A stretch of 64,000 bases of DNA. Source: Sphingomonas sp. (GTDB taxonomy: Bacteria; Pseudomonadota; Alphaproteobacteria; Sphingomonadales; Sphingomonadaceae). The notes under the pieces were generated by a model. The model did no database searches and was not told where the DNA came from. It was given only the letters and a program-made list of their open reading frames with translations. Below, piece by piece: positions 1 through 64,000 of this stretch. Within the stretch, counting starts at the first letter, position 1; each line of letters starts with the position of its first letter. The stretch covers positions 372,001 through 436,000 of the forward strand of contig NZ_JAFKLZ010000002.1 of the NCBI RefSeq assembly GCF_017304615.1, read 5' to 3'. The translations under genes and the position numbers were made by a program.

Positions 1-10
1 GCCCCTGACA

Positions 11-36
11 AGCGGCGGCTCGTTTCCGCCGCTTTT
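11..36 (+). terminator. Rho-independent terminator upstream of rpmG
   Basis: An 8-bp perfect stem, AGCGGCGG pairing with CCGCCGCT across a 7-nt loop, is followed by a short T run. It probably ends transcription of the gene lying left of the window and insulates rpmG. Confidence 0.75.
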
Positions 37-62
37 GCATTTCAACTTACAGGATTTGGGTC

Positions 63-230
63 ATGGCAAAGCCGGCCACCGTCAAGATTAAGCTCGTCAG
101 CTCGGCCGATACCGGGTTCTTCTACGTAACGAAGAAGAATCCGCGTAACCAGACCGAGAAGCTGTCGTTCCGCAAGTACGACCCGGTCGCGCGCAAGCAC
201 GTCGAGTTCAAGGAAGCGAAGATCAAGTGA
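63..230 (+). CDS. rpmG: 50S ribosomal protein L33
   Basis: The 55-codon reading frame starts [20 protein letters not shown] and ends in VEFKEAKIK, the standard length and sequence of bacterial L33. The protein belongs to the large ribosomal subunit near the E site. There is no CxxC pair, so this is the cysteine-free, zinc-independent form usual in Proteobacteria. An AGGA about ten bases before the ATG can serve as ribosome binding site. The gene stands alone between two intrinsic terminators, so it is probably a single-gene transcription unit. Confidence 0.95.
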
Positions 231-285
231 TGTAGCAGGCAGCCGTCAGGCTGCCGCCACGTCATCCGGCGAAGGCCGGGCCCAG

Positions 286-314
286 AGCCGCGAGGGATTT
301 CTTCGCGGCTTTTT
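286..314 (+). terminator. Rho-independent terminator downstream of rpmG
   Basis: The 8-bp perfect stem AGCCGCGA/TCGCGGCT encloses a 9-nt loop and is followed by TTTT. It lies about 55 bases past the rpmG stop and faces the convergent divK-like gene. Confidence 0.8.
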
Positions 315-354
315 GCACGCCTGGTGCAAAACGGACCCGAAGAATGCCGATCGG

Positions 355-735
355 CTACAGCAAGCCGCTCACCTCTTCGACAAACCGCGCGACCGAAATC
401 GGCTTGGAAACGTAGGCATCTGCGCCAGCCGCGCGAATCCGGTCCTCGTCCTCGCGGCCCGCATAGGCCGTCACCGCCATGATCGGCGTGACGCCGAGCG
501 CCGCGTCGGCCTTGATCTGCTCGATCAGTTCCAGCCCGCTGACGTGTGGCAACTGGATGTCCATCACGATCAGGTTGGGCGCGAATCCCCGCGCCTTTTC
601 AATGGCCTCGCGCCCGTCACGCACCGGTTCGACGGCGAAGTCGTGCGCGCGCAACAGGTCGCAGAATAGTTTCAGGTTCAGCTCGTTGTCCTCGACAACC
701 AGCACGCGCTTTGCCACGGGGAGTTCGTTCTCCAT
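355..735 (-). CDS. divK: Single-domain response regulator, DivK-like
   Basis: A 126-residue stand-alone receiver domain with no output domain. The acidic pair is E15/D16 in VLVVEDNELN, the phospho-acceptor is D59 in VMDIQLP, and the conserved Thr and Lys are T89 and K111 in YVSKPIS. The VLVVEDNELNLKLF start is characteristic of DivK, which in alphaproteobacteria carries phosphate between DivJ/PleC-type kinases and polarity or cell-cycle regulators. I chose the ATG at 735 because the longer frame adds 13 residues atypical of the family and overlaps the divergent gene. The next gene starts only 15 bases away in the opposite direction, so their promoters must overlap coding sequence. Confidence 0.85.
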   Translation of the reverse strand: MENELPVAKRVLVVEDNELNLKLFCDLLRAHDFAVEPVRDGREAIEKARGFAPNLIVMDIQLPHVSGLELIEQIKADAALGVTPIMAVTAYAGREDEDRIRAAGADAYVSKPISVARFVEEVSGLL

Positions 736-750
736 GATGCAACGATAGCG

Positions 751-1020
751 ATGACCGCCCGAGACACCAGCCACGATCCAGCGATGATCGCGCTAAACGC
801 GCTGGTCTGGACACTGGCGGAGCCGGCCCGAGCGAATCGGTTACTCGACACGACCGGGCTGAGTCCCGCCGAATTAAGGGCATCGGCCAGCGATCCCGCG
901 ACCCTGGCCGCCTTGCTCGGCTTCCTGGAGGCGCACGAGCCAGACCTGATCGCCTGCGCCGACGGGATCGGCGTCAGGCCGGAGGCGCTGGTCGCCGCGC
1001 ACCGGGCGCTCGCGGCATGA
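751..1020 (+). CDS. DUF3572 family protein
   Basis: An 89-residue protein rich in Ala and Leu, with the ALVWTLAEPARANRLL start and FLEAHEPDLIACAD segment that I associate with the DUF3572 family, a small alphaproteobacterial family often found beside divK. The function is unknown; it looks soluble and helical with no signal peptide. An internal ATG at 784 would give a shorter form starting MIALNALVW and would free space for the divergent promoter. The stop overlaps the start of the HAD gene (ATGA), suggesting translational coupling. Confidence 0.75.
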   Translation: MTARDTSHDPAMIALNALVWTLAEPARANRLLDTTGLSPAELRASASDPATLAALLGFLEAHEPDLIACADGIGVRPEALVAAHRALAA

Positions 1021-1655
1021 CGCGCCCTCTGCTCATCTGCGATTGCGACGAAGTGCTGCTCCATATGGTGCGGCATTTCGGGACATGGCTACGCGAGCGC
1101 CACGATATGCATTTTGCGTACGAAACTGGCAGCTTCGTCGCGATCACCGCGGCGGACGGCACGCCCGTCGAACCAGCCCGCGCGTTCGAGATGCTTGACG
1201 AGTTCTTCCCGGCGGAGATGGAGCGCCAGACCCTGGTCCCCGCCGCCGCCGAAGCGCTCGCGGCGATCGGCCAGCACGCCGACATCGTCATCCTGACCAA
1301 CCTCGGCGATCATTGCCGCGACCATCGCATCACGCAGCTCGCGGCGTACGGCATCAACCACCGAGTCGAGACCAATCGCGGCGGCAAGGGTGATCCGGTC
1401 GCACGACTCGTCGCCGAATATGGCAATCCGGTCACGGTGTTCGTTGATGATCTCGCCGTGCACCACGAATCTGTTGCCAAGCATGCGCCGAGCGTGCACC
1501 GGCTCCACCTCGTTGCCGAACCCGCGATGGCGGATAACGTGCCGCCCGCACCGTTCGCGCACGCCAGGATCGACGACTGGGGGGAAGCTCGCGACTGGAT
1601 AGCCCAGCGTTTCGCGGACGACCTGCCGGCCAATACAGGGGAAACGACTGCATGA
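1017..1655 (+). CDS. HAD-superfamily hydrolase
   Basis: A 212-residue protein with haloacid-dehalogenase motifs in order: motif I DCDEVL with the nucleophile and acid/base Asp near residues 9 and 11, motif II ILTNL around residue 96, a candidate motif III Lys in RGGKGDP, and motif IV VFVDDL near residue 144. The family catalyses phosphoester hydrolysis through an aspartyl-phosphate; the substrate cannot be read from sequence. The start overlaps the DUF3572 stop and the end overlaps the RidA start (ATGA), so the three genes are almost certainly cotranscribed. Confidence 0.85.
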   Translation: MTRPLLICDCDEVLLHMVRHFGTWLRERHDMHFAYETGSFVAITAADGTPVEPARAFEMLDEFFPAEMERQTLVPAAAEALAAIGQHADIVILTNLGDHCRDHRITQLAAYGINHRVETNRGGKGDPVARLVAEYGNPVTVFVDDLAVHHESVAKHAPSVHRLHLVAEPAMADNVPPAPFAHARIDDWGEARDWIAQRFADDLPANTGETTA

Positions 1656-2119
1656 CCGACCGTATCGACCGCAAGCTGGAGGAAATGGGCCTGTCGCTGC
1701 CGACCGCCGCTGCGCCGGTCGCGTCCTATGTCCCGACGGTGGACGCCGGTGGCCTACTGCACATTTCCGGCCAGTTGCCGTTCAAGGAGGGCAAGGTCGT
1801 GACCGGCAAATTGGGCGACACGGTCGACAAGGTCGCGGGTCAGGAAGCCGCCGAGCTGTGCGGGCTGATGCTGGTCGCGCAGATCAAGGCGGCGCTGGGC
1901 GGCGACCTGAGCCGCGTCGAGCGGATCGTGAAGCTCGGCGTGTTCGTCAATTCGGCGCCCGACTTCACCGATCAGCCCGAAGTCGCCAACGGCGCGTCGA
2001 ACCTGATGGAAGCGCTGTTCGGCGACGCCGGCAAGCACGCCCGCAGCGCGGTCGGTGTCGCGGCGCTGCCGCGCGGCGCGGCGGTCGAGGTGGATGCGGT
2101 GGTGAAGCTCACCGCCTGA
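1652..2119 (+). CDS. RidA family protein (enamine/imine deaminase-like)
   Basis: A 155-residue single-domain protein of the RidA/YjgF family, longer than the roughly 128-residue archetype, as in the YjgH/atu1953-like branch. Recognisable segments are LLHISGQLPF near the start and the C-terminal RSAVGVAALPRGAAVEVDAV, which contains the conserved Arg that binds the substrate carboxylate in RidA. Archetypal RidA hydrolyses reactive enamine or imine intermediates made by PLP enzymes. Translation is coupled to the upstream HAD gene by a four-base overlap. Confidence 0.88.
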   Translation: MTDRIDRKLEEMGLSLPTAAAPVASYVPTVDAGGLLHISGQLPFKEGKVVTGKLGDTVDKVAGQEAAELCGLMLVAQIKAALGGDLSRVERIVKLGVFVNSAPDFTDQPEVANGASNLMEALFGDAGKHARSAVGVAALPRGAAVEVDAVVKLTA

Positions 2120-2135
2120 CCCTATCTAGGGTTCA

Positions 2136-3275
2136 GTGACTTCCCAGCCGATCACCGCCCGCATAACCGACGGCGTCTCCGCTATCCCTGCGGCAGATTG
2201 GGACGCCTGCGCCGGTGACGGCAATCCGTTCGTCGGGCATGCCTTCCTGTCGATCCTCGAGGAATCGGGCAGCGTCGGGCGCGGGACCGGCTGGCAACCG
2301 CTCCCGGTGATCGTCGACGGCACGGACCGATCGCCCGGCGCGGTCGCGCCTGCTTACGCCAAGAGCCACAGCCAGGGCGAATATGTGTTCGACCACGCTT
2401 GGGCCGATGCGTGGGAGGGCGCGGGTGGCAGTTATTATCCCAAGCTGCAGGTCGCAGCGCCCTTCACCCCGGTGGCGGGGCCACGGTTGCTGCTGCGCGA
2501 CGCCAGTCTCGCCCCGGCGCTGATCGGCGCGCTGGAGGCGGTGACCGACCAGAACAACCTGTCGTCCGCGCACGCCACGTTCGTCGGCCCCGATCAGGTG
2601 CCATTGTTCGAAGCGGCGGGTTGGCTGATCCGCACCGGCACTCAGTTCCATTGGCACAATGACGGCTATGCGAGCTTCGACGATTTCCTTGGGGCCCTGT
2701 CCTCGCGCAAGCGCAAGGCGATCCGGCACGAACGGGCAAAAGCGGCCGAGGGGCTGACGATCCGCCACCTGACAGGCGCCGATCTTACCGAGGCGCATTG
2801 GGACGCGTTCTGGAAATTCTATCAGGATACGGGGAGCCGCAAATGGGGCCACCCCTATCTGACGAGGCCGTTCTTCTCGCTGCTGGGCGAACGGATGGCG
2901 AACCGGACGCTCGTCATCCTCGCCGAACGCGATGGCCGGCCGATCGCGGGGGCGCTCAACCTGATCGGCGCCGACACGCTCTACGGCCGCTATTGGGGCT
3001 GCACCGAGGACGTGCCCTTCCTCCATTTCGAGCTTTGCTATTATCAGGCGATCGATGCCGCGATCGCGCGGGGCCTCGCGACGGTCGAGGCCGGGGCGCA
3101 GGGCGAGCATAAGCTCGCGCGCGGCTATGTGCCGGTCACCACCTGGTCCGCACACTACATCCCCGACCGTAATTTCCGCCGCGCCGTCTCAGATTTCCTG
3201 GAGCGCGAACGGCAAGGGGTCGAGTGCGACCAGCACCATCTGGCTGCGCTTACGCCGTTCAAGCGAGATCAGTAG
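2136..3275 (+). CDS. FemAB-like/GNAT acyltransferase, DUF482
   Basis: A 379-residue protein matching the DUF482 (FemAB-like) family: FVGHAFLSILEESG near the start, a GTGWQPLPVIV strand, SSRKRKAIRHERAKA in the middle and a GNAT-like C-terminal half ending with EAGAQGEHKLARGY. Members are predicted peptidyl or amino-acyl transferases; no substrate is established. The start is GTG at 2136, sixteen bases after the RidA stop, so it is probably the last gene of the operon beginning at 751. It converges on the membrane-protein operon, its stop overlapping the end of that gene by a few bases. Confidence 0.82.
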   Translation: MTSQPITARITDGVSAIPAADWDACAGDGNPFVGHAFLSILEESGSVGRGTGWQPLPVIVDGTDRSPGAVAPAYAKSHSQGEYVFDHAWADAWEGAGGSYYPKLQVAAPFTPVAGPRLLLRDASLAPALIGALEAVTDQNNLSSAHATFVGPDQVPLFEAAGWLIRTGTQFHWHNDGYASFDDFLGALSSRKRKAIRHERAKAAEGLTIRHLTGADLTEAHWDAFWKFYQDTGSRKWGHPYLTRPFFSLLGERMANRTLVILAERDGRPIAGALNLIGADTLYGRYWGCTEDVPFLHFELCYYQAIDAAIARGLATVEAGAQGEHKLARGYVPVTTWSAHYIPDRNFRRAVSDFLERERQGVECDQHHLAALTPFKRDQ

Positions 3276-5005
3276 AGCGGATTCTTGCCTCTTGGGGGCA
3301 GAGGAAAATCGCCGTTCTTGCTGACCGGCGCGACCTCGACATGTTCGACCTTGAACAGCACGCTGGTGCCGTCGCGCCAAATCGGCGTCAGGTCCTGCGT
3401 GTATTTCGCGTCATAGGGGGGCGGGCTGATCAGCCAGACATAGTCGAACGCCGCGCGCGGGAAGCGCGCCAGACTGCGGTCGATCGGCCGCCAATATTCG
3501 CGCGGACATTGCGTCAGCGTCGTGATCTGCGACGGGTCGTGCGCGAAAGGGCGCGCGGGCACGTATTTGGTCGTCAGCAACTGCGCCCCAGCCATCGACC
3601 ATTGATCGTTGGTGTACGCCATGCGCCGTTCGAGCGCGAGCGCGGGCAGATGTTCGAGGCGCGTCATCTTCCAGTCGGCCACGCAATTCTGTCCGACGAA
3701 GCTGATCAGTCGCGCCCCGACCGGCACGTGCTCCAACGCCTTCAGTTCGCGACTATAGCTATGGTCGAACAGAACATAACTAACCGTCGTCGCGGCGGTG
3801 CGTGCGACCACGAACGCCAGCCCAAGCACCGCGAACCGAGTCATCGTTCGCCGCCGCCGAGCCACGACGATCGATTGCAGCTGCGTGTCGTTCAGTCCCG
3901 GATTTTCCAGCGCGAGCAGTCGCGTATCGCCGGGCAGCGGGCGCGGGCGGATCGCGATCACCGCAATCGCGATCATGAACGGCGCTAGCCGCATGTCGGC
4001 ATAGGCCGATCCGAACACGATCCGTGGCAACACTACGAACACGGCGATCAGGAACAACGCCGACAGGCCGAGATTGCGCGAAAACTCGATATTCCGGTCG
4101 CGGAACGACTTGTAGAGGATCAACCCGATCAGCGCATTCGACGCGATGTCGAACCCCAGCCAGCGATCGCGCAGCATCATCGTGAGCCAGGCGAGCTTGG
4201 CGCGCCAGTTGAAGAAGTCGGCAGTTTGCCCGCTGACATGTTCCCCGCTGCGCCAAGCGATCATCAGCAGGATCGGCAGCGCCAGCGGCAGGCATTGCAG
4301 GCCGCCGCGGAACCACGCCATCGCCCAGCGCTTAACACCCGCGGCGGTAGGCGGGCCGAAGCGGTGCAGCGGCCGCTCTGGTCCCCGGGCGCGGTCGTGC
4401 TCGCGGACCATTTCGGCGGAGAAGGCAAGCACGCCGAGCACGCCCCAGCCGAACGTGTGGCACACCCACAAGGCACAGGAAATGGGCACGAAAATCCAGG
4501 CGCGCAGCTTGATCTTGCCCAGTCGCCCGAGCCGCAGCCACAAGGCGAACAGCGGCAGCGCCAGCGCCATCGACAGCATGAAATTGACGAACCCGAACTG
4601 CAGCGGGAAGCAGTAAGCAAGCGGCAACGCGAACAGGGCGGTCGGCGGAATACGCCCGTGCACCTCGCGCGAGATCCAGAGCAATCCGATCACGATCAGC
4701 GGCGGGATCGACAGAACAATCAGCTTGACGGTCAGTTCGAGCCCTAGGAAGGGCGCGAAAATCTGGACGAGGATGTCGATCCCTAGATTGCCGATCAGCT
4801 GCCATTTGAAATTGTACCAGTCGGTCAGCCACGGATATGTGTGCAGGTCGAGCTGGACCCGATAGCGCCCCATATGCCCGGGCAGGTCGACCAGTGGCGG
4901 AATGTCGGGCCACAGCAGCGGCACCATCGACAGCAACGCCATTGTGACGACGAAGGTCCGGGTTTGCCACCATCGCAGCGGTTCTGAAGTGATCGCGCTC
5001 GTCAT
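3269..5005 (-). CDS. Multi-pass membrane protein, GT-C-like
   Basis: A 578-residue integral membrane protein with about ten hydrophobic segments and a soluble C-terminal portion. After the first membrane segment comes LVDLPGHMGRY, an acidic loop motif at the position where GT-C glycosyltransferases place a catalytic Asp. I infer that it transfers sugar from a polyprenyl-phosphate donor or processes a lipid-linked glycan, but cannot name the substrate. The upstream in-frame extension to 5194 overlaps the previous gene and is Ser/Arg-rich, so I chose the ATG at 5005. It is the last gene of the operon 8720-3269, 13 bases after its neighbour. Confidence 0.7.
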   Translation of the reverse strand: MTSAITSEPLRWWQTRTFVVTMALLSMVPLLWPDIPPLVDLPGHMGRYRVQLDLHTYPWLTDWYNFKWQLIGNLGIDILVQIFAPFLGLELTVKLIVLSIPPLIVIGLLWISREVHGRIPPTALFALPLAYCFPLQFGFVNFMLSMALALPLFALWLRLGRLGKIKLRAWIFVPISCALWVCHTFGWGVLGVLAFSAEMVREHDRARGPERPLHRFGPPTAAGVKRWAMAWFRGGLQCLPLALPILLMIAWRSGEHVSGQTADFFNWRAKLAWLTMMLRDRWLGFDIASNALIGLILYKSFRDRNIEFSRNLGLSALFLIAVFVVLPRIVFGSAYADMRLAPFMIAIAVIAIRPRPLPGDTRLLALENPGLNDTQLQSIVVARRRRTMTRFAVLGLAFVVARTAATTVSYVLFDHSYSRELKALEHVPVGARLISFVGQNCVADWKMTRLEHLPALALERRMAYTNDQWSMAGAQLLTTKYVPARPFAHDPSQITTLTQCPREYWRPIDRSLARFPRAAFDYVWLISPPPYDAKYTQDLTPIWRDGTSVLFKVEHVEVAPVSKNGDFPLPPRGKNPLY

Positions 5006-5018
5006 CGAGCCGCGATCC

Positions 5019-6815
5019 TTACCGGCGGGGCGGTGTTCCCGGCAAGACTCGCCATGCGAGAACCGGCGATCCCTTGATCGGAACGGGCTGAAGCCAATCG
5101 AATCGTTCACCCCGTTCGAGCCGCGCCCAGAAGCCGTTCGGGGCAGCCTTGGCGTAGAGCTCGGTCTCGCCCAGCCCGGGACAGCCGACGACATAGGCCG
5201 ATCCCGTCGCCGCGATCGCGCGCCGCGCGTCGTCTGGCCTGCCCATGAACGCCGCCATCACCAAATGCATGCGGTTGTTGTTGCGATGATAGCCGCCCGC
5301 CACGGCTTCGTGACGCGTCCGCATCAACAGTTCTGGTCCGACGTCGATCGGTGCGAACAGCCGCGATGGCGGCAGTTGACCCAGCGCCCCCACGTCGGAA
5401 TCGACCGTGCAGACCGGCCGCGCCATTGCGGCAGCGCTAACGGTCGCACGATGTTCCGGCAATAGCACCAGCGCCGCGATGTAGAAGGTGGACGGCGCCG
5501 CCAGCACGAACGCGCCGAGCATCGCGAGAATCCGGGGCAGGACCGGCTCGATCTTCCGCGCACGCTCCAGCGCCATCGCGACCAATCCCGCCGCGCCGGG
5601 AATGGCGAGCGCATTGGCGGACCCGCCGCCGCGCATCACCAGCAACGCGAGCACGAACGCGCAACCCTGCAACGCGATCATCATGCGCCACGCGCTGCGC
5701 CGATCGGCCTCGGCGCGGCGGAGCGACAGGATCGCCCCGATCATGCCGACGACCGGCAGCGCGAGCGTCGTGAGCGCGAAACTCGGCGATTGCCGCCACA
5801 CCGGCAGACCCTCGGAAATATTGTCGAACCACCAATGGCGGACGAACGGATCGAGCATGCCGAACGGCCCTCGCACGACGCAATCCGGCGCGAGCCAGAG
5901 CAGGACTACGCCGCTCGCGACGCCCGGAACGGCGAGCATAGTCAGCCGCCAACGGTAAGTGCGCATGGGCAGCGCGGTGATCGCGGCGAACGCCAGCGCG
6001 GCGACGATGAGGGCGGCGAGCCAGGCCGGCGCGACCGCGTCACAGGCCGGCCGCCAGAAGGCCGGGCCGCGCGTGGCGAGTTGCAGCAGCACTGCCCAGC
6101 CGGCGACCGTGGCGGTCAGCGCGACCGACTGCCCGCGACGCGCGGGATCGAACGCCCAGGCGACCGCCGCAATGGCGATTGCCCCCAACGCGAAGGGCAA
6201 ACCTTCGAAAGAAATCGTGACGAGCGTTGCGAGCGCCAGCCCGGCGGCGACGCCGCTGTGCCACGACGTTCGCGTCGCCAGCGCGAGCGTGGCGGCGAGC
6301 GCCATCACGATCTGCCACCCGTGATGGTCGATCCGTCCCGGTTGCATCTGCGCCAGGATCGGTCCGGTGATCGGCGCGAGCACGACCGCGATGCGCATCG
6401 CCGCCGCGCCGTTCAGCCGGAGCGTCAACGCCGACGCCAGCGCCATCGTGCAGAACAGGGTCAAAAGCGGCACCGCGAACAGCGCGACCGTCGTGGCCGG
6501 CTCTGCGCCGATCAACGGGGTCAGTCCGCCGATCACCGCCGCGATCGGCAGATCCACCAGCCGCGACCAGTGCATCTGGAAAACGGTGCCCCCGCCGAGG
6601 CGATGCTGGCTGACGTCCCACCAGCTTTGCCCGGCGAGCCAGTCGCGCACCTCCAGCAACCGCATCGTGTCGTCGGGGTCGGCGAAATGGCGGAGGAAGA
6701 TGTCGTGCGCGTTCATCGCGCTCAGCACGATCGCGGCCAGCACGAAGCCGAACAGCACCGTACGCCAATAATCGCGCCGCGCGGCCGCGGGCTTTGCCGC
6801 AGCCGCCCCGTTCAC
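5019..6815 (-). CDS. Multi-pass membrane protein, GT-C oligosaccharyltransferase-like
   Basis: A 598-residue protein with roughly 11-12 membrane segments. The first extracytoplasmic loop carries DPDDTMRLLEVRDWL followed by MHWSRLVDLP, and GRIDHHGWQ follows later; together these resemble the metal-binding DxD-type loops of STT3/PglB-like GT-C enzymes. A protein or lipid glycosylation role is inferred from that resemblance and from the adjacent GtrA gene. The start is GTG, overlapping the GtrA stop as GTGA, so the two are translationally coupled. The gene is followed by a second, unrelated-looking GT-C-like protein. Confidence 0.72.
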   Translation of the reverse strand: MNGAAAAKPAAARRDYWRTVLFGFVLAAIVLSAMNAHDIFLRHFADPDDTMRLLEVRDWLAGQSWWDVSQHRLGGGTVFQMHWSRLVDLPIAAVIGGLTPLIGAEPATTVALFAVPLLTLFCTMALASALTLRLNGAAAMRIAVVLAPITGPILAQMQPGRIDHHGWQIVMALAATLALATRTSWHSGVAAGLALATLVTISFEGLPFALGAIAIAAVAWAFDPARRGQSVALTATVAGWAVLLQLATRGPAFWRPACDAVAPAWLAALIVAALAFAAITALPMRTYRWRLTMLAVPGVASGVVLLWLAPDCVVRGPFGMLDPFVRHWWFDNISEGLPVWRQSPSFALTTLALPVVGMIGAILSLRRAEADRRSAWRMMIALQGCAFVLALLVMRGGGSANALAIPGAAGLVAMALERARKIEPVLPRILAMLGAFVLAAPSTFYIAALVLLPEHRATVSAAAMARPVCTVDSDVGALGQLPPSRLFAPIDVGPELLMRTRHEAVAGGYHRNNNRMHLVMAAFMGRPDDARRAIAATGSAYVVGCPGLGETELYAKAAPNGFWARLERGERFDWLQPVPIKGSPVLAWRVLPGTPPRR

Positions 6816-7207
6816 GCGAAGACGATCCGCGACCTCAAAAGATAGGTCGCCTGAAAGCTGACGCCGACGGCGACGAGCTTGGCCAGGATCGCGGGCATGC
6901 CGATCACCGAGCCGAGACCAACGATCGCGACCGTCAGCAACAGGCCCACGATGGCGGATAGGACGAACAGCCCCTGCTGGCGGACGCGCTCTGCGCCGTT
7001 GCGGCGGCCAGCGCCGAACACCAGGTGGCTCGATAGCAGCCAGTGCGCGACGATGCCCGCGCTATAGCCGACCGCAGCGGCCGATGCCGCACTCAGCCCG
7101 CTCGCGTGCGAGGCGAGGAAGATCGCCAGATCGACGCCGAGCGAAATCGCGCTCGCGCCAACGTAACGAAGCCACGTCACCCGCCACAGCAGCATCGCGA
7201 CTCGCAT
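6812..7207 (-). CDS. GtrA family membrane protein
   Basis: A 131-residue protein with four hydrophobic segments in the GtrA arrangement: RYVGASAISLGVDLAIFL at the start and FQATYLLRSRIVF at the end. GtrA proteins are proposed flippases that move polyprenyl-phosphate-linked sugars to the periplasmic face. This fits the two GT-C-like proteins immediately downstream. The start is one base from the stop of the flavoprotein gene and the stop overlaps the next GTG, so it is an internal gene of a tightly packed operon. Confidence 0.88.
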   Translation of the reverse strand: MRVAMLLWRVTWLRYVGASAISLGVDLAIFLASHASGLSAASAAAVGYSAGIVAHWLLSSHLVFGAGRRNGAERVRQQGLFVLSAIVGLLLTVAIVGLGSVIGMPAILAKLVAVGVSFQATYLLRSRIVFA

Positions 7208-7208
7208 G

Positions 7209-8720
7209 TCAGGCCGCCGCCTTCAGCCGCTCGGGCACCGCGCGCACGCTGGCGAGCGCCGCCTGTTCGCCTTCGGTACCGGCCTCATGATATTCGGCGT
7301 CCTCGTTGACCGCCCAGATGTCGTAGACGCGTGTTCCCGCCTCGATGTTGCGGACGGTCAGCATCGCCGTCATCATCGCATGATCCTGGTTGTTGTAGCG
7401 GTGCATGCCGTTGCGGCCGACCATGTGCAGCGACGGATATTTCGCCTCCAGCTCGGCGCGCATCTCCTCGACGTTCGCCTTGTAGGCGTCGTCATAGACC
7501 GGATAGGCCTTTTCCTGCCGCACCACCTTGCCGCCGACCACGGTGGCCGGATCGGCGAGACCGAGCGTCGCGAGTTCCTTCGTCGCCAGCGCGATCAGAT
7601 CATCGTCCGACGCGGCCCAGAGGCCATCGCCTTCGAAGCAGAAATATTCGAGGCCGACGCACGCGAGCTTCTCGTCGGGCACCATTTCGGGCGACCAGCT
7701 ACGGAAATTCTGCACGCGGCCGACCTGCACGCGCGGATCGTGGATATAGATCCAGTTGTCGGGGAACAAATCGTCCGAGCGGATCATCAGCGCGACCGTC
7801 AGGAAGTCGCGATAGGAGAGGTCGAGCGCATTGGGGAGCGTCGCGGGCAGCGGGTGGATACGCCCGGCCAGCTCGCGCATCGGCGCGGAGGAAATGACGT
7901 GGCCGGCGTTGATCACCAGCGTCTCGTCGCCGCACTTCGCCGACACGCGCCAGCGGCCGCTCGACTGATCCTGGCTGATCTGGTGAAGCGCGGTGCCCAT
8001 CAGCACGCGGTTGCCGCCGGCGACGACCTTGTCGCGCGCGGCGTCCCACATCATCCCCGGACCCTGGCGCGGATAGCGGAACGTTTCGAGCAGCGTCTTG
8101 ACCGCCATGCCGTCGTTCTTGGCCTTGTTGAGACCAAGCGAACGCTTGAGCCCGTCGATCACCGCGCCGCCGAGGCTGAGGCCCTTGATGCGCTGCGCCG
8201 CCCAGTCCGCCGACATTTCGTCGCACGGCATGCCCCAGACCTTCTCGGTATAGGTCTTGAAGAAGATCGAATAGAGCTTGTGGCCGAACTGGTTGACCAC
8301 CCAATCCTCGAACGAACGCGGATTTCTGTTGGGGAATGCCTTGGCCTTGGCGTAGCTCAGCATGCACATCGCCGAGCGCCACAGCCCCAAGTTCATCAGC
8401 GCCTCGAACCCGCGTAAGGGGTACGAGTAGAACTTGCCCTCGTAATAGATGCGGCTCATCCGCGGGCGTTCGATGAAATCGTCGGGCAGTATCTCGTTCC
8501 AGAGGTCGACGACCTCCTTCGACTTCGAGAAGAAGCGATGCCCGCCAATGTCGAAGCGGAATCCCTCATGCTCGACCGTGCGGCTGATGCCGCCGACATA
8601 GACCGGATCCTTTTCGATCACGGTCACCGAATAACCTGCCTTGGTGAGCTGATACGCGGCGGTCAGTCCCGCCGGGCCGGCGCCGATGATCGCGACATCA
8701 ACGGCCTGGTCGTCGCGCAT
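7209..8720 (-). CDS. NAD(P)/FAD-dependent oxidoreductase, UDP-galactopyranose-mutase-like
   Basis: A 503-residue flavoprotein. The N-terminal dinucleotide-binding motif is VAIIGAGPAGLTAAYQL, followed by GGISRTVEHEGFRFDIGGHRFF, a signature shared with UDP-galactopyranose-mutase-like and protoporphyrinogen-oxidase-like enzymes. The C-terminal part has HRYNNQDHAMMTA, typical of mutase-like FAD enzymes. The best start is the ATG at 8720, preceded by GGGGGA nine bases upstream; an in-frame ATG at 8744 lacks a binding site. It heads the operon with GtrA and two GT-C-like membrane proteins, suggesting work on a sugar nucleotide or lipid-linked sugar. Confidence 0.8.
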   Translation of the reverse strand: MRDDQAVDVAIIGAGPAGLTAAYQLTKAGYSVTVIEKDPVYVGGISRTVEHEGFRFDIGGHRFFSKSKEVVDLWNEILPDDFIERPRMSRIYYEGKFYSYPLRGFEALMNLGLWRSAMCMLSYAKAKAFPNRNPRSFEDWVVNQFGHKLYSIFFKTYTEKVWGMPCDEMSADWAAQRIKGLSLGGAVIDGLKRSLGLNKAKNDGMAVKTLLETFRYPRQGPGMMWDAARDKVVAGGNRVLMGTALHQISQDQSSGRWRVSAKCGDETLVINAGHVISSAPMRELAGRIHPLPATLPNALDLSYRDFLTVALMIRSDDLFPDNWIYIHDPRVQVGRVQNFRSWSPEMVPDEKLACVGLEYFCFEGDGLWAASDDDLIALATKELATLGLADPATVVGGKVVRQEKAYPVYDDAYKANVEEMRAELEAKYPSLHMVGRNGMHRYNNQDHAMMTAMLTVRNIEAGTRVYDIWAVNEDAEYHEAGTEGEQAALASVRAVPERLKAAA

Positions 8721-8799
8721 GCTGAGAGTTCCCCCGACCCACATTGGTCGCGAGCAGCCTTGGCGGCAAAGTGGTTAACGACCCCCTAAAACCCCGAAA

Positions 8800-10017
8800 T
8801 TAACGATCTCTGCGACCCAGCAATCGCAGCCGCAGCGCGTTGAGCCTGATGAAGCCCGCCGCGTCGCGCTGGTCGTAGGCGCCCTGGTCGTCCTCGAAGG
8901 TCACGACCTTCTCGCTGTACAGCGTGTTGGGCGACTTGCGGCCGGTCACGATCACGCTGCCCTTGTAGAGCTTGAGCCGAACGGTGCCCGACACCTTTTC
9001 CTGGCTGTAATCGATCGCGGCCTGGAGCATCTCGCGCTCGGGTGCGAACCAGAAGCCGTTATAGATCAGCTCGGCATAGCGCGGCGCGAGTTCGTCTTTC
9101 AGGTGCGCGGCGCCGCGGTCCAGCGTGATCTGTTCGATCCCGCGATGCGCGAGGTGATAGATCGTGCCGCCCGGCGTCTCGTACATGCCGCGCGACTTCA
9201 TGCCGACGAAGCGATTCTCGACCAGATCGAGCCTGCCGATGCCATGCTTGCGGCCGAGATCGTTGAGCGCCGCCAGCAGAGTCGCGGGGCTCATCGCCTG
9301 ACCGTTCAGCGCCACGCCGTCGCCGCGTTCGAAATCGATCGTGATCGTCTCGGGCTGGTCGGGCGCATCCTCCGGGTTGACCGTGCGCGAGTACACATAA
9401 TCCGGCACTTCCTGCCAAGGATCCTCGAGCACTTTCCCTTCGGACGAGGTGTGCAGCAGGTTGGCGTCGGTCGAAAACGGCGCCTCGCCGCGCTTGTCCT
9501 TGGCGATCGGGATCTGGTTCTTCTCGGCGAATTCGATCAGGCGTTCGCGGCTGGTCAGATCCCATTCGCGCCACGGCGCGATCACCTTGATGTCGGGATT
9601 GAGCGCGTAATAGCCGAGCTCGAACCGCACCTGATCGTTGCCCTTGCCGGTCGCGCCGTGGCTTACGGCGTCGGCGTTGACCAGCTTCGCGATCTCGATC
9701 TGGCGCTTGGCGATCAGCGGCCGCGCGATCGACGTGCCGAGCAGGTACAGTCCTTCATACAGCGCGTTGGCGCGCATCATCGGAAAGACGTAGTCGCGGA
9801 CGAACTCTTCCTTCAGGTCGTCGATGAAGATGTGCTCGGGCCTGACCCCCGCCATCTCGGCCTTCTTGCGCGCGGGTTCGAGTTCCTCACCCTGACCCAG
9901 ATCGGCGGTGAACGTCACGACCTCGCAATTATAGGTCTGCTGAAGCCATTTCAGGATGACGGAGGTGTCGAGCCCGCCGGAGTAAGCCAGGACGACGCGG
10001 TTGATATTTTCGCTCAT
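8800..10017 (-). CDS. argG: Argininosuccinate synthase
   Basis: A 405-residue enzyme with the ATP-binding PP-loop AYSGGLDTS, the [15 protein letters not shown] substrate-binding segment, and [13 protein letters not shown]. It joins citrulline and aspartate with ATP hydrolysis to AMP in arginine biosynthesis, in the cytosol. The length is that of the usual type I enzyme. The ATG at 10017 is chosen because it gives the conserved [15 protein letters not shown] start; the longer frame runs into the divergent DUF1801 gene. The gene appears monocistronic, 79 bases away from the flavoprotein operon. Confidence 0.95.
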
Positions 10018-10078
10018 GACGCGGCGCATTAAGGTGACGGGGGCCGGTTCGCAACCGAGTCGGTCGCGGAGAGCGACG

Positions 10079-10471
10079 GTGGCCGAAAACAAGACCCGGG
10101 CGACCGCGCTGAGCGTCGCCGATTATCTGGCCGGGGTGGACGACGGCCGCCGCGCCGACGCCGAAACCTTGTGCGCCGCGATGGCGCGGGTTTCGAGCGA
10201 GCCGGCGACGATGTGGGGGCCGTCGATCGTTGGGTTCGGGGTCAATCACTACAAGTATGAGAGCGGGCGCGAAGGCAGCATCTGCAAGATCGGCTTTTCC
10301 CCGCGCAAGGCGGCGCTGACGCTCTACGGCATGGGGATCGAGCGCAACGCCGGGGTCGTCACGCGGCTCGGCAAGCATAGCACTGGCAAGGGGTGCCTTT
10401 ACATCAAGAAGCTGACGGACGTGGACGCCGGGGTGCTCGACGAACTGATCGCCGCCGCCTGGGCGGGCTAG
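10079..10471 (+). CDS. DUF1801 domain protein
   Basis: A 130-residue protein beginning [20 protein letters not shown] and containing [20 protein letters not shown] and [12 protein letters not shown], the typical DUF1801 layout. The biochemical role of the family is unknown. The GTG at 10079 is favoured over the longer ATG frame because GGAGA lies six bases before it and because the longer frame would overlap argG on the other strand. The stop overlaps the stop of the convergent cyclopropane synthase gene by four bases. Confidence 0.8.
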
Positions 10472-11694
10472 CCCCGCAGGCGCTTTTCTTCCTCTGCCAT
10501 GTAATCGCGCGTGATCGGCACGGCGTTGCGGTCGCGCACGAACTGAATCTGGTAGTTGACCAGCATGCCGTTGAGGAAATTGACGTAGAAGGCGGCGAGA
10601 TACCAGGTCCACATCCGGTAGAAACGCTCGTCATAGAGCGCGATCACCGCCTCGCGATTGGCGACGACGCGGTCGTACCAGTTCTTGAGTGTATAGGCGT
10701 AATGCAGCCGCAGCTGCTCGATGTCGGCGGTAAACCAGTTGAGCGGCTCGCTTGCGACAAGAATCTCCGACAGCGCCGGAGTGTAGCCGCCGGGGAAGAT
10801 ATATTTGTCGGTGAACTTGTCGGTGATCCCCGGCCCGTTCGCGCGGCCGACCGTGTGGAGCAGCATCACACCGTCGCGCGGCAGCAACTCGTAGCATTTG
10901 CGCAGGAACACACCGTACTGGTCCTGTCCGACATGTTCGAACATGCCGACCGACACGATGCGATCGAATGTGCCCGTCACTTCGCGATAGTCGATCAGCT
11001 CGAACTTGACCTTGTCGGCGACGCCCGCCGCCGCGGCGCGTTCGCGCGCGACCTTGATCTGTTCCTCCGAAAGGGTGACGCCCAGCACCTCGGCGCCGGT
11101 CTTCTGGTGAAGGTACATCGCCATCCCGCCCCAGCCGCAGCCGATGTCGAGCACGCGCATACCGGGCTTGATCGCCAGCTTGGCGGCGATGTGCGCCATC
11201 TTGTCGTGCTGCGCCTGTTCCAGGGTGTTAGCCGGATCGGCGAAATAGGCGCAGCTATATTGGCGGTCGGCGTCGAGGAAGAGGTCGTAGAGCCGGTCGG
11301 AGAGATCGTAGTGATGTTCGACGTTCCGCTTCGAGCGGCGGAGAGAATTGTAGCGGCCGAGCTTGTAGCGCAGCACCGCGCCCGCGCGCATGAGCAGCGT
11401 CGGGTTGAGGCCGCTGGTATTGTCTTCATAGCGATTGTTGGCGGTGAACAGCACCAGCAAGTCGATCAGCGTGCCGCGCGTGATCTGCAGCCGGTCGGCC
11501 ATGTACATTTCGGCCGCACCCACCGCCGGGTCGCGTGCCAGCGCGCTGATCGCGCCCTTGTCGGTGAATTTGATCCCGACATCACCGAGTTCGGGGTCGG
11601 GCTTCCCGAACGTCCGTTCGCTCCCGTCGGGATAGGTGATGGTGACTTCACCACGCTTGATCGCGCGGTTGAGGAAAAGATCGAGCAGCGCCAT
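10468..11694 (-). CDS. cfa: Cyclopropane-fatty-acyl-phospholipid synthase
   Basis: A 408-residue SAM-dependent enzyme. An N-terminal domain of about 120 residues is followed by VEHHYDLSDRLYDLFLD, the SAM-binding VLDIGCGWGG at 181-190, and SVGMFEHVGQ. These are the conserved signatures of the CFA synthase family, which methylenates unsaturated acyl chains of membrane phospholipids. The C-terminal YAYTLKNWYDR block is also typical. The Met start at 11694 gives the standard family length. The gene probably starts its own transcript, as the Moco oxidoreductase gene ends 57 bases upstream on the same strand. Confidence 0.93.
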   Translation of the reverse strand: MALLDLFLNRAIKRGEVTITYPDGSERTFGKPDPELGDVGIKFTDKGAISALARDPAVGAAEMYMADRLQITRGTLIDLLVLFTANNRYEDNTSGLNPTLLMRAGAVLRYKLGRYNSLRRSKRNVEHHYDLSDRLYDLFLDADRQYSCAYFADPANTLEQAQHDKMAHIAAKLAIKPGMRVLDIGCGWGGMAMYLHQKTGAEVLGVTLSEEQIKVARERAAAAGVADKVKFELIDYREVTGTFDRIVSVGMFEHVGQDQYGVFLRKCYELLPRDGVMLLHTVGRANGPGITDKFTDKYIFPGGYTPALSEILVASEPLNWFTADIEQLRLHYAYTLKNWYDRVVANREAVIALYDERFYRMWTWYLAAFYVNFLNGMLVNYQIQFVRDRNAVPITRDYMAEEEKRLRG

Positions 11695-11751
11695 GCGAGT
11701 CGTCGTATCGGCGGATTGAGGCGGGAAAAAGCCCCTAACCGTCCTGACCGA

Positions 11752-12510
11752 TCAAATCCCCGCGTACCAGTCGTATCCGATCGCGTCCTCCCAATAGCCG
11801 CCCTGCCCGCGGCCGATCCCGTCCAGGCTGGCGACCGCATCGACCCTCATGACATATTTGGCGTGCTTGTAGCCAAGCTGACGCTCGACGCGCAGCCGCA
11901 CCGGGGCACCGTGACCGACCGACAGGCGCTGGTCGTTCATCGCCCAGGCAAGGATGGTCTGGGAATGGAATGCGTCGATCATGTCGATCGATTCGTAATA
12001 CGGAGCGCCATTATAGAGATCGGCGCAGGTGAAAACGACAAAGCGCGCCGCCGATCGCACGCCCGCAGCCTTGAGCACGTTTCCGAGCATCGGCCCCTGC
12101 CACTTGCCGATTGCGCTCCAGCCTTCGACGCAATCGTGCCGGGTGATCTGCGCCCGTTGCGGCATCGCGCCGAGATCGCGCACGCTCAAGCTCAGCGGAC
12201 GATCGACCAGCCCGCCAACCTGCATCCGCCAATTGGCGAAGCGAGTCGCGACATGCTCGCCATACTCCGCCGTGCCGGGGTCGCGCGTGCCGTTGGTGCG
12301 GAAGAAGGGCGACATCTGGTCGGCGCGGAATTCGGGGGCGAGTGCATTGCGATTACTGAGCGCGCGTTGCAGGCCCATGTTGATCTTATCGCCGGAGAAC
12401 AGAATTTTGCGGAACGTCGGTTGCTCGGCAAGCTTGTCGCAGCCTGACAGCAGCAGTCCCGCGCCCGTCGCGCCGAAACCGACCAGCGCGCGCCTGGTAA
12501 CGATGGTCAT
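11752..12510 (-). CDS. Molybdopterin-dependent oxidoreductase, sulfite-oxidase fold
   Basis: A 252-residue protein with a twin-arginine-like start, TRRALVGFGATGAGLL, and a lipobox-like LLSGC with Cys at 24, so it is probably an exported and possibly lipid-anchored protein. The sulfite-oxidase-family core includes RHDCVEGWSAIGKWQG, where C127 is the expected molybdenum ligand, and APVRLRVERQLGYKHAKYV. The start overlaps the stop of the cytochrome b gene as ATGA. The pair resembles periplasmic Moco-reductase/membrane cytochrome modules such as MsrPQ, but the substrate is unknown and the membrane partner is not MsrQ-like. Confidence 0.82.
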   Translation of the reverse strand: MTIVTRRALVGFGATGAGLLLSGCDKLAEQPTFRKILFSGDKINMGLQRALSNRNALAPEFRADQMSPFFRTNGTRDPGTAEYGEHVATRFANWRMQVGGLVDRPLSLSVRDLGAMPQRAQITRHDCVEGWSAIGKWQGPMLGNVLKAAGVRSAARFVVFTCADLYNGAPYYESIDMIDAFHSQTILAWAMNDQRLSVGHGAPVRLRVERQLGYKHAKYVMRVDAVASLDGIGRGQGGYWEDAIGYDWYAGI

Positions 12511-13304
12511 TCCGCTGGCTCCGGTTCGGGCGCTGGGGGCGCCGCGTCGGGCAACCTCCAGCGCCCGGTGATCATCGACATCACCTCGCCGACCGGGCCG
12601 GCCAGAATCACCAGCGCCAGATGCACGACGATGAACCCGACCAGCAGCAGCATCGCGATGAAATGGATCGACCGCGCGGATTGCCGACCCCCGAATATCT
12701 CGATCAGCCACGGCCACGCCGCGTCCATCCCCGGCGACATGGCGAGCCCGGTCAGGATCATCGCCGGGATCAGCACGAAGATCGTCGCGATATAGGACAG
12801 CTTCTGGAGCGTGTTGTAGGCGGCGGGGTCGTCGTGATTGTGAAAATCGAACTTCGCGTGCGCGATGGCGTCGTCGATCAGGTGGCCGGGCGCGACCTCC
12901 TTCGCCCGCACGCGCAGGTCGCGCTGGAAATGGCGGTTGATCAGGCTCGCGATCATGAACATCAGCAGCCCGAACGCCAGCAGCAGCGCGAAGGTCAGGT
13001 GCCAGCGTCGCGCCAGCGCGAGATTGTAGCTCGACGGAATCGTCAGCCAGCCCGGCACCGGGAATCGGTCGGTCCCGAAGATCCAGCGACCGTGGAACCA
13101 GGCATGATCGTAGTTCGCGCCGTACTGCCCCCAATAAAGGTGAGGATGGGCGTTGAAGATCGACAGCCCGCTGCCGATCATCACGAAGATCGTAACCGCG
13201 TTGACCCAGTGCCAGACGCGCGTTGCGAGGGCGTGGCGATAGACGGTGGGCGGCGCGGGCGGCGGCGGCAGATCGGGGTCGGGCGGCGGCGCGGCCTCTT
13301 CCAT
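12507..13304 (-). CDS. Cytochrome b/b561-type membrane protein
   Basis: A 265-residue membrane protein with a Pro-rich N terminus, then YRHALATRVWHWVNAVTIFV, whose His residues fit the heme-binding first helix of the bacterial cytochrome b561/Ni-Fe hydrogenase b-subunit family. Further His-bearing helices are at RRWHLTFALLL, IHFIAMLL and VVHLALVI. It probably passes electrons between the quinone pool and the periplasmic molybdopterin enzyme encoded just downstream. The four-base overlap supports cotranslation of both subunits. Confidence 0.82.
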   Translation of the reverse strand: MEEAAPPPDPDLPPPPAPPTVYRHALATRVWHWVNAVTIFVMIGSGLSIFNAHPHLYWGQYGANYDHAWFHGRWIFGTDRFPVPGWLTIPSSYNLALARRWHLTFALLLAFGLLMFMIASLINRHFQRDLRVRAKEVAPGHLIDDAIAHAKFDFHNHDDPAAYNTLQKLSYIATIFVLIPAMILTGLAMSPGMDAAWPWLIEIFGGRQSARSIHFIAMLLLVGFIVVHLALVILAGPVGEVMSMITGRWRLPDAAPPAPEPEPAE

Positions 13305-13440
13305 GAAATCAATCTATACTATCGCTCGAGCGCCGCCAATCGCGTTGAGCTGGCAGACCGATGTCAGCCAAACATATTCGCGACGAGGATACGGATGGTT
13401 ACGTCACCGTCGCCTGCCGACCGAGCCACTGGACATCGCA

Positions 13441-13950
13441 CTACAATCTGCCCGCGAACAGATCGATTTTGCCGATCGATACGCCCTTCATGCGCAGGAT
13501 CGCATAGACCATCGAGAGGTGAAAATAGATGTTGGTCGTGGCGAACACCGACAGCCACTGGCCTGCGGGAAGAGTCGGCGTCATCGTCTCCGTGATCTGG
13601 AACGTCATTGCCTCGTCGTCGCGACCTGCGAACTGTTCCGGGGTCAGGACCGCGAGTTCAGCGCGTGCGGTCGCGATGGCGCCGCGCAGACCATCGAGCG
13701 TCGCTCCTTCGGGCAAGCGATCGGGCACCGATAGCCCGGCAACGCGCGCAGTCCATTGCCGCGAGAAACTGATGACCACCTCCGCCTGAAAGCGCAGCGG
13801 ATGCATGTCGTCGATCAACCGCCAGTCGAGGATCGATTCGCGTTCGAAGCCATGCTCGGTCGCGAACGCTTCGCCTTTGTCGAGTAGATGAGTGAGTGAT
13901 CCAAGCGTGCGATCGTAGAGATCGACGAAACTGAACATCGTGATCGGCAT
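13441..13950 (-). CDS. DUF1993 family protein
   Basis: A 169-residue protein with the family start MPITMFSFVDLYDRTLGSL, a central MHPLRFQAEVVISFSRQW and a C-terminal NIYFHLSMVYAILRMKGVSIG. These match DUF1993, predicted to form a DinB-like four-helix bundle; the conserved His residues could bind metal. No enzymatic role is established. It is a single gene with a 136-base gap to the cytochrome operon, in which I see nothing clear. Confidence 0.82.
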   Translation of the reverse strand: MPITMFSFVDLYDRTLGSLTHLLDKGEAFATEHGFERESILDWRLIDDMHPLRFQAEVVISFSRQWTARVAGLSVPDRLPEGATLDGLRGAIATARAELAVLTPEQFAGRDDEAMTFQITETMTPTLPAGQWLSVFATTNIYFHLSMVYAILRMKGVSIGKIDLFAGRL

Positions 13951-14113
13951 GAAATACTTCCCCTTCTTTCGTCACTTAACTCGATCCAGCGGGATCGTGT
14001 GCGCCCGGTACAAGCGGCGCGACTGATCGTCCACTTCGCGCTTCTGCGAATTGACTTGATTACGGCCGCGGACAGGTTCCTTCTGCCGCCTCCACGACAA
14101 GAGGGGACTAGGC

Positions 14114-14566
14114 ATGATTCGTTCGTTCGTCATGGGCGCTGCGACCGCGACGCTCGCATTCGCCGGTGTGGCAGTGGCCAAGCAATACGTCGATTACACA
14201 CCGCAAAAGGGCTTCTGGCAGATTAGCGCGATTGAAGTCGATCCCAATCATATCGACGATTACCTGGCTGGCCTGCGCAAGTCGCAAGTGCCGGGCTTCG
14301 AGGTGCTGAAGAAGCGCGGGCTAATGGATTCCTACAAGTTCCTCGTTCGCAACGGCTATGGCAAAGGATCGCCCAACGTGCTGATCATGACGCACGTCCC
14401 CAGCGCGGCTTTGCTCGATCCGGACAAGGCGCGCGACGAAGCGGTTGAAAAGGAAATCCTTGCCACGTTCAGCGAAGAACAGGGCAAGATCGCGGTGGCG
14501 GGATACGAAAAGTATCGCCAGTTTCTCGACGACGGTCAGTGGACCGAAATGACGATGGAGAAATAG
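14114..14566 (+). CDS. Secreted protein of unknown function
   Basis: A 150-residue protein whose N terminus MIRSFVMGAATATLAFAGVA, ending in AVA before KQY, is a convincing Sec signal peptide. The mature part has alternating charged helices and no Cys pair or recognisable motif; WQISAIEVDPNHIDDYLAGL might indicate a dimeric alpha-beta barrel-like fold, but this is only a guess. GAGGGGA lies eight bases before the ATG, so the start is well supported. I do not recognise the family. Confidence 0.7.
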   Translation: MIRSFVMGAATATLAFAGVAVAKQYVDYTPQKGFWQISAIEVDPNHIDDYLAGLRKSQVPGFEVLKKRGLMDSYKFLVRNGYGKGSPNVLIMTHVPSAALLDPDKARDEAVEKEILATFSEEQGKIAVAGYEKYRQFLDDGQWTEMTMEK

Positions 14567-14577
14567 GCGTCGTGTAA

Positions 14578-14618
14578 CCCCACTCTTGCCGGGCGCCCGC
14601 CGCTCGGCAAGGGTGGGG
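14578..14618 (+). promoter_or_regulatory. Hairpin covering the ribosome binding site of the nitroreductase gene
   Basis: CCCCACTCTTGCCG pairs with CGGCAAGGGTGGGG across a 13-nt loop, with a single G-U wobble. The right arm contains the G-rich ribosome binding site and ends two bases before the ATG at 14621. It could limit translation initiation, or act as a terminator for the secreted-protein gene upstream; no T run follows, which argues against the latter. Confidence 0.5.
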
Positions 14619-14620
14619 CA

Positions 14621-15286
14621 ATGAACGTTTCCGATGCCATCGCGGCGCGCCGGTCGGTGCGCGGGTTCCTGGACACGCCGGTCGATGCGGCGTTGCTGCG
14701 CGAGATCGCCGTCAAGGCCGCGCGCGCGGCGAGCGGGGGCAACCTCCAGCCCTGGCATATCGACCTGGTGACGGGCGACAGCTTGGCCGAACTGAAGGCG
14801 ATCGTCGCCGCCAAGCTGATGGCGGGCGAGACCGAGGAGCCAGGCTACGACATCTATCCGCGCGCGCTCACCGCGCCGTATCGCGACCGGCGCTTCGCGG
14901 TCGGCGAGGCGATGTACGGGCATGTCAGCATCCCGCGCGAGGACAAGGCCGCGCGGCGGGCGTGGTTCGCGCGCAATTTCCAGTTCTTCGGCGCGCCGGC
15001 GGCATTGTTCTGCACGGTCGACCGGCAAATGGGGCCGCCGCAATGGTCCGACCTCGGCATGTATTTGCAGAACGTGATGCTGCTGGCAGTGGAGGCTGGC
15101 CTCGCGACGTGCCCGCAAGAATGCTGGGCAGTCTATCCGCGGGCGATCGAAACGTTCCTGGGCACGCCCGCCGAGCGGATGCTCTTCTGCGGCATGGCGA
15201 TCGGCTACGAGGATAAGGGTGAACCCGCCAACCGGTTGCGCACCGAGCGCGCACCGGAAGGCGAGTGGTTGAACGTCAGGACCTGA
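14621..15286 (+). CDS. Nitroreductase family protein
   Basis: A 221-residue flavin reductase. The start MNVSDAIAARRSVRGFLDTP carries the FMN-phosphate-binding RRSVR, followed by ARAASGGNLQPW, the canonical FMN-binding block. The C-terminal GMAIGYEDKGEPANRLRTER is also characteristic of FMN-dependent NfsB/NfnB-like enzymes that reduce nitro compounds or quinones with NAD(P)H. The physiological substrate is not readable. Its ribosome binding site is inside a hairpin. Confidence 0.9.
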   Translation: MNVSDAIAARRSVRGFLDTPVDAALLREIAVKAARAASGGNLQPWHIDLVTGDSLAELKAIVAAKLMAGETEEPGYDIYPRALTAPYRDRRFAVGEAMYGHVSIPREDKAARRAWFARNFQFFGAPAALFCTVDRQMGPPQWSDLGMYLQNVMLLAVEAGLATCPQECWAVYPRAIETFLGTPAERMLFCGMAIGYEDKGEPANRLRTERAPEGEWLNVRT

Positions 15287-15420
15287 CCCGCTCTCCCCAT
15301 GGGTGAGGGGCGGGGTCCGCGCGCAACGCGGGAAGCGGGAGGATGGCGGGCGGCGGCCAAAGGCCGCGCCCGATCCGTGCAGAATCGCTGCTCCTCACCG
15401 TTTCCGATGAGAGGATAAGG

Positions 15421-16806
15421 TCAGGCGGTGACGCTGTTGCGCGGGCCGCCTTGGCCACCGCGGCCGCCACGACGACGGCGATTGCCCCCGCCCTGACCGC
15501 CACCTTGGCCTTGGCCGCCGCCCGGACGGCCGCCGAAGCGGTTACCGGTCGGACGCGGATCGTGCGTCTTGCGCGGCGGGCGCTGGCCCGACGGACCACG
15601 CGGACGTTCGTCGCGCGGCACTTCAACAGGACCGGCCTTCTTGCGCACCGACGCTAGCCGCGCCGCTTCGGCCATGAAGCCCTCGGGCAGCGCCTTCAGC
15701 GGCACCTTCTGGCGGATCGTCTTTTCGATATCGCGCAGGTACGGCTTCTCGTCGTCCGCCACGAAGCTGATCGCGATGCCGTCATTGCCCGCGCGCGCCG
15801 TACGGCCGATGCGGTGGACATACTGTTCGGGCACGTTGGGCAGCTCGAAGTTGATGACGTGGCTGACGCCCGACACGTCGATGCCGCGCGCGGCGATGTC
15901 GGTCGCGACCAGGATCGGCACGTCGCCCGACTTGAACGCGGCGAGCGCACGCTCGCGCTGCGGCTGCGACTTGTTGCCGTGGATCGCGTTGGCGGCGATG
16001 CCGTTCTGGCCGAGCAGACGCACGACGCGGTCGGCGCCGTGCTTGGTGCGCGTGAAGACCAGCGCGCGGTCGATGCTGGGGTCGGCCAGCGTCATCGTCA
16101 GCAGCGACTGCTTCTCGGTCTGGTTGACGAAGGTCGCATATTGATCGACGCGCTCGGCGGTGGTCGCCGCCGGCTTGATCGACACGGTGGCGGGATCGGT
16201 CAGGAACTGTCCAGCCAGCTCGCGAATCGACGCGGGCATCGTCGCCGAGAAGAACAGGGTCTGACGCTGACGCGGCACCATCTTCACGATCTTCTTGAGC
16301 GCATGGATGAAGCCCAGGTCGAGCATCTGGTCGGCTTCGTCGAGCACCAGCGTCTCGATCAGCTGCAGGCTGACGAAACGCTGCTCGACCAGGTCGATCA
16401 GGCGGCCGGGCGTCGCGACGAGGATGTCGACGCCGCGGCTCATGTCCTGACGATTCTTGTTGATGCTGGTGCCGCCGAACACGGTCGCGACCGACATGCG
16501 GCTGAACTTGCCGTACTGGCGCGCGCTTTCGGCGATCTGGCTCGCGAGTTCGCGCGTCGGCGCGAGGACGAGCATGCGGCAATGCGTCGGCAGGACGCGC
16601 TTGCCGCCGTCGACGAGGCGCTGGATCGACGGCAGCACGAACGCCGCGGTCTTGCCGGTGCCGGTCTGCGCGATGCCGAGCAAGTCGCGTCCTTCGAGGA
16701 CGGTCGGGATCGCCTGCGCCTGGATCGGGGTGGGCGTGGTGTAGCCCTTGGCCTCGAGCGCACGGACGAGCGGCTCGGCTAGGCCGAGATCGGTGAATTT
16801 GGTCAT
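15421..16806 (-). CDS. rhlE: DEAD-box RNA helicase, RhlE type
   Basis: A 461-residue helicase with Q motif at TPTPIQAQAIP, Walker A AQTGTGKT, DEAD box VLDEADQM, SAT in FFSATMP and the C-terminal HRIGRTAR. The tail after residue 390 is rich in Arg and Gly (for example GGGNRRRRGGRGG), which helps bind RNA non-specifically, as in RhlE proteins. It remodels structured RNA in ribosome assembly or decay. The start at 16806 gives MTKFTDLGLAEPLVRAL; the longer frame to 16947 is unlike the family. The 134 bases after the stop hold a short GCGGCC/GGCCGC stem and no gene. Confidence 0.9.
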   Translation of the reverse strand: MTKFTDLGLAEPLVRALEAKGYTTPTPIQAQAIPTVLEGRDLLGIAQTGTGKTAAFVLPSIQRLVDGGKRVLPTHCRMLVLAPTRELASQIAESARQYGKFSRMSVATVFGGTSINKNRQDMSRGVDILVATPGRLIDLVEQRFVSLQLIETLVLDEADQMLDLGFIHALKKIVKMVPRQRQTLFFSATMPASIRELAGQFLTDPATVSIKPAATTAERVDQYATFVNQTEKQSLLTMTLADPSIDRALVFTRTKHGADRVVRLLGQNGIAANAIHGNKSQPQRERALAAFKSGDVPILVATDIAARGIDVSGVSHVINFELPNVPEQYVHRIGRTARAGNDGIAISFVADDEKPYLRDIEKTIRQKVPLKALPEGFMAEAARLASVRKKAGPVEVPRDERPRGPSGQRPPRKTHDPRPTGNRFGGRPGGGQGQGGGQGGGNRRRRGGRGGQGGPRNSVTA

Positions 16807-17012
16807 GGAAACTTTCAAAATAGCCTCACGCACGCCGGGGAGGCGCACGGGCGGCGGGGGTAAATGACACCCCGCGTGACTTGGGAAGCCTGTCGCTAAA
16901 ACGACCGAGGCGGAGCCTGAACCCGTGAGGGTTCGATCACGCTGCATAACGCCTCGATGAGAAGAATATGCATGTTGCAGCGCAAAAAGTCAAGATCGGG
17001 ACGAGGTCGCGC

Positions 17013-18167
17013 CTACAGCGAACGCCCGATCAGTTCCTTCATGATCTCGTTGGTCCCGCCATAGATCCGGCTGACTCGTGCCGCGCGCCACATGCGGGCG
17101 ATGGGGTATTCGTTCATATAGCCCGCGCCACCGTGAAGTTGGAGGCACTTGTCCATCACCTCCCATTGCAGTTCGGTGTGCCACAATTTCGCGGCGGCGC
17201 CCTCGGTCGGGGTGAGTTCGCCCTTCAGGTGGCGCTGGATCGCCCAGTCGAGATGCGCCCAGCCGACCTGAAGCTTGGCGGCGAGATCGGCGAGGACGAA
17301 CTTGGTGTTCTGGAAATCGAACACCATCCCCGCGAACGCCTTGCGCGTCTTGGTGAACTCGACCGTCTCGTCGAACGCCTTTTGCGCGCTGGCCTGCGTC
17401 CCGACCGCGATCGAGAGGCGCTCCTGCGGCAATTGGCTCATCAGGTAGATGAAGCCTTTGCCCTCCTCGCCCAAGCAATTGGTCATCGGCACGCGGACAT
17501 CCTCGAAGAACAGTTCGGACGTGTCCGCCGCGTCCTGACCGATCTTGTCGAGCTTGCGCCCGCGCTTGAACCCTTCGCGATCCGCCTCGACCAGGATTAT
17601 CGACATGCCCTTATAGGCGGGCTTGGCGTCGGGATCGGTCTTGGCGACGACCAGCACCAGGTCGGCGTTCTGGCCGTTGGTGATGTAGGTCTTGCTGCCA
17701 TTGACGACGTAATGGTTGCCGTCCTTCTTGGCGCTGGTACGGATAGACTGGAGGTCTGACCCCGTTCCCGGCTCGGTCATTGCGATCGCGGTGATCGTCT
17801 CGCCGCTGACGAGCCGCGGCAGCCACTGCTTCTTTTGCTCCTCCGATCCGTACGCCTCGAGATAGCCGCACACGATATCGGATTGCAGCGCGAAGCCCGC
17901 GGGGACGCCGATATACGACATCTCCTCGTCGACGATCGCATTGTAGCCGAAGTCCAGCCCCAGCCCGCCATAGGCCTCCGGCACGGTCGGGCACAGCATC
18001 CCGATCTCGCCCGCCTTGCGCCAGAACTCCTTGGGAACCAGCCGGCCCTGCTCCCATTCGTTGACGTGGGGCACGCCCTCCTTTTGAAGGAATGACCGCA
18101 CGGTCTGGCGGAACGCCTCGTGATCCTCGTTATAGGCAAAGCGGCCGGGCACGCTGTCGGGGGTCAT
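17013..18167 (-). CDS. Acyl-CoA dehydrogenase
   Basis: A 384-residue FAD enzyme of the acyl-CoA dehydrogenase family. Flavin and substrate motifs include AMTEPGTGSDLQSIRTSA, NGSKTYITNGQNADL and the C-terminal QLHGGAGYMNEYPIAR and RIYGGTNEIMKELIGR. The position that holds the catalytic Glu in medium-chain enzymes is Gly here (YGGT), so the base is probably the Glu in LPQERLS, as in isovaleryl- and long-chain-type enzymes. The ATG at 18167 is preceded by an AGGA. It oxidises an acyl-CoA in fatty-acid or branched-chain degradation; BCKDH genes lie nearby. The 206-base gap to rhlE shows no gene. Confidence 0.88.
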   Translation of the reverse strand: MTPDSVPGRFAYNEDHEAFRQTVRSFLQKEGVPHVNEWEQGRLVPKEFWRKAGEIGMLCPTVPEAYGGLGLDFGYNAIVDEEMSYIGVPAGFALQSDIVCGYLEAYGSEEQKKQWLPRLVSGETITAIAMTEPGTGSDLQSIRTSAKKDGNHYVVNGSKTYITNGQNADLVLVVAKTDPDAKPAYKGMSIILVEADREGFKRGRKLDKIGQDAADTSELFFEDVRVPMTNCLGEEGKGFIYLMSQLPQERLSIAVGTQASAQKAFDETVEFTKTRKAFAGMVFDFQNTKFVLADLAAKLQVGWAHLDWAIQRHLKGELTPTEGAAAKLWHTELQWEVMDKCLQLHGGAGYMNEYPIARMWRAARVSRIYGGTNEIMKELIGRSL

Positions 18168-18271
18168 GTCAGTCCTCTCCTGCAACCTTTTCCCTGATGT
18201 GGCGGGCAACCGGGCGGCTGGTCAATCCCCCGTAGGTGCGGCTAGGATCACCGACGACAAAAGGAGAGCGC

Positions 18272-19276
18272 ATGAAACTGGCAAGCTTGAAGCAAGGTCG
18301 CGACGGCAAGCTCGTCGTCGTGTCAGACGATCTGGCCTGGTACGCTGATGCCGGGCACATCGCGCCGACGCTGCAGGCCGCGCTCGATGATTGGGACCGG
18401 TTGCTGCCCGATCTGATCGTGCTGGCGACGGATGTGCGCAACCAGGCGATCCCGCTGGAGCGATTCCACGAACACGACGCCGCGTCACCGCTGCCGCGCG
18501 CCTATCAATGGGCGGACGGGTCGGCGTATGTGAACCATGTCGCGCTGGTGCGGCAGGCGCGCGCGGCGGAGATGCCCGACAGCTTCTGGCACGATCCGTT
18601 GATGTATCAGGGCGGATCGGACGGGTTCCTCGGCCCGCGCGACCCGATCCCGCTCGCCGACGAAAGCTGGGGCTGCGATATGGAGGCCGAGGTCGTGGTG
18701 GTCACCGGCGACGTGCCGCTCGGTGCGAGCCGCGATCAGGCGCTCGACGCGATCCTGTTGGTCGGCCTAACCAACGACGTATCCTTGCGCAACCTCATCC
18801 CCGGCGAACTCGCCAAGGGGTTTGGCTTCTTCCAGTCGAAGCCCGCCAGCGCCTTCTCGCCGGTGTTCGTCACCCCAGACGCACTCGGGGACTGGTGGAA
18901 AGACGGCAAACTCCACCGCAAGCTGATGGTCGACCTCAACGGCGAGCCGTTCGGCCGCGCCGATGCTGGCGAGGACATGACGTTCGACTTCGGCACCTTG
19001 GTTGCGCATGCCGCCAAGACGCGCAAGCTCGGCGCGGGCACGATCGTCGGGTCGGGCACCGTGTCCAACCGCGACGCAGATGGCGGTCCGGGCAAGCCAA
19101 TCGCCGATGGGGGCGTCGGCTATTCGTGCCTGGCGGAGGTGCGCACGGTCGAGACGATCACGGCCGGCAAGCCGGTCACGCCATTCCTCAAGAAAGGCGA
19201 TACCGTCCGCATCTGGGCCGAGGACGACCGGCATCACCCGATCTTCGGCGTCATCGAGCAAACTGTCGGAGCGTGA
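18272..19276 (+). CDS. Fumarylacetoacetate hydrolase family protein
   Basis: A 334-residue protein with the FAH-fold metal ligands in CDMEAEVVVVTGDVP (Glu, Glu, then an Asp further on in NDVSLR) and GTIVGSGTVSN in the C-terminal part. The family cleaves C-C bonds in or hydrates 2,4-dioxo acids; the length and the FGFFQSKPASAFSPV segment suggest a fumarylacetoacetase-like or acylpyruvase-like enzyme of aromatic breakdown. GGAGA precedes the ATG at 18272 by seven bases; the longer frame from 18236 has no such site. It is divergent from the acyl-CoA dehydrogenase gene. Confidence 0.85.
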   Translation: MKLASLKQGRDGKLVVVSDDLAWYADAGHIAPTLQAALDDWDRLLPDLIVLATDVRNQAIPLERFHEHDAASPLPRAYQWADGSAYVNHVALVRQARAAEMPDSFWHDPLMYQGGSDGFLGPRDPIPLADESWGCDMEAEVVVVTGDVPLGASRDQALDAILLVGLTNDVSLRNLIPGELAKGFGFFQSKPASAFSPVFVTPDALGDWWKDGKLHRKLMVDLNGEPFGRADAGEDMTFDFGTLVAHAAKTRKLGAGTIVGSGTVSNRDADGGPGKPIADGGVGYSCLAEVRTVETITAGKPVTPFLKKGDTVRIWAEDDRHHPIFGVIEQTVGA

Positions 19277-19374
19277 CGGCGTTACGGTGACTCGCCAAGC
19301 CGCTTGAAATAAAATAACAACGGGTGAAAGGCGGCGGCCAAGCGTTTAGCCGTCGAGTCGAACCCGGAGAGAGC

Positions 19375-20664
19375 ATGGCCAGCGAGTCACCGCGCGCCAA
19401 TCTGAAGCCCCTGTCGCTGCACGTTCCCGAGCCCAAGTTCCGGCCCGGCGATACGGTCGATTTTGCGGCGGTCGAAGTCCCTGCCGCGGGCAGCGTCCGT
19501 CGACCCGACACCACCGACGCGCCCAGGGACTTCATCGACCTGGCGTATACGATGGTCCGCGTGCTCGACGAGAACGACCGCGCGGTCGGGCCGTGGGACC
19601 CCAAGCTGACCCCCGACACGCTGCGCCGGATGCTCCGCAACATGGCGCTGGTCCGCGCGTTCGACGAACGCATGTTCCGCGCGCAGCGGCAGGGCAAGAC
19701 CAGCTTCTACATGAAGAGCCTCGGCGAGGAGGCGGTGTCGGTCGGCGCGGCCGCCGCGCTCGCCGCCGACGACATGTGCTTCCCGTCCTATCGCCAGCAG
19801 GGCGTGCTGGTCTCGCGCGGGTGCCCGATCGTCGACATGATGAACCAGATCTATTCGAACGCCGGCGACAAGCTGCAGGGCAAGCAGCTCCCCATCATGT
19901 ATTCGGAGCGGCGCTTCTCGTTTTTCTCGATTTCTGGCAATCTCACGACGCAATATCCGCAAGCGGTCGGCTGGGCGATGGCGTCGGCGTCGCGCGGCGA
20001 TACGCGGATCGCGGCGACATGGTGCGGCGAGGGATCGACGGCGGAGGGCGACTTCCACTCCGCCCTCACCTTCGCGACGGTCTATCGCGCGCCGGTGATT
20101 TTCAACGTCGTCAACAATCAGTGGGCGATTTCGAGCTTTTCGGGCTTTGCGGGCGCGGAGGCGACGACATTTGCGGCGCGCGCGGTGGGCTATGGCATCG
20201 CCGGGCTGCGGGTCGACGGCAATGACGCCCTTGCCGTCTATGCCGCCACCGAATGGGCGGCGGAGCGCGCGCGGACCAACCAGGGTCCGACGCTGATCGA
20301 GCATTTCACCTATCGCGCGGAAGGCCATTCGACCTCCGACGATCCGACCCAGTATCGCTCGGCGGGCGAACCGACCGCCTGGCCGCTCGGCGACCCGGTC
20401 GTGCGGCTCAAGAACCACCTGATCGCGATCGGCGAGTGGGATGAGGAACGGCACGCCGCGCAGGACCTCGAACTCGCCGAAATGGTCAAGGCGGCGCAGA
20501 AGGAGGCCGAGAAGAACGGCATCCTTGGCCACGGCCTGCACCAGCCGCTCGACAGCCTGTTCGACGGCGTGTTCGAAGAAATGCCGTGGCATCTGCGCGA
20601 GCAGCAGGCGCAGATGATCGCCGAGGAAACCGCAAGCGGCCGGCCATGGGCTCGCAAGAAATGA
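19375..20664 (+). CDS. bkdA1: Branched-chain 2-oxoacid dehydrogenase E1, alpha subunit
   Basis: A 429-residue thiamine-diphosphate-dependent subunit. The ThDP/Mg motif is GEGSTAEGDFHSAL followed by NNQWAIS; FPSYRQQGVL and TYRAEGHSTSDDPTQYR, with the phosphorylation-loop-like serines, are typical of the BCKDH E1-alpha rather than pyruvate E1-alpha. The long N-terminal extension with RPGDTVDF is also BCKDH-like. It decarboxylates 2-oxoacids from Val, Leu and Ile. GGAGAGAGC precedes the ATG at 19375. Its stop overlaps the E1-beta start, giving a coupled operon. Confidence 0.92.
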   Translation: MASESPRANLKPLSLHVPEPKFRPGDTVDFAAVEVPAAGSVRRPDTTDAPRDFIDLAYTMVRVLDENDRAVGPWDPKLTPDTLRRMLRNMALVRAFDERMFRAQRQGKTSFYMKSLGEEAVSVGAAAALAADDMCFPSYRQQGVLVSRGCPIVDMMNQIYSNAGDKLQGKQLPIMYSERRFSFFSISGNLTTQYPQAVGWAMASASRGDTRIAATWCGEGSTAEGDFHSALTFATVYRAPVIFNVVNNQWAISSFSGFAGAEATTFAARAVGYGIAGLRVDGNDALAVYAATEWAAERARTNQGPTLIEHFTYRAEGHSTSDDPTQYRSAGEPTAWPLGDPVVRLKNHLIAIGEWDEERHAAQDLELAEMVKAAQKEAEKNGILGHGLHQPLDSLFDGVFEEMPWHLREQQAQMIAEETASGRPWARKK

Positions 20665-21719
20665 GCGACGTGTTGGAAATCGAAAACACCGCCAGCACCG
20701 GCGAAACCACCCGCATGAACATGATTCAGGCGATCAATTCGGCGCTCGACGTGATGATGGCGCGCGATCCCGACGTGATCGTGATGGGCGAGGATGTCGG
20801 CTATTTCGGCGGCGTGTTCCGCGCGACCGCGGGCTTGCAGGCCAAGCACGGCAAGACCCGCGTGTTCGACACCCCCATCACCGAATGCGGCATCGTCGGC
20901 GTTGCGGTCGGGATGGGCGCCTATGGCCTGCGCCCAGTGCCCGAGATCCAGTTCGCCGATTACATCTACCCGGCACTCGACCAGTTGGTGAGCGAGGCGG
21001 CGCGGTTGCGCTATCGCTCGGCAGGCGAGTTCATCGCGCCGATGACGATCCGCTCCCCCTACGGCGGCGGCATTTTCGGCGGGCAAACGCACTCGCAATC
21101 GCCCGAGGGTATCTTCACGCACGTTTCAGGGGTTAAGACGGTGATCCCGGCGACGCCGTACGACGCCAAGGGGCTGCTGATCGCGGCGATCGAAGACAAC
21201 GACCCCACCATCTTCTTCGAGCCCAAGCGCATCTATAACGGCCCGTTCAACGGCCATTGGGATCGTCCGGCGGAGAATTGGTCGTCGCATCCCGGCGGCG
21301 AGGTGCCGACCGGCTACTATAAGGTGCCGCTGGGCAAGGCGAACGTCGTGCGCAGCGGCGAGGCGCTGACGATCCTCTGCTACGGCACGATGGTCCATGT
21401 TTGTCAGAAGGTGGTCGACGAAGCCGGGGTCGATGCCGAAATCCTCGATCTGCGCACGCTCGTGCCGCTCGACATCGAGGCGATCGAGGAATCGGTGAAG
21501 AAGACCGGACGGTGCATGATCGTCCATGAAGCGACGCGCACCAGCGGGTTCGGCGCCGAACTGTCGGCGCTGGTGCAGGAGCGTTGCTTCTATCACCTAG
21601 AAGCGCCGATCGAGCGAGTCACCGGGTTCGACACGCCGTATCCCCACAGCCTGGAATGGGCCTATTTCCCCGGCCCCGTCCGCATCGGACAGGCGCTCAA
21701 GAAGATCATGAAGGACTGA
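20661..21719 (+). CDS. bkdA2: Branched-chain 2-oxoacid dehydrogenase E1, beta subunit
   Basis: A 352-residue transketolase-like subunit. Recognisable blocks are MGEDVGYFGGVFRATAGL, FDTPITECGIVGVAVGMG, RSPYGGGIFGGQTHSQSPE and the C-terminal VHEATRTSGFGAELSAL. It pairs with E1-alpha to form the ThDP active site at the subunit interface. The ATG at 20661 overlaps the E1-alpha stop (ATGA); an in-frame ATG at 20646 is possible but has no clear binding site. The E2 gene follows five bases after the stop. Confidence 0.92.
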   Translation: MSDVLEIENTASTGETTRMNMIQAINSALDVMMARDPDVIVMGEDVGYFGGVFRATAGLQAKHGKTRVFDTPITECGIVGVAVGMGAYGLRPVPEIQFADYIYPALDQLVSEAARLRYRSAGEFIAPMTIRSPYGGGIFGGQTHSQSPEGIFTHVSGVKTVIPATPYDAKGLLIAAIEDNDPTIFFEPKRIYNGPFNGHWDRPAENWSSHPGGEVPTGYYKVPLGKANVVRSGEALTILCYGTMVHVCQKVVDEAGVDAEILDLRTLVPLDIEAIEESVKKTGRCMIVHEATRTSGFGAELSALVQERCFYHLEAPIERVTGFDTPYPHSLEWAYFPGPVRIGQALKKIMKD

Positions 21720-21724
21720 CCGCG

Positions 21725-23047
21725 ATGGCGCGTTTCGAATTCCGCCTGCCCGACATCGGCGAAGGCATCGCCGAGGCCGAGATCGTCGCGTGGCACGTCA
21801 AGGTCGGCGACACCGTGAGCGAGGACCAACAGCTCGCCGACATGATGACCGACAAGGCGACGGTGGAGATGGAATCGCCGGTCGCGGGGACGGTGATCGA
21901 GCTGGCGGGCGAGGTCGGCGATCAAGTGCCGATCGGATCGACCCTGGTGGTGATCGAGGTTGCGGGCGACGCCCCCGCCGTGCCTGCGCCGAAGGACATT
22001 GGCGAGGAAGTCGCCGAACAGCTCGGCATCGAAGACGAGGAGACGTTCGAGGCAGAGACGCCGGGGTTCGAAGAGGTCGCCGATAACGCAACCTCCGTCC
22101 CCGTTCGCCCTGAGCCTGTCGAAGGGCGTGTCCCGGATACACGTGCTTCGACAAGCTCAGCACGAACGGAGGATTCAGCTCCTGCGAAGGCCGTGCTCGC
22201 CTCTCCCGCGGTCCGCCAGCGGGCAAAGGAGCTCGGCGTCGACCTGGCGCAAGTCAAGGCCGACGGCGGCCGCGTACGCCATGCCGATCTCGACGCGTTC
22301 CTTCGCTATGGCTCTGACCAGGGCTATCACGCGCCGCACGCCAGTCGCGCGCGCGACGACGAGACGATCAAAGTCATCGGCATGCGCCGCCGCATCGCGG
22401 AGAACATGGCCGCGGCGAAGCGCCACATTCCCCACTTCACCTATGTCGACGAAGTCGACGTCACGGCGCTCGAGGACATGCGCGCGGACCTGAACGCCAA
22501 TCGCGGACCCCGGCCCAAGCTGACGATGCTGCCGCTGTTGATCGTCGCGATCTGCCGCTCGCTGCCCGACTTCCCGATGCTCAATGCGCGCTACGACGAC
22601 GATGCGGGCGTGGTGACACGGTCGGGCCGCGTCCATCTCGGGATGGCGACGCAGACCGATGCTGGGTTGACCGTCCCCGTCATCCGCGACGCGCAGGACA
22701 AGAATGTCTGGCAGCTCGCGAGCGAGATCACTCGCCTTGCCGAAGCCGCGCGGGCCAACAAGCTCAAGTCCGAGGAGCTGCAAGGCGGCACGATCACTGT
22801 CACCAGCCTCGGCCCGCTCGGCGGGATCGCGACGACGCCGGTCATCAACCGCCCCGAAGTCGCGATCATCGGCCCCAACAAGATCGTCGAGCGTCCGGTG
22901 TTCCGCGGCGACGACATCATCCGCGCCAAGCTGATGAACCTGTCGATCAGCTGCGACCACCGCGTCGTCGATGGCTGGGACGCGGCGAGCTACGTCCAGG
23001 CGCTCAGGAAGTATCTCGAGACGCCGGTGTTGCTGTTCGCGGACTAA
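21725..23047 (+). CDS. bkdB: Branched-chain 2-oxoacid dehydrogenase E2 (dihydrolipoyl acyltransferase)
   Basis: A 440-residue E2 with the lipoyl domain (lipoylated K44 in MTDKATVEME), an E3/E1-binding domain around residues 155-190 (ASPAVRQRAKELGVDLAQV) and a catalytic acyltransferase domain ending with SCDHRVVDGWDAASY, which bears the catalytic His and Asp. It transfers the acyl group from lipoamide to CoA. The linker at about residues 126-149 is encoded by an inserted palindromic repeat that keeps the frame. The E3 gene is not in the window. Confidence 0.93.
   Translation: MARFEFRLPDIGEGIAEAEIVAWHVKVGDTVSEDQQLADMMTDKATVEMESPVAGTVIELAGEVGDQVPIGSTLVVIEVAGDAPAVPAPKDIGEEVAEQLGIEDEETFEAETPGFEEVADNATSVPVRPEPVEGRVPDTRASTSSARTEDSAPAKAVLASPAVRQRAKELGVDLAQVKADGGRVRHADLDAFLRYGSDQGYHAPHASRARDDETIKVIGMRRRIAENMAAAKRHIPHFTYVDEVDVTALEDMRADLNANRGPRPKLTMLPLLIVAICRSLPDFPMLNARYDDDAGVVTRSGRVHLGMATQTDAGLTVPVIRDAQDKNVWQLASEITRLAEAARANKLKSEELQGGTITVTSLGPLGGIATTPVINRPEVAIIGPNKIVERPVFRGDDIIRAKLMNLSISCDHRVVDGWDAASYVQALRKYLETPVLLFAD
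22101..22169. repeat. Palindromic repeat element inside the E2 coding sequence
   Basis: Two imperfect 30-base inverted arms (22101-22130 and 22140-22169) flank TCCCGGATA. The cores CCTGAGCCTGTCGAAGG and GCTTCGACAAGCTCAGC are those of a palindrome that, from general knowledge, is dispersed in many sphingomonad genomes, usually between genes. Here it lies in frame within bkdB and encodes VRPEPVEGRVPDTRASTSSA. I see no second copy in the window. Confidence 0.75.
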
Positions 23048-23118
23048 CCGCAACACCGCGACATATTTGTGCGACAAAGCAAGGCTAGCGCTGCGCCGGT
23101 AACGACGGAGCGTGGGCG

Positions 23119-23919
23119 ATGCTGGGGACGATGTTGGTCTGGGCGTTGATGGCGGCGCAGGACGCGCCGCCGCTTGCCGGCACGTTGCCGCCCCTCCCGC
23201 CGCCACGGCCGGCCGGCGAACGGCGGGAGGATCGTCCGCGCGGGAAATTGTTCATCAGCCCGATGGGGGAACCGTTCCGGGGATCCGATCCGATCCGGCA
23301 ATGGTTCGACGGCGCCGACACCAACAAGGACGGCGCGCTGACCGCCGACGAGTTCGTCGCCGATGCGATGCGATTCTTCGCGGTGCTCGATCGCGGCAAG
23401 GACGGCGAGATCGATCCCGACGACATTGAATTCTACGAGACCAAGCTCGCCCCGGAAATCCGCACCGGCGGTGAAGGCGCGGCGGCGGGCCCACGAGCCA
23501 GCGGCGGCGGTGGGCGGCGCGGCGGCGGACGCCGTGGCGGAGGGGGCGGTGGCGGTCCCGGCGGTGGCGGCATGGGCGGTGGCCAGCCGGGCGGCTTCTC
23601 GTTCGGCAATGGCGGATCGGCCAAAACGCCCAAATATTCCGACACCAAACGCGGCGCCGCGCGCTTTTCGTTCTTCGACTATCCAGAGCCGGTCGTGGTG
23701 GCCGACACCAATTTCAACCGCGGCGTCGATCCGAACGAGTTCCGCGCGGCCGCGCTGGATCGTTTCGCGATGCTCGACAAGAACCATGACGGACGAATCA
23801 CGCGCGGCGAACTGCCCAGCATCGAGCTGCCGATGGACGACGGCCCACGGTGGCGTGGCGGGTTTGGCGGCCGGCCGCCCGGCGCGCGACCCGACAAGGA
23901 AGACGATACCGGCGAGTGA
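23119..23919 (+). CDS. EF-hand domain protein, exported
   Basis: A 266-residue protein with a short hydrophobic N terminus ending AAQ, probably a signal peptide. Four EF-hand-like loops are visible: DTNKDGALTADEF, DRGKDGEIDPDDI, DTNFNRGVDPNEF and DKNHDGRITRGEL; the first and last fit the calcium-binding pattern best. The halves are joined by a Gly/Arg-rich linker of about 40 residues. It probably binds calcium in the periplasm; no partner is evident. It starts 71 bases after bkdB and may belong to its transcript. Confidence 0.78.
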   Translation: MLGTMLVWALMAAQDAPPLAGTLPPLPPPRPAGERREDRPRGKLFISPMGEPFRGSDPIRQWFDGADTNKDGALTADEFVADAMRFFAVLDRGKDGEIDPDDIEFYETKLAPEIRTGGEGAAAGPRASGGGGRRGGGRRGGGGGGGPGGGGMGGGQPGGFSFGNGGSAKTPKYSDTKRGAARFSFFDYPEPVVVADTNFNRGVDPNEFRAAALDRFAMLDKNHDGRITRGELPSIELPMDDGPRWRGGFGGRPPGARPDKEDDTGE

Positions 23920-23934
23920 CATTAAACTAATTGG

Positions 23935-23963
23935 TTGACAGTTATCGCGAGCCGCCGTAATTC
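23935..23963 (+). promoter_or_regulatory. Sigma-70-type promoter of the arsR-like gene
   Basis: TTGACA at 23935-23940 and TAATTC at 23958-23963 are separated by 17 bases. Transcription would start near 23970, on or next to the ATG, which predicts a leaderless mRNA. Confidence 0.65.
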
Positions 23964-23978
23964 AACCGTATGGTTGAA
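23961..23978. promoter_or_regulatory. Palindromic operator over the arsR-like start codon
   Basis: TTCAACC and GGTTGAA form perfect 7-bp arms around GTAT, covering the -10 element and the ATG at 23970. A further half-site, GGTTGAC, overlaps the -35 element. This is the arrangement expected for autorepression by the ArsR protein encoded here. Confidence 0.6.
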
Positions 23979-24293
23979 CGACTCGACTTGACCTTCGCCG
24001 CCCTCGCCGACCCGACGCGCCGCGCGATGCTGGCCAGCCTCGCCTCGGGCGAACGGTCGGTCGGCGAACTCGCCGCCCCCTTCGCGATGAGCTTCGCCGG
24101 GGCCGCCAAGCATGTCGGCGTGCTCGAACGCGCGGGCCTGGTCGAGCGCCGCCGCGCCGGTCGCCAGCAATTATGCCGGCTCAAGGCCGACCGGCTGCGC
24201 GAGGCCGACCAATGGCTGCGGCAATGGGAGCAATTCTGGAATGCGAGCCTCGACCGGCTCGAAGCGATTATCGCGGAGGATAAGCATGACTGA
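23970..24293 (+). CDS. ArsR/SmtB family transcriptional regulator
   Basis: A 107-residue winged-helix repressor: LTFAALADPTRRAMLASLAS and SVGELAAPFAMSFAGAAKHVGVLERAGLVERRRAGR match the ArsR fold, with the recognition helix around residues 45-60. There is no metal-binding CxC in the alpha3 region, so metal sensing is unlikely. ArsR genes of this kind frequently precede an SRPBCC/AHSA1 gene, as here, where the reading frames overlap by eight bases. Autoregulation is suggested by the operator over the start codon. Confidence 0.9.
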   Translation: MVERLDLTFAALADPTRRAMLASLASGERSVGELAAPFAMSFAGAAKHVGVLERAGLVERRRAGRQQLCRLKADRLREADQWLRQWEQFWNASLDRLEAIIAEDKHD

Positions 24294-24804
24294 CACCATC
24301 ACTACGCGCGAACTGCGCTTCGACCGCGTGCTCGACGCACCAGTCGAGACCGTGTGGCGCTATCTGATCGAGCCCGACCTGCGCGCCCGCTGGTTCATGG
24401 GCGGCGAGACCGAGCCGCGCGTCGGCGGCAAGTTCGGGCTGACCTTCAATCACGATGCGCTGTCGGACGGCGACGCGCCGGGGCCGGAGCGCTATGCGAA
24501 GAATGCCGGCAAGGCCTGGTTCGAGACGATTGAGGCGATCGACCCGCCGCACCTGCTGTCCTTCACCTGGGACAATGGCGAAGCGGGACGGGTGACGATC
24601 GAGCTGACTCCGATAGACGAAGGCAGGACGCGGCTCGTCCTCACGCACAGCGGCCTGCGCGGCCCCGACGACGCGCGCAGCTTCGGCGGCGGCTGGGGAT
24701 CGCATCTCGACGCGCTCGAACGTCGCATCGTCGGCAAGGGTGTGGAGAATTTCTGGGAACTCCACGCGGCCGCCGAAGCGCGCGCCGTGGCGGCGCTGGG
24801 GTAG
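24286..24804 (+). CDS. SRPBCC (AHSA1-like) protein
   Basis: A 172-residue ligand-binding helix-grip protein: FDRVLDAPVETVWRYLIEPDLRARWFMGG at the start, GGKFGLTF, then HLLSFTWD and LVLTHSGL, and a C-terminal long helix. The AHSA1/START-like family binds hydrophobic ligands or assists Hsp90-type chaperones in eukaryotes; the bacterial role is unknown. Start at 24286 overlaps the regulator gene, so the two are coupled. Confidence 0.87.
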   Translation: MTDTITTRELRFDRVLDAPVETVWRYLIEPDLRARWFMGGETEPRVGGKFGLTFNHDALSDGDAPGPERYAKNAGKAWFETIEAIDPPHLLSFTWDNGEAGRVTIELTPIDEGRTRLVLTHSGLRGPDDARSFGGGWGSHLDALERRIVGKGVENFWELHAAAEARAVAALG

Positions 24805-24851
24805 CCCATCGGCTTGACGACGGCGCGGCGCGGCATGGTAAATGCGGCGCC

Positions 24852-25979
24852 GTGACCCCAAGCCAGCATCTCCACGGCCACCTGATCGGCCAACCCGGCT
24901 CGCGCGACCGGCTCAACACGCCGGCCTTGATCGTCGATCTCGACGCGCTGGAGGCGAACATCGCGACGATGGCGGCGTTCGCGCGTGAGGCAGGCGTCGC
25001 ACTCCGGCCGCACGCCAAGACGCACAAGAGCGCCGACATCGCCCGGTTGCAAATCGACGCGGGCGCGATCGGCATATGCTGCGCCAAAATCGGGGAGGCC
25101 GAAGCGTTGGCGGCGGAAGGGATCGAGTCGATCCTGCTTACCTCGCCCGTCATCACCGGCCCCGCGATCGAACGGCTGGCCGCGCTCAACCGGCATATCC
25201 CCCGCCTCGCCGTCGTGGCCGATCACCCGGATGCTGTCGCGGCCATCGCCAACGCCAACACGGGCCGCCCACTACGCGTGCTGGTCGATGTCGATCCGGG
25301 CACCCATCGAACCGGCGTCGCGTCGCCCGCCGACGCCGTCATACTGGCGCAGCGGATCGCCGACGCCCCGCAACTCGTCTATGGCGGCGTGCAATTCTAT
25401 TGCGGATTGCAACAGCATATCGCGGCCTTCGCGGACCGGCGCTCTGCGATCGCCGACCGCACCGCCTATCTGCAATCCATCATCGCCGCGCTGGCCGAAG
25501 CCGGCCTGCCGCCCCCGACCGTCACCGGCGGCGGCACCGGCACGCACCGGATCGACGCCGAACTCGGGGTGCTGACCGAGCTTCAGGTCGGATCCTATGT
25601 GTTCATGGACCGAGAATATCGCGACTGCGACCTCGGCGCGTCGTTCGCCACAGCGCTGACGGTCGACACAAGCGTGATCAGTGCCAACGCGCCCGGCATG
25701 GCGACGCTCGATGCAGGGATTAAGGCGTTCGCGACCGAAGCGGGGCCGCCAGTGATCTTGTCGGGCGCGCCGGACGGTAGCTCCTATCGGTTCATGGGCG
25801 ACGAACATGGCGCCGTCATCGTCCCGGGCGGCGCGTCCGCGCCCGGTCTTGGAACCCGCCTGTCGCTGATGACCCCTCATTGCGACCCGACGGTCAACCT
25901 CTACGACGCCTATCACGTCGTGCGACGGGAAATGTTGGTGGCGATCTGGCCAGTGACGGCCCGCGGCCGATCGGCCTGA
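24852..25979 (+). CDS. D-threonine-aldolase-like PLP enzyme (DSD1 family)
   Basis: A 375-residue fold-type III PLP protein. RPHAKTHKS contains the PLP Lys at 59, GGGTGTH binds the cofactor phosphate, and the C-terminal GDEHGAV with PHCDPTVNLYD provides the His and Cys that bind the metal in D-threonine aldolase and D-serine dehydratase. It probably cleaves D-3-hydroxy amino acids, though dehydratase activity cannot be excluded. The start is a GTG at 24852. It is the last chromosomal gene before the island. Confidence 0.87.
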   Translation: MTPSQHLHGHLIGQPGSRDRLNTPALIVDLDALEANIATMAAFAREAGVALRPHAKTHKSADIARLQIDAGAIGICCAKIGEAEALAAEGIESILLTSPVITGPAIERLAALNRHIPRLAVVADHPDAVAAIANANTGRPLRVLVDVDPGTHRTGVASPADAVILAQRIADAPQLVYGGVQFYCGLQQHIAAFADRRSAIADRTAYLQSIIAALAEAGLPPPTVTGGGTGTHRIDAELGVLTELQVGSYVFMDREYRDCDLGASFATALTVDTSVISANAPGMATLDAGIKAFATEAGPPVILSGAPDGSSYRFMGDEHGAVIVPGGASAPGLGTRLSLMTPHCDPTVNLYDAYHVVRREMLVAIWPVTARGRSA

Positions 25980-26005
25980 CGCCGCCACGCGCCAAAGGCA
26001 GGAAA

Positions 26006-26020
26006 TGGTGCCCAGAAGAG
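26006..26020. repeat. attL: direct repeat of the tRNA-Leu 3' end
   Basis: TGGTGCCCAGAAGAG, identical to 53807-53821 in the same orientation. It is a 15-base fragment of the tRNA 3' end including CCA, left behind at the distal end of the island on integration. Confidence 0.85.
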
Positions 26021-26281
26021 CTTTCTAGCAAAGCACCTAAGCGATTGATTTCACAGTCAAATCAGAGACTTGCGAAGTCGCCAGAGGCAACGATATCATG
26101 ATCTGAATTCGTGGAAAAGGGTGGACATCGTCGGACGCGCTAATTCGAGCCCCGCCTTAACGACCTGAGAACCGCACGCTCCGCGCGAAGCTTGAATAAG
26201 TGTCCAGCTCGTGAATTCCGCAGCAACCGGTTCAGCCATCTTGCTCTCGCTCCTGCTGATATGACCGACACCGAATTGGAT
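26021..26281. other. Island left end, no gene seen
   Basis: Between attL and the end of the RES toxin gene I find no credible reading frame, RNA or clear hairpin on either strand. Base composition is visibly lower in GC than the core. Integrase arm sites would be expected here, but none can be identified by eye. Confidence 0.5.
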
Positions 26282-26989
26282 TCAGAGAACTTCCACTTTG
26301 AATTCGGGCTTTCCCGACCAGGTCAGACGATACATTCCGCCTTGAACGACCGATTGCACAACATTGGGCCACAATGCTGCGATGCAGGGCTCGCCACCAT
26401 GCCGCACCGATGGATAGATAATCCCATTGTGGCCAGCGGCACGGGCGCTCGCGGCGATGGCATTGCCCGCCGGATATCCAATCGACGGGTTGGCATCGAG
26501 GCTGGGGTGGTCCGGCACCTGCCGAAGGTCGACGAAAACGCCCGACATGCTTGAAAGCATCTCGCCATACTCGACAACGGCATTGAAGTCGTTGGCGTCG
26601 GCCAGCGCATTGGTCAGGTGATAGCCGACCTCGCGAATGCAGGTCTCGACATCAATAGCTGCATACCACGCGCCTCGGTCTGCCGGATTGAATCGCATTG
26701 GTTCGCGCGGCTTTGCATACGCGAAGCTCGCATTGATGAACTTTGCATGCGGCACGCCATGCACAAGTTCGGCGGCGGGAATGCCGCCTTGGCCACGCTC
26801 TTCGGCGATCAGCCGGCTGCTCGTCGCCGCCTCGATTTCGGCGAGCAGCGCGAGTTCATCCGCGTCGTCGACCAACGGCGCCATGACAGCGTCGCGCAGA
26901 CGCGCACTGCTGACGAGCCGAACTGTGCGCGGAAAGGCTTCGCGCACGAGCGGTATGCCATCCATCACGCCTGGGTCAGAGTCCGCCAC
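26282..26989 (-). CDS. RES-domain toxin (NAD+ phosphorylase-type)
   Basis: A 235-residue protein with the RES signature: MRFNPADRGAWYAAIDVETCIREVGYH, holding the Arg, Trp-Tyr and Glu of the family, and a C-terminal SVRHGGEPCIAALWP. RES toxins degrade NAD+ and stop growth unless bound by their cognate Xre-type antitoxin. The frame begins with a GTG at 26989 that overlaps the antitoxin stop; an ATG at 26965 is an equally plausible start. It forms a module with the upstream antitoxin and probably stabilises the island. Confidence 0.88.
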   Translation of the reverse strand: MADSDPGVMDGIPLVREAFPRTVRLVSSARLRDAVMAPLVDDADELALLAEIEAATSSRLIAEERGQGGIPAAELVHGVPHAKFINASFAYAKPREPMRFNPADRGAWYAAIDVETCIREVGYHLTNALADANDFNAVVEYGEMLSSMSGVFVDLRQVPDHPSLDANPSIGYPAGNAIAASARAAGHNGIIYPSVRHGGEPCIAALWPNVVQSVVQGGMYRLTWSGKPEFKVEVL

Positions 26990-27413
26990 GCAGCGCGTCT
27001 ACATATTGTCGCGTCTCGAGCATACGCGGGATGCCGCCTGAGATCATCGCCTGCACAGGCGACATCCGATCGAAGACTGGACCGCGATTAGGCAACGTTG
27101 GCCACCGATCGGCCATGTCATCGGCGAAAAGCAGGTGGAGCCCCTTGAATAGCCCGATCAATGCTGAAGCACGAGTGAGCTGGTCCTGCGAGAACACACC
27201 TTCCCATTTTCCGGACTTTATCCGGTCCCACGTGCTCTCAGAAACGCCAAGGAGCGCAGCGCCCTCCGCATTGCTGCCACCCCAAGCGTCTACCAGACGA
27301 AGTACTGCCTTCGCGGCGGCCGGTGTCAAACGCCGACGATCGTCATCACCGGCAAAATTTTGAAGGGCGCCAACGACTGCAGCCGGCTGCTGTAGGGCAA
27401 CAACATTGCTCAT
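26976..27413 (-). CDS. Xre/MbcA/ParS-type antitoxin
   Basis: A 145-residue antitoxin of the type paired with RES toxins: an N-terminal helix-turn-helix-like part (AEGAALLGVSESTWDRIKSG) and a C-terminal DUF2384 toxin-binding part (LTRASALIGLFKGLHLLF, then RGPVFDRMSPVQAMISGGI). It blocks the toxin active site and normally represses its own promoter. AGGAGA lies seven bases before the ATG at 27413, and a strong promoter with an internal palindrome precedes it. Confidence 0.88.
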   Translation of the reverse strand: MSNVVALQQPAAVVGALQNFAGDDDRRRLTPAAAKAVLRLVDAWGGSNAEGAALLGVSESTWDRIKSGKWEGVFSQDQLTRASALIGLFKGLHLLFADDMADRWPTLPNRGPVFDRMSPVQAMISGGIPRMLETRQYVDALRGGL

Positions 27414-27431
27414 AACGCATCTCCTGACGCT

Positions 27432-27460
27432 TTAATAGGCATCACAAGATGCTGTGTCAA
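27432..27460 (-). promoter_or_regulatory. Promoter of the antitoxin-toxin operon with internal operator
   Basis: On the minus strand TTGACA (27455-27460) and TATTAA (27432-27437) are spaced by exactly 17 bases. The spacer contains the palindrome GCATC-ACAA-GATGC (27439-27452), well placed for autorepression by the antitoxin. Confidence 0.65.
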
Positions 27461-27472
27461 GAGTTTGTTCCG

Positions 27473-27494
27473 GTCTCGTTCCGGCGAACGAGAC
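27473..27494. promoter_or_regulatory. Perfect inverted repeat between the toxin-antitoxin and defence operons
   Basis: GTCTCGTTC and GAACGAGAC form a 9-bp perfect inverted repeat around CGGC. It lies just upstream of the antitoxin -35 element and about 80 bases upstream of the proposed sspA -10, so it could be an operator for either operon. No T run follows it, so it is unlikely to be a terminator. Confidence 0.5.
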
Positions 27495-27555
27495 AAGTGA
27501 ATGCACCCACGGCTGAACGTAGCTACCGCCGCATTCTCCCCTTGGTACGGTCTAG

Positions 27556-27581
27556 AACAAAGAAGGAACCTTTGTTATACT
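27556..27581 (+). promoter_or_regulatory. Probable promoter and operator of the phosphorothioation operon
   Basis: TATACT at 27576-27581, preceded by TG one base upstream, forms an extended -10 element; no good -35 is seen. The inverted repeat AACAAAG (27556-27562) / CTTTGTT (27570-27576) overlaps it, suggesting a repressor site. No regulator gene sits in the operon itself. Confidence 0.45.
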
Positions 27582-27667
27582 CGGACGGCGGAATAGTCTC
27601 GCTTTTTGGCATTCTAAGGTGGCGCGATGATCGGGGTCACCCTATAGCGATGGTGCGGGAGTCGGTC

Positions 27668-28870
27668 ATGAATTTTGAAGCAGTCGCGTCGTCGTTGCGC
27701 GAGGACGCAAGGGCAAGTGTGACTGAAATCGACCTCGACGCGAGTGCAACGACGGCGCCGACGCCTGGCGTCATTGCAGCGGTAGTTGCTGCCATGTCAG
27801 AAGGTTACGGTAATCCGTCGAGCGGCCATGGCCGCGGTGACGCAGCCCGTCGGATCCTGGCTGATGCTCGCGATGCAGTGAACGAACTGATTAGCGGAGC
27901 GAGCGAGGACGGTGTCACATTCACCTCGGGCTGCACTGAGGCGAATAACCTTGTTTTGCGTAGTTTTGCAGGCGCTCCCGCGCGGATTATCACTACTGCG
28001 GTCGAGCACCCGTCGGTGATCGCGACGGTCAACGACATTCGTGCGACCGGCGGCCTTGTGACCATCCTTGGCGTTGACGGCGATGGGGGCATTGATCTGA
28101 CGGAACTGCGCACCGCGGTGAATGCGGCAAGCGGACCATGTTTGGTGTCGATCCAGCTGGCGAATTCCGAAACTGGCATTCTGCAAGACGCTCGTGCGAT
28201 CGCAGCGATCGTCTCAGGGTCGGCCGATTGCTTCTTTCATGCCGACGCCGCCCAGGCTGTCGGAAAGATCGACCTCACTGTAGGTCGTGGTGTTGGGCCA
28301 GATGTCGTGACTTTGTCGGGGCACAAGCTCCACGCACCGATGGGGATTGGCGCGGTTGTCGTGGCCGCTGACAGCCACATTCCGCTGCAAGCGCTATTGC
28401 GCGGCGGCGAACAGGAGCATGGATTGCGCGCAGGCACCGAGGCTGTGCCAGCGATCGCCGGCCTCGCGGCTGCATGCCAAGAATGGGCGGGCATGCGCGG
28501 CGAGCGACAGCGCACTCTGACCGAAATGCAAAGCGCGCTTGAAGCGCGGCTCGCCGCGATTGACGGCGCCATCATCAACGGTGCGGCTTCACCCCGCCTT
28601 CCCAATGTGACGAACGTGCGGTTTGCTGGGATCGATGCGATGGCGCTGGTCGCCAACCTTGATGCGCGCGGCATATATGTGTCGCAAGGATCGGCGTGCT
28701 CGAGCCGCCGGCCCGAACCGTCGCCCGTGTTGGTTGCGATGGGCTTGAGCGAAGGCGAGGCCTTCTCGGCGATCCGTCTGTCGTTGTCGGTCCATAATCA
28801 GGCGAGCGATGTTGATCTGGCAGCCAGAGCCATCGCTGAGATCGTGGCACAGATGCGAGGCGGGCTGTGA
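27668..28870 (+). CDS. sspA: Cysteine desulfurase of the DNA phosphorothioation system, SspA
   Basis: A 400-residue fold-type I PLP enzyme. The PLP Lys is about residue 219 in SGHKLHAPMG and the catalytic Cys about residue 344 in GSACSSRRPEPSP; TTAVEHPSV and FHADAAQAVG bind PLP. It supplies persulfide sulfur for DNA backbone modification, the role of SspA/DndA. The ATG at 27668, preceded by GGGAG, matches the usual N terminus; the open frame to 27449 is not protein-like. Because SspB, C and D homologues follow with overlapping starts, this is not the housekeeping IscS. Confidence 0.88.
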   Translation: MNFEAVASSLREDARASVTEIDLDASATTAPTPGVIAAVVAAMSEGYGNPSSGHGRGDAARRILADARDAVNELISGASEDGVTFTSGCTEANNLVLRSFAGAPARIITTAVEHPSVIATVNDIRATGGLVTILGVDGDGGIDLTELRTAVNAASGPCLVSIQLANSETGILQDARAIAAIVSGSADCFFHADAAQAVGKIDLTVGRGVGPDVVTLSGHKLHAPMGIGAVVVAADSHIPLQALLRGGEQEHGLRAGTEAVPAIAGLAAACQEWAGMRGERQRTLTEMQSALEARLAAIDGAIINGAASPRLPNVTNVRFAGIDAMALVANLDARGIYVSQGSACSSRRPEPSPVLVAMGLSEGEAFSAIRLSLSVHNQASDVDLAARAIAEIVAQMRGGL

Positions 28871-29754
28871 CGATCGCCCTGCAGCGCTACGCGTACGGCG
28901 GCCATTACACCTTTCCGGTGCGGTATGGTTGGCTACCGAAGGGCATCAACCGACTGGTCGAAACTGGCGGCTTCTCGGCCTCAACCGATGTGGCCGATGC
29001 GCTCGGACTTGGCTCGAAGATGGTGGACTCGCTTGGCTTCTGGCTTCGCGCCATGGGTTTGAGTGTCGAAGACGCCGACACCAAGACGCGCGGTGCATCC
29101 GAAATTGCCCACCTGATTGCCGAACGCGATCGGTTCTGTGAGCTGCCTGGCACATGGTGGTTCCTGCACCTGGCCTTGGCGCGGACACCTGGCACCGTGT
29201 GGTCGTGGTTTTTCAATGTCTATGCTGATCGCATTTTCGATCGAAATGGCTGCATCGACGCATTTATCGAGCATACCCGCGCGCGTGCGATCCGGGCGGC
29301 GTCGCCGCAGATGGCGCAAAAGGACGTGGCCTGTCTGCTGGCGGCGTACGGCAGTCGTCCGGGAGTCGACTATGTTGATCCCGACGATCTCGGCGCGTGC
29401 CCGTTGCGCGAGCTCGGCTTGATATATCGCCACGCGCATGTTCAGCGCTTCGAGCGCACCCGTCTTCCCGCGGGCGTGCCCCCCGAAGCGTTACTTGCGT
29501 GCGTGTCGGCGCTGGTCGAGGATAGTGGTCGCAGTGCTTTCTCGCTGCGTGAGCTCGCAACGATTGCACATGGGCCAGGGAGAATATTCTGCGCGGGGTT
29601 AGACGCCTTGGAGACGATGGTCGCAAACGCCGCGGCCGCCTCACCGCACGCGCAGCTCGACTCGCTCGCCGGCGAACGCATGCTCATAGTCGAACCGCAA
29701 CCGATGACCGCGTGGATGAGCGATCTGTACGAGCGCCTCGAGGCCAGCGCGTGA
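28867..29754 (+). CDS. sspB: DUF4007 protein, SspB-like
   Basis: A 295-residue protein opening YAYGGHYTFPVRYGWLPKG, typical of the DUF4007 domain; that and its position between sspA and the SspC-like ATPase identify it as SspB. In characterised SspABCD systems SspB nicks DNA at the target motif so that sulfur can be placed on one strand. No classical nuclease motif can be read by eye. The GTG start overlaps the sspA stop (GTGA) and its stop overlaps the next GTG in the same manner. Confidence 0.82.
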   Translation: MTIALQRYAYGGHYTFPVRYGWLPKGINRLVETGGFSASTDVADALGLGSKMVDSLGFWLRAMGLSVEDADTKTRGASEIAHLIAERDRFCELPGTWWFLHLALARTPGTVWSWFFNVYADRIFDRNGCIDAFIEHTRARAIRAASPQMAQKDVACLLAAYGSRPGVDYVDPDDLGACPLRELGLIYRHAHVQRFERTRLPAGVPPEALLACVSALVEDSGRSAFSLRELATIAHGPGRIFCAGLDALETMVANAAAASPHAQLDSLAGERMLIVEPQPMTAWMSDLYERLEASA

Positions 29755-32700
29755 CGGCATTGAGCGCCTTTTTCCGGTCGATGAGCTTGGTCGAGGATCT
29801 GCCCCATCCCCACCGGTTTCTGCATTATCATCCGACGCGGCGGGCCCTGCCAATCGTGGCTCAAGTGCTTCGCCCTGGTGCGGCGACAATGGTGATCGCG
29901 CCTTACGGCAGCGGCAAGAGCCTGGCGGCGGGCGTTGGCGGATTGTTCGTCGACAATGCCGACGAACATGCCGTGTCGCTAGGGCAGTTGGTAGAACGGA
30001 TCGCGCGCGTCGATCCGCCGCTCGCGGCAATGCTGGGCGAGCGGGTTGCGGCGGGCACGCGCGGCAAAGTGGTCGTGTTGTCGGGGCTGATCGGAGATCC
30101 GCTCGCGGCGATCGCCCACGCGATAGGCATGGCCCATGTTCCAAAGTCGGTTGAAGGCTTTGGCAAGGCGATGCGCGATGCTGGTTGGGATCATGTTGCG
30201 ATCATCTGGGATGAGTTCGGACGGCATCTTGAGGGTTTGATCGCCGATGGCCGGTCGAGCGAGCTCGACATCATTCAGCGATTGGCAGAGCGAGCTGCGC
30301 GCGCCGATGACCCCAGTCTCAGCCTGACCCTGCTGCTTCATCAAAATCTCCTGGCCTATGCCACCCGGCTGAACGAAACGTCGCGCAATGAATGGCGCAA
30401 GATCGAGGGGCGTTTTTCTGCGCTCCGCTTGATCGAGGACAGCCAGGAGTTCTTCGAGCTCGTCGCTGAAGTCGTGACAAGTTTGCGCGGGGCGGGATCG
30501 CGACCAGCGGCGCCCGCCGCTAGCCTTGTGCGCGCTGCGATCGAGGCCGGATGGTTTGACGGTATGGACGATGAGCAGCGCGTCAGTGCGTTGCTCAAGG
30601 GCGCAGCCCCTTTGTCTGCGGGCGCCTTGCAGGTCCTGCCAACCCTGGTCGCCCGGGTCGGACAGAATGAGCGCAGCTTATTCTCCTTCCTGCGTGAGCA
30701 GGATCTCAGCTTCCCGGCTGGGATTGAGGATGTTTACGTTGCCTTTGCCGATGCGATGCGCACCGATGTCGGTATTGGCGGCACCTACCGCCGATGGGTC
30801 GAGACCGAAAGCGCACGCTCGCGGGCAAATAGTGCGCTGAAACGCGAGCTGCTGGCGGCCGCTTGCCTGTTGCAGCTTGGCGGAAGCGGCGAACGGCGGC
30901 GGGTTTCACGTGCGGTTGTCGAACTGGCCGTAGCCAGTGATGTGAACACACGGCAAGCGATCGCGCACGCGTTCGATGAGCTGGTCTCATCGCGGCTCTT
31001 GCTGTGGCGGCAACATAATGACGACGTCGCCGTCTGGCATGGCGCTGATATCGATGTGGCCCTGCGCGTACGCGAAGAACGCGATCGCCGCTCAGGTGAC
31101 TTTGGACTGCGCGATTTCCTCAATCAGCGCTTTCCCGCGCCGCATGTGCGCGCGCCTGGCCACAACGCCGATTTCGGGGTCAATCGCTTCCTTGAGGGAC
31201 GTTATCTGTTGCCTGCAGACATGGCGGCGCCGATTGGGCTCGACGTCAGTACGAGCGGCGTCGTCGGCTATTTGCTGGCGGAAGATCGTGCGGACATCGA
31301 ACGCGCGCGCAAGGCCGCTGCGCAGTCCGATGAAGCGCGTGTCGTGCTGGTGGTTCCGGACCGGCCGCTCGATATCACCGGCGCAGCGCTCGAGCTGGTC
31401 GCAATTGAAGCGTTGAGCAAGGACGCCGATTTCCTGGCATCGGATCCGATGATCCCGACCGAGATCGACGAACTGCACTCGGTGGCGTTCGAGCAGCTCG
31501 CGCGGATGATGCGCGTGCTGCTTGATCCAAGTGGGAGCCATGCAAGCTGGTTCAGCGCAGGTGAGAAGTTGCGGGTCACGGCCGAGCGACCAGCTTCGGT
31601 GTCAGCCTCGCGCCTGCTCGGCGAATGGTATGCGCAAACGCCGCGGATCGCCAATGAGCAGCTGATGCGCAGCACCGCGTCGCGCACGATGCAGACAGCG
31701 CGAGTTCGCGTCGTGAGCTCCATTCTTGAGCGTAGCGATCAGCCGACGCTCGGCTATGAAGACAGTGACGGGAGCGCCGAAGCGTCGATCTATCGCACTG
31801 TGGTCGAACGCACGGGACTGCGACGCGCGAGTGAAGCCCGGTTTGCCGACCCTGATCAGGTCGATGACGCTGGGCTCAAGGAAGTGTGGCTGCAGATCGC
31901 TGGCTTTTTCCGTCAGCCGAGCCAATCGCGGCAACCAGCCTATCGCGGGCTGGCAACGTTGACCGACATGCTGGCCGCACCGCCGATCGGACTGCCCCGC
32001 GCGGTGATGCCGGTGTTGATTGCGGCTGGGTACCGACATTTTGCGCGCGCCGTCGCCCTCTACCGTGACGGTCAATATGTGCCCGACATCCTGGGCTTCC
32101 CGTTCGACCAGATGGTATCGACGCCCGAGAGCTATTGCGTGCGTGTGCTCAAGGTGACCCCTGAACTCACCGAATATCTGTCGGAAATCTGTTACGCGTT
32201 CGCCCATGAGCGGCCAGCGGCCGATGATGAATTGATCCGCAAGGCGCATGATGCGGTCCGCGGTTGGCTGTTGACCGTGACCGACGGCGCTCGCCGCTCG
32301 ACACGCTTGGGAGCGCCCGCGCGGGCGTTGCTGCGCGCGGTGGGCAATGCCAGCGATCCGATCGATCTGCTCATCCAAGATATCCCGGAAGCCTTTGGCG
32401 CGTCATCGCCAAGCGTGCGCCTGGTTGAGCGGGTTGAGCACGCGCGGCACCAGATAGACAAGCTGCGCGATGACTATGCCGATGAAGCGGTCGAGGTCAT
32501 TCGCAGCAGCTTCGAGCGCTACGCAACCGATAAGACGGCGGCTGTCGACGCGATCAAGAGTTGGGCGGGCTGTTTCGCGGTCGATGATCTCGACGCGGCG
32601 GCATCGCTGCGCATCGTCGACCGGTCGGTGGTGCGCAAGGCGTTGGAGACCGCCAATGGTCGCTTCTCGGAGAAGTCGCTGGCCAATGCGCTGAGCTCAA

Positions 32701-32942
32701 TTCTGCTGCAGCGTAGTCTCGATAAATGGGACGATCGAACCGCACCGCAATTTCGGACAGCACTCCGCGAGGCGCGCGAGCGGGTCGAAGCGGCCGCGCT
32801 TGATACCGATCGCCCGCGCGCTGCGCTGAGGCCTATCATCGAAGCAAAATTGGGCGAGCTTACCGGAATGCTTGCTCGAATCGATGAGAGCAAGGACAGC
32901 AGTGGCGGGGATAGTGTGAAGATCGTGGGAGGGGTGCGGTGA
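29751..32942 (+). CDS. sspC: Large P-loop ATPase, SspC-like
   Basis: A 1063-residue protein with Walker A APYGSGKS near residues 50-57 and a Walker B-like VAIIWDEFG near 149-156, then LLLHQNLLAYATRLN as a possible sensor region. The remaining 800 residues are helical without a recognised motif. SspC is the ATPase of the single-stranded phosphorothioation module, thought to act with SspB and SspD. Size and position between sspB and sspD support the call. The start is GTG in a GTGA overlap. Confidence 0.8.
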   Translation: MTALSAFFRSMSLVEDLPHPHRFLHYHPTRRALPIVAQVLRPGAATMVIAPYGSGKSLAAGVGGLFVDNADEHAVSLGQLVERIARVDPPLAAMLGERVAAGTRGKVVVLSGLIGDPLAAIAHAIGMAHVPKSVEGFGKAMRDAGWDHVAIIWDEFGRHLEGLIADGRSSELDIIQRLAERAARADDPSLSLTLLLHQNLLAYATRLNETSRNEWRKIEGRFSALRLIEDSQEFFELVAEVVTSLRGAGSRPAAPAASLVRAAIEAGWFDGMDDEQRVSALLKGAAPLSAGALQVLPTLVARVGQNERSLFSFLREQDLSFPAGIEDVYVAFADAMRTDVGIGGTYRRWVETESARSRANSALKRELLAAACLLQLGGSGERRRVSRAVVELAVASDVNTRQAIAHAFDELVSSRLLLWRQHNDDVAVWHGADIDVALRVREERDRRSGDFGLRDFLNQRFPAPHVRAPGHNADFGVNRFLEGRYLLPADMAAPIGLDVSTSGVVGYLLAEDRADIERARKAAAQSDEARVVLVVPDRPLDITGAALELVAIEALSKDADFLASDPMIPTEIDELHSVAFEQLARMMRVLLDPSGSHASWFSAGEKLRVTAERPASVSASRLLGEWYAQTPRIANEQLMRSTASRTMQTARVRVVSSILERSDQPTLGYEDSDGSAEASIYRTVVERTGLRRASEARFADPDQVDDAGLKEVWLQIAGFFRQPSQSRQPAYRGLATLTDMLAAPPIGLPRAVMPVLIAAGYRHFARAVALYRDGQYVPDILGFPFDQMVSTPESYCVRVLKVTPELTEYLSEICYAFAHERPAADDELIRKAHDAVRGWLLTVTDGARRSTRLGAPARALLRAVGNASDPIDLLIQDIPEAFGASSPSVRLVERVEHARHQIDKLRDDYADEAVEVIRSSFERYATDKTAAVDAIKSWAGCFAVDDLDAAASLRIVDRSVVRKALETANGRFSEKSLANALSSILLQRSLDKWDDRTAPQFRTALREARERVEAAALDTDRPRAALRPIIEAKLGELTGMLARIDESKDSSGGDSVKIVGGVR

Positions 32943-33763
32943 GCGTAACCATTACAAGTGTCGACGACGCTGTCCGCGATAAGAGTGCTCGTCACATTGT
33001 GCCGATCTCTGGCGGCAAGGATTCTTCAGCGCTGGCGGTGTATCTGCGTCAGCGTAATCCCGAGGTGAAGTTTGAATATGTTTTCTCGGATACAGGCGTA
33101 GAACTGCCCGAAACCTATGATTTCCTCGACCGGCTCGAGAATGTGCTCGGGATCGAAGTCCACCGCGTGTCGGCAATGGACCTGTTTGACGTCGCGGAAA
33201 AGCCGGGGCGGACGGCCTTCGACGTCGCGCTATATGAACATTTCGCCGGGTTTCTGCCCAGCCCGCGTGCACGCTGGTGCACACGGATCATGAAGATCGC
33301 GCCGTTCGAGCGGTTTGTCGGCACGGATCGCGCGTATTCGTACATTGGTATCCGCGCCGACGAGAATCGTGCGGGCTATCTTGGCACTGGCACGGCGGGT
33401 GCCAAGCCGGTGGTGATTTCCGAACAGCCCAACATCACGCCTGTCTATCCCTATCGTGACGATTGTATCGACGTGGCTGAGGTCGGTCGCATTCTCGAGA
33501 GCGCCGGGCTCAGGTTGCCGGACTATTATGAGTGGCGCAGTCGCTCGGGCTGCTACTTCTGCTTCTATCAGCAGATTGGCGAATGGCAGGGCCTGAAGGA
33601 GCGTCACCCGACGCTGTACGAGCGTGCCAAAGCCTATGAGACGATGAAGGGCGGCCGGAAGTACACTTGGGTCGATGGGCGTTCGCTCGACGATGTCGAG
33701 CGCATGCCGCGGCGCGCGATCAAGGCCAAGGCCGATGACGGCTGTGCGGTGTGTCATCTGTGA
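32939..33763 (+). CDS. sspD: PAPS-reductase-like ATP pyrophosphatase, SspD
   Basis: A 274-residue PP-loop protein with SGGKDSSALAVYL near residues 24-36 and Cys residues at RWCTRIMK, SGCYFCFYQ and the terminal CAVCHL, which could bind an Fe-S cluster as in DndC. It resembles phosphoadenosine-phosphosulfate reductase but, by context, is the phosphorothioation ATP pyrophosphatase SspD (DndC homologue) that activates DNA for sulfur transfer. The GTG start overlaps sspC, and the stop overlaps the next GTG. Confidence 0.88.
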   Translation: MSVTITSVDDAVRDKSARHIVPISGGKDSSALAVYLRQRNPEVKFEYVFSDTGVELPETYDFLDRLENVLGIEVHRVSAMDLFDVAEKPGRTAFDVALYEHFAGFLPSPRARWCTRIMKIAPFERFVGTDRAYSYIGIRADENRAGYLGTGTAGAKPVVISEQPNITPVYPYRDDCIDVAEVGRILESAGLRLPDYYEWRSRSGCYFCFYQQIGEWQGLKERHPTLYERAKAYETMKGGRKYTWVDGRSLDDVERMPRRAIKAKADDGCAVCHL

Positions 33764-35571
33764 GTGCCTGCCAGTCGAGTTCGCTGGTTTCATTTCTGCG
33801 GATCTTTGGTCCGTCGGCTGAAACCGACGCGCTGAGCGATGAGAATGTCCGCAAGGCGCTGGCAGAGTTCGGGGTGCAGCCAATCGTCACGCCAGCGCCG
33901 CAGCTCGAGAAGCTCAAGACGGCCTTATGCGGCGAGACGCCGAGTAACGTCATCCTGACTGGTACCGCTGGCGACGGTAAGACCTACCATATCCGGCAGC
34001 TGCTCCTCGGCGAGCTCAATATGGCGCCGGAATTGTGGCCAGGCGACGCACCCGTGCTCGAAGTGTCGTTGCCAAGCGGAATTCCGCTACGCGTCATTCG
34101 CGACCTGAGTGAGCTCGAAGACGATGAGAAGGATGCAGAGCTCGCGGCGATCATCGCCTGCCTCAAGGGCAAACGAACCGACGTCCGCTATTTGATTGCC
34201 GCGAACGACGGACAATTGCTGCGCTATTTTCGCGACAGCACGACGGTTGGTGCGGGCGCGATCCACGCCGAGCTCGCGCGGATGTTGCGGTCCGAGGTCG
34301 GTAAGAGTGCGCTCGACCTGGTGCTGCTCAATTTAAGCCGCAGTTGGAGCGGCGAGACCGTCGACAAGATATTCGATGCAGTGATCGATCACCCTGATTG
34401 GGCCAGCTCGTGCGATGGATGCCCGGGAACTGGAGTGGCCAACCCTTGCCCTATCCGTCTCAACCAGAGCATTTTGCGCGGCGACGACGGTGCAGGACTG
34501 AATTTCCGCACCCGAATCAAGGATGCGTTGCGCGTCGGTGCGGCCAACGACAGCCATATCCCTATTCGCTATCTGATCATGCTTGCGGTCAATATTCTGT
34601 TGGGCGACCGGCAAGTGGCCGACGATCCTCTACTCGATTGCGATCGCGCCAAACAGCGTGCGGCCAAGGGCAATTACGAACTATGCAACCCGTATGACAA
34701 TGCGCTCGGGCTCAACATGCCCAAGCGCCAGCGCGACGCCAATGTCGTGTTCAGCCAGCTGGCCTCGCTCGGTCTCGGCGAAGAGACCAACAATCTTCTC
34801 GACGAGGCACTGACCAAAGGCGAACCCAAGGCCCTGGCCGAGGAAATCTTCGCGACCGAGAAAATGTATGGCGAGCGGCTCTTCGCGCCTGCGCACCATG
34901 CTTATTATGTGACTGCGGATCGCAGCAAGGCGGACGAGTTTCGCGGCAGCATTGCGACGCAGCGTCGCCGCGCGTTTTTCCGGATGTCGGCGTCTCATGA
35001 GGGCATGGCGTCGCCCTGGCGGTTCACGGTGCTGCATCATGCTGGCACCTATCTTGATGTTATCGCGGCGCTGACCGATGCGGACGCCAACAAGACCTTC
35101 CTCGACCAGATCACGCGGCGGCTGATCAAGGGTCTCAACCGCGCCTATCTCGGCATGATGGCCGAGGAGACCGAGAAATTGTGGCTCGCTGGCACGATCG
35201 GTCGCACCGACGACACGGTAGGTCGGATAGCGACCGTCGACGCGATCGCGCGGGCAACGCGCGCGCAGAGCATCAAGCTGGACATGGACCGCGGCAAGCG
35301 CCGCCCGGTGCTCCTGGTGCGCAGCAAGTCGCTCGACGAGCCCATTGAGCCGCTCGAGTTGCGGCCGTTGTTGTTCGAGTACCTCCTGCGCGTCGACGAG
35401 GGCAGCTTGCCATCGAGTTTCTCCCGCCAGTGCCAACAGGAGGTGCGCCAGTTTGCGCTGATTACGAACGCTGCCTTTGGCGACGAGGGCGATGAAGGCG
35501 ATGTGAGCAGCGTCTTTGTGCTGTCCCTGAGCGCGACAGGGAATGTCGACGCAAAGACGTTAGAGGTGTGA
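33760..35571 (+). CDS. sspF: Phosphorothioation-linked restriction ATPase, SspF/DptF-like
   Basis: A 603-residue protein with an N-terminal P-loop GTAGDGKT at about residues 68-75 and a Cys cluster in CDGCPGTGVANPCPIRLN that could bind zinc. Position immediately after sspD, and the following two genes, fit the sspFGH cassette that has been described downstream of sspBCD; it also corresponds in size and position to DptF of Dnd systems. I choose the GTG at 33760, which overlaps the sspD stop. The individual identity is contextual rather than motif-based. Confidence 0.68.
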   Translation: MSACQSSSLVSFLRIFGPSAETDALSDENVRKALAEFGVQPIVTPAPQLEKLKTALCGETPSNVILTGTAGDGKTYHIRQLLLGELNMAPELWPGDAPVLEVSLPSGIPLRVIRDLSELEDDEKDAELAAIIACLKGKRTDVRYLIAANDGQLLRYFRDSTTVGAGAIHAELARMLRSEVGKSALDLVLLNLSRSWSGETVDKIFDAVIDHPDWASSCDGCPGTGVANPCPIRLNQSILRGDDGAGLNFRTRIKDALRVGAANDSHIPIRYLIMLAVNILLGDRQVADDPLLDCDRAKQRAAKGNYELCNPYDNALGLNMPKRQRDANVVFSQLASLGLGEETNNLLDEALTKGEPKALAEEIFATEKMYGERLFAPAHHAYYVTADRSKADEFRGSIATQRRRAFFRMSASHEGMASPWRFTVLHHAGTYLDVIAALTDADANKTFLDQITRRLIKGLNRAYLGMMAEETEKLWLAGTIGRTDDTVGRIATVDAIARATRAQSIKLDMDRGKRRPVLLVRSKSLDEPIEPLELRPLLFEYLLRVDEGSLPSSFSRQCQQEVRQFALITNAAFGDEGDEGDVSSVFVLSLSATGNVDAKTLEV

Positions 35572-37196
35572 CGATGGCAGAGGTCGAACGCTCGCCCCTG
35601 TTAGTCGCGAACAGTCTGGAGCCACCGCGCAATTTGCAGGTGTCGCAGATCGGTCTGTGGTGCGAGATCCCGATCTGGGGATTGCTGCTCTACGATAATC
35701 AAACACCGTGGCTGACGTTGCTCGAGACGCTGCATATCTGTTTCGCGCGGGTGAGCCACAAGAAATCCGTTTTCCCGCCGGAGACCAGCGATGGCGAGCA
35801 TGAGTGGATCAATTACGAGGCGCCGTTGGCGCTTGGGTTGCGCCATTTGCTGTTCGAAGATCAGCACATCGACGAGATCGCCAGCTCCGGTACCGAGAAT
35901 GGAACGATGTGGTCGACCTGGATCGCCGAGCTCGGGGTCAAGCCGCCCGTGAACATTGCGCATTTGCGCAAGACGTTCCCGCAATTTCAGGATTTGGCCA
36001 ACGCGGTCGCCTTGCTGCGCAGCGGCCAGGTCGATGGCAATAATGGCCGGCGCCCAACGTCCCGGCATTTGCTGCCGCTCGGCCCATCAATGCTGTTTGC
36101 GGACGTGAAGGAGGTCGAGCACACGTCAGATCGACGCTTCATGCGACGCAATGGCGAGCTCATATTCCTGATGCTTAATCGGTCGTCGTTGCGCACCGAG
36201 GTCGCCAACCTGATCCAGAGCGAGCTGATCGGCGCGGACAGTCCGTGGAACCGCCTGGCGCGCAAACTGATGGGCGGGGATGCCTATGAGGATCAGCCTC
36301 GGTCGCTGAACACCGGATTTTTGCCGCTCGCCGAGCATGGGGCCTATGAGCGGCTCGCGCAAGACTGGCGGGCAATTCTGTCATTGAAGAAGATGCCGGT
36401 TGCGACCTCCCTCGCACCGCTGGCTCGACTGAGCAGCTTCAACCTTTTGCTCTACATCGTTGAGCGGGCGGTTGAAGTGACCGAAGGTCCGGGCGGCTAT
36501 GTTCCACCCTATGTGTTCGACATGGTCGGCAACACGTCGGGGAATGGGCTGCGCAAGCTGTCACAGAACCTGTTGCAGCAGCACCGACGCTTGATGCCGA
36601 GCGCAACACGCGCATTTGTCGAGGCCTATCGCCAGAGTGACGAGTGGCAGGCGATTGAAGGGACCGACCAGGCAAGTCTGACGGCCTGCAACCGGCTCCA
36701 GCAGCGTTTCTTGTGGAAGCGCGACATCGGTACCGATCCGGACGCGATGCCGAGCCCGAGCGAGCAGATCGAACTGCTGATCAATGAAGTGCAAAAGTCG
36801 CACAGTCACTCAGTGAGCGCGATGTATGTGGCGCACAGCCGGCAAATCGGGGCGATCACGGCGCGTGCGGGCGTCGGGACTTGGTATGCGCCAAATGATG
36901 AACTGATCGAAGCGCTGGTGCTCGCCAATGTTGCTGGCCCGATTGAGCTCGACGCGTTCTTGGAAAAGCTGTTCGACCGCTACCGCATCGTCATTGGCGC
37001 GCAGGAGGCAATGCGGGCGTTCGACGGCGAGCTACCCGAGGTCGACGCGACATTCCGTGAGAATGAGCGAAGTTTCGAAGATCGTTTGCGCATGCTCGGG
37101 TTTCTCGAACGCAAATCCGATGACTGCGCCTTTGTGTTCAACCCTTTCCACCCGGACACCAGCTTGACCGACGGGGATCATGATGTCGCCGCTTGA
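35568..37196 (+). CDS. sspG: Phosphorothioation-linked restriction protein, SspG/DptG-like
   Basis: A 542-residue soluble protein with no nucleotide-binding or nuclease motif that I can see. The central LLLYIVERAVEV and RFLWKRDIGTDPDAM segments and the C-terminal FLEKLFDRYRIVIGAQEAM are helical. It is called from position between the P-loop gene and the large HerA/FtsK-type gene. The GTG at 35568 overlaps the previous stop; an ATG two codons later is an alternative. Its end overlaps the next start by 17 bases. Confidence 0.6.
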   Translation: MTMAEVERSPLLVANSLEPPRNLQVSQIGLWCEIPIWGLLLYDNQTPWLTLLETLHICFARVSHKKSVFPPETSDGEHEWINYEAPLALGLRHLLFEDQHIDEIASSGTENGTMWSTWIAELGVKPPVNIAHLRKTFPQFQDLANAVALLRSGQVDGNNGRRPTSRHLLPLGPSMLFADVKEVEHTSDRRFMRRNGELIFLMLNRSSLRTEVANLIQSELIGADSPWNRLARKLMGGDAYEDQPRSLNTGFLPLAEHGAYERLAQDWRAILSLKKMPVATSLAPLARLSSFNLLLYIVERAVEVTEGPGGYVPPYVFDMVGNTSGNGLRKLSQNLLQQHRRLMPSATRAFVEAYRQSDEWQAIEGTDQASLTACNRLQQRFLWKRDIGTDPDAMPSPSEQIELLINEVQKSHSHSVSAMYVAHSRQIGAITARAGVGTWYAPNDELIEALVLANVAGPIELDAFLEKLFDRYRIVIGAQEAMRAFDGELPEVDATFRENERSFEDRLRMLGFLERKSDDCAFVFNPFHPDTSLTDGDHDVAA

Positions 37197-39327
37197 GATT
37201 ATCGGTCAGGTCACCGCGACGCGGCTCGCCGATATGCTCGAGCGTCCGGGCACACGAGCGCTGTTCGGCATCATGGGACTGAAGCCCGATGTTACCAGCG
37301 CGATCGCGCGCAAAGTGGCGGCGATCCCAGCGGTCGGGAAGATTGAGGTATTCGTCCATCCCTCGCTCAAGGACGGCAATATCGGCGCAGCCCAAGAATC
37401 GCGCAGGACGGCGACCTGGCACCGCAACCACCCTACCGAAGGTGTGCGTGCGGCGATCTTTTCGGTGCCAGCCACGCAGATCCGCGCGGTCGAGCAGAGC
37501 CTCAACCATATCACGCGGATCGACGAAAGCTGGCTGCTCGAACGTCCTGACCTTTGGGCGCAGACGGCACTTGCGCACAGTGTTGAGAGTACGCGCAAGG
37601 ACTTTGGGACGATCCTCGACGGGCTGATCTGCAGCGATCTTGTCGTCACGCCAGTGTTGCTTGCAGCCTTTTGCGCGCGCGTAGCTACGACAATGCGCGA
37701 TGGCGGGTCGATGCTCGAAAATGCCGTGCGCGAGAGCTTGCCAGCGTTGCGCTTGCCCCGAAATGCGGGTGACGCGAAATCGACAATTGCGGAATCGCCA
37801 GGCGCGGCACGCGATTTCTTTCAGCGCTTGCGCAGCGAGGCGCAGCCCTATCTCTACCGGCGTGCCCGCGACGGTGAGACGCTGGCGTCCGGTGATTTGC
37901 GGCGCAAGCTCGATGACCTCCGCCAGACGCATGCGATAAGTGCGGACAATGCCGCTCGCGTCGACGCGCTCTGCGATGATCGCAACGTGCGCGATGGTCA
38001 GTGGAGCAAGGCTCAGGCGGATGCCGCCGAGATCCCCTGGGACGACCTTAGCGCCATCTTTGTGTCGGCCAAGAAAACGGAGAAGCCGAGCTTTGGGCAA
38101 GAAACCAAGCGGCTGTTTGACGAGCAGTTCCGCGGCACGCTGACCAAGGAGGAGACCGACTTCCTCGAAGGCTTGCAAAGTGATGTCGCGAAGCCTGGCG
38201 TCAAAAAGATCGATGACTTCTTCGAGACGCATCGCGAGCGATTGAAGAGCCGGCCGCCGCTCTACCGCCGCTGGGAAAAGTTGATTTTCAAACAGTCGAT
38301 CGAGGTCGACGATCTCACCGAAGGTCTGCTGCGGCTGATTGACCGGGTCTGCTCCGAAGACGACGGCAGTGGGCGCGTTGTCTATTTGTGGCTGCGCGGT
38401 TCCGATCAGGCGAGCTTTTGGGCGAATGAAAAGCTCAAGCCGCAACTCCTGTATTTGCGCGATCGCTACCGCGGGCTGGCAACCTTATTGGCGCCTGCAA
38501 TCAAACTGGATTTCGGTCGTTGCTGGGCGACCGACTGGGAACATGAGACGATCGAGAGTGCCTCGAGCACGACCACGATCGAGTTTGAAGCCTTTCTGGT
38601 CGATGTGGCTGACCTCCCGACGCTGTCCTCAGGGAAAGTCGGCAACCCCTTCGCACGAGCGCAGATGAGCTGGCGGCCCAAACCCAATGCGGTTGGCTAT
38701 GCGCTGCAAGCGGAGCTGCGCTTCCTTAAGCCAGCAAGCGCTGTGTGCGCCTTTTTGCTGACCGGATCGGTTGCCGAAAACCGGCGCGCGCGGCGCGGCG
38801 CGAGCGGCATCGATCTCGAGGATGCAGGCTCGCTCGTCGATACGTTCGGCATGCAGGCGGGCGTGCTCGCAAACTCCGAGGATCAGCGCAATCATGTTTG
38901 CGCGCGGTTCGAGACGGCGCTGGGCGAGTTGCGCGGTGACGCTGTCATCAGCGATGCGGGTGCTGTCGCGATTGCCGCAAGCTTTGCGACGTTCCGCGAG
39001 CGTTACACCACCGCGATCAGCGCTCTGATCGACGGCGACGGCCTGGCTGATCCGGCGCTGATCGAGCAGGCCGAAGCTTACGGCCGCTTGTTCGAGACCT
39101 TGTATACCCATGCCGCGTCCGAGCCCGGCTTGCGCGAACTGGTGGCGCCACTGCTCGAGATTGGCTGCATCCAGGTTGAGGGCAAGCGTGCCGCTGCGAT
39201 CATTGCCAGTTGGCATCCGCTGCGCCTGGCAGAAATCCGCGCCAAGGCGCTCCAGATGGCAGAAGCGGCCACGGCAATCCTGACCCGCCAATGCTGCGCA
39301 GCGGACAGGCGCTGGCGACTATCTTGA
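37180..39327 (+). CDS. sspH: SspH/DptH-like protein, N-terminal part (frameshifted gene)
   Basis: The 715-residue reading frame stops at 39327 after a tail, LTRQCCAADRRWRLS, that looks out of frame. Dropping one C from the CCC at 39284-39286 changes the reading to LTANAAQRTGAGDYLESRIR and runs directly into the next frame, giving a single 1831-residue protein. This N-terminal part has no motif I recognise. In its present form the gene makes a truncated protein without the ATPase domain. It starts ATGATG at 37180, within sspG. Confidence 0.7.
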   Translation: MMSPLEIIGQVTATRLADMLERPGTRALFGIMGLKPDVTSAIARKVAAIPAVGKIEVFVHPSLKDGNIGAAQESRRTATWHRNHPTEGVRAAIFSVPATQIRAVEQSLNHITRIDESWLLERPDLWAQTALAHSVESTRKDFGTILDGLICSDLVVTPVLLAAFCARVATTMRDGGSMLENAVRESLPALRLPRNAGDAKSTIAESPGAARDFFQRLRSEAQPYLYRRARDGETLASGDLRRKLDDLRQTHAISADNAARVDALCDDRNVRDGQWSKAQADAAEIPWDDLSAIFVSAKKTEKPSFGQETKRLFDEQFRGTLTKEETDFLEGLQSDVAKPGVKKIDDFFETHRERLKSRPPLYRRWEKLIFKQSIEVDDLTEGLLRLIDRVCSEDDGSGRVVYLWLRGSDQASFWANEKLKPQLLYLRDRYRGLATLLAPAIKLDFGRCWATDWEHETIESASSTTTIEFEAFLVDVADLPTLSSGKVGNPFARAQMSWRPKPNAVGYALQAELRFLKPASAVCAFLLTGSVAENRRARRGASGIDLEDAGSLVDTFGMQAGVLANSEDQRNHVCARFETALGELRGDAVISDAGAVAIAASFATFRERYTTAISALIDGDGLADPALIEQAEAYGRLFETLYTHAASEPGLRELVAPLLEIGCIQVEGKRAAAIIASWHPLRLAEIRAKALQMAEAATAILTRQCCAADRRWRLS

Positions 39328-39400
39328 GAGCCGTATTCGTACGCTGGCGGGCAGCTATTACGCTGACATCGGCCGCGGCATCGGCACGCGCTCGACTTTA

Positions 39401-42400
39401 TTGGCCGAGACTCAGCGGGTGCTGGATTGCAGCATGCTCGAAGAAGCCGAAGGTGACGGAGTTCGCAATATCGGTGAAGAAGGCGCGCAGGAAGCGGTTG
39501 AATCGCTGCACCGCGTTAGCGCCGAATATCTCGACCTGCGGCCACACGAGCGCGCCAACTTCTCTATCGTGCTGTTGGGCGCGGAATCCGACGATATTCC
39601 CGTGTTACTGGCCAAGAGCCTAACACGGCTAGTCGATCAGAGCCCGGATGTGCGCTGCGACCTTGTCGTTACCCATGACGACCCGGCGCGGCTGCGCGAT
39701 CTATACGAAAGTCAGAACCGGCGGATGGGGGCCGATTTTGACAATAACGCGACGGGTGACCCGAGCCGGTCCTTCATGTCGCGGCTGCGGATCAGCCTCG
39801 TCGGCCCGGACCGGCTGGCGTCTTCGCAAACCGGCAAGGGTAGCGATCTTGTTTTGCTGCAGGACGTGATCGCGCGCTCGGCAACGGTCCGCTGGGTCGA
39901 GGGCGAAGCGATCAGCGACGAGGTCGACTTTGCAACGCATGTCCCAACGTCGCGATCGAAGCGCTATCCATTCAGGAAACGCAGCGTTGAGTCTGGTCTG
40001 TATCTGACCGCCACGGTTCAACCCAACGCCGTTATCGCCTGGACCAATGCCCTGCGCGATGTGCTGATGCGGCAAGTGTCCACGCGGACCGCGCCGTGGC
40101 TGCCGCTGCGCACCGCTGAATTTGTCGATACAGGCGTTGCCGATGTGCTAAAACGCGCGCACAGCCTGGCCAATTGGGTGGTGACGTTTGATCGGATCGC
40201 CGATCGTCGACTGATCGTGCAGGATGATCGTCGCATCATCCGCTATTTCTCGACGCCAAATTCAGCCCATAATGTGATTGTGTCGGCAGAGGTCAGCAGT
40301 CGCGACCTCGGCGATCGCCTGGACAATGATCTCGCCAAGCTGTTGCCGAACGCCTCGATCGAGCTGCGCACTGCGGTGTTGCAACGCCTGCATGCGACAG
40401 CGGCACGCCTGTCGGGTGCGGTGGTGATGAAGGCGGCGCAGTGGCAGAATTTCGCGCAAGAGCTGATCGGCTTGGTCCTGGCGCAACGACGTCTGGAAGG
40501 CTGGTTCGCCGAGGGCGGCGAGCATGCCGCGGCCTGGTTCTTCCTCGATGACAATCGGTCGTGGCTCGACCTGCGCGGAGAGATGGCCGATATTTTGTCG
40601 GTCGCCTTCACGAGCGACGCCGGTGGCCCGGTTATCAAGATCGCCATAGCCGAAGCAAAATATTGCACGGCTGGCACGATCAGCAAGATGCGGACGACGT
40701 CGCTTAGGCAGCTCGAGGCGACGTTCACCGAGATGCATCGACGGCTGCAACAATCGGAGACCAGTCTCGATCCGTCGATCTGGCGCAACCGCATTGCGGA
40801 CATGTTGCTCGAGCAAATGGATCCGTTCGATACGGTTGCTGGTATGAGCCAGCTCGAATGGATCGAAGCGCTGCGCCAGGAAAGCGTACGTATCGAGGTC
40901 AGCGGCCATTCGATGGTGTTCAGCTACGATCTGCCCAATGCGCCGAACGCACCGATCATGCCCGATATCGATATGCCAGCGGAAGAACGCCGGCCGCTGG
41001 CGCAATGGGTTCACGGCCAAGCTGAAGTTGTGGCCCTTCTCACCGCAATGGGTGAAGATCAGCCAGCCCCGCCACTGAACCTGCCAGCGGGCTGGCCAGG
41101 CGGCGGCGACAGCGCTGGCGATGTGGCGTCAGATGGGGGCGATGATGGCCCGCCCCCTCTCCCAACCCCGTCACCGCCCGATGCTAGAGGCGCGACAAGC
41201 GACAGCGGTACGGCCAGCCGCACCGACCCGACGCACCACCGCGATGCCATGGCAGCGGACAACCTCGATCACGACGCGGCGATGACGGGAGCGGAGCCGG
41301 TTGCCGCACCTGTCACGACTTCAGGCGGTCCGGCGGGTGATGGCAAGTCGGATCCATCAGACACTGACATTGCACTGCACGGCGACGCTGGTGCGGATGA
41401 GCCGACGGCTACGGACAAACCAGGAAACGGCACCGAAATAGTGGACGCTGGCGACGGCGCGTCCACCGCCAGCGACACGCCGACAGGTTGGCCGCCAGCG
41501 ATTGCTGATGCGCTAGCGCGGATGAGCGAAGTCGACGACCAGGCGCAGGGCGAAGCGTGGTTAAAGACGATTGTCCAGGACCTGCAGAATGCCTTGCAAG
41601 CCGAAGGCATGGACGCGCCGATCATTGAATCGCGACTGACCCCAAATAGCGGCCTCATTTATGTGGGCGCGCGGATGCTCACGGTCGGCTGGCTCGAACG
41701 GCGCCAGACCGATTTGATGACCCGGCACAGCATCGAGATCATGCGGATCACGCCGCAGCGCGGTAGTATCGCCATCGCTGTCAAACGGCCGGAACGCGCG
41801 ATCTTGCATTTGGCTGATGCGTGGCTACGGCAAGTGCCGAGCCGCAACGCCGGACCAGGCGAGCGCTTCGCACCAGTGGTCGGTGAAAAGGAAGATGACG
41901 GCAATCTGCTGTACCTTCCCTTGGCTGGCGATTTTGGCGGGCAACCGCGCGCTGCACCCCATACGTTGGTGTCGGGCAGCACGGGCAGCGGCAAGGGCAT
42001 CCTGGTCACCAATTTGATGCTCGATCTCTGTGCGCGCAACGCGCCCGATGAAGTTGAGCTCTACCTGATCGATCCAAAGCGCGGCCTCGATTACAATTGG
42101 GCGCGGCGGCTGCCGCACCTGCGGGGCGGGATCATCTCGGATCAGGCCGAAGCGGTGACCCTGTTCGAAAAGCTCGTTGTCGAGATGGAAGAGCGCGATG
42201 CGCTGATCTCGCAGAGAGGCTATCGCAACATCAACCAGTTCAACGAGCGTGTCTCACCGAGCGAGCGCCTGCCGCGCGTGGTGGTGTTCTTCGACGAAGT
42301 CGCCAACTGGATGCAGGACGAGGACTTCAAAAAGGCTGTTGAGACATTGCTCAACAAGATCGCCACGCGTGCGCGGGCGGCGGGCTTGCATCTCGTGATG

Positions 42401-42676
42401 ATTTATCAGCGTGCCGATGTGCAGGTGATGACGATGCAGCTGCGCACCAACCTCGGCAACCGGCTGATCCTGCGACTGCCAGACGAGGGCAGCTCCAAAA
42501 TCGCCCTTGGCGAGAAAGGTGCTGACCGTTTGCTCGGCAAGGGTCATTTGATCGCCAAGCTCGACAGCGACGAGAAGATCTACGCGCAAGTCCCCTTCAT
42601 CGATGAGGACGATGTCGAGGAGCTGGTCGATGCCATCGTGGCGACGTGGAAACGCGGCGCGCCCGCCCAGCAATGA
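39401..42676 (+). CDS. sspH: SspH/DptH-like protein, C-terminal part with FtsK/HerA-type ATPase
   Basis: The 1091-residue frame (TTG at 39401) continues the broken gene. It has a long Pro/Asp/Gly-rich linker around residues 540-700 and a C-terminal DNA-translocase domain: Walker A SGSTGSGKG near 858-866, Walker B RVVVFFDEVANWM near 957-969, and the FtsK-like ILRLPDEGSSKIALGEKGAD. No convincing ribosome binding site precedes any start, supporting the view that it should be read as one protein with the upstream frame. DNA translocation or end processing is inferred from the FtsK/HerA fold. Confidence 0.72.
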   Translation: MAETQRVLDCSMLEEAEGDGVRNIGEEGAQEAVESLHRVSAEYLDLRPHERANFSIVLLGAESDDIPVLLAKSLTRLVDQSPDVRCDLVVTHDDPARLRDLYESQNRRMGADFDNNATGDPSRSFMSRLRISLVGPDRLASSQTGKGSDLVLLQDVIARSATVRWVEGEAISDEVDFATHVPTSRSKRYPFRKRSVESGLYLTATVQPNAVIAWTNALRDVLMRQVSTRTAPWLPLRTAEFVDTGVADVLKRAHSLANWVVTFDRIADRRLIVQDDRRIIRYFSTPNSAHNVIVSAEVSSRDLGDRLDNDLAKLLPNASIELRTAVLQRLHATAARLSGAVVMKAAQWQNFAQELIGLVLAQRRLEGWFAEGGEHAAAWFFLDDNRSWLDLRGEMADILSVAFTSDAGGPVIKIAIAEAKYCTAGTISKMRTTSLRQLEATFTEMHRRLQQSETSLDPSIWRNRIADMLLEQMDPFDTVAGMSQLEWIEALRQESVRIEVSGHSMVFSYDLPNAPNAPIMPDIDMPAEERRPLAQWVHGQAEVVALLTAMGEDQPAPPLNLPAGWPGGGDSAGDVASDGGDDGPPPLPTPSPPDARGATSDSGTASRTDPTHHRDAMAADNLDHDAAMTGAEPVAAPVTTSGGPAGDGKSDPSDTDIALHGDAGADEPTATDKPGNGTEIVDAGDGASTASDTPTGWPPAIADALARMSEVDDQAQGEAWLKTIVQDLQNALQAEGMDAPIIESRLTPNSGLIYVGARMLTVGWLERRQTDLMTRHSIEIMRITPQRGSIAIAVKRPERAILHLADAWLRQVPSRNAGPGERFAPVVGEKEDDGNLLYLPLAGDFGGQPRAAPHTLVSGSTGSGKGILVTNLMLDLCARNAPDEVELYLIDPKRGLDYNWARRLPHLRGGIISDQAEAVTLFEKLVVEMEERDALISQRGYRNINQFNERVSPSERLPRVVVFFDEVANWMQDEDFKKAVETLLNKIATRARAAGLHLVMIYQRADVQVMTMQLRTNLGNRLILRLPDEGSSKIALGEKGADRLLGKGHLIAKLDSDEKIYAQVPFIDEDDVEELVDAIVATWKRGAPAQQ

Positions 42677-43149
42677 TCGTGGCGCATGCGGTCGGAAAGC
42701 GCTTGCGTGGCGCGCTCTATATTCACCGAAACGCGATTGCGGATTTGCCAGCGGCCGAGCGGGAATTGATCGAGCGGGCGAGCCGCTTGGTTGAGGATTT
42801 CAGCTGGAACGTCGCGCGCATTGATCCCGGTGATATCGTTGGGCTGCTCGACTATCTCGCGTTTGATAGCGATGCTTTTCCAGCGCTTGCGCGCGCCGCT
42901 CTGGTCGACGTCAGTGCGCGAAGCGTGCGCTTCACAAACTACCAAAAGTCCCCCAATCCGCTGATCCTCCACCGCAAGGAATTGCTGGTGCGCTTGGACC
43001 ATCCAAATCGGGCTGCGTGGGCAGCGCTGACGGTGGAGCTGGAGCTGCTTGGCTTGTTCCGTGATTGGAACCGGATCGGCCGCCGCGAGGTGTGGAACAC
43101 GATGCTGGCGGATGCAGGACGTGATGGGCAGGGGCAGATGATCGCATGA
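42673..43149 (+). CDS. N-terminal domain of phosphorothioation-associated methyltransferase (separate gene)
   Basis: A 158-residue protein starting MIVAHAVGKRLRGALYIHRN and containing VDVSARSVRFTNYQKSPNPL followed by ILHRKELLV. As I remember the DNA phosphorothioation-associated putative methyltransferase family, this segment is its N-terminal domain, normally fused to the Rossmann domain. Here the two are separate genes joined by a four-base ATGA overlap. The start likewise overlaps the sspH stop (ATGA). Function unknown. Confidence 0.6.
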   Translation: MIVAHAVGKRLRGALYIHRNAIADLPAAERELIERASRLVEDFSWNVARIDPGDIVGLLDYLAFDSDAFPALARAALVDVSARSVRFTNYQKSPNPLILHRKELLVRLDHPNRAAWAALTVELELLGLFRDWNRIGRREVWNTMLADAGRDGQGQMIA

Positions 43150-44555
43150 GCGCAGCGCAGCCCGTGCAGCGGCATCGTACGGCGATGGTACGCCACAGCA
43201 TGTCGCAGCCCATGTCGCTGATGGTTCAGCACGGCGTGATCCATCCCGGGGTCAGCGTGTTCGACTATGGTTGCGGTCAAGGGGACGACCTGCGCGCGCT
43301 GGCGACAGCGGGGATCAGCGCGGCAGGCTGGGATCCGCATTTCTGTCCCGAGCAGTCGCGCCACGCGGCCGATGTGGTCAATCTGGGCTTCGTGCTCAAT
43401 GTAATTGAGGATAACACCGAACGCCGCGAGGCGCTGGTCACGGCGTGGTCGCTCGCCACCCGAGCGCTGGCCGTCTCGACAATGATTGTTGGACAGGTTC
43501 CGACCGAAGGTCTGAAGCCCTACCGTGATGGCTATTTGACCAGTCGTGGCACGTTCCAGAAGTATTTCTCGGTGCCTGAGTTGCGCACACTGATCAGCGA
43601 CGCCTTGGGACGCGCGCCAGTCTCGGCCGCGCCGGGCATCTTCTTCGTGTTTCGGGCAAGCGAAGATGAGGAAGAGTTTCTCCTGCGCCGCCGGATTGGT
43701 CGCCGCTCGAGTACGCTGGCCTATCGTGCGCCGCGGCCGCGTCGAGAGGCGCAGCTGCAACCAGCCGCCAGCGAGCGGGTTGCCGAGGCGCTCGCCCATC
43801 TGGCGGAACTGACGCAGCTGCGAGGTCGGACACCAGTCGTTGAAGAAGTGTCTGCCGATGTACTCGAGCAGCTCGCCAGCGAGCGCGTCTCGCTATCACG
43901 CGCGCTCGACCTGATGTTGGATGGCCCGCTCAGTCAGGCGGCGTTTGACACCGCAGCCGCGGCGATGCGCGAGGATCTGCTGGTCCATTATGCGCTGGCG
44001 CGGATCAACCGGTCGAGCACGGCTGACCGACCAAGCCCAGCGATGGTCCGCGACGTCCGCGCGCATTTTGGGAGCCAGCGCGAAGTGATGGCTGCGGCGA
44101 TGGACTATCTGATGGCGCTGGCTGACGAGCAAAAGGTCGGCGGTGCCATGCTAGAGGCGGCGGCAAGCGGTGTCGCAGCGCGCGATCAGAAAGGTCGTTT
44201 GTTGCTCGACGCTCGCGCCAGCGAAGCGTTGCCAGGCGTATTACGCGTGTATCTCGGCTGCGCGACCTATCTCGCGGGCGAGCCCGATCCCGACGGACTG
44301 ATCCGGATTGATAGCCAGCAGCGCAGCGTCACCTATTTGCCGCTGGACGACCGCAAAGCAACATTCCCATCGTCGAGCAGCGCAACGGTCGTCGATCTCA
44401 AGCGACAGACGGTGCGCGCGCACGACACGCGACGTATGCTCATCGCGCGAAGCCAAGTTCTCGGCAAAGCAACACGCGCGCAGCGCGAAGCCGAAGCAAC
44501 GCTTCGTCGCGGGCGAGAGTTGGGGGAGGCCGTGCTGATGATCCGGACAGATTAG
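43146..44555 (+). CDS. DNA phosphorothioation-associated putative methyltransferase
   Basis: A 469-residue protein. VQRHRTAMVRHSMSQPMSLM leads into SAM motif I, VFDYGCGQGDDL, near residues 38-49, then AAGWDPHF, ADVVNLGFVLNVIED and SRGTFQKYFSVPELR, all typical of the family named from Dnd loci. No catalytic DPPY/NPPY motif of a DNA base methylase is present, so the substrate is unclear; its recurring linkage to phosphorothioation genes is the main functional clue. The C-terminal half is helical. It is the last gene of the overlapping string that starts at sspA. Confidence 0.82.
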   Translation: MSAAQPVQRHRTAMVRHSMSQPMSLMVQHGVIHPGVSVFDYGCGQGDDLRALATAGISAAGWDPHFCPEQSRHAADVVNLGFVLNVIEDNTERREALVTAWSLATRALAVSTMIVGQVPTEGLKPYRDGYLTSRGTFQKYFSVPELRTLISDALGRAPVSAAPGIFFVFRASEDEEEFLLRRRIGRRSSTLAYRAPRPRREAQLQPAASERVAEALAHLAELTQLRGRTPVVEEVSADVLEQLASERVSLSRALDLMLDGPLSQAAFDTAAAAMREDLLVHYALARINRSSTADRPSPAMVRDVRAHFGSQREVMAAAMDYLMALADEQKVGGAMLEAAASGVAARDQKGRLLLDARASEALPGVLRVYLGCATYLAGEPDPDGLIRIDSQQRSVTYLPLDDRKATFPSSSSATVVDLKRQTVRAHDTRRMLIARSQVLGKATRAQREAEATLRRGRELGEAVLMIRTD

Positions 44556-44608
44556 ATGGCGAAGCTGCCGAAACCAAACCCCCGCCGGTCAAGCATTCCG
44601 TTCGCTCG

Positions 44609-47600
44609 ATGGAGACGCGCTCGTCGTCGATCAAGCCCTGCTCAAATTCGCAGCTACTTCTGAGATCGACGACTCCGTCCGCCCCCCTTCTGGCCGCCGC
44701 TTCTGAAGAGCGAAATCAATTTCCATTTGCAGCTGGCCGCATTCACTTGCAGCTTCCGGAAATGACGGGGCGGGAAGCTGGCGGATCGCTTGCCAGGATC
44801 AGGTTTGAGGCAACCAAGGACGCGCTTTATGTCGCGAATAGCGGCAGCGCGTTCGACCAGGCCGGCGTCATTTCGATTTGCCGGCAGAATTTGAGCGCCA
44901 AGGGAGCGAGCGCTCAGGACATCAGCCTGCCTTCCTGCGCCGATGCCGATCTTGTGCCCGCAATCCAGGCGCGCCAGCTCGAACTCTACCGCATCGACCC
45001 GAACCTGCTGCTCGAGAACCGCAATGCCGAGGACGAGGCGACGCGCGACTATGCCGGCCGCTGCCTTCTCGAGCTGCTCCAGAACTCAGACGATGCGATG
45101 GCACCGGTTGGCTCCTCGCCCGCCGAACTCATCGGCGCGAAGGGGCTCGGCTTCAAGTCGGTGCTGGAGCTGACCGACAATCCGCAAATCTTTTCCGGGC
45201 CCTTCCGCTTCCAGTTCGATGTCGGGCGCTCGCGCGCCCTCCTTGCCGACCATCCCCATGCCGACCGCGTCGGCGTGTTCCGCCTGCCGCACATGCTCGA
45301 TCCCGACGCGCGCGCGGGCCAGCTGCTCCGCGCTGGCTTCTCGACCGTGATCCGGCTGCCCTTCCGCGATGCCGCGGCGCGGACGCTCGCGCTCGCTGAG
45401 CTCCGTGCGCTCGAGCCGCATTTCCTGCTGCTTGCCCAGCATCTGGAGGCCGTGGAAATCCGCCTTGAGGGGGGCGAGCGGCGGGACCTTGTGCGAAGCG
45501 GGCCGCGCGGCAGCCTGGCCGGGGCGTTGGCAACGCTTCGGGTCCGGGCGGGAAAGGAAGCATGGCGCGAGAGCCAGTGGCGGGTGTGGCGCGATGTCTG
45601 GCCGCCCGAGCATGACCGCTCCAAGCGGCTGAGCGTCGCCATCGCGCTCGAGCTTCAGGGCGGCGTGCCGGCACCGACCGCCGAGCCGCTGCCCGTGTTC
45701 GTTTTCTATCCGACCGAAGACCAGGTCGCCGCGCGCTTCCTCATCCACGGCGCCTTCGACGTCCAGGGCAACCGCAAGCATGTCCGCCAAGGCGACAATG
45801 ACACCGCCTTGCTCGACCGGATGGCGGCTTTGGCGTCGCGGATCGCGCTCGACATTCCGGCCGAGGCGACCCTGGCCGTCTTCCGCGAAATTATCGACGC
45901 AGCACCCGCGCGTAAGCAAAAGGCCGTCGACCGGCAGCTGCAGTTCCGGATCATGGGGGCACTTCGCGAAACTGCGTTTGTGCCGGTGGTGGGGCGTGCC
46001 CGCAGCAAGGAGATTCCGCGAGCCGCGCGGATCAGCGCGCCGGGTTTCGCGGCATTGCTCAGCCCGCAAAAGCGCGCGGTGGCCGAGGCGGCGATCGCCC
46101 GGCCCGAGCTCGAGCCGGGCGTCGACGTGCTGGCGAAGCTGGGCAGCACGCGGCTCGTCCAGCATGAATATGCAGCACTTCTCCAGCATGCGCGCTGCCC
46201 GACCATCGACGCCTGTATCACCGCTGCCGGCGTCATGCTGCGCACCTGCCTTACCGGACATGTCGGTGCAGCGACGCTCACCCGCCTGCACGCTGCGCCG
46301 ATCTGGCCGACTGGCGACGGGTCGGTGCGCTCGCTCAAGGACGGGCCGCCGCTGCTCCTCGAGCGGCCCGCCGACTGGCCTGCCTGGAGCGCGGCCGATG
46401 CGCTGGCGCCCGCATTCGTCGCTGCGGTATTTCCGGGCAAGGCGGTCGGCAAGGACTGGTTGCCGCTGATCGACGACGCGCTCCACCGCACGCTCGAGGC
46501 CTATCTGGACGCCTGCCTCGCGCCGACGCTCGCCGATTGGGGCGACGCCGATTGGGAGCGGCATGGCTGGCAAGCGCTCGAACGCATCGCTGACTGGGCC
46601 TCGCTCGGCGAGTTCAACGCCATGAAGCCCTATGCGCCCCCGAAGGGTGGCGAGACTGCCAGAGATGCGCTTGCGGAAGTGGCGCGAGTGCCGACACCGC
46701 GAGCCTGGGTGCCTGCGCGCCACAGCTTTGCCCGCACCGAGCTCGGCGCGCCGGCCTGTTTCGGCCGCTTTTACAAGGAGGTGCCGGGCCGATATCTGTG
46801 CAGTTTTCCGAGCGAGGCGCGCCAGCGTTTCTCCCGCGAGACCTGGCGCGCGCTGCTGCGCTATCTCGGTGTCTCCTGGGAGCCTAAGATCTGGGCATTC
46901 GATGATGACATCGGTGCCGAGCTCGGCGCGCCAAACGAGCGGGACTTCTGGCACGCCCAGACCGAGACGCTGCGCTATCGCGGCCAGGACTGGTATCTCG
47001 AGGCCTTTCCCGAATGCCTCGGCGACGACGTGCCGGCCAGCTCGCTGATGACGATGGTCGAGGACGTCCAGCGCGCCGCCGAGAGCCTGGAAGGCGCCTA
47101 TTACAAGCAATCCAACTCGACGACGGCCCATCAGCCAAGGCCGTTCAAGTCGTTCGTACAATTCCAGCTGCGCCGCACCGCCTTCCTGCCGGTCCGCCCA
47201 AACATCTTCGGTACGGCTCATGCGGTCGGCAGCAAGGCCTATTGGCCGAGGCGCGGCATCCCCGGCGTCACGCAAAATCTCGATCTCCTCGGCATCAAGG
47301 AGCCGCGCCGCGCCCAGCTGCGAAACAGTGTCGGGAAGGCGCTTGCCATCCGCAGCGAGCTTCCCACCGGCTGGGACGAATGGATGGAATGGAACAAGGC
47401 GCTGGTGACCGCCGCAAGGGAGAACCGGGTTCCCGGCGGCGCGCGCACAGCCCGCGTCTTTTACGAGGCGCTGCTCGACATGCGCTTCACCCATTGCGGC
47501 AATCCTCCCGACACGCTCGTGTGCGTGACTGCAGGGGCCGACGGAGGGCTGGAAGCGGTGCCCCGCGCCCAGGCGGCGTGGATCGACAAGCCGGCGCTCG

Positions 47601-48940
47601 CGGCACCCGAGATTCTCGACGCGCTCGCCCAGGCGGGCCTTCGCTATTTGCCGCCGCTTCTGGACCGTGGCGCCAGCGCGCCAGAGCGATTGAAGACGCC
47701 GCGTGCCTCGGCGCTGGTCCGGATTACTCCGGACTATAGCCCCGCGGACGGGTCAACTCGCCGCTATGAGAAGTTGCTGCAATCGCGCTGGCGGGCAATC
47801 GCGGTGCAATGCGAGGCCAAGCGTGTCCGTCCGCCCGCCGTCCCGAAATTGCGGATGGTGAACGGTCTCACTCTGTCGATCGGGCTTGGCGAAACGCCGG
47901 TTACCCAGATCAGCGCCTCCAACTTCCTCGAAGGCGATGTCTGGCTCATCGATCTGACCAACGTCACCGACGGTCTGGCGAGCGCCCTCGCCGAAGGCGT
48001 GGGGCATGGGGCAGATCTCCGCTATCGCTTTGCCGCCATCCTCAGGGCCAGGAACCGCGACGAGGTCATACGAGCGCTACTCGAAGACGGCATTCCGCCC
48101 TACCAGCTCGCCGCAGTGCGCCTGGAGGATGATCCTGAGCTTGATGAAGAGGAACCGGAATCGGCCGCTCCATCGGACGACGGCAGGAAGGAGGCGGATG
48201 GCGGCGGGACCGAGCCGCCCGCACCGCCACCACCACCTCCTCCTCCACCGCCGCCTCCTCCGCCATCGCCCGGCCAGACCGCCGATCCGTCCCGGCGTCT
48301 CGGCGCGACTTATTACGCCTCCGGGGATCTCTCCAATCGTCCGCTGTATGATCCTGAGCCGGGCCAGGGCGGCGGTGGCGGCGGCGGCAATGGGAATTCC
48401 TGGTCCCAACGCCAGCAAGAGCTCGGTGCCGATGGCGAGGCCTGGCTGGCAGCGCGCGTCGCAGCCACTGCACCCTCTGGCACGACGATTGAACGCAATG
48501 CCCGCGACGCGCTGAACGGGGAAAGCGACATCGTGGTCAACCGCCCTGACGGTGCCTGGCATGTCGAGGTAAAGACGCTCGCCACCGAACGAATCTATTG
48601 GTCCGATCTCGAGCGCGGCAAGGCGGAGCGCAATCGCACTCGCTACGCGATGTGCCTGCTCGTACCCTTCGCCTACACTTACCGGCTCTTCTGGAGCTGG
48701 GACCCGCTTCAGGACCTGCTCCCTTGCGAGCGGCGCATGCAGTATCAATGGGCGACCGAACATCCTGGGCCCAGATTGGCTGCCGGCAGCTGGGCCCCGG
48801 TGAACGGTGTGCCGACACCAGAGCGGCTGCCAGACCGCGCCACCGCGGTGATCCGGATCCAGACCGCGCACCTCGCGTCGCTCGCGCCGGACGACTATAC
48901 ACTCGCGGGATTGTGGGCACGGCTGGCAGCGGCGGGATGA
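44609..48940 (+). CDS. GHKL (sacsin/Hsp90-like) ATPase with C-terminal DUF3883 nuclease-like domain
   Basis: A 1443-residue protein. GHKL motifs are the N-box LLELLQNSDDA near 153-163 and the G2 motif GAKGLGFKSV near 177-186, but the strand-loop that normally lies between them, DALYVANSGSAF, comes earlier, near residues 71-82. A Pro-run linker around 1204-1225 leads to a DUF3883 domain whose ESDIVV and HVEVKTLA (about 1303-1322) resemble a PD-(D/E)xK nuclease core. The first 30 or so residues are Ser-rich and may not be translated; ATG 44762 is an alternative. Context suggests a defence effector. Confidence 0.7.
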   Translation: METRSSSIKPCSNSQLLLRSTTPSAPLLAAASEERNQFPFAAGRIHLQLPEMTGREAGGSLARIRFEATKDALYVANSGSAFDQAGVISICRQNLSAKGASAQDISLPSCADADLVPAIQARQLELYRIDPNLLLENRNAEDEATRDYAGRCLLELLQNSDDAMAPVGSSPAELIGAKGLGFKSVLELTDNPQIFSGPFRFQFDVGRSRALLADHPHADRVGVFRLPHMLDPDARAGQLLRAGFSTVIRLPFRDAAARTLALAELRALEPHFLLLAQHLEAVEIRLEGGERRDLVRSGPRGSLAGALATLRVRAGKEAWRESQWRVWRDVWPPEHDRSKRLSVAIALELQGGVPAPTAEPLPVFVFYPTEDQVAARFLIHGAFDVQGNRKHVRQGDNDTALLDRMAALASRIALDIPAEATLAVFREIIDAAPARKQKAVDRQLQFRIMGALRETAFVPVVGRARSKEIPRAARISAPGFAALLSPQKRAVAEAAIARPELEPGVDVLAKLGSTRLVQHEYAALLQHARCPTIDACITAAGVMLRTCLTGHVGAATLTRLHAAPIWPTGDGSVRSLKDGPPLLLERPADWPAWSAADALAPAFVAAVFPGKAVGKDWLPLIDDALHRTLEAYLDACLAPTLADWGDADWERHGWQALERIADWASLGEFNAMKPYAPPKGGETARDALAEVARVPTPRAWVPARHSFARTELGAPACFGRFYKEVPGRYLCSFPSEARQRFSRETWRALLRYLGVSWEPKIWAFDDDIGAELGAPNERDFWHAQTETLRYRGQDWYLEAFPECLGDDVPASSLMTMVEDVQRAAESLEGAYYKQSNSTTAHQPRPFKSFVQFQLRRTAFLPVRPNIFGTAHAVGSKAYWPRRGIPGVTQNLDLLGIKEPRRAQLRNSVGKALAIRSELPTGWDEWMEWNKALVTAARENRVPGGARTARVFYEALLDMRFTHCGNPPDTLVCVTAGADGGLEAVPRAQAAWIDKPALAAPEILDALAQAGLRYLPPLLDRGASAPERLKTPRASALVRITPDYSPADGSTRRYEKLLQSRWRAIAVQCEAKRVRPPAVPKLRMVNGLTLSIGLGETPVTQISASNFLEGDVWLIDLTNVTDGLASALAEGVGHGADLRYRFAAILRARNRDEVIRALLEDGIPPYQLAAVRLEDDPELDEEEPESAAPSDDGRKEADGGGTEPPAPPPPPPPPPPPPPPSPGQTADPSRRLGATYYASGDLSNRPLYDPEPGQGGGGGGGNGNSWSQRQQELGADGEAWLAARVAATAPSGTTIERNARDALNGESDIVVNRPDGAWHVEVKTLATERIYWSDLERGKAERNRTRYAMCLLVPFAYTYRLFWSWDPLQDLLPCERRMQYQWATEHPGPRLAAGSWAPVNGVPTPERLPDRATAVIRIQTAHLASLAPDDYTLAGLWARLAAAG

Positions 48941-48946
48941 AATCCT

Positions 48947-49492
48947 CTAAGCCAGCGCCTTCCGGAGATCGATCGATCCGTCAGATCCAAGACGGAAGAA
49001 GTACGACAACGGTCGGCCGGCGATGTCGTCGAGAAGGTCAACTGACATCGAGGCTGCCGGACCGAAGTCGATGGGATTGTCGAGGACGCGCGGCTTCACC
49101 TCCGCGTCGGTCGCGACATGCGCGATGTACGAATTGCGGTGCGCGACTTTGAGGCCGTTCACAATCTGGCGGAAGGCCTTCACCTTTCGGTCGAGGTCCT
49201 TCGTTCGCTCAGGACCAAGCCCCTCTCGCTTCAGAGCGCCGAAGAGGGTCTGAAAGGATCGATTGGTTTTCCCGTCGTCGTCGAGAGCTGCCAGCCGAGA
49301 GACGATATCGCGGCTCGCGCTCTCAAGGAGGATTGCCTCCACCTGGAACTCCTCGCGCGACATCTCGCGCATGCGCTCAAAGCGCATCCGGGTGACGTAA
49401 GAGTATATCGTGATTAGCAGCCATAGGATGTCCTGTTGAAGACCCGCCTGGATCTTTTTGGAAGAAGATATAGCGCGGGCCATGCCGCGCAT
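48947..49492 (-). CDS. HEPN-like hypothetical protein
   Basis: A 181-residue, largely helical protein. The segment VEAILLESASRDIVSRLAAL and the later VAHRNSYIAHVA contain an R-N-x4-H arrangement, the signature of HEPN-fold ribonucleases found in many toxins and abortive-infection proteins. The gene is convergent with the GHKL gene, their stops six bases apart. No antitoxin-like partner such as an MNT nucleotidyltransferase is adjacent. The frame may be a 3' fragment of a longer frameshifted gene that begins near 49638. Confidence 0.5.
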   Translation of the reverse strand: MRGMARAISSSKKIQAGLQQDILWLLITIYSYVTRMRFERMREMSREEFQVEAILLESASRDIVSRLAALDDDGKTNRSFQTLFGALKREGLGPERTKDLDRKVKAFRQIVNGLKVAHRNSYIAHVATDAEVKPRVLDNPIDFGPAASMSVDLLDDIAGRPLSYFFRLGSDGSIDLRKALA

Positions 49493-49638
49493 GTAGGTGT
49501 CGGATCAGCAAAGACAATGTATACGAGAATGACTTCAACCCCAGCAGGCAGACCCGTCAGGCTCAACAAGACACGCCAGCGCCCTAACACCGCCAGGCGG
49601 CCGTTGATGCCTTTCACATTATAGGTCACGGTCTTCAC
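49414..49638 (-). CDS. Small hypothetical ORF, possible 5' part of the HEPN-like gene
   Basis: A 74-residue frame starting MKTVTYNVKGINGRLAVLGR with a hydrophobic stretch LLSLTGLPAGVEVILVYIVF. Its last 25 residues overlap the HEPN-like gene in another frame and look like a shadow. A one-base change near 49495 would join FADPTPT directly to YMRGMARAISSSK of the HEPN frame. It may be the original start of that gene, or no gene at all. I see nothing else in 49639-49686. Confidence 0.3.
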   Translation of the reverse strand: MKTVTYNVKGINGRLAVLGRWRVLLSLTGLPAGVEVILVYIVFADPTPTCAAWPALYLLPKRSRRVFNRTSYGC

Positions 49639-49686
49639 CGCCCAAGAAGTGCGTTGATGGCAGACTCGTTCCGGCCGAGCCCAGCT

Positions 49687-51651
49687 TCAGGAAATCGTCG
49701 GGCCGGATCGACCGCGCCCGAACTGCCAGTCGATCCCTGCCGCACGCAGGATGCCCGACGCCGTCTTCCCGATGTTGCGTTCGAGTACCTTGCGCCACGG
49801 GACCAACGTGAAGTCCCGCGATCGCTCGACGACAGCGAAACTCCCGCCTTCAAGATCCAGCCGTCGGGCGATCTTGCCCTCAATCCGCTCGCCGATCCGG
49901 GCCGGCTTAAACCGTTTCCCGATATCGTCGCCGATCCGCTCGCCGGCGTGTTGCAATTCACGCTGGCGCAGCGTGTCCAACGCGCCGTCTCGATATCGAA
50001 ACGCGGACCGCTCGCCGTCCGCCAACTGCTGCTCGATCAGCCATTGCCGCCGCGCTGCCAAGGCAGTGCGTACGTCGCGCCCGTAGCCAACATCGCGGAC
50101 AGCCCCGTGACCGCCCTCGGCAAGCTCCCGATCGAGCCAGGTCGGCGCGTCCTTTCCGGCAAGTTCGGCGACCGGCGACTGCGAAAGGACCGACAGCATC
50201 ACGGGCCGGTCGCGCTGCTGGCGCTGGGCCAATGCTTCCGCGCGAGCGAGGTGGTCGTCGGGGATCGACCAACTGCCGTCGGCCAGGCGCTCGGGACCGG
50301 CACGTTCCCGCCGCATCGCCTCGAGCCGGCGGACATGGCTCGCCGCAAAGGTCTCGCTGGCGTTGGGGTCGTGACGAAGGTGGAGATCGACCGAATAATG
50401 GCCGCCATTGGCGCGCGCCACCGCATCGACGGTGCGATCGGCCTGCGTCGCCTCGATCCGCGACGGCGTGATCCGCACTGTCCCACTTCCCGGTACGGCC
50501 GGCGTGGCGTCGCCCCGGCCGATATCGACATAATGGACCCGGCCATCGACGCCGTCGATCATCAAATAGTGCCGGTCGCGATGCTCGTCCGAGAAGCCGC
50601 GGCTAATCACGCGTCCCACCAGCGGCTCGCGCAGGTCGCTCGACACCACCTGCTCGACGCCCGCCCGGTCGAGACGCCGCGCGGTCAGTTCGCGCTGCAT
50701 GAGCCGAATAACATCGCCGCGCTCACCCATCCGGCGCAGCGTGTCCTCCAACCCTTCGGCGAGCCGGTAGCGGCCACCGCCGACATCCTCGGCCAGGTCC
50801 ATCGCCTTGAGCTTGCGCAGCCTCCCAGCCGCGACCGATTGCTGGAACGGATCGTTGTCCGTCGCCGCCACGGTACGATCGACATCCATGCGACGAAGCA
50901 GGCGCCGGTCGATCGCGGTCAATCGATCCTGGTCGACATCACGACGAAGCCGCGCCTCGATCTCCTGGTCGGTGCGTGGTCCCAGGTCGAGCGTCACCAG
51001 TTCGGACGCGCGCTCGCGCAGCCCGTGTGCAATATACTCGCGCGCGATGATGAGGTTGTCGCCACGGTCATCGACGCCGCGCAGCACGACATGGGTGTGC
51101 GGGCGCTCGGTGTTGAAGTGGTCGACGGCGACCCAATCGAGCCTGGTGCCCAGGTCCTGTTCGACCTGCGTCATCAGCCGCCGGACATAGGGCTTGAGGT
51201 CGGGATATTCGGCCCCGTCTTCGGCCGAGACGATGAAGCGAAATTGATGCCGGTCGCCGGCGGTGCGCTTGAGGAAATCGTTGCCGTCGGCGCGGTCCTC
51301 CTGCGGACCATATAGTTCGCCCGGCAATCCCTCGCGCGTAACCCCGTCGCGCTGGATGTAGCGCATGTGCGCACGCGCGACCTGGCCGGCCTTTCCCTGC
51401 AGGCGGATGAGGCTCGCCTTAACCACCGCCCGGCGACCGCGATATCCGGCCAGCCGATCCCGGCTCGAAAGCAAGCGGCCGATGCTCGCCCCGCGCCCGA
51501 TTCGGCTGCCGTCGAAGCGGGGGGCGCGGACGCCGGTCTTGGTGCCGGCGAGTCGAGCGGCGGCGAGGATGCGACCGCCGTATTTGACGACCTTCTTGCC
51601 ATCCTTGGGTCGCTTGCGGCCGAGCTTGGGCGTGAAGTCGTCGTCAGGCAT
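49687..51651 (-). CDS. Relaxase/mobilization protein, DUF3363 (RlxS-like)
   Basis: A 654-residue relaxase. After a basic N terminus (KLGRKRPKDGKKVVKYGG) come VAVDHFNTERPHTHVVLRG, which holds the metal-binding HTH histidines, and a long C-terminal region with DUF3363-like features (AREYIAHGLRERASELVTLD). A catalytic Tyr may be the one in HMRYIQRDG. It would nick the island at an origin of transfer and lead the strand to a recipient. The ATG at 51651 overlaps the phosphatase stop by eight bases, the pairing common in alphaproteobacterial integrative elements. Confidence 0.85.
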   Translation of the reverse strand: MPDDDFTPKLGRKRPKDGKKVVKYGGRILAAARLAGTKTGVRAPRFDGSRIGRGASIGRLLSSRDRLAGYRGRRAVVKASLIRLQGKAGQVARAHMRYIQRDGVTREGLPGELYGPQEDRADGNDFLKRTAGDRHQFRFIVSAEDGAEYPDLKPYVRRLMTQVEQDLGTRLDWVAVDHFNTERPHTHVVLRGVDDRGDNLIIAREYIAHGLRERASELVTLDLGPRTDQEIEARLRRDVDQDRLTAIDRRLLRRMDVDRTVAATDNDPFQQSVAAGRLRKLKAMDLAEDVGGGRYRLAEGLEDTLRRMGERGDVIRLMQRELTARRLDRAGVEQVVSSDLREPLVGRVISRGFSDEHRDRHYLMIDGVDGRVHYVDIGRGDATPAVPGSGTVRITPSRIEATQADRTVDAVARANGGHYSVDLHLRHDPNASETFAASHVRRLEAMRRERAGPERLADGSWSIPDDHLARAEALAQRQQRDRPVMLSVLSQSPVAELAGKDAPTWLDRELAEGGHGAVRDVGYGRDVRTALAARRQWLIEQQLADGERSAFRYRDGALDTLRQRELQHAGERIGDDIGKRFKPARIGERIEGKIARRLDLEGGSFAVVERSRDFTLVPWRKVLERNIGKTASGILRAAGIDWQFGRGRSGPTIS

Positions 51652-52303
51652 GGCACCACGCCTGGGTCTCGCGATTTCGGGGCAATGGCGGATTTCCGCC
51701 ATTTCCTACATGACTATCTCGCGCGGCGTAGAGTTCGGGGCGGGTCCGGGCAAAGTGCAGTCGCGCCGCGCGGGCTTCGGCAAGGCCCGGTGCGGAGGCC
51801 TCCCATGCCGCTACTGCCTCGCAGAGCCTGCCTGATCGCTCGAGCAGCCTGTCGGCGAGCGCGACCACGACAAGGTTCGGCGTGACCTCGGGCCGAACCG
51901 CCAGCAGCCGGTCCAGCGCCTGCGCCTCGTTCCCGGGGCCAAGCCGGTCGGCTAGGACGGCCAGTGCAATCCCCGCGGAGCGCCCCACGCCGTGGAAGCA
52001 ATGCACCAGCATCGAGCGATCGGCCCAAGACCGCGCGAAGATGATCGCCCGTTCGACGTCTTCCAGCGTCGCCACGCGGATGCCGAGGCTATCCGTGTCA
52101 ACGTCTTCGAACTGGAGGACGAGATGCGCTCGGCCCGGATCGGGCGCGAACCGGAGTCGCAGGTTCGGCCGGGCACCCGGTTCCTCGATCGTGATTACGG
52201 CGTCGAACTTGCGCTTGTGTCGCTTGGCCTGCGGCAGGCTTCCGACAGCCACGCCGCCGGGCTCGGGTGAAGCGAGCGGAGTTGGCTTGATGTATTTCGA
52301 CAT
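51644..52303 (-). CDS. Tyrosine/dual-specificity protein phosphatase family protein
   Basis: A 219-residue protein with the CX5R signature in VHCFHGVGRSAG and an aspartate-rich upstream segment (FEDVDTDSLG) that may contain the general acid. Such small phosphatases are regularly found directly upstream of DUF3363 relaxases; what they dephosphorylate is not known. The reading frame overlaps the relaxase gene by eight bases, so the pair is cotranslated. Confidence 0.82.
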   Translation of the reverse strand: MSKYIKPTPLASPEPGGVAVGSLPQAKRHKRKFDAVITIEEPGARPNLRLRFAPDPGRAHLVLQFEDVDTDSLGIRVATLEDVERAIIFARSWADRSMLVHCFHGVGRSAGIALAVLADRLGPGNEAQALDRLLAVRPEVTPNLVVVALADRLLERSGRLCEAVAAWEASAPGLAEARAARLHFARTRPELYAARDSHVGNGGNPPLPRNRETQAWCHA

Positions 52304-52357
52304 GGTTCGTGCTCACGGGGTTTAGTTCAGAGCAAAGACAACCACCGCACCGCTTTT

Positions 52358-52395
52358 GGGAACGTGCCGGTCCAGTTCGGTACCGACACGTTCCC
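52358..52395. repeat. Long inverted repeat between phosphatase and integrase genes
   Basis: GGGAACGTG (52358-52366) and CACGTTCCC (52387-52395) are perfect 9-bp arms, with a further GGT/ACC pair inside. The T run lies on the wrong side for a terminator of the minus-strand integrase gene. Being in the only gap near the relaxase operon, it is a candidate origin-of-transfer hairpin or an operator. Confidence 0.45.
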
Positions 52396-52403
52396 TGCCA
52401 GCG

Positions 52404-53630
52404 TCAGGCGCGGCGCGCCGCCGGGAAGACCGGGCGGAGGATCTTTCCACCATCGCGCAGTTGATCGAGATAGTCAGACCAGCGCTGCATCATGACGACG
52501 CGCTCATCCCAATATTCGCCACGGGCATAGGCGCGCCGGACCTGGTTGGTATCGACGTGGGCGAGCTGGCGTTCGATCGCGTCGGGGTTCCACTCGCCCA
52601 TCTCGTTGAGCAGCGTTGCGGCCATCGCCCGGAAGCCGTGCGCGGTCATCTGGTCGGTCGTGTAGCCGAGCTTGCGCAGGCCTTGGTTGACGGCGTTCTC
52701 CGACATCGCCTTGCGCGGCTTGCCGAGGCACGGGAACAGATACTTCCACCAGTGCGTGTGCTCGTGAAGTTCCTTGAGCATCTCGATCACTTGGCGTGAC
52801 AACGGCACCCGGTGCGGCCGGCGCATTTTCATCCGTTCCGCTGGGATGAACCAGATAGCCTCTTCGAAGTCGATGTCCGTCCACTCGGCCTGTCGGAGTT
52901 CGCCGGGACGAAGCAGCACATGCGGCGATAGGCGCATCGCCATGACGGTCACCTTGTGCCCCGTGTAGCCATCGATCGCCCGGAGCAGCGCACCGACTTC
53001 GGATGGCCGGGTGATGGCTGCGAAGTGCTTGACCTTGGGCACGGCGATCGCGCCGCGAAGGTCAGCCGCGACGTCCTTGTCGCATCGCACGGTTGCCACG
53101 CCATAGCGAAACACCCGGCTGAGCACGCTGCGCATGCGCCGCGCGCTTTCATAGGCGCCCGTCGCCTCGACCTTTCGTAGCACAGCGAGGGCTTCATGCG
53201 GAGTGATCTGCGCGATCGGGATGGTGCCGATCAGCGGATATGCCTTGGCGAGAAGCCAGCGGATCTTGTCGACGGTCACCGGCGCCAAACCGTCGCGCTC
53301 GCATTTGATGAGCCATTCCTCGGCGACCGCCTGGAAAGTGTTGGCAGCGGCATATTTCGCGGCGATCCGCGCGCGCTTCTTCTCAAGCGCCGGGTCGATC
53401 CCCTCCGCGATCTTCTTCTTGGCCTCGTCGCGCCGCGCCCGTGCCTCGGCGAGGCTAATGGTTGGCCAGCCCCCGAGATGAAGCTTCTTTTGCTTGTCCA
53501 GGAAACGGTAGTTGAAGCGCCACAGCTTCGAGCCGTTGGGCTGGATGACGAGATAGAGGTTTTGAGAATCGGAAAGGTTCCAGGCCTTCGCTCTCGGCTT
53601 GGCCGCATTGATCTGGATGTAGGTCAGCAT
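52404..53630 (-). CDS. int: Tyrosine-type site-specific integrase (P4 family)
   Basis: A 408-residue integrase with an N-terminal DUF4102 arm-binding domain (SDSQNLYLVIQPNGSKLWRF, LGGWPTISLAEAR), a SAM-like core-binding domain and a C-terminal catalytic domain: the Arg in LLRPGELRQAEW, HGFRAMAATLL, then QLAHVDTNQVRRAYAR with the nucleophilic Tyr. It recombines the island with the tRNA-Leu 3' end. The start ATG at 53630 gives the usual MLTYIQINAAKP; the longer frame to 53699 runs into the attachment region. It is transcribed away from the tRNA, the usual arrangement. Confidence 0.93.
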   Translation of the reverse strand: MLTYIQINAAKPRAKAWNLSDSQNLYLVIQPNGSKLWRFNYRFLDKQKKLHLGGWPTISLAEARARRDEAKKKIAEGIDPALEKKRARIAAKYAAANTFQAVAEEWLIKCERDGLAPVTVDKIRWLLAKAYPLIGTIPIAQITPHEALAVLRKVEATGAYESARRMRSVLSRVFRYGVATVRCDKDVAADLRGAIAVPKVKHFAAITRPSEVGALLRAIDGYTGHKVTVMAMRLSPHVLLRPGELRQAEWTDIDFEEAIWFIPAERMKMRRPHRVPLSRQVIEMLKELHEHTHWWKYLFPCLGKPRKAMSENAVNQGLRKLGYTTDQMTAHGFRAMAATLLNEMGEWNPDAIERQLAHVDTNQVRRAYARGEYWDERVVMMQRWSDYLDQLRDGGKILRPVFPAARRA

Positions 53631-53717
53631 GGTCGTTTTCCCAGCAATGCCGGGTCGATCCGAGGGCAACAAAAAGGGCAGCATTTGTGGTCGCTGCACA
53701 TGCCCTTAGCCGGATTT

Positions 53718-53736
53718 CGCCGGACGGTGTCTGGCG
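53718..53736. promoter_or_regulatory. Near-palindrome upstream of the integrase gene
   Basis: CGCCGGAC and GTCTGGCG surround GGT, with one mismatched pair. It lies 88 bases before the integrase start and is a candidate operator or directionality-factor site. Confidence 0.35.
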
Positions 53737-53771
53737 ATTCTCGGTCTAAAAATGCTGTGAAACCAGCCGCT

Positions 53772-53791
53772 TACTGGACGCTACTGGACGC
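53772..53791. repeat. Tandem 10-bp repeats beside attR
   Basis: TACTGGACGC is repeated twice without a gap, 16 bases from the tRNA 3' end. Tandem direct repeats at this place are typical of integrase arm-type binding sites. Confidence 0.5.
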
Positions 53792-53806
53792 ATCCAGAGC
53801 CAGTAT

Positions 53807-53821
53807 TGGTGCCCAGAAGAG
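53807..53821. repeat. attR: direct repeat within the tRNA-Leu 3' end
   Basis: TGGTGCCCAGAAGAG, identical to 26006-26020. It covers CCA and the 3' acceptor strand of the tRNA, plus one flanking base. Confidence 0.85.
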
Positions 53822-53893
53822 GACTCGAACCTCCACGCCCTTGCGAGCGCCAGCACCTGAAGCTGGTGCGTCTACCAATTCCGCCATCTGGGC
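53808..53893 (-). tRNA. tRNA-Leu (anticodon CAG)
   Basis: Read on the minus strand, the 86-base gene starts GCCCAGATGGCGGAATTGGT and ends CTTCTGGGCACCA with encoded CCA. The acceptor stem GCCCAGA/TCTGGGC pairs fully. The anticodon stem CCAGC/GCTGG encloses the loop TTCAGGT, giving CAG, and TTCGAGTC is the T loop. The long variable arm (GCGCTCGCAAGGGCGT region) is the class II feature of leucine tRNAs. It is the attachment site of the island. Confidence 0.95.
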
Positions 53894-54011
53894 ACGGGGT
53901 AGGCGCGCGGCTCTATGAGCGGGGCGGGAGGTTGTCAACCGCGCGGTCGCGGCTTGTCGGCGCGAGCGCGACGCGGCATGGAAGCGACGGACCCGGGACA
54001 AGAGGCGCGTC

Positions 54012-54947
54012 GTGAAGGACAAAGTCGTAACGCTGATCGGCGGTGGCGGATTTATCGGCCGCTATATCGCGCAGGAATTGCTTGCCGCGGGCGCGCGCAT
54101 CCGCATCGCCGAACGCGATCCGCGCCGCGCCTGGTTCCTGAAGCCCCTTGGGGGCCTCGGCCAGACGCAGTTTGCGGCCTGCGACGTGACCAAGCCGGAT
54201 ACGGTGGCGCGCGCGGTCGCAGGTTCGGATGCGGTGGTCTATCTGGTCGGCACATGGGGACCGAACTTCAAGGGTCTGCAGGAGGACGGCCTGCGCGCGG
54301 CCGCGGACGCCGCCAAGGCGGCGGGCGCCGAGGCTTTCGTCGACATCTCCACGATCGGCGCGAACGCCGAATCGGATTCGAAATATTATGCGACCAAGGG
54401 CGCGGGCGAGGCCGCTGCACGGTCGGCCTTTCCCGACGCCGTGATCCTGCGTCCTTCGGTGGTGTTCGGGCCGGAGGATAAATTCATCAACCGCTTCGCC
54501 GCGATGGTGGCCGCGATGCCGGTGGTGCCCGTGCTCAAGCCCAAGGCGCGGTTCCAGCCGGTTCATGTCGTGGACGTCGCCAAGGCGGTGGCACGCGTGC
54601 TGGCGGAGCCGGACGCGCATGCGGGCAAGACCTATGAACTCGCGGGGCCGGAAGTGATCGCCATGGGCGAGCTGATCGGCTGGCTCGCGCAGTCGATCGG
54701 GCGTGCGCCTGCGATTGCCGAGTTGCCCGACGTCGCGGGCGATTTGCTGTCGCTGTTCGGCTTCCTGCCCGGCGCGCCGATCAAGCGCGACCAGTGGAAG
54801 ATGCTGCAAACCGACAATGTCGCGAGCGGTACGCTACCCGGCCTGTCCGCGCTCGGCATCGCGCCGACGCCGATGGAGGCGGTCGCGCCCGGATGGCTGG
54901 TCCGCTATCGCAAGGCCGGCCGGTTCGGCGTGCGCGCCGCCGCCTGA
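54012..54947 (+). CDS. NAD-binding SDR protein, complex I NDUFA9-like
   Basis: A 311-residue atypical short-chain dehydrogenase: VTLIGGGGFIGRYIAQELLA is the dinucleotide-binding site, DAVVYLVGTW follows, and VDISTIGANAESDSKYYATKGAGE resembles the NDUFA9 subgroup, where the active-site Tyr/Lys context is altered. The family is structurally related to a respiratory complex I accessory subunit; many bacterial members are free proteins that may act on quinone- or sugar-like substrates. The start is GTG at 54012. uppP follows 43 bases later and may share its transcript. Confidence 0.82.
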   Translation: MKDKVVTLIGGGGFIGRYIAQELLAAGARIRIAERDPRRAWFLKPLGGLGQTQFAACDVTKPDTVARAVAGSDAVVYLVGTWGPNFKGLQEDGLRAAADAAKAAGAEAFVDISTIGANAESDSKYYATKGAGEAAARSAFPDAVILRPSVVFGPEDKFINRFAAMVAAMPVVPVLKPKARFQPVHVVDVAKAVARVLAEPDAHAGKTYELAGPEVIAMGELIGWLAQSIGRAPAIAELPDVAGDLLSLFGFLPGAPIKRDQWKMLQTDNVASGTLPGLSALGIAPTPMEAVAPGWLVRYRKAGRFGVRAAA

Positions 54948-54990
54948 ATTTTTCCGGCGCGCGGTCAGCCGCCGCCATTAGGGGCTTTCC

Positions 54991-55797
54991 GTGTCCGACA
55001 TCATCGCCGCCATCATCCTCGGCATCGTAGAGGGCGTGACCGAGTTCATTCCGGTCTCCTCGACCGGTCATCTCATCCTCGCGAGCGCGCTGCTCAAATA
55101 CGACCCGGCTTACTGGGCGCTGTTCAACATCGTCATCCAGTTGGGCGCTATTCTGGCGATCGTCGTGCTGTACTGGCGGACCTTCTGGGCGGTCGGCATG
55201 GGGTTGCTGCGGTTCGATCCGACGTCGGTGCGGTTCGTCCGCAACCTGCTGGTCGCGTTCATTCCAGCAGCCGTGCTCGGTGTATTGCTTCATAAGCAGA
55301 TAGAGGCGCTGCTGGGGTCGCCAATCACGGTCGCGGTTGCGCTGATCGTGGGAGGTTTCGCGATCCTGGGAATCGAGCGGTTCGTGCGCGAAGGCAACGT
55401 CAAAGGCGTCGCCGACATCCCGCTGCCCAAGGTTGTCGGAATCGGGCTGATCCAGTGCCTGGCGATGGTGCCGGGGGTCAGCCGGTCGGGTGCGACGATC
55501 CTGGGCGCGCTAAGCCTTGGGGTCGAGCGGCGCACCGCGGCCGAATTCAGCTTCTTCCTCGCCATCCCGACGATGCTTGGCGCGACCGTGCTCGAACTGG
55601 TCAGCAAGCGGCACGAGCTGGCGGCGGGCAACACCGTCGGGTTCGGGTTGATCGCCATCGGTTTCGTCGTCGCGTTCCTTGTCGCCCTGATCGTGGTGCG
55701 GTGGTTCGTCGGACTGGTCGGCCGGACGGGGTTCAGCCCGTTTGGCTGGTACCGAATCGGCGTTGGAGCGATTGCCCTCTTTCTCCTGCTTAAATGA
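54991..55797 (+). CDS. uppP: Undecaprenyl-diphosphate phosphatase
   Basis: A 268-residue integral membrane protein of the BacA/UppP family. Conserved motifs are EGVTEFIPVSSTGHLIL near residues 10-26 and the PGVSRSGATI loop near 165-174, which together form the active site with essential Glu, Ser and Arg. It recycles the lipid carrier by removing a phosphate from undecaprenyl diphosphate on the periplasmic face, needed for cell wall and glycan export. The start is GTG. Confidence 0.95.
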   Translation: MSDIIAAIILGIVEGVTEFIPVSSTGHLILASALLKYDPAYWALFNIVIQLGAILAIVVLYWRTFWAVGMGLLRFDPTSVRFVRNLLVAFIPAAVLGVLLHKQIEALLGSPITVAVALIVGGFAILGIERFVREGNVKGVADIPLPKVVGIGLIQCLAMVPGVSRSGATILGALSLGVERRTAAEFSFFLAIPTMLGATVLELVSKRHELAAGNTVGFGLIAIGFVVAFLVALIVVRWFVGLVGRTGFSPFGWYRIGVGAIALFLLLK

Positions 55798-55868
55798 GTC
55801 CGATCCGGGCGTTAAATCGGAAATGTTGATCGCCTACCGAACCTCCAGCGCTGAAAACGACGGTATTA

Positions 55869-55887
55869 AGGACAGCTTTATTGTCCT
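55869..55887. promoter_or_regulatory. Inverted repeat in the uppP-gltD gap
   Basis: AGGACA and TGTCCT form 6-bp arms around a 7-base loop, followed closely by a second half-site TTGTCC. It may be an operator of the glutamate synthase operon or part of a terminator for uppP. The rest of the 156-base gap carries nothing definite. Confidence 0.35.
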
Positions 55888-55953
55888 AATTGTCCGATTC
55901 TGCGTGACGAAGAGATAGAATCACGATACCGGCCGCTTCGAAAGGAACGGGCG

Positions 55954-57393
55954 ATGGCCGGGGATATGCTCAAATTTGTGCAGGTTTCGCAGGCTTACCC
56001 GCCCAAGCGCGAGGCCGAGGCGCGCGCGGAAGATTTTCGCGAAATTGCCGACCGCTACGCCGTCCCGACCGCCGAAGAACAGTCGGCGCGCTGTTCGCAA
56101 TGCGGCGTGCCTTATTGCTCAGTGCATTGCCCGTTGCACAACCATATCCCCGACTGGCTGCGGCTGACAGCGGAGGGTCGGCTGCGCGAGGCGTACGAGC
56201 TGAGCAACGCCACGTCGACCATGCCCGAAATCTGCGGCCGCATCTGTCCGCAGGATCGGCTGTGCGAAGGCAATTGCGTCATCGAGTTTTCTGGTCACGG
56301 CGCGGTGACGATCGGGTCGGTCGAGAAGTTCATCACCGATACCGCCTGGGAAGCAGGCTGGGTCGAGCCACTGGCGCCGGGCCGCCCGCGTGGCCAGTCG
56401 GTGGGGATCGTCGGAGCGGGGCCTGCCGGGCTTACCGCCGCCGAGCTGCTTCGCGTCGCAGGCTATGACGTGCACGTCTACGACCGGCACGATCGCGCCG
56501 GCGGGTTGCTGACGTACGGCATTCCCGGCTTCAAGCTCGAAAAGCCGATCGTGATGCGCCGCGTCGACCGATTGAAGGCGGGCGGGATCGTGTTCCACGA
56601 AGGGTTCGAAGTCGGTCGCGACGCGACCCTAGAGGAATTGCGCGAGCGCCACGACGCTCTGCTGATCGCGACCGGCGTCTACAAAGCGCGCGGGCTGAGT
56701 GCGCCCGGGGCGGACCAAAGCGGCGTGATCGAAGCGCTCGATTACCTCACCGCCTCCAACCGCAAGGGGTTCGGCGACGCGGTGCCCGAATTCGACAGCG
56801 GCGCGCTGGACGCGGCAGGCAAGAACGTCGTCGTGGTCGGCGGCGGCGACACCGCGATGGATTGCGTGCGAACCGCGATCCGCCAGGGCGCGGCGTCGGT
56901 CGCGTGCCTGTATCGCCGCGACCGCGACAACATGCCCGGCTCTCAGCGCGAGGTCGGCCATGCCGAGGAGGAAGGCGTCGAGTTCGTCTGGCTTTCCGCC
57001 CCGCAAGCGTTCGGTGGCCAGGACAAAATCGAAAACGTCCTGATCGCCCGCATGCGGCTCGGCGCGCCCGACGCCAGCGGCCGCCGCGCACCCGAACCCG
57101 ACGGCGCCCCCGCCGAAGTCCGTGACGCCGACATGGTGATCAAGGCTCTCGGCTTCGACGCCGAAGATCTGCCGACGCTGTTTGACTCCCCCGAACTCGG
57201 CGTGACGCGCTGGGGGACGGTGCTGGTCGACAATGCCAGCCTGATGACCAGCCTGGACGGCGTCTTCGCCGCAGGCGACATCGTCCGCGGCGCGAGCCTG
57301 GTGGTGTGGGCCGTCCGCGACGGGCGCGATGTCGCGGGACACATCGACAAGTATCTGCGTGCGAAGGCGAAGGAAGAGAGGAAAGCGGCGTGA
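55954..57393 (+). CDS. gltD: Glutamate synthase (NADPH) small subunit
   Basis: A 479-residue flavoprotein. The N-terminal Fe-S region has RCSQCGVPYCSVHCPLHN and CGRICPQDRLCEGNC; FAD binding is at VGIVGAGPAGLTAAELL, NADPH binding at VVVVGGGDTAMDCVR, and the C-terminal GVFAAGDIVRGASLVVWA completes the FAD site. It feeds electrons from NADPH to the large subunit for glutamate production from glutamine and 2-oxoglutarate. An AAAGGAA lies before the ATG. The next gene starts inside the stop codon (GTGA). Confidence 0.95.
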   Translation: MAGDMLKFVQVSQAYPPKREAEARAEDFREIADRYAVPTAEEQSARCSQCGVPYCSVHCPLHNHIPDWLRLTAEGRLREAYELSNATSTMPEICGRICPQDRLCEGNCVIEFSGHGAVTIGSVEKFITDTAWEAGWVEPLAPGRPRGQSVGIVGAGPAGLTAAELLRVAGYDVHVYDRHDRAGGLLTYGIPGFKLEKPIVMRRVDRLKAGGIVFHEGFEVGRDATLEELRERHDALLIATGVYKARGLSAPGADQSGVIEALDYLTASNRKGFGDAVPEFDSGALDAAGKNVVVVGGGDTAMDCVRTAIRQGAASVACLYRRDRDNMPGSQREVGHAEEEGVEFVWLSAPQAFGGQDKIENVLIARMRLGAPDASGRRAPEPDGAPAEVRDADMVIKALGFDAEDLPTLFDSPELGVTRWGTVLVDNASLMTSLDGVFAAGDIVRGASLVVWAVRDGRDVAGHIDKYLRAKAKEERKAA

Positions 57394-58252
57394 GGGGCGC
57401 GGCGGCGATCGCCGTGGGCGTGGCGTTGCTGGTTGCTGCGCCGGCGCATGCCTGCGTGCGAACCGTCTTTACCGAGACGCTCGGCAAGCCGTTGAGCAAG
57501 CGTGCGCAGGCCCGGTTCGATGCGCAGGTCGCGAAGCAGATCGCAACGGAACGTCTTACACGGATCGCTGCCGAGGTGCGCGAGGGACGCGTCGACGTTG
57601 CAGTCGGGCTGGCCGACATGCTGATCCCGAACGTGCGAGCGGTGCGGATCTGGCAGAATAGTTGCGGGGACAGCAACGAATATGACACGCTCGGCAGCGC
57701 GAAGAACCTGTGGGACGGGAGCGAATTCGACGGTACCGAGCTTGAGGGTCTCGATCCAGAAACCAACGGGGCCTATTATCGCAGGATTGGTTACAACCCT
57801 GGCGCTTGCAACGTCGAGTTTCGCGCAAGTTTCGCTGCCTTGTTACGCGCCCGCGTGCGACCGGAGGTGCTCGATCAGGCCTATATCGCGCTCGCCTTCG
57901 ACCGCGGCGACGGTAGCTATTACCGATATTATGATTTTGTCGGCGAAAAACGTGAACCGCCGGTGAAGCTTCACGGTGACTTCTCGAGCGCACGCGCAAA
58001 GCGGACGCCGATGTGGAAAGTGCTCGACCCGCAAGGCTCGGTCGGCCGGGCGGTCGATGAATTCTGGGCGAGTGTTGGCCCCCGAATGGCCGATGACGGC
58101 TTTGTCTGCCCGCGGATGCGGGCCGGCTTCTTCAACAGCCGCGAGGCGTGGTTGGCCGAACTGCGCAAGAGACCCGATTATCAGCGGCTCGTACGCGAAG
58201 CGGCCCAGCGCCGCGCCATGCGCGGCCAGCCCGCGCTCAAGGAGACCGGCAA

Positions 58253-58256
<4 letters not shown>
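57390..58256 (+). CDS. Exported protein of unknown function, between gltD and gltB
   Basis: A 288-residue protein with a clear signal peptide, VRGAAAIAVGVALLVAAPAHA, before Cys-Val-Arg. The Ala-His-Ala cleavage site is followed by Cys, so a lipoprotein is conceivable though the lipobox is poor. The mature part has Cys residues in WQNSCGDSNEYDT, GACNVEF and GFVCPRM. I do not recognise the family. It starts with GTG in the gltD stop and its stop overlaps the gltB GTG, so it is translated with the glutamate synthase subunits. Confidence 0.75.
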
Positions 58257-62764
<4,508 letters not shown>

Positions 62765-62830
62765 ACACTTCAAATCGCGGGAGCAAAGTGGTATGGGACG
62801 GTGTTACCGATAATCGATCGGATGTGTGCC

Positions 62831-63247
62831 ATGCGTAAGATTACCCTGTTTCTTCTCGCCGCGACTGTGGCGACTCCCGCTCTCGCTCGCGATCGTTACG
62901 ACGCCCCGCCGCCGCGCGACGACGTGCGCGCCACCGCTCGCGCGTTGAGCGATCCGCGCGTGCAGGCCGGTGTCGCGGTGCTGCTTGACCAGCTCACGAC
63001 CGCCGTGCTCGACACGCGCGTCGGCCCGCTCGCCGATCTTGCGCCCGATTCGGACATCCGCCCCGATGACACGGTCGGTTCGGTGCAGGCGCGTCGCGAT
63101 CCCGCGTTCCGCAACAAGCTCCGCATGGGCACCGTCGGCGCCGTAGCGGTCGCCGGCCGCGCCGCGAGCGATGCCGCGGCGATGACCGATTCGATCGACG
63201 CCACCGCCGCCCGGCTGCAGCGGATTATCGACTCCTATCGCCGCTGA
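62831..63247 (+). CDS. Small exported protein of unknown function
   Basis: A 138-residue protein with signal peptide MRKITLFLLAATVATPALA. The mature part is polar, with DVRATARALSDPRVQAGVAVLLDQL and a C-terminal amphipathic helix, and has no Cys. No known domain is recognised. The ATG at 62831 is preferred to 62801 because it places the signal peptide at the N terminus. It lies 66 bases after gltB, with no terminator seen between them. Confidence 0.7.
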   Translation: MRKITLFLLAATVATPALARDRYDAPPPRDDVRATARALSDPRVQAGVAVLLDQLTTAVLDTRVGPLADLAPDSDIRPDDTVGSVQARRDPAFRNKLRMGTVGAVAVAGRAASDAAAMTDSIDATAARLQRIIDSYRR

Positions 63248-63258
63248 CCGGGTTGCCG

Positions 63259-63286
63259 CCTCACCCCGGCGCTCGCTAGGGTGAGG
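63259..63286 (+). promoter_or_regulatory. Hairpin covering the ribosome binding site of the GST gene
   Basis: CCTCACCC and GGGTGAGG are perfect 8-bp arms around a 12-nt loop. The right arm holds the GTGAGG binding site and ends two bases before the ATG at 63289, closely resembling the arrangement at 14578-14618. Confidence 0.5.
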
Positions 63287-63288
63287 TC

Positions 63289-63960
63289 ATGTGGCAGCTT
63301 TATCAATTCCCGCTCTGTCCCTTCTCGCGCAAGGTCCGGCTGCTGCTGGGCGAGAAGGGTGTCGGCTACACGCTGATGCGCGAAAATCCTTGGGAGCGGC
63401 GCGACGAGTTCATCGACATGAACCCGGCGGGGCAGACCCCGGTCATCGCCGACCCCGAGCGCGACGTCCGCCTGATCGATTCGCTCGTCATCTGCGAATA
63501 TTTCGACGAGACGGTCGACAAGGCGCAGATGATCAACGGCACCGCGGCGCAGCGGGCGGAAATCCGGCGGCTGTCGACCTGGTTCGACACCTTCTTCTAC
63601 CGCGACGTGACCGAGAAACTGCTCGGCGAGCGGATGATCAAGCGGATCGTCACCAAGCAGGGACCCGACGCCAAGGTGCTGCGCGAGGCGATGAAGTCGG
63701 CGGTCGAATATCTCGACTACACCGATTACCTGCTAGGGCGGCACAACTGGATGGCGGGGTCGACGCTCAGCCTCGCCGATCTTGCCGCGGCGGCGCAGAT
63801 TTCGGTCGCGGACTATCTCGGCGGAATAGACTGGAAGAGCCACGAGGAAACCGCGCGCTGGTATTCGGGGATGAAGTCGAGGCCCAGCTTCCGCCCTTTA
63901 TTGAGTGAGCGGATGGAAGGGATACCGGCCGCACCCCACTATGACGACGTGAACTTCTGA
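63289..63960 (+). CDS. Glutathione S-transferase family protein
   Basis: A 223-residue protein with a thioredoxin-like N-terminal domain (YQFPLCPFSRKVRLLLGEKG, MNPAGQTPVI with the cis-Pro, and LIDSLVICEYF for glutathione binding) and a helical C-terminal domain including STLSLADLAAAAQISVADYL. Cys 10 in PLCPFSRK may be the catalytic residue, as in omega- or beta-type enzymes. The substrate is unknown. Confidence 0.9.
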   Translation: MWQLYQFPLCPFSRKVRLLLGEKGVGYTLMRENPWERRDEFIDMNPAGQTPVIADPERDVRLIDSLVICEYFDETVDKAQMINGTAAQRAEIRRLSTWFDTFFYRDVTEKLLGERMIKRIVTKQGPDAKVLREAMKSAVEYLDYTDYLLGRHNWMAGSTLSLADLAAAAQISVADYLGGIDWKSHEETARWYSGMKSRPSFRPLLSERMEGIPAAPHYDDVNF

Positions 63961-63961
63961 C

Positions 63962-64000
63962 ATGCATGTGACGCACGACGCGGGCGCGCCGGCGGCGAAG
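63962..64000 (+). CDS. Start of a gene cut by the window edge (possibly queG)
   Basis: Thirteen codons beginning MHVTHDAGAPAAK follow the GST stop by one base. In related genomes, as I recall, epoxyqueuosine reductase (queG) follows this GST gene; the visible residues are too few to confirm. Confidence 0.35.
   Translation, partial: MHVTHDAGAPAAK

What the first reader, a model, noticed from the sequence alone, without database searches (positions are those of the whole stretch)
27668..44555. Composite DNA phosphorothioation defence locus: SspABCD with SspFGH-type genes and a phosphorothioation-linked methyltransferase
Seen in the sequence: a cysteine desulfurase, a DUF4007 protein, a 1063-residue P-loop ATPase and a PP-loop PAPS-reductase-like protein are followed without gaps by a P-loop protein, an unrecognised 542-residue protein and an FtsK/HerA-type ATPase, then by a methyltransferase-like pair. 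Established knowledge: the first four are the SspABCD single-strand phosphorothioation set, and an sspFGH cassette that restricts unmodified DNA has been described for some such systems. No SspE (DUF262/DUF1524), DndB or DndE is visible. The combination with the methyltransferase-like pair and the GHKL-DUF3883 gene behind it may be a less-studied variant.
Basis: partly seen in the sequence, partly recalled or inferred. Interest (0 to 1): 0.85.

Follow-up and report, generated by a model that had tools for sequence, protein, structure and literature searches.

The report
DNA-sulfur phage defence with conserved methyltransferase
A mobile island carries a known kind of bacterial phage defence that tags its own DNA with sulfur, plus an unstudied methyltransferase that travels with such systems in other bacteria; the DNA-cutting gene looks broken in this copy.

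Summary
Window 27668-44555 is an SspABCD-SspFGH DNA-phosphorothioation operon: every subunit matches its PADLOC family. It sits on a putative island of about 28 kb at a tRNA-Leu gene.

Two points were missed. First, sspH is split by a change of frame near 39285, while relatives have one intact gene of about 1800 codons. So restriction is probably off here, unless this is a sequence error. Second, the "methyltransferase-like pair" is best read as one enzyme in two genes. In most relatives the 158-residue protein (domain D) is fused to the methyltransferase. In 28 of 28 systems examined there is exactly one LHRK-bearing D copy, wherever it is encoded.

The methyltransferase (NCBIfam TIGR04096) lies near ssp or dnd genes in 13 of 13 genomes over its cut-off. 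It is linked to sspF in 10 of 10 rows of one SspF clade. It lacks amino- and C5-DNA-methyltransferase motifs; its substrate is unknown. SspH also carries a conserved D...ExK nuclease-like motif beside its FtsK motor.

The core is known; the methyltransferase-bearing form is an under-described variant. The gene behind it is Tiamat-like, probably separate.

The parts
26006..26020 (.). left copy of a 15-bp direct repeat (putative attachment site)
   Evidence: exact repeat of the 3' end of tRNA-Leu; another 14-bp match of the same stretch at 6227 shows that short repeats also occur by chance
27668..28870 (+). sspA, cysteine desulfurase (ORF open from 27449)
   Evidence: PADLOC SspA 3.2e-103; SQGSACS motif
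28867..29754 (+). sspB, DUF4007
   Evidence: PADLOC SspB 3.3e-53; Pfam DUF4007 2.8e-47; solved SspB 6juf E 1.3e-13
29751..32942 (+). sspC, P-loop ATPase (ORF open from 29712)
   Evidence: PADLOC SspC 2e-128; Walker A APYGSGKS
32939..33763 (+). sspD, PP-loop sulfurtransferase
   Evidence: PADLOC SspD 3.3e-89; SGGKDS
33751..35571 (+). sspF, P-loop ATPase
   Evidence: PADLOC SspF 3.9e-167; Walker A; weak orc1/cdc6 match 0.006, far below its cut-off
35568..37196 (+). sspG
   Evidence: PADLOC SspG 3.2e-150
37180..39327 (+). sspH, 5' part, ending at a premature stop after a change of frame near 39285
   Evidence: PADLOC SspH 1-701 of 1766; tblastn with intact relatives
39401..42676 (+). sspH, 3' part in another frame: predicted nuclease and FtsK/SpoIIIE motor
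   Evidence: PADLOC SspH 740-1765; Pfam FtsK_SpoIIIE 2e-30
40589..40660 (+). predicted D...ExK nuclease motif of SspH (D397, E418, K420 of the 3' ORF)
   Evidence: invariant in 11 of 11 SspH sequences aligned
42673..43149 (+). domain D protein (158 aa), carries LHRKE
   Evidence: TIGR04096 positions 321-471, E 6.4e-21, 74.7 bits, below the cut-off of 150 (as the longer ORF from 42646); fused to the methyltransferase in relatives
43146..44555 (+). phosphorothioation-associated putative methyltransferase (469 aa)
   Evidence: TIGR04096 357.8 bits against a cut-off of 150; class I methyltransferase fold
44609..48940 (+). neighbouring Tiamat-like (TmtA) gene, probably not part of the system
   Evidence: PADLOC TmtA 2e-50, best stretch residues 173-463
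49687..51702 (-). DUF3363 protein of the island (relaxase label recalled)
   Evidence: Pfam DUF3363 1.2e-121
52404..53699 (-). tyrosine integrase of the island
   Evidence: Pfam Phage_integrase and related domains
53807..53893 (-). tRNA-Leu (CAG), putative insertion site; its 3' end (53807-53821) is the right repeat copy
   Evidence: ARAGORN, Rfam tRNA 53810-53893, repeat

Best explanation
A mobile-island copy of the SspABCD-SspFGH defence, of the clade whose operon also carries a dedicated methyltransferase. By homology, SspA-D put phosphorothioates (PT) on self DNA, and SspFGH is a motor-driven nuclease that attacks DNA lacking the mark. SspF is a P-loop ATPase, SspG (by inference) a recognition subunit, and SspH a predicted D...ExK nuclease fused to an FtsK translocase. 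The last two genes, D and the methyltransferase (MT), form one enzyme that I infer acts on DNA in step with PT modification: D binds or positions DNA, and MT adds a methyl group at or next to the PT site as a second part of the self mark. In this copy sspH is interrupted, so if the sequence is right the cell can mark its DNA but restricts poorly or not at all. Shown by sequence: gene identities, operon, frame change, conserved motifs, linkage of MT to PT genes, one LHRK-D per system. Inferred: biochemical activities, D and MT working together, substrate of MT, loss of restriction.
For: Family matches for all seven Ssp subunits. Active-site motifs kept in SspA, C, D and F. Same operon with one-piece SspH in Sphingomonas, another genus of the family, Methylobacterium, Falsirhodobacter and Azospirillum. 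MT near ssp (9) or dnd (4) genes in 13 of 13 genomes over the TIGR04096 cut-off. SspF tree of 18 rows: a clade of 10 (support 100/99), 9 with MT downstream of sspH and the tenth (G659) with MT just upstream of sspF; 0 of 500 label shuffles as clustered (labels set by me). Exactly one [IVL]LHRK-bearing D copy in 28 of 28 systems examined: N-terminal in 20, C-terminal in 4, separate gene in 4. The helical part of one relative (L060) weakly matches a homing-endonuclease-associated repeat (E 0.0012, below its cut-off), a hint of DNA contact. SspH D397, E418, K420 and the Walker A invariant in 11 of 11. SspFGH damages non-PT DNA in the Vibrio system tested in E. coli (PMC8092258, passages).
Against: No experiment on this MT was found. 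MT lacks the [DNS]PP[YFW] motif of adenine-N6/cytosine-N4 DNA methyltransferases and the PC[QN] motif of C5 enzymes in 20 of 20 rows. Its nearest folds are small-molecule and tRNA methyltransferases, so a DNA substrate is not shown. The homing-endonuclease repeat matched only 1 of the 3 multi-domain MT proteins scanned, not the window's own. SspFGH of Vibrio FF-93 protected with iscS-sspBCD and no MT, and several SspFGH loci here lack one (G132, G294, G804 and Tenderia, within the fetched stretches). Both halves of the split sspH are about equally conserved against the closest relative (76% and 80%), which fits a very recent break or a sequencing error as well as lost function.
Confidence: 0.6

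Rival explanations
1. Plain SspABCD-SspFGH; the methyltransferase is an unrelated cargo gene that happens to sit behind it.
For: Vibrio SspFGH was shown to protect with iscS-sspBCD alone (PMC8092258, passages); some SspFGH loci lack MT.
Against: MT is PT-linked in 13 of 13 genomes over its cut-off and linked to sspF in 10 of 10 rows of one SspF clade; in the window sspH and D overlap by ATGA, as do D and MT.
Confidence: 0.12
2. MT is an RNA or small-molecule methyltransferase, for example one that detoxifies a thiol by-product of sulfur transfer, rather than a DNA enzyme.
For: Best Foldseek hits are small-molecule enzymes (XrdM 8rdl 5.9e-5, ToxA, ChlM) with bacillithiol methyltransferase 9ri2 lower; METTL6 and Trm9 (tRNA) also rank high. 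No DNA amino- or C5-methyltransferase motif.
Against: Hits of this class are generic for class I methyltransferases and cover residues 1-173 only; the D domains, the helical middle and the linkage to PT genes point to a target tied to PT DNA, but only by inference.
Confidence: 0.25
3. The split in sspH is a sequencing or assembly error and the system is fully active.
For: Single change of frame, both halves well conserved; all other genes of the operon are open.
Against: No reads available; the assembly is near-complete (99.99%, 8 contigs), and inactivating mutations of restriction subunits are biologically plausible.
Confidence: 0.4

Closest known systems
SspABCD-SspFGH (Vibrio anguillarum FF-93; PMC8092258, outline and passages seen)
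   Same: All seven subunits by profile, sspBCD and sspFGH modules, FtsK-like C-terminus of SspH
   Different: Here a D + methyltransferase pair ends the operon, a dedicated SspA leads it, and sspH is interrupted; the passages that I read name no methyltransferase component and no nuclease within SspFGH
TIGR04096 dnd_rel_methyl, 'DNA phosphorothioation-associated putative methyltransferase' (NCBIfam)
   Same: MT scores 357.8 bits against a cut-off of 150
   Different: The N-terminal D domain of most relatives is a separate gene here; the family name states linkage, not activity
Orc/CDC6-REase-HerA/FtsK neighbourhoods (Rakesh et al. 2024, PMC10853773; section 22 and passages seen)
   Same: An Orc/CDC6-like ATPase, a nuclease and a HerA/FtsK motor; SspF has a weak orc1/cdc6 match
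   Different: The paper's text does not contain the names SspF, SspG or SspH, and the passages shown describe no TIGR04096-like enzyme (12 of 16 places shown)
MADS (methylation-associated defence system)
   Same: SspG C-terminus matches NCBIfam MAD7 (2.2e-9, far below its cut-off); SspH matches PADLOC mad8 (3.3e-19)
   Different: MADS uses DNA methylation, not PT (recalled); only partial matches here

Membership tests
SspABCD modification module | SspA, B, C and D present together by profile | tested here: met
   PADLOC E-values 3e-103, 3e-53, 2e-128, 3e-89
SspABCD modification module | catalytic motifs kept (desulfurase Cys, Walker A, PP-loop) | tested here: met
SspABCD modification module | single-strand phosphorothioate in the DNA | not testable with these tools
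   needs LC-MS/MS or iodine cleavage
SspFGH restriction module | SspF, SspG and SspH by profile, adjacent | tested here: met
SspFGH restriction module | intact SspH reading frame | tested here: not met
   two ORFs in different frames; relatives intact; a sequence error is not excluded
SspE system | SspE with DUF262 (PF03235) | tested here: not met
   no match in the whole genome
Dnd system | DndB, DndD and DndE in the operon | tested here: not met
   no DndB, DndD or DndE among PADLOC matches of the operon genes scanned; only DndA and DndC cross-matches
TIGR04096 methyltransferase | score over the curated cut-off | tested here: met
   357.8 against 150 bits
adenine-N6 / cytosine-N4 DNA methyltransferase | [DNS]PP[YFW] motif IV | tested here: not met
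   absent in the methyltransferase part of 20 of 20 rows
cytosine-C5 DNA methyltransferase | PC catalytic motif | tested here: not met
   pattern PC[QN] absent in 20 of 20 rows
Tiamat (TmtA), gene at 44609 | TmtA profile over the whole protein | tested here: inconclusive
   E 2e-50 with 3 stretches, the best only residues 173-463

The most novel reading that the evidence does not exclude
The D-methyltransferase is a dedicated second writer of the sulfur mark: it acts on phosphorothioated DNA itself, for example by methylating the backbone sulfur or a group beside it. This would give a hybrid or erasable mark that SspFGH of this clade reads, and it would be a DNA methyltransferase chemistry without the known DNA-methyltransferase motifs.
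Probability: 0.12. Interest if true: 0.85.

Novelty: new variant of a known kind. Interest (0 to 1): 0.45.

Why it matters
Phosphorothioate systems are described as sulfur marking plus a restriction arm. Here a methyltransferase for which I found no reported function is tied to both Ssp and Dnd systems and, in one SspFGH clade, is part of the operon. Knowing its substrate would show whether the sulfur mark has a second layer. The conserved D...ExK motif in SspH gives concrete residues to test for the nuclease of SspFGH.

Tried and rejected
Rejected: the GHKL gene at 44609 as part of the system (no matching ORF in 33 fetched stretches; DUF3883 not found; but see the S. naphthae remnant beside a DUF3883 gene). 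Rejected: the 158-residue protein as a chance ORF or an unrelated gene (its own gene in 4 loci of the Sphingomonas family and fused to the methyltransferase in the other 24 of 28 systems). A programmed frameshift in sspH was considered; from reading the sequence I see no obvious slippery run, and relatives have one frame.

Dropped before counts: TIGR04096 matches below the cut-off (2 of 6 matching genomes; 12 of 23). In the LHRK count I used 28 systems (20 rows of A1, L082-L085, L106-L108, L110) and left out L086 and L088 (no D), L087 and L089-L100 (not examined), the remnant L111 and plasmid hits that I did not fetch. Looser patterns (such as ILYLK, VLHCK) in 3 second D copies were not counted as LHRK.
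Full report
What is there. The window lies in a 3.34-Mb, 8-contig genome. Its nearest relative with the operon is a Sphingomonas MAG: G039, contig of 1341032 bases, the same length as the contig behind L059. On the + strand, genes in tight succession match the PADLOC families SspA, B, C, D, F, G and H. The catalytic motifs of the modification proteins are kept: desulfurase SQGSACS, Walker A of SspC, SGGKDS of SspD. The operon lies on a putative island: a 15-bp repeat at 26006 and at 53807, the latter being the 3' end of a tRNA-Leu(CAG) gene, with a tyrosine integrase and a DUF3363 protein (relaxase by recall) at the right end. One other 14-bp match of the same tRNA stretch (at 6227) shows that the repeat alone would be weak evidence. 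GC is 0.58-0.63 over 26-44 kb against 0.63-0.69 in the windows left of it.

The broken subunit. SspH is one protein of 1779-1801 residues in G039, in G224 and on the plasmid of Sphingomonas sp. gentR. Here its two parts lie in different frames. The alignment with G039 runs at 76% identity up to about 39282 and at 80% from 39287 on. The search of the genome with the 3' part found no second SspH (one other place, a short FtsK-type match of 34-36% identity) and no DUF262/SspE. If the sequence is right, the motor and the predicted nuclease are cut off from the N-terminal part, and the locus is for the moment a modification system with a disabled restriction arm. A sequence error is not excluded.

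A candidate nuclease in SspH. In 11 SspH sequences (the window's 3' ORF, L044, L045, L055, L056, L057, L065, L076, L077, L078, L081), D397, E418 and K420 (numbering of the 3' ORF) are invariant in the context AD(I/L/A)...E(A/S)K, upstream of an invariant GxTGSGK motor motif. This is the layout of a PD-(D/E)xK nuclease (recalled) fused to a translocase. The founding paper reports DNA damage by SspFGH, but the passages I read name nucleases only for SspE and SspB (PMC8092258). Rakesh et al. 2024 describe Orc/CDC6-REase-HerA/FtsK neighbourhoods that resemble this module (PMC10853773, section 22 read).

The methyltransferase pair. The 469-residue protein scores 357.8 bits against TIGR04096 (cut-off 150), positions 2-417. 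The small protein matches positions 321-471 of the same model at 74.7 bits. Direct comparison of the two is only marginal (E 0.004). The reason appears in relatives: many have one protein with a domain D, the methyltransferase, and a second D-like domain. In Methylobacterium (648 aa), Falsirhodobacter (669 aa) and Azospirillum (679 aa) the fused gene follows sspH directly. In the window, G039, G224 and Sphingomonas gentR the first D is a separate gene. In the window its start overlaps the sspH stop (AATGATC) and its stop overlaps the methyltransferase start (GCATGAGC). Across 28 systems, the motif [IVL]LHRK occurs exactly once per system: in the N-terminal D (20), in the C-terminal D of methyltransferase-D proteins (4: L043 and L048 beside dnd genes, L085 beside sspC; L084 not typed), or in the separate D protein (4). 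I read this as one working D per enzyme, so the 'pair' is one enzyme in two chains.

Linkage. TIGR04096 over the cut-off occurs in 4 of 296 genomes of the order and 11 of 398 of the phylum sample, 13 distinct genomes. All 13 have PT genes within the fetched stretches: ssp in 9 (G000, G039, G224, G331, G386, G522, G535, G625, G659; in G625 about 6 kb away) and dnd in 4 (G058, G457, G544, G560). Of 35 plasmid records with an SspF match, 8 also hold an MT match. These are all six with at least 35.8% SspF identity and 2 of the other 29. In an SspF tree of 18 rows, ten rows form a clade with support 100/99. Nine have MT downstream of sspH on the same strand; the gap ranges from overlap to about 0.9 kb, and in Microvirga one annotated gene lies between. 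The tenth (G659) has MT just upstream of sspF on the same strand. Outside the clade MT was not seen in the fetched stretches (G132, G294, G804, Tenderia; G705 lies on a 5.3-kb contig) or is near in another arrangement (G386, Methylibium, Pseudanabaena). The label, which I set by hand, needed 2 changes on the tree; 0 of 500 shuffles were as low.

Conclusion. The core is a known defence system. The methyltransferase-bearing form is a recurrent variant whose extra enzyme has a family name but no function in the papers I could search. This copy appears disabled in restriction, unless the sequence is wrong at one place.

Noticed in passing
44609-48940 +: 1443-aa protein matching PADLOC TmtA (Tiamat), best stretch residues 173-463; Pfam Sacsin 3e-5 at the N-terminus and weak NERD near the C-terminus.
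   Followed up: partly
35568-37196 and 39401-42676 +: SspG and SspH show partial matches to MAD7 and MAD8 of the methylation-associated defence system, so the two restriction modules may share parts.
   Followed up: no
L086:4986-5477, L088:4971-5477: Viral contigs encode minimal methyltransferase-only relatives (164-169 aa) of the PT-linked enzyme without domain D.
   Followed up: partly
L049, L050, L051, L052, L060, L079, L081 (C-termini of 856-918 aa MT proteins): Seven longer relatives carry an extra C-terminal domain with a conserved DQHA...GAA(C/V)DF pattern; Pfam gave no match for it in L060.
   Followed up: no
L111:8058-9023: A Sphingomonas naphthae plasmid holds only a remnant matching residues 130-467 of the methyltransferase, with no ssp genes annotated in the fetched stretch, near a DUF3883 gene: probably a decayed operon.
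   Followed up: no
L080:18383-22780: Synechocystis pSYSM has the methyltransferase, a desulfurase and DUF4007, but the SspC match is only 563 aa and lies next to LAGLIDADG and HNH endonuclease genes, so the ssp locus looks interrupted.
   Followed up: no
49687-51702 -: The island's DUF3363 gene has DNA-level partial relatives in 22 of 61 related genomes (best other full-length match 78% in G943), so this kind of element seems common in the genus.
   Followed up: no
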